DNA of 21,727 bases from a virus. The stretch spans positions 1 through 21,727 of the IMG/VR virus record IMGVR_UViG_3300044731_001506; one strand, given 5' to 3'. The position numbers and the translations under genes are program-made. Positions 1 to 21,727 of this stretch are shown piece by piece; the stretch's first letter is position 1, and each line of letters starts with the position of its first letter. Below the pieces are notes generated by a model, which saw nothing but the letters and a program-made list of their open reading frames with translations, had not been told where the DNA came from and made no database searches.

Positions 1-95
1 TAATCGCACTGCTTACTTCCACGCTGATGGCTAATCTTTACGTGGGTGAGATTCGCACTCACTGGTTCTTACGCACTTATCTTGGCGCACCATAA
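1..95 (+). CDS. C-terminal 30 residues of an unidentified protein (partial)
   Basis: An open frame enters from the left edge and stops with TAA at 93-95. It gives about 30 residues: a hydrophobic stretch (IALLTSTLMANLYVG) then EIRTHWFLRTYLGAP. G+C is 45 of 95 bases, far above the phage genes that follow, so it probably belongs to the chromosome or to another module. It converges on the next gene with only 20 bp between the two stop codons and no hairpin there. The fragment is too short for family assignment. It could be the end of a membrane protein, or an open frame by chance. Confidence 0.4.
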   Translation, partial: IALLTSTLMANLYVGEIRTHWFLRTYLGAP

Positions 96-115
96 AATTT
101 CCTTATTTTTAAATA

Positions 116-823
116 TTAATTATAGCCAACAACATTTAAATTTATTTTTTTATTCCTTAGCATATCAAATAAATTTGTTTTGATTAAACTATCAGATCCT
201 AAATAAACTCTTGTTGGTAAATTGATATTCTTAATTCTAAATCTAAATTCGTTATAACTATCATCAACGTTACCAGCTAAAATAACAGCACCTTCTCCAT
301 ATGTAGATAAAAAACCATTATTAATTGCTGATAAAGAATAAAGTGCAGGATATGCATACCTATACTCACCAGTAACTGTTGCAGATCTAGAATCAATTAC
401 AATATCATTTCCATTTTTATCTCTAGCAATTAATTCTACCGTATAAGCATTACTATTTTGGTAATTCCTACAGCCATAACAATCAAAAAGATGATTTCTA
501 AAAGGAAACGAAGCAGTAACATGTTTGTATCTAAAAGCCCCTCCCATTGAGTTTATATTTATTGATGGACTAGTAATTGATTTAATTGGAGCCCCGTAAA
601 AACTTAACGATGCATAATACCCATGATCACTATATCCTGAAGAAGAGTCAAGCTCATATAATCTCGATCTGCTGATATTATCAAAATCAAATTCAACAGA
701 AATTTGATCCGCATCGCAAGTGAAAGATCCCTTTGTTGGATCACCACAAGTTGAATTTGCATGGGCATTTAATCCGCAAGAAGCAACTAAAAATCCTAAA
801 ATACCTAAAACTATTTTTTTCAT
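116..823 (-). CDS. Exported protein or lipoprotein of unknown function, last gene of the tail operon
   Basis: The 235-residue product starts with a clear signal peptide (MKKIVLGILGFLVASCGLNA). Two processing sites are possible: a lipobox VASC with Cys16, giving a lipoprotein, or an AHA signal-peptidase I site after residue 22. The mature part is polar and rich in Ser, Tyr and Asn, with further cysteines in STCGD, SFTCD and a CYGC motif, so disulfide bonds are plausible outside the cytoplasm. It lies 6 bp after the tail-fibre gene on the same strand. Its only Shine-Dalgarno-like sequence (AAGGA) is 14 nt from the ATG, so translation may depend on coupling. I do not recognise a family. By position it could be a lysogenic-conversion, superinfection-exclusion or lysis-associated gene; none of these is shown by the sequence. 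Confidence 0.75.
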   Translation of the reverse strand: MKKIVLGILGFLVASCGLNAHANSTCGDPTKGSFTCDADQISVEFDFDNISRSRLYELDSSSGYSDHGYYASLSFYGAPIKSITSPSININSMGGAFRYKHVTASFPFRNHLFDCYGCRNYQNSNAYTVELIARDKNGNDIVIDSRSATVTGEYRYAYPALYSLSAINNGFLSTYGEGAVILAGNVDDSYNEFRFRIKNINLPTRVYLGSDSLIKTNLFDMLRNKKINLNVVGYN

Positions 824-829
824 ATAAAA

Positions 830-1630
830 TTATTTAATCCTTATTATATATACTGTTGTTACGTTTTGCGGTTCGATATTTAAATCAGATTTACCGCTTA
901 TATTTGATGTTTCTGCCTTATCAAGCACACCATTAATTGCATCGCCTAAAACACCACTTGTATAAAAATTTCTGTAATCATGGCTTGAATTTACTAATTG
1001 CAATCCACTGCCTTTAGCAGATGTATTTGCCGCTGGATTAAAAGAGAGAACATAATCAGGCTCATTTTCTCCCTTTCTTGCGTTCTCATAAAATAATTGT
1101 ATTAATCTTCCTGTATCAGCGTTATCTATTTTTAATCTTGTTACTTCATGTGTATGGGCATAATTATGTGTGTGGTTAAAATTAACATTATTATTTTTAT
1201 TACCACCTAAGACATTATCTTTGTTAGAACCTTTTAAAAAATTATTATTATTTAAATTAGGTATTGTTTTTCCATTAAATGGAGACTCTTGATCATTAAT
1301 TATTTGGCCATTGCAAAGAACAAAACCAAATTCGTCTGCTTTTTCCAAGGCAATACATTTGTAGCCCCCAAGGCTTGGAAATGTCGCAACGGCAACGCCA
1401 ATAGGAACGCCCACGGTAGAAACTTTTTGTAATTGTTCATCAAGATATCTAAGCCATTGGCCTACTAAATTATTCTTATAATTTTCCCATTCCCTTGGGG
1501 GAATTTCGTCAACATCCCATCCGTCGTCAATTTTTGATTGTGGATATTCTGCTTTTGTATATGTATTATTTAATCCATTTTTGTTGTTTTTTATACACCA
1601 ATCGGCATATTTTTCAGGTTTATTTATCAT
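830..1630 (-). CDS. Tail fibre with phage tail-collar domain (receptor-binding)
   Basis: This 266-residue protein is the likely receptor-binding fibre at the baseplate rim. Residues about 37-67 carry a motif (DEIPPREWENYKN then GQWLRYLDEQL) that recurs at the N-terminus of baseplate-attached fibres. Residues about 76-135 match the tail-collar pattern (GFVLCNGQIIND then GKTIPNLNNNNFLKG). Residues 153-161 read HTHNYAHTH, two HxH motifs like those that coordinate metal in trimeric short tail fibres such as T4 gp12. The C-terminus (VTTVYIIRIK) is the usual collar-protein ending. Its start overlaps the preceding stop as ATGA. No fibre-assembly chaperone gene follows, unlike many long-fibre phages. 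The family is confident; the receptor is unknown. Confidence 0.85.
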   Translation of the reverse strand: MINKPEKYADWCIKNNKNGLNNTYTKAEYPQSKIDDGWDVDEIPPREWENYKNNLVGQWLRYLDEQLQKVSTVGVPIGVAVATFPSLGGYKCIALEKADEFGFVLCNGQIINDQESPFNGKTIPNLNNNNFLKGSNKDNVLGGNKNNNVNFNHTHNYAHTHEVTRLKIDNADTGRLIQLFYENARKGENEPDYVLSFNPAANTSAKGSGLQLVNSSHDYRNFYTSGVLGDAINGVLDKAETSNISGKSDLNIEPQNVTTVYIIRIK

Positions 1631-2202
1631 TCTTCATCCCTAATTATAGAAGCATAACCAGCTCCTTTGTTTGAATTATTGCCAAATATTGTTTTTAATC
1701 CTGTATATAATTTTTTGTTATATCCAAATGGATTTTCAGATTTTGAATATCTTAAACCAAAGGTAACACCAAGTGAAACTGTATTTTTTAACATTAAATA
1801 TTCATTTTTATTACAATTATTACATGCTATTATTTCACAACGTGCGGGATAAGATTCGCCATATAAATATTTTTTTCCATTTAGTATCAATTCTGCCGCT
1901 AATATTACATCATTGCATAGCCCCCGAGAACAATCTATTGCTATTTTATTTTTAATTTCCTGCCTATATATTTCATCATTATCTATATTTCTAGGAATAT
2001 TTTTATTTATTCCAATAACATCTAATTGTTTACCTATCGCATTGTTTAACCCCCGTTTTGTTGTCATATTTTCTAATGTTTCTTCAATATCATTTAACTG
2101 AATCCCTATTGCATCATTTACAATATTAATTATTTCTTTATCTTGAAATTGAAATAACAGTTTATTATTTAATTCTTTTTTATGTTCAATTTTATTGTAC
2201 AT
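1627..2202 (-). CDS. DUF2612 baseplate wedge / tail protein I-like
   Basis: The 191-residue protein has the features of DUF2612 phage proteins. An N-terminal helical part ends in a motif (GLNNAIGKQLDVIGINKNIPR) resembling the 'G..LD..G.i.g..R' pattern of that family, followed by DDEIYRQEIKNKIAID and a C-terminal mixed alpha/beta part. Proteins in this position, directly downstream of baseplate J, are wedge components equivalent in place to P2 gpI, joining the wedge to fibres. The start overlaps the end of baseplate J by 11 bp and the stop overlaps the fibre start as ATGA, consistent with translational coupling. Assignment rests on pattern and gene order. Confidence 0.75.
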   Translation of the reverse strand: MYNKIEHKKELNNKLLFQFQDKEIINIVNDAIGIQLNDIEETLENMTTKRGLNNAIGKQLDVIGINKNIPRNIDNDEIYRQEIKNKIAIDCSRGLCNDVILAAELILNGKKYLYGESYPARCEIIACNNCNKNEYLMLKNTVSLGVTFGLRYSKSENPFGYNKKLYTGLKTIFGNNSNKGAGYASIIRDEE

Positions 2203-3613
2203 TTTTAATAACCATTATTTCATTTAATGAAAATGTAGCGTATTCGGTTCTTGATATTTTTATTTCTTTTTTGTAAATACCGTCTGATTTTTTAGCTAAT
2301 GATAAATTTATATTTATAATTCCAATACAACTTGCAAATATAGAACCATAAAATTTCTGATCAATTATATTATTATTAATCCCTAAACTATTACCATATT
2401 TTGAAACAGATTCTCGCACAATAATATCTCCATTTTCTGGAAAATTATTTGTTACGATTAATTCAATTTTTACTAAAATAGGAACGTCGCTAGGACGGGA
2501 AAAATAAATATCAAAATATTGATCTGTTTTTGGGATATAATACGGAACCCTAACACTACCTACACATGGAATACCCGACGGCTTGTTATTAAATATAACC
2601 GCCGCAATCTCCTGATCATCGCCACCCTCAACAATCGCTTGATACGAATGTGGCGGGAGACCCTCGCTCGATACCTTATCGCTATCGTTATTAATAACAT
2701 CAGCGCTAGAAACCCCGCGCACATCAGCAAGTTTTGCTTTAAGAGCCTGCCAAACGTTTTGACCGATAATCGCACTTGCTCCTGACCTTCGCGCTCTGTA
2801 TTCGATATCTGATTCGCGAAGCCTACCGAGAGATCGCGCTTGCTCATTATTTGTAGCACGCGAGAGACCGAGGGCAGGAGAAACAACAATGTTTAACGTT
2901 TCAGGAGGGCATATAATCGCGCCGTCATTTTTAGCGCTAAACATTGTTTTATTTGTCACTTTATCTAGTGTCTGATTCTCACTAATGTAAGGTAAAAATA
3001 CACTAAAATCATTTGATGATATTGTGTAGAAATTATCGCTTTGTATTATTTTATAGTTATCAATATTAAATAAGCTTACTAAATTTCTGCAAACATCAAC
3101 AGGTTTATCATTTGCTTTTGATGTGTAAGATATTTTTTTTCCATTAATATTTATAAAATATTCTTTACTTGGTAGTATGCCGTCATTTATTTTTGCTGAA
3201 AATTCTATACAATTATTTACATTTAAAATAATTTCATTTTCATTAAAAAATAGTTCATTATTTGCAACGCATTTTAATAAAAATTCTTTAGGTATTTTTG
3301 TGCCTATTTTTCCTGTAAGCGCAGCTTCAACTTTTGTTTTTGCAGCTTCCAATCTGATAATATTACTATTTAAGCCGCAATCATCAAGGTTTTTTTCTTC
3401 CGCACTATCAGGATTTGAAGCGTCGTATGCGCTTTGCACACCCTCCCAAACTTCGCTTAATTGAAAAGAAACAGATTCTAAATAGTTACCGATCAGAGTA
3501 TCTTCTAATACAATTTTTACTTTAGCTTTACTCTCAATATATTTAACCATCTCAGACAATATTTGAGGTTGTCTTTTAATATTTAAGCCTTCTCTTGTCA
3601 TGTATGATGTCAT
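2192..3613 (-). CDS. Baseplate J-like protein
   Basis: The 473-residue product is the main structural arm of the baseplate wedge. The N-terminal region (MTREGLNIKRQPQIL through EKNLDDCGLN) is typical of baseplate J proteins, which begin with a recognition of 'tp.G....t..ei...i'. The conserved core lies at about residues 245-350, with ARSLGRLRESDIEYRARR, GQNVWQALKAKLADVRGV and GIPCVGSVRVPYY. A C-terminal domain follows. The start codon overlaps the gp25-like stop as TAATG. A second ATG at codon 5 is possible. The DNA for the conserved core is much richer in G+C (about 47% over 2581-2760) than the flanks (22% over 3001-3060), suggesting exchange by recombination; this also produces a long spurious open frame in the same region. 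Confidence 0.9.
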   Translation of the reverse strand: MTSYMTREGLNIKRQPQILSEMVKYIESKAKVKIVLEDTLIGNYLESVSFQLSEVWEGVQSAYDASNPDSAEEKNLDDCGLNSNIIRLEAAKTKVEAALTGKIGTKIPKEFLLKCVANNELFFNENEIILNVNNCIEFSAKINDGILPSKEYFININGKKISYTSKANDKPVDVCRNLVSLFNIDNYKIIQSDNFYTISSNDFSVFLPYISENQTLDKVTNKTMFSAKNDGAIICPPETLNIVVSPALGLSRATNNEQARSLGRLRESDIEYRARRSGASAIIGQNVWQALKAKLADVRGVSSADVINNDSDKVSSEGLPPHSYQAIVEGGDDQEIAAVIFNNKPSGIPCVGSVRVPYYIPKTDQYFDIYFSRPSDVPILVKIELIVTNNFPENGDIIVRESVSKYGNSLGINNNIIDQKFYGSIFASCIGIININLSLAKKSDGIYKKEIKISRTEYATFSLNEIMVIKNVQ

Positions 3614-3954
3614 TAAATATTGTCCTTAATTGTAAACACTTCAGAGTTTTTAGTTTTAATTTCTGCGTTATAGAAATATGTTTTATTATTAGTATAAGAA
3701 TTAAACTTAATTATTTTTTCAACATTTTTAACGCTTAATATTTCTTTCTTAAAAAGAATATCAATGTTTTGTTTTGTTGTTTTTTTTCCTAAAATCTTTT
3801 GATAGTAGGGAACTCCTCGAGTTTCATCTAAAAAATACTCGCCTTTAAATGTTCTGAGTCTTATTTTTATAGCTTGCGCAATGTTTGATGTAGATAATAT
3901 TTTACCACTTTTAATATCTATTTCGCCATCATTATCTAGTAAAATATCAACCAT
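3613..3954 (-). CDS. Baseplate wedge protein, gp25/gpW-like
   Basis: The 113-residue protein fits the gp25-like lysozyme-fold family of baseplate wedge subunits. It shows NIAQAIKIRLRTFKGEYFLD, matching the family's 'i.q.i.i.L.t..GE...d...G.py' signature, followed by ETRGVPYYQKILGKK. These proteins start wedge assembly and contact the sheath. The gene sits directly before baseplate J with a TAATG stop-start overlap, the usual order. The Shine-Dalgarno sequence is weak (AAGGG about 12 nt from ATG). The length is normal for the family. Confidence 0.8.
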   Translation of the reverse strand: MVDILLDNDGEIDIKSGKILSTSNIAQAIKIRLRTFKGEYFLDETRGVPYYQKILGKKTTKQNIDILFKKEILSVKNVEKIIKFNSYTNNKTYFYNAEIKTKNSEVFTIKDNI

Positions 3955-3962
3955 AATTAATT

Positions 3963-4742
3963 CTATCCCTTTGGTAAATCTGTTACAGACCCTCCAGACA
4001 ATACACCCGCGTGAGTGTGTTTACTTAAAGAGACCAAACCTTTTGCCGCTGTTACTTCAACATCTGCTTTTACGTTTAACGCTTCAATATTTGAGGATGA
4101 CTTTAATGCTGTGCAAGAAATTTTCTTACATTCAATATCACCACTGAAAGAAACTTTATCCGCTTTGATGATTGCATTATTACAAGTGATATTTAAATTA
4201 CTATCGCTTTTAATCTCGATTGATTTTGCGGAAACAATGCAAACATCATCATCGCTATTTATATTTAGTTTAGATTGTGCATGAATGTCTAGAGTATTAT
4301 TGTCGTTAATTACAATTTGGCAATTTGCATTTTTTAACACAATGGCGTTTTGTGCAAATTGTATTTTTTTACTTGTTGGTCTTAAACAGGGAATAGCTAA
4401 AGCGTCACTTAAATTAAATTTACGTGTGTCGTCAGGGTCAATTGGCGCACCGTCTGAATTAATCCACGCGTCGATTGAACGCTCGCAAATCAGAACTAAA
4501 ACCGTGTCATTTTCTTTTATCGGTAGTCCTATAATTGAATTAGAAACAGACAAAAAACAAATCGGAACGTTATGTAAAATCGGCAAATCTAAAACTTGCC
4601 CGTCCTTGAATCTTTTTTTAATTGTCGGCTGCAAATCGGCACATTGATTTTCATGGTTATATCTCACAACCTGAGCAGGAAAAACAGTGTGAAACTCAGT
4701 TAAAAAATTTTCTAGATGCGCTTGTATTACTTCTGATATCAT
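3963..4742 (-). CDS. Central spike protein with Gp138-like N-terminal domain
   Basis: The 259-residue protein is the membrane-piercing spike at the tip of the tail tube. Residues about 10-135 match the Gp138 N-terminal OB-like domain (MISEVIQAHLENFLTEFHTVFP start, then PAQVVRYNHENQCADLQP and DTVLVLICERSIDAW). Residues about 140-235 are short alternating beta-strands (IVINDNNTLDIHAQSKLNIN and similar), as expected for an intertwined beta-prism. Near the C-terminus KHTHAG contains an HxH motif, as in spikes that bind a metal ion at their apex. It has an excellent Shine-Dalgarno (GGAGG, 4 nt before ATG) and its start overlaps the hub gene's stop. Length and order fit the family. Confidence 0.85.
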   Translation of the reverse strand: MISEVIQAHLENFLTEFHTVFPAQVVRYNHENQCADLQPTIKKRFKDGQVLDLPILHNVPICFLSVSNSIIGLPIKENDTVLVLICERSIDAWINSDGAPIDPDDTRKFNLSDALAIPCLRPTSKKIQFAQNAIVLKNANCQIVINDNNTLDIHAQSKLNINSDDDVCIVSAKSIEIKSDSNLNITCNNAIIKADKVSFSGDIECKKISCTALKSSSNIEALNVKADVEVTAAKGLVSLSKHTHAGVLSGGSVTDLPKG

Positions 4743-5608
4743 CGAACCTCCACAGCAAAGCCTTTACTTATCCAGTCGCCGCCTAAATATGTTCCCTTAT
4801 GTTCAATGCTAATTATTTTGTAATTACTATTAACACTATCATCATTATTAATTTTAATCATCGAAAGAGGTTGCAGCGCACCATTAAGAAATGCTTCAAA
4901 ATTTACACCGTCTACAGGCTTTTTTTCTTTTTCTGTAGCCTGTGGATCATTTTTTGTTTTTTCTGCGATGATTAAACCAGAGCTATAATCTAATAAAAAA
5001 CCCTGTTGTTGCGTTATTTTATCTCTAGCTGCAATATAAATAATATTATTTTGTATTGAAAAATTCATATTTAGAGGTTGTAATATTTTTGATATTTCTG
5101 CTTTAGTAAATCCACAGATTGAATAACCATTTCTATATATTTTATTTGAAAGCAACTCTGAATTGTAAATTGTTCCTAATGCTAAATCATTTTCTTTTTC
5201 CATTAAATCACTACATAGCGCATTTATTATTGTCAGCGCGTTTGTTCCTGCTGGAAATGATTTTGATGTTTTTGCTTCTCGTAATGCAATATAACCTTCG
5301 GCCGCTTCAATATTTGTTTCATAATCAGTTGCATTTTTTTTGCTTGAAGCTTTTGTAATTTTCCCTTGAAATATAACGGTTTTATTTTGATAACCTGCAC
5401 TAAATATAATGGCCATATTATTTTTAGCTGTTAAGGCATCTCTGTATTCCTTATCTAAACCTATTATCTTTAGAGTTAGTTTATTAATTGATTTATCGTT
5501 TTCTTGTCCTTTTTTTACAGAAAAATCTATTTCATGATCATCTAAAACAAATCCAATGGAGTTAGGTTGCCCTATAGTTAATTCATATGACCTTATATAT
5601 TGTTCCAT
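4739..5608 (-). CDS. Baseplate hub protein (gp27-like)
   Basis: The 289-residue protein occupies the hub position between the plug protein and the spike. Its N-terminus (RSYELTIGQPNSIGFVLDD followed by DFSVKKGQ) and the segment IFSAGYQNKTVIFQGKI resemble hub proteins that form a trimeric ring linking tail tube to spike. The middle (FPAGTNALTIINALCSDL, then NGYSICGFTKAEISKIL) resembles the 'G.t....i..l' domain of gp27/XkdQ-like hubs. The C-terminus returns to beta structure (SNYKIISIEHKGTYLGGDW), again typical. Shine-Dalgarno AAGGTG lies 5 nt before ATG. The codons for EKEKK contain an A-AAA-AAG run that could slip, but the alternate frame closes within eight codons. Confidence 0.8.
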   Translation of the reverse strand: MEQYIRSYELTIGQPNSIGFVLDDHEIDFSVKKGQENDKSINKLTLKIIGLDKEYRDALTAKNNMAIIFSAGYQNKTVIFQGKITKASSKKNATDYETNIEAAEGYIALREAKTSKSFPAGTNALTIINALCSDLMEKENDLALGTIYNSELLSNKIYRNGYSICGFTKAEISKILQPLNMNFSIQNNIIYIAARDKITQQQGFLLDYSSGLIIAEKTKNDPQATEKEKKPVDGVNFEAFLNGALQPLSMIKINNDDSVNSNYKIISIEHKGTYLGGDWISKGFAVEVR

Positions 5609-5952
5609 AGTTCACCTTGTTTTATTTTATCAATTGCTTCTGTAGAAAAATAATATATTTTAAATTCATTCCCTAAATTTTCAAAATTTGGATATTCATA
5701 AATATTTTTGTTATTAAATCCTACAATTTCACCAGCAAATAAATTTTCTATTTTGTATCTTTTAAACATCCCTACAAAAGGCAATATTTTAATATTTCTA
5801 ATTAAATAATTGTCTTTCATATCCAGAACAGACAAGCGCCATCTTTCGTCTCGTGAATTAAAAGAAAATTCAAATTGATATGCTTGATTATCAATGATAT
5901 TTGTTTGCACAAAGTAATGAGATTTATTTGTAATTACTATTTCATATATCAT
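5593..5952 (-). CDS. Baseplate plug-type protein (Pam3 gp18 / DUF6983-like)
   Basis: The 119-residue protein is all-beta with the order seen in the cyanophage Pam3 gp18-like family: QFEFSFNSRDERWRLSVLDM (strand, WxLsvlD) followed by NLIRNIKILPFVGMFKRY-like strands and a 'G.i.gfn.k' turn. In simple myoviruses this gene lies between the Dit-like and hub genes, as here, and its product caps or plugs the hub. It overlaps the Dit-like gene as TAATG and runs 16 bp into the hub start. Assignment is by pattern and order, with no catalytic residues expected. Confidence 0.65.
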   Translation of the reverse strand: MIYEIVITNKSHYFVQTNIIDNQAYQFEFSFNSRDERWRLSVLDMKDNYLIRNIKILPFVGMFKRYKIENLFAGEIVGFNNKNIYEYPNFENLGNEFKIYYFSTEAIDKIKQGELWNNI

Positions 5953-6626
5953 TATTTAAACCCCAAAAATGAAGATACGTTTGAAGATACGTTTTTTAAA
6001 CCATCAAAAACTTTCACACCATATGTATCATTAGGATCTATTTTTTTTGTTTCATTTTTTCCGTTATTCTTTTTTTCAACAACTTTAGGCTTAACTTTTT
6101 CTTTTGGTACTGATGTAGTTTTTGTTTTGACTTTAATAATTTTTTGTATTTCAAGAGTAAATTTTAAACTATCCCCGTTATCGGCATTAAATTTTGGTGT
6201 GTAATTTAACAAAACAAGGTTGTCTATTTCATCAAATCCCCTAATAAATAAAGAGAATGTTTTTTGCGATTCATAAAGATTTTCAAAATATTTATGTGCA
6301 TCTAAAACTCTATTCTCTTCTACATTTTCTTTTATTTTAATACTTGAATTTGATGTTGTTTTTCCAAACAATAAACTTATTTTATTAATAATTCCGTTAT
6401 CTGCTTTTACTTCAACATCTTCATCGCTTGTTTCAATTGTTGGTATATTTGATATTGTTCCATCAATTGAAAACTTAGGATTTTCTAACACTCTTGAGTC
6501 AGAAACAGAAATGCCACTACCGATAGGTTTTGATGTTACTTTAGAAGAATAATTTCTAGAATCTTCATTTGTGCAATCAATATCAATAGAATTACCATCA
6601 CCATCTAAAATAACTATTGCGCCCAT
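5952..6626 (-). CDS. Dit-like distal tail / baseplate protein
   Basis: The 224-residue protein lies directly after the tape measure gene. Its N-terminal half (SKPIGSGISVSDSRVLENPK then FSIDGTISNIP) resembles the Dit-like N-terminal domain of myophage tail proteins ('h.v..g..isDH....p..l.i.g..s'). It includes RVLDAHKYFENLYESQKTFS and LVLLNYTPKFNADNGDSLKF, also typical of this family. The C-terminal 55 residues are lysine-rich and low-complexity (KEKVKPKVVEKKNNGKNETKK), then a short tail carrying a tandem NVSS-NVSS duplication. The start overlaps the tape measure stop as TAATG, with AGGGA just upstream. Expected role: adaptor between tail tube and hub. Confidence 0.65.
   Translation of the reverse strand: MGAIVILDGDGNSIDIDCTNEDSRNYSSKVTSKPIGSGISVSDSRVLENPKFSIDGTISNIPTIETSDEDVEVKADNGIINKISLLFGKTTSNSSIKIKENVEENRVLDAHKYFENLYESQKTFSLFIRGFDEIDNLVLLNYTPKFNADNGDSLKFTLEIQKIIKVKTKTTSVPKEKVKPKVVEKKNNGKNETKKIDPNDTYGVKVFDGLKNVSSNVSSFLGFK
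5971..5994. repeat. Perfect 12-bp tandem duplication
   Basis: The unit GAAGATACGTTT occurs twice head to tail (5971-5982 and 5983-5994). It encodes a repeated NVSS near the C-terminus of the Dit-like protein and keeps the frame. It looks like a recent slippage event. Confidence 0.9.
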
Positions 6627-8470
6627 TATTCCCTGCTTGTAGCGTCTGCCATTGCTAATGAGTAGTGAGATGTAAACGTATCATCAACATAATCACGAAT
6701 TTTATTTGCTAGAAATTTTTCGTCTGTTTGATGATGATTATTTGATACAATATCAAAACTCAATTTAGGTGAAAATGTATTAGTTACGTTATTAATTGGT
6801 TTTTGTGTTGGATAAATAAGCGGCTGTTGGCTCCTATATTCTGTAAAATGTTCCACTTTTGGGATAATAGTACCCATAATGTTATTAACATCATCTAAAG
6901 ATATTTTAGGTTTAAATCTTCTAAATTTATCACTTACACCACTAAATATCTTGCTAAATACTCCTGAAATTTTTGATGACATCGCTAGGATAGGCTCAAC
7001 AACATATTGAAAATATTTATCCTTAATATAAATAAATATACCCAATAAAAAATCTTTAACTCTATTAAACGCACTATAAATTTCTAAAGATATTTTTGTA
7101 CCAAATTCACCAAATTTTTTAACCCATGATTTTGTTTTTTCGCTTATCCATTTTGAAAACTTTGTACCGAATGCTTCAAATTTTTTAATCCAGCCTATTG
7201 TATGATCATAAATCCAGTTTGAAATTTTTACGCCAATTTCTTCAATCCAAGTTCCAAATTCAGAAAATAATTCTCTTAATTTTGCAACAACTTTTCCAGT
7301 AACAGAGTTTTTTCCATGAAAATATCCGTAAATATCCTCAGCAAGTAAACCAATAACAGCAATTACCGCGAGCACACCCGCAACAATCAACCACAGAGGT
7401 AGGGTCATTAAAATTTCTGCAATTGTCGCTGTTCCTGCGGCGATTGCTAACGCGCCATCTGCTATTATTAAAGCATTTGTTACAACAATATTTGCAAGTA
7501 GTGCTATTTTATTTGCGTTGAGCGCTAACGTTAAAGCCCCTATAGCACCCACGACCGACCACATTACCACTGGTACTTTATCAAAAGCTTCTGCAATACC
7601 ATGAATAAAATCCGATGTAATTCTTATTAGAGGATTTAGTTTACTCAACGCACTAGAGAACATATCAAGCGCTTGTACTGCTAATTTTGTAAAGCCCGCC
7701 TCTCCAATAGTTTTTTGGATCATATAAATTTGGTTTTTAAAATTTTGAAGTGCAGCGGTAGGACTTTTATAATAAGCTTCTACCCCGTCCTTATATAGTG
7801 AATATCCTGAGTCACTTATAAGTTCTGCTCGTTGTTCTGCGGTCATTGCTTTTAATTTTGCATCTGCTACTTTTTTGCCACCTAATCTTTTTTCAATTTC
7901 CTGCAAAATAATTGTGTCATCACCGAGCTCTCTTTGTTTTAATTCGGCCATTGAAGCAGTGCCAGCAATAAAATCTGTTACGCCTTTCTGCACTCGCTGC
8001 AAAGTTTCTTTGTTTTTTATATTTGCGCCAGCATAAGCAATTTGTAGTTTTGTATATATATCATAGGACTTATCAACGCTAATATCAGAGAATGACATTT
8101 GCTGTTGAAATTTTCCATACTCTTCCGTTAATGCTGCAATCGACATTTTCGACTTTAAAGCAAATTGAGTGACTTTCTCCAGTTGTTTTGTAGAAATATC
8201 TTCTGATTTTGTCGCATTTATCAACTGATTTTTAGCATTTTCATATTCAGCATTTACTTTAAATGTGCTTTTAATTCCTTCAAAACCTAAATAACCAGCT
8301 AATACAAATTTTAATTTTTGCAAAACTCCAGAAAGTTTTTCAACAGATTGAGCATATTTGTCAACATTTTCTCGACCTTTGCTCATACTATTTTCAAAAG
8401 CTGAAAGCGTTGACTTGTCAAATTGAATTGTAAATCTTGCGAAAAAATCCGCTAGTAAATTAGCCGCCAT
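6626..8470 (-). CDS. Tail tape measure protein
   Basis: The 614-residue protein sets tail length and occupies the tail tube lumen. Residues about 60-275 match the tape measure N-terminal domain (KVNAEYENAKNQLINATKS, AALTEEYGKFQQQMSFSDI, FIAGTASMAELKQRELGDD, SPTAALQNFKNQI). Residues about 298-378 are strongly hydrophobic and could form three membrane-spanning helices during DNA ejection. Residues about 405-465 contain three repeats starting FGT (FGTWIEEIGVKISNWI, FGTKFSKWISEKTKSWVKKF, FGTKISLEIYSAF) that look amphipathic. At roughly 0.15 nm per residue a tail near 90 nm would be expected (rule of thumb). The start lies inside the end of the frameshifted chaperone gene, the usual arrangement. 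There is no lysozyme or peptidase domain. Confidence 0.93.
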   Translation of the reverse strand: MAANLLADFFARFTIQFDKSTLSAFENSMSKGRENVDKYAQSVEKLSGVLQKLKFVLAGYLGFEGIKSTFKVNAEYENAKNQLINATKSEDISTKQLEKVTQFALKSKMSIAALTEEYGKFQQQMSFSDISVDKSYDIYTKLQIAYAGANIKNKETLQRVQKGVTDFIAGTASMAELKQRELGDDTIILQEIEKRLGGKKVADAKLKAMTAEQRAELISDSGYSLYKDGVEAYYKSPTAALQNFKNQIYMIQKTIGEAGFTKLAVQALDMFSSALSKLNPLIRITSDFIHGIAEAFDKVPVVMWSVVGAIGALTLALNANKIALLANIVVTNALIIADGALAIAAGTATIAEILMTLPLWLIVAGVLAVIAVIGLLAEDIYGYFHGKNSVTGKVVAKLRELFSEFGTWIEEIGVKISNWIYDHTIGWIKKFEAFGTKFSKWISEKTKSWVKKFGEFGTKISLEIYSAFNRVKDFLLGIFIYIKDKYFQYVVEPILAMSSKISGVFSKIFSGVSDKFRRFKPKISLDDVNNIMGTIIPKVEHFTEYRSQQPLIYPTQKPINNVTNTFSPKLSFDIVSNNHHQTDEKFLANKIRDYVDDTFTSHYSLAMADATSRE

Positions 8471-8732
8471 TTTTGTTATACTTTCTTTGCATTTCTAAGC
8501 TTTGCCTGTATTCAATTTCATGTTGCTGTTCCATGTATTCGATTTCATCAAAAATATCATCAAGAGTAAAATTCTTAAATAATTGTGATTTTGAGATTTT
8601 AAATTGATGACATATTCTCATAATTTTAAAATCTAACTTAGTTTGATTTTTAATGCGTCGAGAAACTTCGAGGAGCCAATGATCCGCTGGAACATTGCCC
8701 CTAAATCTTTTTTTAACAATTGTTCCATACAA
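8460..8732 (-). CDS. Tail assembly chaperone, frameshift extension (T part)
   Basis: This open frame encodes the C-terminal domain of the long tail assembly chaperone. It should be read from the slip site at 8714-8708, joining residue 130 of the upstream chaperone (counted from ATG 9097) to 82 residues beginning RFRGNVPADHWLLEVSRR, for about 212 residues in total. As a separate gene it would need a TTG start at 8732 with no Shine-Dalgarno sequence, so independent translation is unlikely. The frame is -1 relative to the upstream gene, as in the lambda G/GT and P2 E/E' pairs. The segment is helical and charged (DDIFDEIEYMEQQHEIEYRQ), as expected of a part that contacts the tape measure protein. 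It overlaps the tape measure start by 11 bp. Confidence 0.8.
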   Translation of the reverse strand: MYGTIVKKRFRGNVPADHWLLEVSRRIKNQTKLDFKIMRICHQFKISKSQLFKNFTLDDIFDEIEYMEQQHEIEYRQSLEMQRKYNKNGG

Positions 8733-9097
8733 TTCATTTTAATCACATGAATAAATAATTCGATAATCGTTAAAGCATCTGTTTTATTTATAACATCTCT
8801 AGTAAATGCAATATTATTTTTTGTAATATTTTTTAGCTTAGAAACTACATAATCAAAATTTAATTTTTTAATCAATTCACTAATAATTTCTTCAATATTT
8901 AATTTTTCAATATCTGGCCTGTAAACTATCTTTTCTTTGCCATCATCATCTTTAATAGTTTCTTTTTTAAAATTCTTTACACTTATTGCTAACATTGATA
9001 GACATTGCATATATAAATCGTATGAATCGCATGTTTCTAATTTTTCAATTACAAAATCATCGCCATCAATATTTACTTTAATTTTTTCTTCAGTCAT
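8633..9097 (-). CDS. Tail assembly chaperone (G part)
   Basis: The 154-residue protein lies between tail tube and tape measure, the conserved place for the chaperone that coats the tape measure protein during tail assembly. It is helical and charged, with IKVNIDGDDFVIEKLETCDS at the N-terminus, reminiscent of tube-associated chaperones. I chose ATG 9097 rather than the GTG at 9106 because AGGTGG lies 5 nt before it. The ATG overlaps the tube gene's stop. It ends 76 bp past a slippery A7 run that would extend a fraction of the product into the next frame. The function rests mainly on position and the frameshift, because these chaperones diverge strongly in sequence. Confidence 0.75.
   Translation of the reverse strand: MTEEKIKVNIDGDDFVIEKLETCDSYDLYMQCLSMLAISVKNFKKETIKDDDGKEKIVYRPDIEKLNIEEIISELIKKLNFDYVVSKLKNITKNNIAFTRDVINKTDALTIIELFIHVIKMNCMEQLLKKDLGAMFQRIIGSSKFLDALKIKLS
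8672..8714 (-). promoter_or_regulatory. Programmed -1 ribosomal frameshift signal
   Basis: On the minus strand the zero-frame codons TTA-AAA-AAA create the slippery heptamer A-AAA-AAA (8714-8708), followed by G. After a 6-nt spacer, GGGGCAATG (8701-8693) can pair with CATTG-g-CTCC (8681-8672, one bulged G, one G-U pair) around an 11-nt loop. A -1 slip reads AGA-TTT-AGG and enters the downstream open frame. Heptamer, spacer and hairpin match known tail-chaperone signals. Confidence 0.8.
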
Positions 9098-9515
9098 CTG
9101 TACCACCTATAAATATTTTTAAATTTTTAACTAAAAAAGTCCATTCAATTGGCTTTTCTTCCACGTTACGATCTAATTCTGGCCAGCCTTTTAATCGTCC
9201 TAATCCTGTACAAAGCGTTAAACCGTTTGTATCTTTAACTATAATTGGAATTTCTTTTGTGCCGTTTGGTGCTAACTCATCCGCTAATAATAAAGCCGAT
9301 AGTTTATCATTTGTTTTAAATGTTGAAATAATTGTTACCGAAATTGTTCCCGTTCTATCTGGATTTTTTACAAAAATGGAATCGCCGTGCGCTCCTGATT
9401 TTAATGTATATAAATCCTTTGTTCTTTTTACTTTAATAAAAGAACCATCAGCAAAACCAGTTACTTCTACACCGCCAATATTTACAATTGTTGATTCTGG
9501 ATTATAAAGCGTCAT
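9090..9515 (-). CDS. Tail tube protein (DUF3277)
   Basis: The 141-residue product fits DUF3277 tube proteins of myophages. It begins MTLYNPESTIVNIGGVEVTG and continues with FADGSFIKVKRTKD, KNPDRTGTISVTIISTFKTN and CTGLGRLKGWPELDR, all family-like. These proteins stack as hexameric rings inside the sheath. The order, sheath then tube, is standard. The start has AAGAGGAAAC directly upstream, a good ribosome binding site. The predicted fold is a small beta-barrel with few cysteines. Confidence 0.88.
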   Translation of the reverse strand: MTLYNPESTIVNIGGVEVTGFADGSFIKVKRTKDLYTLKSGAHGDSIFVKNPDRTGTISVTIISTFKTNDKLSALLLADELAPNGTKEIPIIVKDTNGLTLCTGLGRLKGWPELDRNVEEKPIEWTFLVKNLKIFIGGTDD

Positions 9516-9523
9516 GTTTCCTC

Positions 9524-10567
9524 TTATAATTGGTAATTAATTTGAGCTTTAACTTTGTGAATTGCACCCGTTAAAATCAAATCTATTTTAATGTCATCAA
9601 GTATTCGTTTAGCTTTAATATTTTTTGATATTTTAGCAGGCTTTGGCATTTCAACTTTATATTCACTTACGATTTCATTTGCATTTTCTAAAACTTCATG
9701 AATACAATTTTGAATAGTTACAATTCCGCTTTCCGTGAATAAAACTTTTTTACTATTTTTTAAAACAAAAAATATATTCTCTTGGACTCTTGCCTTAATA
9801 AAATCTAACCCAATTTTTATATCAATTGGCGTTCCGTCGCAAAGTGTCCCGTATCTAGTTACGTTAACGCCTGCTATCATTTGATAGGTGTTGCCATTTT
9901 TTGCAAATATATTTTCTGATTGAGTTCTGCTTAAACTGTCTGATTTAATCCCTGATAGCGTTTTATATGCAATTGTTGCTGTTCCTGCTTTATATGCTAA
10001 ACATTGTCCAAGCTTTGCACATTCAGCAAATTTACTTGCTTCCTCCGAGTACATCCAAGCAGTATTTTTAAAGCCTGATTTTTTTAAAACGCTTCCTAAA
10101 TCTTTTCCTGTTTCTTTAAACGGATTATCACGAGAAGCGGGATCAGATGTAGCGACAGCATAAATTTTTGCAGTTGTATCAATATATTTTGCAATAGAAA
10201 TAATTTCGTCATCTTTTTTTGTGTATGTGGCCAAACCATACCAATCATCATTTACATTACTAATTTTGCTTAATGCTGTTGGCCAGTCATCAATTTTACC
10301 GTCTTCTTTTTTAGTAATTGGTGCAATAATTAACTGTGATGGTCTAGGCTCTTGTGCAAAAAAAGCACTAGCTGCAATGTATGCGCTATCGGTCGCAAGA
10401 AAACCGTCGTCTAATATTGCTTTTGATTCCGAATAAATTCTAAGAACATCATTAAATGAACTAGGAACGTTATCAGTAACAAATAGCCCAGTTCCAAACC
10501 CTTTTTGTGATATACTTTGAGCGGAATTAACCGCCGTCACTTCTATAATTTCTTCAATTTGTGCCAT
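9524..10567 (-). CDS. Tail sheath protein (DUF3383)
   Basis: The 347-residue protein is the contractile sheath subunit. It matches DUF3383 sheath-type proteins through FGTGLFVTDNVPSSFNDVLR, DSAYIAASAFFAQEPRPSQL and the middle WYGLATYTKKDDEIISIAKY. The C-terminus contains KAKRILDDIKIDLILTGAIH, also family-like. At 347 residues it is a compact sheath without extra surface domains. It precedes the tube gene by 8 bp and its start overlaps the end of the upstream neck gene by 14 bp. Its presence is the direct evidence that the virion has a contractile tail. Confidence 0.9.
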   Translation of the reverse strand: MAQIEEIIEVTAVNSAQSISQKGFGTGLFVTDNVPSSFNDVLRIYSESKAILDDGFLATDSAYIAASAFFAQEPRPSQLIIAPITKKEDGKIDDWPTALSKISNVNDDWYGLATYTKKDDEIISIAKYIDTTAKIYAVATSDPASRDNPFKETGKDLGSVLKKSGFKNTAWMYSEEASKFAECAKLGQCLAYKAGTATIAYKTLSGIKSDSLSRTQSENIFAKNGNTYQMIAGVNVTRYGTLCDGTPIDIKIGLDFIKARVQENIFFVLKNSKKVLFTESGIVTIQNCIHEVLENANEIVSEYKVEMPKPAKISKNIKAKRILDDIKIDLILTGAIHKVKAQINYQL

Positions 10568-11021
10568 AATTTAATTTAACCTTTTCTATATTTTCATGCG
10601 TTTCTATTTCTTCGTTTTTAAAATAAAAATAAGATTCAAAAGTCATTCGCGGTAAATAACTTTCACTAAATAAATATGATGTGTTTTTAATTTGGTTATT
10701 TTTTTTCCAAGATATGTCAATATCTGCAAGCTTATTTTGTATTTCTTCTAGTGGCCACATGTTAGAAATTTTTATTGCATTTTTTGCAGCATCTGAGCCA
10801 ATACAGTCAAAACAAATTTCTAGCTCTAACAATTGGATATATTTTAATTGATTATCAATTATTTCTGTTTTTTTCCGACCAATAGGACTAATTCCTATAA
10901 TATATACAGTAATATAATTTTGTTTTTTTGTTTCACAATCTTGTTCTGCAATATAAACAGGTAAATTTAAATATTCAGAAACTAATTTACATATTTTTCT
11001 TATTTCATTTGTAACTATCAT
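10554..11021 (-). CDS. Neck / tail terminator protein (LIC_12616-like)
   Basis: The 155-residue protein lies between the head-closure genes and the sheath. Its N-terminus (IRKICKLVSEYLNLPVYIAE) followed by KKQNYITVYIIGISPIGRKK and LELEICFDCIGSDAAKNA resembles the neck terminator family that caps the tail at the head side. The C-terminal part (SYLPRMTFESYFYFKNEEIE) is also typical, with 'R...e..f.y' strands. It overlaps the upstream gene's end and the sheath start, so it is tightly coupled. The assignment is by pattern and place. Confidence 0.65.
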   Translation of the reverse strand: MIVTNEIRKICKLVSEYLNLPVYIAEQDCETKKQNYITVYIIGISPIGRKKTEIIDNQLKYIQLLELEICFDCIGSDAAKNAIKISNMWPLEEIQNKLADIDISWKKNNQIKNTSYLFSESYLPRMTFESYFYFKNEEIETHENIEKVKLNYGTN

Positions 11022-11337
11022 ACGAAAAAGCTATTGCCTCGTAGCGTGCAGAATTTCCTAGATAGTATTGGTCAATATATTTAATTTTATATACAATATT
11101 ATTATATATAAATTCGTCATTTAATTTTATTTCTTTGTCTGCAAAGACAAGAACTGATGACTTTATTTTAGATAAATCTTTGTCGTTTATTAAGCGCATG
11201 CCGTTATATGGCTGTATTCCTAAATATAATTCAATATTTTCTTTAACTATTTCTTCAAAAACACCGTCAATTAAGTCACCTTCTTTTCTAGTAATATTTA
11301 TTTTTAGTCTCGGAATTGCCCGCGGTTTTTGCTTCAT
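11005..11337 (-). CDS. Head closure / head-tail joining protein
   Basis: The 110-residue protein is small and beta-rich, with ENIELYLGIQPYNGMRLI in the middle and LNDEFIYNNIVYKIKYIDQ near the end. The latter resembles the 'GD.i..ng..y.V..v......' pattern of head-closure proteins. I chose ATG 11337, which overlaps the previous stop as ATGA and has GGAGAG 7 nt upstream; the open frame itself extends to a TTG at 11352. Position between the HK97-gp10-like gene and the tail terminator supports a neck role. No firm family match was made. Confidence 0.55.
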   Translation of the reverse strand: MKQKPRAIPRLKINITRKEGDLIDGVFEEIVKENIELYLGIQPYNGMRLINDKDLSKIKSSVLVFADKEIKLNDEFIYNNIVYKIKYIDQYYLGNSARYEAIAFSYDSYK

Positions 11338-11786
11338 TTTTCCACTCTCCAAGAAACATTTCTTCTTAAATGGCCTTTATCAATCAATGGTTTTGATGAT
11401 TTTTTCTTCTTTTTAGTATACTCGCTATTTTCTTTAAAACTTCCATTTGTTATTTCTAATTGCATTTCCTGCATCGCCTTAACACCAACTTTTCTAAATG
11501 CAGATTTAAAAGAAGCTTTAAAATTAATAGTATCCCTAACTGCATCTTCAATATCTTTTTTAAAATCTTTATTTTTATTTAGAGTTTGACGCATAAATGG
11601 GCGCGGTGGAATATTTTTACCATCTCCGTACTCATTTATTTTTGCAATAGTTGCTAATGTTAATTCAGAATCTTTTTCTTTTTTACCATCAAAAAATCCG
11701 ACTTTTAATTTTGCGCCCGCCAAGTCTTCAAGGACACGTTTTAGTTTTTGATAGTTTTCAGTATTCGCTTGTATTTTAGTTGTCAT
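11334..11786 (-). CDS. Tail completion protein, HK97 gp10-like
   Basis: The protein carries KLKVGFFDGK near residue 25, then TIAKINEYGDGKNIPPRPFM. This is the classic pattern of HK97 gp10-like and related neck/tail completion proteins (VGf..g...y.g...a.ia..nE.G...iP.RPFm). The remainder is lysine-rich and helical, ending in LIDKGHLRRNVSWRVEK, again typical (l.dtG.L..s...rv). I chose ATG 11786, giving 150 residues and an 11-bp overlap with the preceding gene (ATGACAACTAA). The open frame continues to a GTG at 11825, but the conserved part begins after ATG 11786. The product joins the tail to the filled head. Confidence 0.8.
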   Translation of the reverse strand: MTTKIQANTENYQKLKRVLEDLAGAKLKVGFFDGKKEKDSELTLATIAKINEYGDGKNIPPRPFMRQTLNKNKDFKKDIEDAVRDTINFKASFKSAFRKVGVKAMQEMQLEITNGSFKENSEYTKKKKKSSKPLIDKGHLRRNVSWRVEK

Positions 11787-12198
11787 TACCGCGCCATGCT
11801 CTAGGATTGTCACCATTCCTATCACTGAATTGAGTTTTATTTATTTCTTTATTATTTATATTTTTCTCATACTCATTTGCAGAAATTCCACCAATAAATA
11901 TTGTACAACCCGAGATATATTTATTTTCTAATTCTTTAGCTAATGTTTTATAATTGGATTGAATTTGAGACGCTTTTATACTCAATTTACCCTCTGTTTC
12001 ATCAACATAACGGGAGTATTTTGCTATTAAAATGTAACAAGCTTCGATTGCCGCGGACTCAACATCTCCAAATGCGTCAATCAGAAATAAAATTTCGTTA
12101 TCTAAAAGCAACGGATCGTTTGCGTCCGTGTCTTGAATTAAAAAACGAAGTTTGTCTAATTTTGAAGCGTTCGGATTTCCAGAGTAACTAAAATTCAT
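11776..12198 (-). CDS. Head-tail adaptor / head completion protein
   Basis: The 140-residue protein matches connector adaptors that bind under the portal. It reads FSYSGNPNASKLDKLRFLIQ, then DTDANDPLLLDNEILFLI, the 'vRf.iGDtd..dpll.DeEI' pattern, followed by a helix rich in Ala (AAIEACYILIAKYSRYVD) and a repeat-like SIKASQIQSNYKTLAKEL. I chose ATG 12198 because AGGA lies 8 nt upstream; the GTG at 12204 is too close to it. It overlaps the next gene by 11 bp. Confidence 0.75.
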   Translation of the reverse strand: MNFSYSGNPNASKLDKLRFLIQDTDANDPLLLDNEILFLIDAFGDVESAAIEACYILIAKYSRYVDETEGKLSIKASQIQSNYKTLAKELENKYISGCTIFIGGISANEYEKNINNKEINKTQFSDRNGDNPRAWRGNDN

Positions 12199-12230
12199 TG
12201 GCACTTTCCTAAAACATTTAAATTAGTGTT

Positions 12231-12500
12231 TTAAATTGATTTACAGCGTTCATTTTTTTTAATGACCTGAGCATCATTTTTTTTATTTTCTACATTAAAA
12301 ACTAGACCGTATTTATTAGCGGAAGCCTGCACTTGCTCATGGGAGCCAATTAATTTTCTGACGTACAACTGGTTTGCTGCAAAATCAGTCAAACAATCTA
12401 TTGGCTCGCCAAATTCCAAAACGCGCCCATGATAGTAAAGCCCCGCGCGTGCTTGGACGTAAAATTTTTCAATTTCATAAAATGGCGGTTGTCTTAACAT
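12231..12500 (-). CDS. Small phage protein of unknown function
   Basis: The 89-residue protein lies between the major capsid and the adaptor gene. Its segment KFYVQARAGLYYHGRVLEFG followed by CLTDFAANQLYVRKLIGSHE resembles short head-region proteins of Mu-like and related phages that carry a 'r.g..h.G.......v..s..ql..L...gav' motif. The C-terminus is lysine-rich. AAGG lies 7 nt before the ATG. It ends 32 bp before the adaptor start. I cannot assign a role; a minor head component is plausible from the context. Confidence 0.6.
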   Translation of the reverse strand: MLRQPPFYEIEKFYVQARAGLYYHGRVLEFGEPIDCLTDFAANQLYVRKLIGSHEQVQASANKYGLVFNVENKKNDAQVIKKNERCKSI

Positions 12501-12512
12501 ATTGTTACCTTA

Positions 12513-13520
12513 TTATGATACGATGTTATCAATAAATACGCCTAATTCTTTCCCAACTAAACGCTGATCTCGTGCGTCCGATGTTCTGACGATGTGCGAT
12601 TTACAATTGATATCCCACCACATTTCGGTACAAAAAGAACCATTCCCAATGCGATCAAATTCTCGATTACCGTTTAGTTGTTTTTGTAAACCTGTCCACG
12701 CAAATGTATATCCGCTTGCTGGAGTCTTTAAACCTGGGCTTTCAGGAACGTAACAAAGCAATGCTGATTTTCCTGATATATATTCGTTTGGTGTTGTTGT
12801 ATCACCTTCTTTACCTTGGTTATAAATCGCATCCATAATATAAATATTATCTAATTCAAAAATAGCCGCGATTGTTTGCCGTGTGACAATTGCAGGGTCA
12901 TCACCGCCTTTGTACAATATCCTTGATAAAAGCTCGGTATTTTTCTTTAATTTTCTCCATGCAGGTTTTGATAATACTAATGTATTTGGCTCAAATCCTG
13001 TTTTTAAATAGACAAGCTCTTTCCAATCATCAATATTATCTATTGGCGCTGCGGTGCGTTGATCCCATTGGATAATATTATCTTCTTTATTTTCCTTACC
13101 GCCTTTAAAATTTGTTTCCCAGCAACCAGTTCTCATAAATGTTCTCGCGAAATTAATTTCACGATTTATCAAAGATTTTCTTGTTAGTAATTCGGTAGTA
13201 TCTATCTGAATGTTTAACGGTTCGTCAGCATTAACTTGATGAGCAATTGGAATTTTTGTTTGTAATTCCCATGACTCACAAATATAAGCATCTTTGCTTT
13301 TAACAGTTAATTCGATTGACGGAGCATTCCCACCTGGTGCAACTTTTTTTACATCATCCCTTAAATACTGCTTTGAATCATAAATAAAATAAGAAGCTGA
13401 TTCTTTTTCAACTGGGATTTCAGGAAATATTTTATTTGCTACAAATTTATCTGCATCTTGTATATATGCAACAGATATATTTGTCATCGGTCTATTTATA
13501 TGAATTTTATTATCGCTCAT
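12513..13520 (-). CDS. Major capsid protein
   Basis: The 335-residue protein forms the icosahedral shell. Its N-terminal part, NISVAYIQDADKFVANKIFP then EIPVEKESASYFIYDSKQYL and RDDVKKVAPGGNAPSIEL, is a recurring pattern in one family of myo- and siphophage major capsid proteins (va..vFP.vpV...sd.YyvyDk...fr.....rapG..s). The middle contains TELLTRKSLINREINFARTF and the C-terminal half EYISGKSALLCYVPE and TGLQKQLNGNREFDRI. An HK97 fold is expected from the family. It overlaps the decoration gene as ATGA and follows the protease-scaffold, the canonical order. Confidence 0.88.
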   Translation of the reverse strand: MSDNKIHINRPMTNISVAYIQDADKFVANKIFPEIPVEKESASYFIYDSKQYLRDDVKKVAPGGNAPSIELTVKSKDAYICESWELQTKIPIAHQVNADEPLNIQIDTTELLTRKSLINREINFARTFMRTGCWETNFKGGKENKEDNIIQWDQRTAAPIDNIDDWKELVYLKTGFEPNTLVLSKPAWRKLKKNTELLSRILYKGGDDPAIVTRQTIAAIFELDNIYIMDAIYNQGKEGDTTTPNEYISGKSALLCYVPESPGLKTPASGYTFAWTGLQKQLNGNREFDRIGNGSFCTEMWWDINCKSHIVRTSDARDQRLVGKELGVFIDNIVS

Positions 13521-13885
13521 GCTGTTCCTTTATTATAAAACTTATGAAGTATAACTTCAATTATTTGCCCTTTTGTTCCTTTTTCCAAAGCCTTTGCTAA
13601 GATTAATTGGTTTTCTTTTGTTTTTACTGCGCATCCTTCCGCATCCGATGAAATAAAATCACCGTCTGCAATTACGTCTCCACAAATTATTTTTGCAAAA
13701 CCGATTGTCCTTAAAAGTACAGTCTGGTCTTTGTAAAATTCATTTAATGAAACACCATCCGAATACTCGTTAAGTTTTGAAGTAAAAACCTTGCCGTCTC
13801 TTATTGTGCAAAATTTATATTGTTTTATCTCATTATCCCCTACTGGAAATGATGTTAAATCAATCCCTGCTCCTAATGTAGCCAT
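13517..13885 (-). CDS. Head decoration protein, DUF2190-like
   Basis: The 122-residue protein lies between the protease/scaffold and the major capsid gene, where decoration or stabilising proteins are found. It contains YKFCTIRDGKVFTSKLNEYS and LLRTIGFAKIICGDVIADGD followed by FISSDAEGCAVKTKEN, resembling the 'G.a...va.G..v..d..G.a.......' beta-barrel pattern of DUF2190 proteins. A strong Shine-Dalgarno (AGGAGA) lies 7 nt before ATG, inside the upstream spacer, in line with a high-copy product. Confidence 0.65.
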   Translation of the reverse strand: MATLGAGIDLTSFPVGDNEIKQYKFCTIRDGKVFTSKLNEYSDGVSLNEFYKDQTVLLRTIGFAKIICGDVIADGDFISSDAEGCAVKTKENQLILAKALEKGTKGQIIEVILHKFYNKGTA

Positions 13886-13889
13886 TTAA

Positions 13890-14948
13890 TTATCTCCTAG
13901 CATTTTGTTTTATTGCTTTAGCGACTGCTTTTTCTTTTGTTAAATTTGAATCTTTATCCATATAGCTTTTTGCTATTATTTCAGTTTTTGATTGAGGAGT
14001 ATTTGTTGTTTTGTCCTCTGGATTATCTTCCCCAAATGGAACAAAATTTGCGGATTTTTTAATTGTGTCTACTGCGCTATTTAACGTTTGTTCAATAATT
14101 TTAAATTGCTCTGGATTATTTTTTGAAACAGCCATTAAAGCGTCAATTAAATTATCTTCGGCTGGTGTATATTTTTTTAAGTCAGAAACTTTTGTTTGAA
14201 ATTCTTTCCTGATTGTTTCTGTTTTTTCTTTTTCATACTTAGCTAACATATCCTCATTTTGTTTTATAATAAAAGCTAATTCTGGAGAAGCTGATTTAAT
14301 TATGTCTTCTTTTGTCTGCTCTTTTTTCTCTCCAAACTCTTTTTTTATTTCTTCTAATAAAGTTAAATTTGTTGCAACTTCTTTTTTAATATCTTCAATT
14401 TTTATTGTCATTTTTTTATTTTCTCCATCTAAACTTTTATTAAATTCAATTATTTGTACATTATTGGCAGGCTGATCAACGATAGATATTTCAAAAACAT
14501 CAACGTCAGAAAGTCTTCTTTTTGGATTATTTATATATGGATTTTCTTTTGATTTTTGAATATTTTCTTGCTGTAATAACTCTGTTAAAGCGGTACCTTT
14601 TACGGAAAAACCTTTAAATTTTTCTTGTTCTATTTCCTCCTTTATTTTGTCATTTAAAGGCTCGAACTCGCCAAACCATGAACCTTCTTTAATTACTTGA
14701 TCACCAATATTTATATCACTTTTAGAGATATAACATTCAACTAATGCAATATCATCACTAATAACATGCTGTTTACCTGTTTGTAGCTGCTTCTTTTTCA
14801 TGTAATTGTAGCAAGCTTTTTTTACTTCTTCTTTGCTTAATATATCGCCGTGTAAATCTGGTAAATCAGGCTGTAAAATTAAACCTGTTATTGTTTTATA
14901 ATCTTTATTAAATTTGTATGATTTAGATATAATTTCAAACTTATTCAT
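13890..14948 (-). CDS. Capsid maturation protease (XkdF-type) fused to scaffold
   Basis: The 352-residue protein has two parts. Residues about 1-165 match XkdF-like prohead proteases: DLHGDILSKEEVKKACYNYM, then HVISDDIALVECYISKSDIN, VIKEGSWFGEFEPLNDKI and FKGFSVKGTAL. His61 and Ser115 are the likely catalytic pair by family pattern. Residues about 180-352 are charged and helical (KEEFGEKKEQ-like coiled coil), typical of a scaffold that is removed on maturation. An internal ATG at 14411 (codon 180), preceded by GGAG at 11 nt, might give the scaffold alone. The gene starts with GAGG 6 nt before ATG and follows the MuF-like gene. Confidence 0.82.
   Translation of the reverse strand: MNKFEIISKSYKFNKDYKTITGLILQPDLPDLHGDILSKEEVKKACYNYMKKKQLQTGKQHVISDDIALVECYISKSDINIGDQVIKEGSWFGEFEPLNDKIKEEIEQEKFKGFSVKGTALTELLQQENIQKSKENPYINNPKRRLSDVDVFEISIVDQPANNVQIIEFNKSLDGENKKMTIKIEDIKKEVATNLTLLEEIKKEFGEKKEQTKEDIIKSASPELAFIIKQNEDMLAKYEKEKTETIRKEFQTKVSDLKKYTPAEDNLIDALMAVSKNNPEQFKIIEQTLNSAVDTIKKSANFVPFGEDNPEDKTTNTPQSKTEIIAKSYMDKDSNLTKEKAVAKAIKQNARR
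14409..14426 (-). promoter_or_regulatory. Candidate internal start site for a separate scaffold protein
   Basis: On the minus strand GGAG (14426-14423) precedes an in-frame ATG (14411) by 11 nt, an A-rich spacer. The start lies exactly where the protease part ends and the helical scaffold part begins. Nested scaffold starts are known in phages such as lambda (Nu3 within C). The spacing is rather long, so this is only a candidate. Confidence 0.35.
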
Positions 14949-14956
14949 TCTCTACC

Positions 14957-15775
14957 TCAAAATTTTATTACGACGAAACAACGACAACGCGCATGTAAGA
15001 TTGGACGCTCAACTTTTGCACCAAAACCCGTTGTAAATAATTCTTCCATTTGGATTATTTGACCATTCATAGGCGCGCAGTTTGCACATTGTCTTTCATC
15101 GCTCGCTGTAACCCATTCTTTTTTTGTATTTGTTGGAATATCCCCATCAGAAAACATTTGTTTTTGCATTAAATCCCTGCCTGCACTTACCGCATTTGCT
15201 GACTCTGTTAATGCGATAGTTTCAGCTCTGAGCTTCAACATTTGCTTTGCTTTTTCTTCAACTATTTTTTTAATAACTTCTTTATTTGTATTTTTACTTA
15301 ATAAATTGTCTTCAATTGATTTTAACGTTTTAGATTGTGGAGCATTTAAATTTATATTTAGTTTTATTTTATCAGCAATTGTTTTAACTGATAACTGTCT
15401 GTCAATGCCTTCATAAACAATATCTTTTATAATTTTATCTTGTTGTTCTGTGAGTCCTGTAATTAATTTATTTGTTACAGTTTTTACTTGACTTAAGTTA
15501 ACTTCCCTATCTAAATCTAGCAAAATATGTTTTGTTTTTTCCATTTCATTTGCGGCTGTATTTATAGTACTTAAAATTACAGGAGAAAATTGTTTTAAAT
15601 TTTGCTGAAATTTTTCAAAATTAATAGCTCTTTTAACTCGTGATAAATTTCTTTCTTCTATTGCCTTAATTAAATCGTCAATTTCAATTTCTTCATTAAC
15701 GCTGTTTACAATATCTAAAAACACGTTTTTAAATTCACGCGATAGTTTTTTTATCAGAAATTCTACTTCAAACAT
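14957..15775 (-). CDS. Minor head protein, MuF-like (Mu gp30 family)
   Basis: The 272-residue protein follows the portal gene and overlaps it by 8 bp. The N-terminal 200 residues are long charged helices. The C-terminus carries the MuF-type domain: W221-VTASDERQCANCAPMNG with Cys230 and Cys233, then PILHARCRCFVV with Cys264 and Cys266. This pattern of paired cysteines and 'HpRCRC' is the family hallmark and suggests a metal-binding or structural site. In Mu and SPP1 the equivalent minor head proteins are packaged with or near the portal and help head assembly. There is no fused toxin domain. Confidence 0.85.
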   Translation of the reverse strand: MFEVEFLIKKLSREFKNVFLDIVNSVNEEIEIDDLIKAIEERNLSRVKRAINFEKFQQNLKQFSPVILSTINTAANEMEKTKHILLDLDREVNLSQVKTVTNKLITGLTEQQDKIIKDIVYEGIDRQLSVKTIADKIKLNINLNAPQSKTLKSIEDNLLSKNTNKEVIKKIVEEKAKQMLKLRAETIALTESANAVSAGRDLMQKQMFSDGDIPTNTKKEWVTASDERQCANCAPMNGQIIQMEELFTTGFGAKVERPILHARCRCFVVIKF

Positions 15776-17075
15776 TGCTTATATCCTCACCAATTTGCGG
15801 AATATTACCACGTTCGCGTATTTCTTTTTCGAGTGTATGATCAGGAGTTAAAGCCCCACATTGCACGAGTTCCATTATCGATTTTGCAAATATTTCAAAA
15901 TCGATTGTATCAATATTTCCATGTTTTATTTTGACCATATTTTCCAACGGCCAGTTGTTCATAATATATATTTGTCTGATCAGACTATCGTTAATAACAT
16001 CTTGTACAACATCTAAATAATAATTTAATGATTGAGCAAATAGTTTGATTTTAACTTCGGCTAGGTTATAAGTACCACCTGCTTTTTTAGCTCCCATATA
16101 CATAAAATCAGCTAATAATTGAATTGCAATATTTGCTTCGTATCGTTCTATAATTGTATTTGTATCAATTTGTTTTTGTCCTGCCGCTTTAACCAGATCA
16201 AATTGAAATTGGCGATGATTTGTTCCTTCATATATATTAGAAGGTAACAAAATACCCGCTTGCGTGTTGTTTCTTATATTTACTATTTGGCTTGCTAAAT
16301 TATCGTATTGTCTTTTATTTTCATCTGTTTTTTTACTCATAATGCTAGCGGGAGCGTAAACAACAGGAATACCAGCAAGATCTCGCTCAATCGAAATGGC
16401 TTCAATTCGTCTTATTTTTTTTACGGTTTCGTAACTCTCGTAACAGCCCCGAAGAATAGAAATGCCTTCAGGTAAATCACATTCTGTTGTTGTTCTAAAA
16501 TGTAATAATCTTTCGATGGGAATAAAAACCTCACGCCCACTTGATGGGATCCGCTGGAAAGCGCCAATTGGTGTCCCCGTAGGATCAAACGCCCATTTGA
16601 TTATTGTTTTTTGTGACCTTAAAGGAATTTTACGCGGCGCCCAAAGGCCATCTCGATAATTATGTTTAGAATAAAACCTACGATCAGTATGTAGCCCTAG
16701 TCTTTGCTTCCAAACAATTTCTAACAAACTGTAACCATGCGGTAAAAATGTAAGCGCATCATTCATTGTCTGAGTAAAAGTTTTTTCCATATCATTGAGC
16801 ATTTGTTCAACGATTATTCCTCTTTTTTCTAAATCATTATCAACGCAATCAGTCGAATATTTCCAAGAAACATTGTAAAATAATTGATTCATGAGAGTCA
16901 AAACGCCGTTAATTGTTGCGTCGTTTTTTCTCATTTCATCAAATATTTCAGCGCCATTTCTGCTACGTAACTCAGGTACAAATTCCTCAAATGTATATCC
17001 AGAATTACGTAACGAACCAGTGTCTCCAATCTCAATCATTTCATTACTTGTATTACTTAATTTCTTTACGCCCAT
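15768..17075 (-). CDS. Portal protein (DUF935 / Mu gp29-like)
   Basis: The 435-residue protein lies between large terminase and the MuF-like gene, the portal position. It contains NDATINGVLTLMNQLFYNVS, FTQTMNDALTFLPHGYSLLE and IVWKQRLGLH, typical of Mu-type portals ('D..i...l..r...v....w.i', then 'll.dal..l.yG.sv.Ei.w'). Later segments FIPIERLLHFRTTTECDLPE and GISILRGCYESYETVKKIRR match the pattern in which the portal recruits 'pyG.gllr..yw....K'. The C-terminal part is helical. There is no clear Shine-Dalgarno before ATG 17075, which lies inside the end of the terminase gene, so coupling is likely. The protein forms the ring through which DNA is packaged. Confidence 0.8.
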   Translation of the reverse strand: MGVKKLSNTSNEMIEIGDTGSLRNSGYTFEEFVPELRSRNGAEIFDEMRKNDATINGVLTLMNQLFYNVSWKYSTDCVDNDLEKRGIIVEQMLNDMEKTFTQTMNDALTFLPHGYSLLEIVWKQRLGLHTDRRFYSKHNYRDGLWAPRKIPLRSQKTIIKWAFDPTGTPIGAFQRIPSSGREVFIPIERLLHFRTTTECDLPEGISILRGCYESYETVKKIRRIEAISIERDLAGIPVVYAPASIMSKKTDENKRQYDNLASQIVNIRNNTQAGILLPSNIYEGTNHRQFQFDLVKAAGQKQIDTNTIIERYEANIAIQLLADFMYMGAKKAGGTYNLAEVKIKLFAQSLNYYLDVVQDVINDSLIRQIYIMNNWPLENMVKIKHGNIDTIDFEIFAKSIMELVQCGALTPDHTLEKEIRERGNIPQIGEDISNV

Positions 17076-18523
17076 AGTCTAAATTCACTCTTATAAAGCA
17101 TATGATCAGCGTTAAAATCAACATCATTGATATCCTGATCTTCAAAACTTTTTTCTATTAAATACGAAACACCTTGCGTAAATGCGTCCACAATATCATC
17201 ATTAGGAGCACGAGGAAAACCTAGTAATTGATTGTTAAACTCACTCCAAAAACTAGCATTTTCTTCTATTGGAAAAAATATTTTATTAGATTCTAAAACT
17301 GGAGTTATTGCATTCGCTCGTGTTATTTTATCTTCACAGGGATGTACTAATTTATACGCCATAACAATATCTTTGATACAATCAGCCACAGCCTCGCCAT
17401 TTGCTCTTGCTTCAATAACAACTGTATTCACTTTATATTTATTATAATTATCTAAAACTGCTTGGACTGTTTCTTTAAAGCCTAACCTTTTATTTATTAC
17501 ATCAATTAAATAAATTACTTTTTCTTTGATTCCTAAAACTACGCCAGCAACAAAATCTGAATCTGATTTTTTTGAAAATGGAAAATCCCATGATGATATT
17601 ATTAAATCAAATTTTTGCGGCAATTCTGCTGGATAATATTTGTTTTTAAAATGTTCTAATTTAAATAAATTACCCTGTTTTACTCTCGGCTCTTGCTCGT
17701 ATAACGCTGCCCAAATGTGAGGTAATTTTCTTGATTTTGTTTTAAGCATTCTTTCGAGCGAATATCGTTGCGGGTGTAGAACTTCTCCCGCTTTTCTGAA
17801 AGGTTCGTCTTTATCCGCAATAGCTTTAAATTTGATAACTTTCCAATCGTCAGGAAATTTTGCAATTAATCTACCCGCAAGATCATCTTCTGCCCAGCGG
17901 GTTAACACAATAATAATTCCACTTTCAGGAGACAAACGAGTATCTGCTACTGCATCGAACCATTCGTATTGATCGTCCTTTAATTTTTTTGAATTTGCGT
18001 CTTTGGGTGAGCGGATAGGGTCATCAATTATTAATAAGTCAGCACCAAAACCCGTTGTTGTCCCATCCATTCCTACGGCTTTGTAATTTGCTTTATTTGT
18101 TAGTCCCCAATGTTCAATTGATTTATTATTATTTGCAATGCCTATATTATATGTATCTTGTATATATTTCTCAAGCACAACATCACGAGCAGCACGCGAA
18201 AATTTATTCGCAAGCTCTTGATTGGCGGAAGCCGCGATCACTTCAAATAGAGGGTTGTTTAATGCACAAAACAAACCAAAACGAACTGTTATGGATTCAC
18301 TTTTAAGATGACGTGGTGGCATATTCACGATTAAACGCGGGGATTTTCCAGCTAACAAATCATAATAAAATAAAGTCAATTCTTTAAATAAATAATTTAA
18401 ATAAGGAGCATCTTTATATTTTGGGACAGTATTTTTCACCATTGCCGCAAAATCTTTTCGCTTATGCATTAATTGCAGGCTATCTATTTCTTTTTGAATA
18501 TCGCTAAAATTATACAAAAACAT
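17066..18523 (-). CDS. Terminase large subunit
   Basis: The 485-residue protein is the packaging ATPase and nuclease. Residues 67-76 (NMPPRHLKSE) form the Walker A-like motif, LLIIDDPI at 163-170 the Walker B motif, and IIIVLTRW at 203-210 the coupling motif. The RNase H-like nuclease domain shows SWDFPFSKKSDSDF (Asp313), VVIEARANGEAV (Glu371) and NDDIVDAFTQGVSY (Asp443/Asp446). The Shine-Dalgarno TGGAGGT abuts ATG 18523 with no spacer, whereas a TTG at codon 3 (18517) has a 6-nt spacer, so translation may start there. It is the first gene of the long minus-strand virion operon and is separated from the small subunit gene by about 2.4 kb. Confidence 0.93.
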   Translation of the reverse strand: MFLYNFSDIQKEIDSLQLMHKRKDFAAMVKNTVPKYKDAPYLNYLFKELTLFYYDLLAGKSPRLIVNMPPRHLKSESITVRFGLFCALNNPLFEVIAASANQELANKFSRAARDVVLEKYIQDTYNIGIANNNKSIEHWGLTNKANYKAVGMDGTTTGFGADLLIIDDPIRSPKDANSKKLKDDQYEWFDAVADTRLSPESGIIIVLTRWAEDDLAGRLIAKFPDDWKVIKFKAIADKDEPFRKAGEVLHPQRYSLERMLKTKSRKLPHIWAALYEQEPRVKQGNLFKLEHFKNKYYPAELPQKFDLIISSWDFPFSKKSDSDFVAGVVLGIKEKVIYLIDVINKRLGFKETVQAVLDNYNKYKVNTVVIEARANGEAVADCIKDIVMAYKLVHPCEDKITRANAITPVLESNKIFFPIEENASFWSEFNNQLLGFPRAPNDDIVDAFTQGVSYLIEKSFEDQDINDVDFNADHMLYKSEFRLWA

Positions 18524-18641
18524 ACCTCCAGCTTTATTTTCAGCATGTTTTCGCAGTAAATAGCAATAGATAATATTTAAAATAATTAATAACTATATTA
18601 AAAATACAAATTGCATTTATTATTTTTTTTACAATTGGGAG

Positions 18642-18661
18642 TTATCCACAGGTTATCCACA
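18642..18661 (+). other. Two tandem perfect DnaA boxes
   Basis: TTATCCACA occurs at 18642-18650 and again at 18653-18661, in direct orientation, 11 bp apart from start to start, close to one helical turn. Both match the DnaA consensus exactly. The surrounding 100 bp on the left are almost pure A+T. Whether host DnaA acts here as a replication or transcription factor is not shown. Confidence 0.75.
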
Positions 18662-18679
18662 TCTTTTATTCATGGCTAA

Positions 18680-18690
18680 GTTAAAGTAAC
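18680..18690. promoter_or_regulatory. Palindrome GTTA-N3-TAAC, candidate operator, copy 1
   Basis: GTTAAAGTAAC is an inverted repeat with a 3-nt centre, between the DnaA boxes and the plus-strand promoter. Its right half (AAAGTAAC) recurs at 18714-18721, 31 bp on, directly before the -35 element. Copies 2 and 3 lie in the other two intergenic regions of this module. Confidence 0.4.
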
Positions 18691-18723
18691 CATGATTTGA
18701 TTAAAATTACAGCAAAGTAACAT

Positions 18724-18752
18724 TTGACTTTAGGGGAGAGAAATTTTAAAAT
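18724..18752 (+). promoter_or_regulatory. Sigma70-type promoter reading rightwards
   Basis: TTGACT (18724-18729), a 17-bp spacer, and TAAAAT (18747-18752) make a good promoter on the plus strand. It points away from the terminase operon. No open reading frame follows; an intrinsic terminator ends about 44 bp after the expected start site. Confidence 0.6.
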
Positions 18753-18758
18753 TTGAAA

Positions 18759-18803
18759 ACTACTAAGCAAGATCACGGGGAGGCAATAGTGCCTCCTTTT
18801 TTT
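18759..18803 (+). ncRNA. Possible very short RNA between promoter and terminator
   Basis: The promoter at 18724-18752 would start a transcript near 18759, which would end at the terminator at 18797-18803, giving about 45 nt. It has no coding capacity. It could be a small regulatory RNA, a leader remnant of a lost gene, or an insulating unit. The gene is inferred only from the promoter and terminator. Confidence 0.3.
18779..18803 (+). terminator. Intrinsic terminator, plus strand
   Basis: GGAGGCA (18779-18785) pairs with TGCCTCC (18790-18796) around a 4-nt loop, followed by seven T's. An outer pair, ATCACG (18772-18777) and CGTGAT (18811-18816), encloses the hairpin. The T run on the plus strand only makes it directional for rightward transcripts, although the hairpin may slow leftward ones coming from 18912. 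Confidence 0.8.
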
Positions 18804-18911
18804 ATTTGGGCGTGATTATTTCCAGCTTTCGGTCTGTATCAAAAATCAAAAAATAATCACCTTAAATTTTTATTAGCATTAAACTACTCTTAAAACAACT
18901 TCATAAATTCA

Positions 18912-19481
18912 TTATTTAAATATACTTTTCATATCAAATTCGTAATCATTAAGTTTAAATTTTTTCTTACTTTCATGTATTATTTTAATGCAATTTTCAA
19001 ACTTGAATTCAACCCGCTCATTTGCTTTTATTTTAAAAACTAACTTTGCAGAATAATCAATAAGGATATAATAAAATTGACTTCTTATTTCACTTAATTT
19101 TTCTAGTATTTTTAGATAAAATTCTCGTTCTTTATTGCTCATTGCAACAACAAAATAAGCGTGTGGTAGTGTAAATATTTCAAAATCTCTTTTTTCATCA
19201 AAATTAACAGCTATATCAAAAGTAATTTTATTAAATTCATCTTGATAAATTTCTGAAAATTTTTCGACTTGGTTCTTGCCGTCTTCACTTAAAACATTAT
19301 ATAAATAATTAACTATTTTATTTTTAGCATCTGAATATATCGGCATTTCTATAATTTTATTATCAACTAAACTATATAATTTTTTACTTTCTTCGTTAAT
19401 ATTTTTCAACATTTTAATTTTACTAGTGTTATTAAGGTAAGGAAACTTTTTATCTAAAAACGATATTTGTTCTTTAAGCAT
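18912..19481 (-). CDS. Unrecognised 189-residue protein
   Basis: I recognise no family. The product is rich in Lys, Glu, Phe and Ile, with no signal peptide or membrane segment, so it is probably cytoplasmic. The first 100 residues look helical (KIKMLKNINEESKKLYSLVD); the last 60 have alternating strands (YILIDYSAKLVFKIKANERV). An excellent Shine-Dalgarno (GGAGAG, 4 nt before ATG) supports the start and real translation. It lies 34 bp after the 70-residue gene, so the two probably share a transcript. About 390 bp without a gene separate it from the terminase start. Its place between the terminase genes suggests an accessory gene; base use is as AT-rich as the virion genes. Confidence 0.7.
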   Translation of the reverse strand: MLKEQISFLDKKFPYLNNTSKIKMLKNINEESKKLYSLVDNKIIEMPIYSDAKNKIVNYLYNVLSEDGKNQVEKFSEIYQDEFNKITFDIAVNFDEKRDFEIFTLPHAYFVVAMSNKEREFYLKILEKLSEIRSQFYYILIDYSAKLVFKIKANERVEFKFENCIKIIHESKKKFKLNDYEFDMKSIFK

Positions 19482-19515
19482 TCTTCTCTCCTAAGAATTA
19501 TTATTAAAATCTGCA

Positions 19516-19728
19516 TTAAGGAAGCATTCTTTTTTCCATTTCTCGATTAATTATCTTTTTAATTTCTTCAAAGATATCTAAATTTGTAGATTTAATTTGA
19601 ACATTACCATTTGCATGTAGCACGAGTACCTCTAATTTATCTTTGTTAAATTGAAAAGAAATAGTTTTATCTAAATTTATATATGTGAAACATTCATCAT
19701 TAGCTGGCAATTTAATAAAATCAGTCAT
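19516..19728 (-). CDS. Unrecognised 70-residue protein
   Basis: This small protein has no recognised family. It has a regular pattern of short strands (TYINLDKTISFQFNKDKLEV, LVLHANGNVQIK) followed by one C-terminal helix (DIFEEIKKIINREMEKRML), which suggests a compact alpha/beta fold. AGGGG 8 nt before ATG supports translation. It is the first gene of a minus-strand pair and faces a 255-bp intergenic region. A palindrome GTTAAGGTAAC lies about 31 bp upstream of its start, a plausible operator. Confidence 0.65.
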   Translation of the reverse strand: MTDFIKLPANDECFTYINLDKTISFQFNKDKLEVLVLHANGNVQIKSTNLDIFEEIKKIINREMEKRMLP

Positions 19729-19758
19729 TTTAATACCCCTATTTAAAAATAATTCTTT

Positions 19759-19769
19759 GTTACCTTAAC
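19759..19769. promoter_or_regulatory. Palindrome GTTA-N3-TAAC, candidate operator, copy 2
   Basis: The minus strand reads GTTAAGGTAAC, differing from copy 1 at one central base. It lies just upstream of the 70-residue gene, downstream of a -10-like TAATAT on the minus strand; I found no good -35 there. A binding site here could block transcription start. Confidence 0.4.
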
Positions 19770-19843
19770 TCATGTATATTAAATTGTAAATAGTTGTATG
19801 GGATTATTTGATAAGTATTTTTATATTACTCAAAAATTTGTCG

Positions 19844-19853
19844 TAATATATTA
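19844..19853. promoter_or_regulatory. 10-bp palindrome TAATATATTA in the divergent intergenic region
   Basis: A perfect AT-only palindrome midway between the divergently transcribed 70-residue and 224-residue genes. In DNA this AT-rich it can occur by chance; its central place is the only support for a regulatory role. Confidence 0.2.
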
Positions 19854-19904
19854 TACACGAATACAGTTCGCACACTATTACAGCAATCTAACTAATTACT
19901 TATT

Positions 19905-19932
19905 TTGACAAATATTTTTAATTGTTTATATT
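19905..19932 (+). promoter_or_regulatory. Near-consensus sigma70 promoter for the 224-residue gene
   Basis: TTGACA (19905-19910), a 16-bp spacer and TATATT (19927-19932), 51 bp before the chosen ATG. An inverted pair TAAC-N6-GTTA (19941-19954) lies at the expected start of transcription and could be an operator related to the GTTA-N3-TAAC palindromes. Confidence 0.7.
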
Positions 19933-19983
19933 TCAAATGGTAACAATCCAGTTATCAAAACAATTTTTTCTATGAGGTTTTGT

Positions 19984-20658
19984 ATGATTGTATGTCCATG
20001 CAAGAAAAAAAAATTATTTATACCTAACTCAATTGAACGAGTACGAGAGTTTTTTATATTTTGTTCTAATCTTGAAAAACATCCATTTATTATAGCCCAT
20101 AAAAATGGTGGAACTTTAAATTTAAATATCATTGAAAATGGAAAGTTCAAATTAACTTTCAACTTTGATGAATATCATCTTGAAAGTTTATTAACACGAG
20201 TTAGACAATTTTTAGCAAAAAATGAACTCTTTTATTTTAAAGATTTAAAAAAAGATGTAATTAAAGTATTTGGCGATGATAAAGAATTTGAAAAATTTTA
20301 TATTGAGCTTGTAAATAAAATAAATAAAAATTTTACTGATCAAAGGGACAAAATCGAAATCAATGGAAAAAATTTAATCGAGAAAAATAATTTTACTCAA
20401 CTAATGAAATATCGATTGTATACAGGCGCAATTCATTCTAGCGAGCGCATTAGTTCACCGCCAGATAGTGTTCAAAAAGGACTCGTTAATGATCATTGCT
20501 TGGCTTCTAAATATTTAACAATCTTTCTTGCGTCAAAAATAAATATAATTGTTCAACATATTTTTAACTTTCGATTACGTATATTAGAGATAGCTAAAGA
20601 TAAAGATAAAATTAATTTATTTTCTGAGCTTTCAAATTTTAGTGATCGTAAACTGTAA
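19984..20658 (+). CDS. Unrecognised 224-residue protein with its own promoter, candidate moron
   Basis: This is the only complete plus-strand gene. I chose ATG 19984 because GAGG (19974-19977) lies 6 nt before it, while the upstream in-frame ATG at 19972 has no Shine-Dalgarno. The product starts MIVCPCKKKKLFIPNS, with a CPC motif and four lysines, and has no signal peptide. Later segments include FDEYHLESLLTRVRQFLAKN, then a charged part and SERISSPPDSVQKGLVNDH near residue 160, ending in a helix rich in hydrophobic residues (YLTIFLASKINIIVQHIFNF). I recognise no family. The near-consensus promoter suggests expression in the prophage state, as for moron genes. A role in host fitness or phage exclusion is only a guess. 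Confidence 0.7.
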   Translation: MIVCPCKKKKLFIPNSIERVREFFIFCSNLEKHPFIIAHKNGGTLNLNIIENGKFKLTFNFDEYHLESLLTRVRQFLAKNELFYFKDLKKDVIKVFGDDKEFEKFYIELVNKINKNFTDQRDKIEINGKNLIEKNNFTQLMKYRLYTGAIHSSERISSPPDSVQKGLVNDHCLASKYLTIFLASKINIIVQHIFNFRLRILEIAKDKDKINLFSELSNFSDRKL

Positions 20659-20707
20659 TATAATTATTCAAGTAATCATTAAATATATACGATTTGCATT
20701 TATTGTG

Positions 20708-20765
20708 GCGGGGGTAGGCAGTTTTGGAAGTCGACCCCCCGCTCATGAAATTGACGGGGTACCCC
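20708..20765. other. GC-rich inverted repeats, candidate cos/pac region
   Basis: GCGGGGG (20708-20714) pairs with CCCCCGC (20736-20742) across 21 nt, and 13 nt further GGGGTACCCC (20756-20765) is a perfect palindrome. The block 20701-20860 has 76 G+C in 160 bases, against a far lower level nearby. It lies beside the small terminase gene, where packaging sites are common. The remainder of 20659-20909 shows no convincing gene; an open frame to 20860 starts at a GTG inside the previous gene and is probably spurious. Confidence 0.4.
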
Positions 20766-20865
20766 TATATACTAAGCTTTGCGTATTAGTTCACACCTTA
20801 AGCTCCTCTCGAACTGCTATACAACTAGGCGAAATTGTTACCCAAACTCACCCACCATAATGCTA

Positions 20866-20876
20866 GTTATCATAAC
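20866..20876. promoter_or_regulatory. Palindrome GTTA-N3-TAAC, candidate operator, copy 3
   Basis: GTTATCATAAC, extended by one base on each side (AGTTATCATAACT). It lies 34 bp beyond the stop of the small terminase gene, not at an obvious promoter. Same form as copies 1 and 2. Confidence 0.35.
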
Positions 20877-20909
20877 TGAGTTTTTACGCCCGAAAATATG
20901 GCAATAAAA

Positions 20910-21422
20910 TCACTCATTATCTACCGTTGAACTAGTACAAATTGTTAGTGTATCAGTCCCTTGCTCTCTCGATTTAAGCTCTAATAAGTGCGCTCTCATA
21001 GCCTCGATTTGGGCTAGTTGTTGGTCAAGCGTTAAATTATTGCTCTTATTTTCATCATCTTTTTTAAGGTCAATTTCTTTGCGATCTCGCCACTCATTTG
21101 GGAACCTGTTCTTTAAAAAAAAGATTAACGGAATAGGATTTGCTTTAGCATCGCCTTGCACTTGTAACTTTAGTTGAGTTTCAGCCCAAAGCCTAGATAA
21201 TCCGTCCGCTACTTCTTTCGCTTCCTTAAACTCTGGATATAAAACAAGCCAATTGTAAATCGTGGACTTATTCACTCTCAATAGTCCTGCAAAGCTTTCA
21301 AAGCTATAGCCAGCCCCCAAGTGTTCAATGAGAGTTTCGCAATATTCAGGCTGGTACTTTGTTGGATGTCCGCCCGATCTTTTCGGTGCTGGTTTTGTTG
21401 TTTCGTTATTACCTACATTCAT
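20910..21422 (-). CDS. Terminase small subunit
   Basis: The 170-residue protein is the DNA-recognition part of the packaging motor. The N-terminal segment RSGGHPTKYQPEYCETLIEH leads into a helix-turn-helix at about residues 40-65 (SFESFAGLLRVNKSTIYNWL). A long helix follows (EVADGLSRLWAETQLKLQVQ), then the family-typical LIFFLKNRFPNEWRDRKEID at about 100-118. The C-terminal 50 residues are predicted to contact the large subunit. The ATG overlaps the end of the preceding gene by 14 bp. Composition is richer in G+C than the neighbouring minus-strand genes. Its separation from the large subunit gene by about 2.4 kb is unusual. Confidence 0.88.
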   Translation of the reverse strand: MNVGNNETTKPAPKRSGGHPTKYQPEYCETLIEHLGAGYSFESFAGLLRVNKSTIYNWLVLYPEFKEAKEVADGLSRLWAETQLKLQVQGDAKANPIPLIFFLKNRFPNEWRDRKEIDLKKDDENKSNNLTLDQQLAQIEAMRAHLLELKSREQGTDTLTICTSSTVDNE

Positions 21423-21727
21423 TTAATTTTACCCTTTTCATATTATTACTATCTAATAATTTTTTATTTTCTGGTTCTAATAATTCTAATAATTTATAAT
21501 AAAATCCTAAAGATATATAAAAATCAAATTTATCAGTATATTTTTCATATTCATAAACTAGAAGTTTATAATCTCTAAATTTTATAAATGTTTTTCTATC
21601 GTAAAATTGGAGTTTTGAATCTTGAAGGATCTTTAATTCTGCACATAATAATTTATATATTTGATTTATGTTATCAATATACTCAAGATGAAATTCTCGA
21701 AATTCTGGATCTTGGAGATTGTGATAA
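21409..21727 (-). CDS. C-terminal part of an unrecognised protein (start outside window)
   Basis: A minus-strand frame enters at the right edge and stops with TAA at 21411-21409, giving 105 residues. No start codon with a ribosome binding site lies inside. The visible part is helical and charged, with PEFREFHLEYIDNINQIYKL, FYDRKTFIKFRDYKLLVYEY and GFYYKLLELLEPENKKLLDS. It has no recognised family. It overlaps the small terminase start by 14 bp, so it belongs to the same transcript. Base use is very AT-rich, unlike the terminase that follows. Confidence 0.6.
   Translation of the reverse strand, partial: YHNLQDPEFREFHLEYIDNINQIYKLLCAELKILQDSKLQFYDRKTFIKFRDYKLLVYEYEKYTDKFDFYISLGFYYKLLELLEPENKKLLDSNNMKRVKLNECR

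Follow-up and report, generated by a model that had tools for sequence, protein, structure and literature searches.

Several new phage-defense systems came from cargo sites at which one set of genes is swapped for another. The hotspots of P2 and P4 are 1 to 5 kb in length, lie between two conserved flanking genes, show high turnover, and are located beside the packaging site (PMC9122126). Whether cut DNA ends drive gene exchange in these hotspots is an open question (PMC9122126). Here, we analyze a segment that separates the genes for the small (terS) and large (terL) terminase subunits in a single virus record (IMGVR_UViG_3300044731_001506) of 21,727 bases, here referred to as the window; the record is a fragment of a genome. 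On the evidence of two genomes, the segment between terS and terL is very probably a site for accessory (moron) cargo in a phage or phage-plasmid of the Pigmentibacter type. A preliminary description had proposed such a layout from the letters of the window, and it is supported by the finding of the same terminase split, with a nonhomologous insert, in a related plasmid.

The window is most closely related to pGTC16762-3 (AP029162.1, 44,767 bases), a circular plasmid and one of three carried by the human isolate Pigmentibacter ruber GTC16762 (PMC11385108). This plasmid aligns to window positions 1196 to 18650 at 86% DNA identity, and most structural proteins are 79 to 95% identical, which places pGTC16762-3 in the same group of phages, as a phage-plasmid. 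From this kinship, the host of the window is probably a Silvanigrellaceae bacterium. The cargo layout proposed earlier stands, but the word “prophage” used with it is possibly wrong in detail, given that the relative is a circular phage-plasmid and is not integrated. In pGTC16762-3, the protein encoded at 22643 to 23680 appears by eye to be actin-like (ParM-type), with the usual N-terminal motif IGLDVGN located at the C terminus, as if circularly permuted; it had no significant Pfam or PDB sequence match.

Another contig in IMG/VR (33,972 bases; the twin contig) is 100% identical to the window in the compared parts of positions 116 to 21727, a comparison that covered 1385 bases at one end, 3613 bases at the other end, and the TerL, portal, and capsid genes. 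The twin contig extends 12.3 kb past the window. At 7687 to 8499 it encodes an RNA ligase (PF09414, E = 1.4e-9) in a second stretch not common to pGTC16762-3; this stretch may be a further cargo site and may include a gene for tRNA repair. An XRE-family repressor-like gene at 8711 to 8998 of the twin contig, outside the window (PF01381, E = 9e-15), likely marks the immunity region. No further close relatives were found in viral contigs queried with TerL, portal, capsid, and a conserved noncoding island described below, or in a TerL search of genome contigs and 369 genomes from the phylum of a Bacteriovoracaceae genome. All relatives recovered within this scope, in which Silvanigrellales genomes could not be selected by name, are the twin contig, pGTC16762-3, and TerLs with ~29 to 38% identity.

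Both terminase subunits were identified by PHROG profiles (Table 1), confirming that 2.4 kb lies between them. The terminase of pGTC16762-3 is split at the same place, with the end of terS at 42602 and the start of terL at 2234, across the start of the record. By comparison, the two genes adjoin or overlap in pGTC16762-2, another plasmid of this strain, as well as in Listeria phage B054 and Proteus phage RS51pmB. Among 80 distant TerL loci (30 to 38% identity), nine had a findable terS of this family, and at each of these nine it abuts or overlaps terL. The expectation that the two genes are usually adjacent was thus borne out in distant relatives with both genes identified, and from this arrangement we conclude that the split is derived in this group; the insert-free state was seen in distant relatives only, and no close relative lacking the insert was found. 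Two tandem terS-like genes (102 and 166 amino acids [aa], both phrog_309) occupy 41807 to 42602 of pGTC16762-3, where the window has one. The G+C content of terS is 40%, versus 31% in the structural block. This higher value, together with a TerS identity to the plasmid of only 52% although TerL is 94% identical, suggests a separate exchange of terS.

TABLE 1 Features of the terminase region in the window and cargo genes at the same site in pGTC16762-3
Feature	Record	Positions	Strand	Basis or remarks
terL, terminase large subunit	Window	17066-18523	-	phrog_38, E 1.2e-95; Terminase_6C/6N; 94% identical to pGTC16762-3
Conserved AT-rich terL leader, ending in two tandem DnaA boxes	Window	18524-18661		Conserved in plasmid
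Variable cargo segment, ~2.04 kb	Window	18651-20690		Alignment break; different 4.08 kb in pGTC16762-3
c189, 189-aa orphan protein gene, second of minus-strand pair	Window	18912-19481	-	Length, codon statistics, RBS GGAG
c70, 70-aa orphan protein gene, first of minus-strand pair	Window	19516-19728	-	Codon statistics, RBS AGGGG
c224, 224-aa orphan protein gene, divergent from c70	Window	19984-20658	+	Length, codon statistics, RBS TGAGG
Conserved noncoding island downstream of terS, candidate cos/pac site	Window	20691-20909		Conservation and position
terS, terminase small subunit	Window	20910-21422	-	phrog_309, E 1e-21; 52% identical to plasmid TerS
DUF2158 protein, 80 aa	pGTC16762-3			E 6.6e-9
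Orphan, 145 aa	pGTC16762-3			
TacA1-family antitoxin, 99 aa	pGTC16762-3			PF08681, E 1.5e-10; directly before GNAT gene
GNAT toxin-like protein	pGTC16762-3			PF13508, E 5.7e-8
57/119-aa pair	pGTC16762-3			
Orphan, 127 aa	pGTC16762-3			

Comparing the two genomes, the DNA alignment stops at window position 18650 and restarts at 20707, so that a block of 2.0 kb in the window is exchanged for one of 4.1 kb in pGTC16762-3. None of the plasmid cargo genes has a match anywhere in the twin contig, nor does the plasmid contain any cargo gene of the window. At the DNA level, the two cargos resemble each other slightly more than simple base shuffles do, but to the same degree on either strand, a sign of base composition rather than homology. 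A related phage with other cargo at this site, which the preliminary description had proposed as a check, is therefore at hand in pGTC16762-3. The plasmid cargo includes a predicted type II toxin-antitoxin pair, judged by family matches for both partners, which are encoded by adjacent genes in one predicted operon. Taken together, the derived split and the exchanged content argue for an accessory site: the segment lies between two conserved backbone genes, its content differs between two genomes, and a sister state without an insert exists among distant relatives. Use of the word hotspot for this site rests on two genomes, one of them an independent relative.

The borders of the exchanged block are conserved. 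In pGTC16762-3, 127 bases beside terL and ~200 bases beside terS are retained, which indicates that these flanks are phage backbone and not cargo. The island downstream of terS contains short palindromes, among them AGTTATGATAACT, and a G/C-rich core, AGGGGTACCCCGTCAATTTCATGAGCGGGGGGTCGA, within which a 16-base stretch, ACCCCGTCAATTTCAT, is identical in the window and pGTC16762-3, where the island lies at 42603 to 42790. Its alignment score against the plasmid is 64.5, compared to a shuffle maximum of 15.5, and among viral contigs its core was found in the twin contig only. We consider the island a candidate terminase cleavage site (cos) or pac site; a conserved noncoding site at this position would fit such a role because TerL is highly conserved while TerS is not. 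On the other side, the terL leader carries tandem consensus DnaA boxes (TTATCCACA) at 18642 and 18653, 11 bases apart (18641 to 18661), of which pGTC16762-3 retains one at the same place (plasmid position 2108, minus strand). This leader may be an origin of replication or a DnaA-controlled promoter.

Rfam returned no match within 18400 to 21500, and neither the island nor a segment beside terL that bears a terminator folds with unusual stability. A strong terminator-like hairpin, GGGGAGGCAATAGTGCCTCC, followed by T7, is present on the plus strand at 18777 to 18805, with no plus-strand gene upstream. This could point to a small RNA, antisense with respect to the terL side.

The open reading frames (ORFs) previously listed in the segment, of 189 and 70 aa on the minus strand and 224 aa on the plus strand, were confirmed at their places. 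Those of c189 and c224 are longer than every ORF that arose when the segment was simulated 1000 times with a first-order Markov model (longest ORF per simulation, median 62 aa and maximum 143 aa). All three have a codon-position G+C bias and frame-specific codon usage resembling those of the structural genes, and each is preceded at normal distance by a Shine-Dalgarno sequence. Codon usage and ribosome sites, and for c189 and c224 also ORF length, thus identify them as real genes. For c224, an alternative start at 19972 (228 aa) is possible; the Shine-Dalgarno sequence TGAGG favors 19984.

The proposal that each gene has its own regulatory DNA does not hold for the minus-strand pair: only 34 bases separate c189 from c70, which lies upstream, and judged by this gap the two genes probably form one operon. 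The 255 bases between c70 and c224 constitute a putative divergent promoter region. Ahead of c224, at 19905 to 19932, is a -35/-10-like sequence, TTGACA-16-TATATT, that matches at 11 of 12 positions, in a segment where the overall count of promoter-like sites is at chance level. The G+C content of the cargo is 24%, against 31% in the structural block.

The preliminary description had recognized none of the three proteins, and profile searches agree with it: c70, c189, and c224 had no significant match in Pfam, PHROGs, NCBIfam, or PADLOC. PDB sequence searches gave chance matches only, and tblastn against phages and plasmids gave nothing beyond one chance-level match, to c189. Scans of viral contigs with all three proteins returned the twin contig alone. 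Scores were at chance level, or nothing was returned, for c189 and c224 against 358 genomes from the phylum of a Bacteriovoracaceae genome and for c224 against 398 genomes from the phylum of a Pseudomonas genome. In every library and collection searched, c70, c189, and c224 are therefore orphans. Possible resemblances of c224 to a HEPN-like family and of c70 to FlbD-like small proteins were supported by no library.

A segment without relatives in a metagenomic virus record could result from an assembly error joining unrelated DNA. However, the twin contig, a separate IMG/VR record though not necessarily an independent assembly, spans the whole region at 100% identity, and the insert of pGTC16762-3 is at exactly the same place; we consider an artifact extremely improbable. 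The three genes could also serve the phage itself, as early, replication-control, or packaging-helper functions that look variable through fast divergence. They adjoin terS, the candidate packaging site, and the DnaA boxes, and the divergence of TerS itself indicates more rapid evolution on this flank than in the structural block. Yet the differences between the relatives go beyond sequence to the number, sizes, order, and strands of the genes. The three proteins have no recognizable DNA-binding or replication domain, and the repressor-like helix-turn-helix (HTH) gene and VapE-type helicase of the phage are located elsewhere. The preliminary description had asked whether related phages carry the same three genes as conserved essential functions; none of the three is a conserved phage function, and a role for them in the phage's own cycle is quite improbable.

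Two further explanations are subcases of the accessory cargo reading. One is that c70 and c189 form a toxin-antitoxin or addiction module that retains the phage-plasmid, like the TacA/GNAT pair of the relative. The arrangement is suggestive, with a small gene followed directly by a larger one in one probable operon, and the predicted toxin-antitoxin pair at the same site is carried by a relative that is itself a circular plasmid. Neither protein, however, matches a toxin or antitoxin family in Pfam, NCBIfam, or PHROGs, and both lack the usual marks of such proteins; c70 gave no match to HTH or ribbon-helix-helix (RHH) domains and has no strong acidic or basic character. An addiction module in the window is therefore an unlikely reading, if not a negligible one.

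The other is that c189 is a very divergent defense candidate of the Uma2/DUF820 type (PD-(D/E)XK-like). The only defense family that PADLOC returned for the segment was PDC-S03, a Uma2-like family, which matched c189 at an E value of 0.0017 in a collinear alignment to a profile of equal length. Uma2 motifs are present in the PDC-S03 members that we collected, from which two sequences on the wrong strand were dropped ahead of testing; the hhalign score of c189 against their profile was the best among controls by a small margin, and the strand-helix-strand layout of the C-terminal half of c189 fits by eye. The match was nevertheless not upheld. In hmmsearch against a profile of 18 PDC-S03 members, c189 scored 3.5 bits, and several shuffled sequences scored higher; the hhalign probability was 4.5%; and of 1017 pattern-keeping shuffles, 19 did as well as c189 when aligned globally to the profile. 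The catalytic glutamate position is seemingly lost, and AlphaFold2 models made without alignments were unusable for c189, as for c224 (pLDDT of 41). Despite a faint collinear likeness, c189 thus differs from the PADLOC PDC-S03/Uma2 family in that its similarity is not significant against shuffled controls, and we regard membership as very unlikely.

Returning to the segment as accessory cargo, we propose that the backbone is fixed on either side while the cargo, here the putative c70-c189 operon and the divergent c224, would be swapped as a block between relatives. The cargo would be transcribed from its own intergenic promoters while the element is carried and would benefit the carrier cell or the element, most likely through phage exclusion, antiphage defense, or addiction. 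Turnover of cargo at this position might be explained by free DNA ends made at the packaging site. Given a cargo site, its location and the toxin-antitoxin-like pair of the relative make a role of the three genes in exclusion or defense plausible, at somewhat less than an even chance; addiction or maintenance, argued on the same grounds, is decidedly less likely, and other functions that benefit the carrier account for most of the rest. For the orphans of the window, the toxin-antitoxin pair of the relative is no direct evidence. A more specific proposal, which we put forward only tentatively and consider rather unlikely, is that this packaging site-adjacent hotspot between terS and terL is peculiar to Silvanigrellaceae phage-plasmids and carries, in the window, a new two- or three-gene antiphage or exclusion system of undescribed families. 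The window represents a phage lineage of Silvanigrellaceae for which only one relative was found, so that new functions may reasonably be sought among its orphan genes.

Among known systems, the nearest is the terS-terL cargo of pGTC16762-3, which shares the backbone, the split terminase, and the conserved borders with the window but has entirely different cargo genes. Modules of the TacAT type (DUF1778 plus GNAT) are present at this site in the plasmid but absent from the window, and they have no similarity to the window genes. With the defense hotspots of P2 and P4, the site shares a small locus between conserved genes and turnover, and it borders a candidate packaging site where those hotspots lie beside an established one. 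Those hotspots hold many validated defense systems, compared to two examples here, none validated, and they are flanked by gpA and gpQ (or by psu and int), whereas the present site lies between the terminase subunits. If the island is indeed the packaging site, the segment would be another defense-type hotspot beside a terminase cut and would bear on the question raised for P2 and P4 (PMC9122126).
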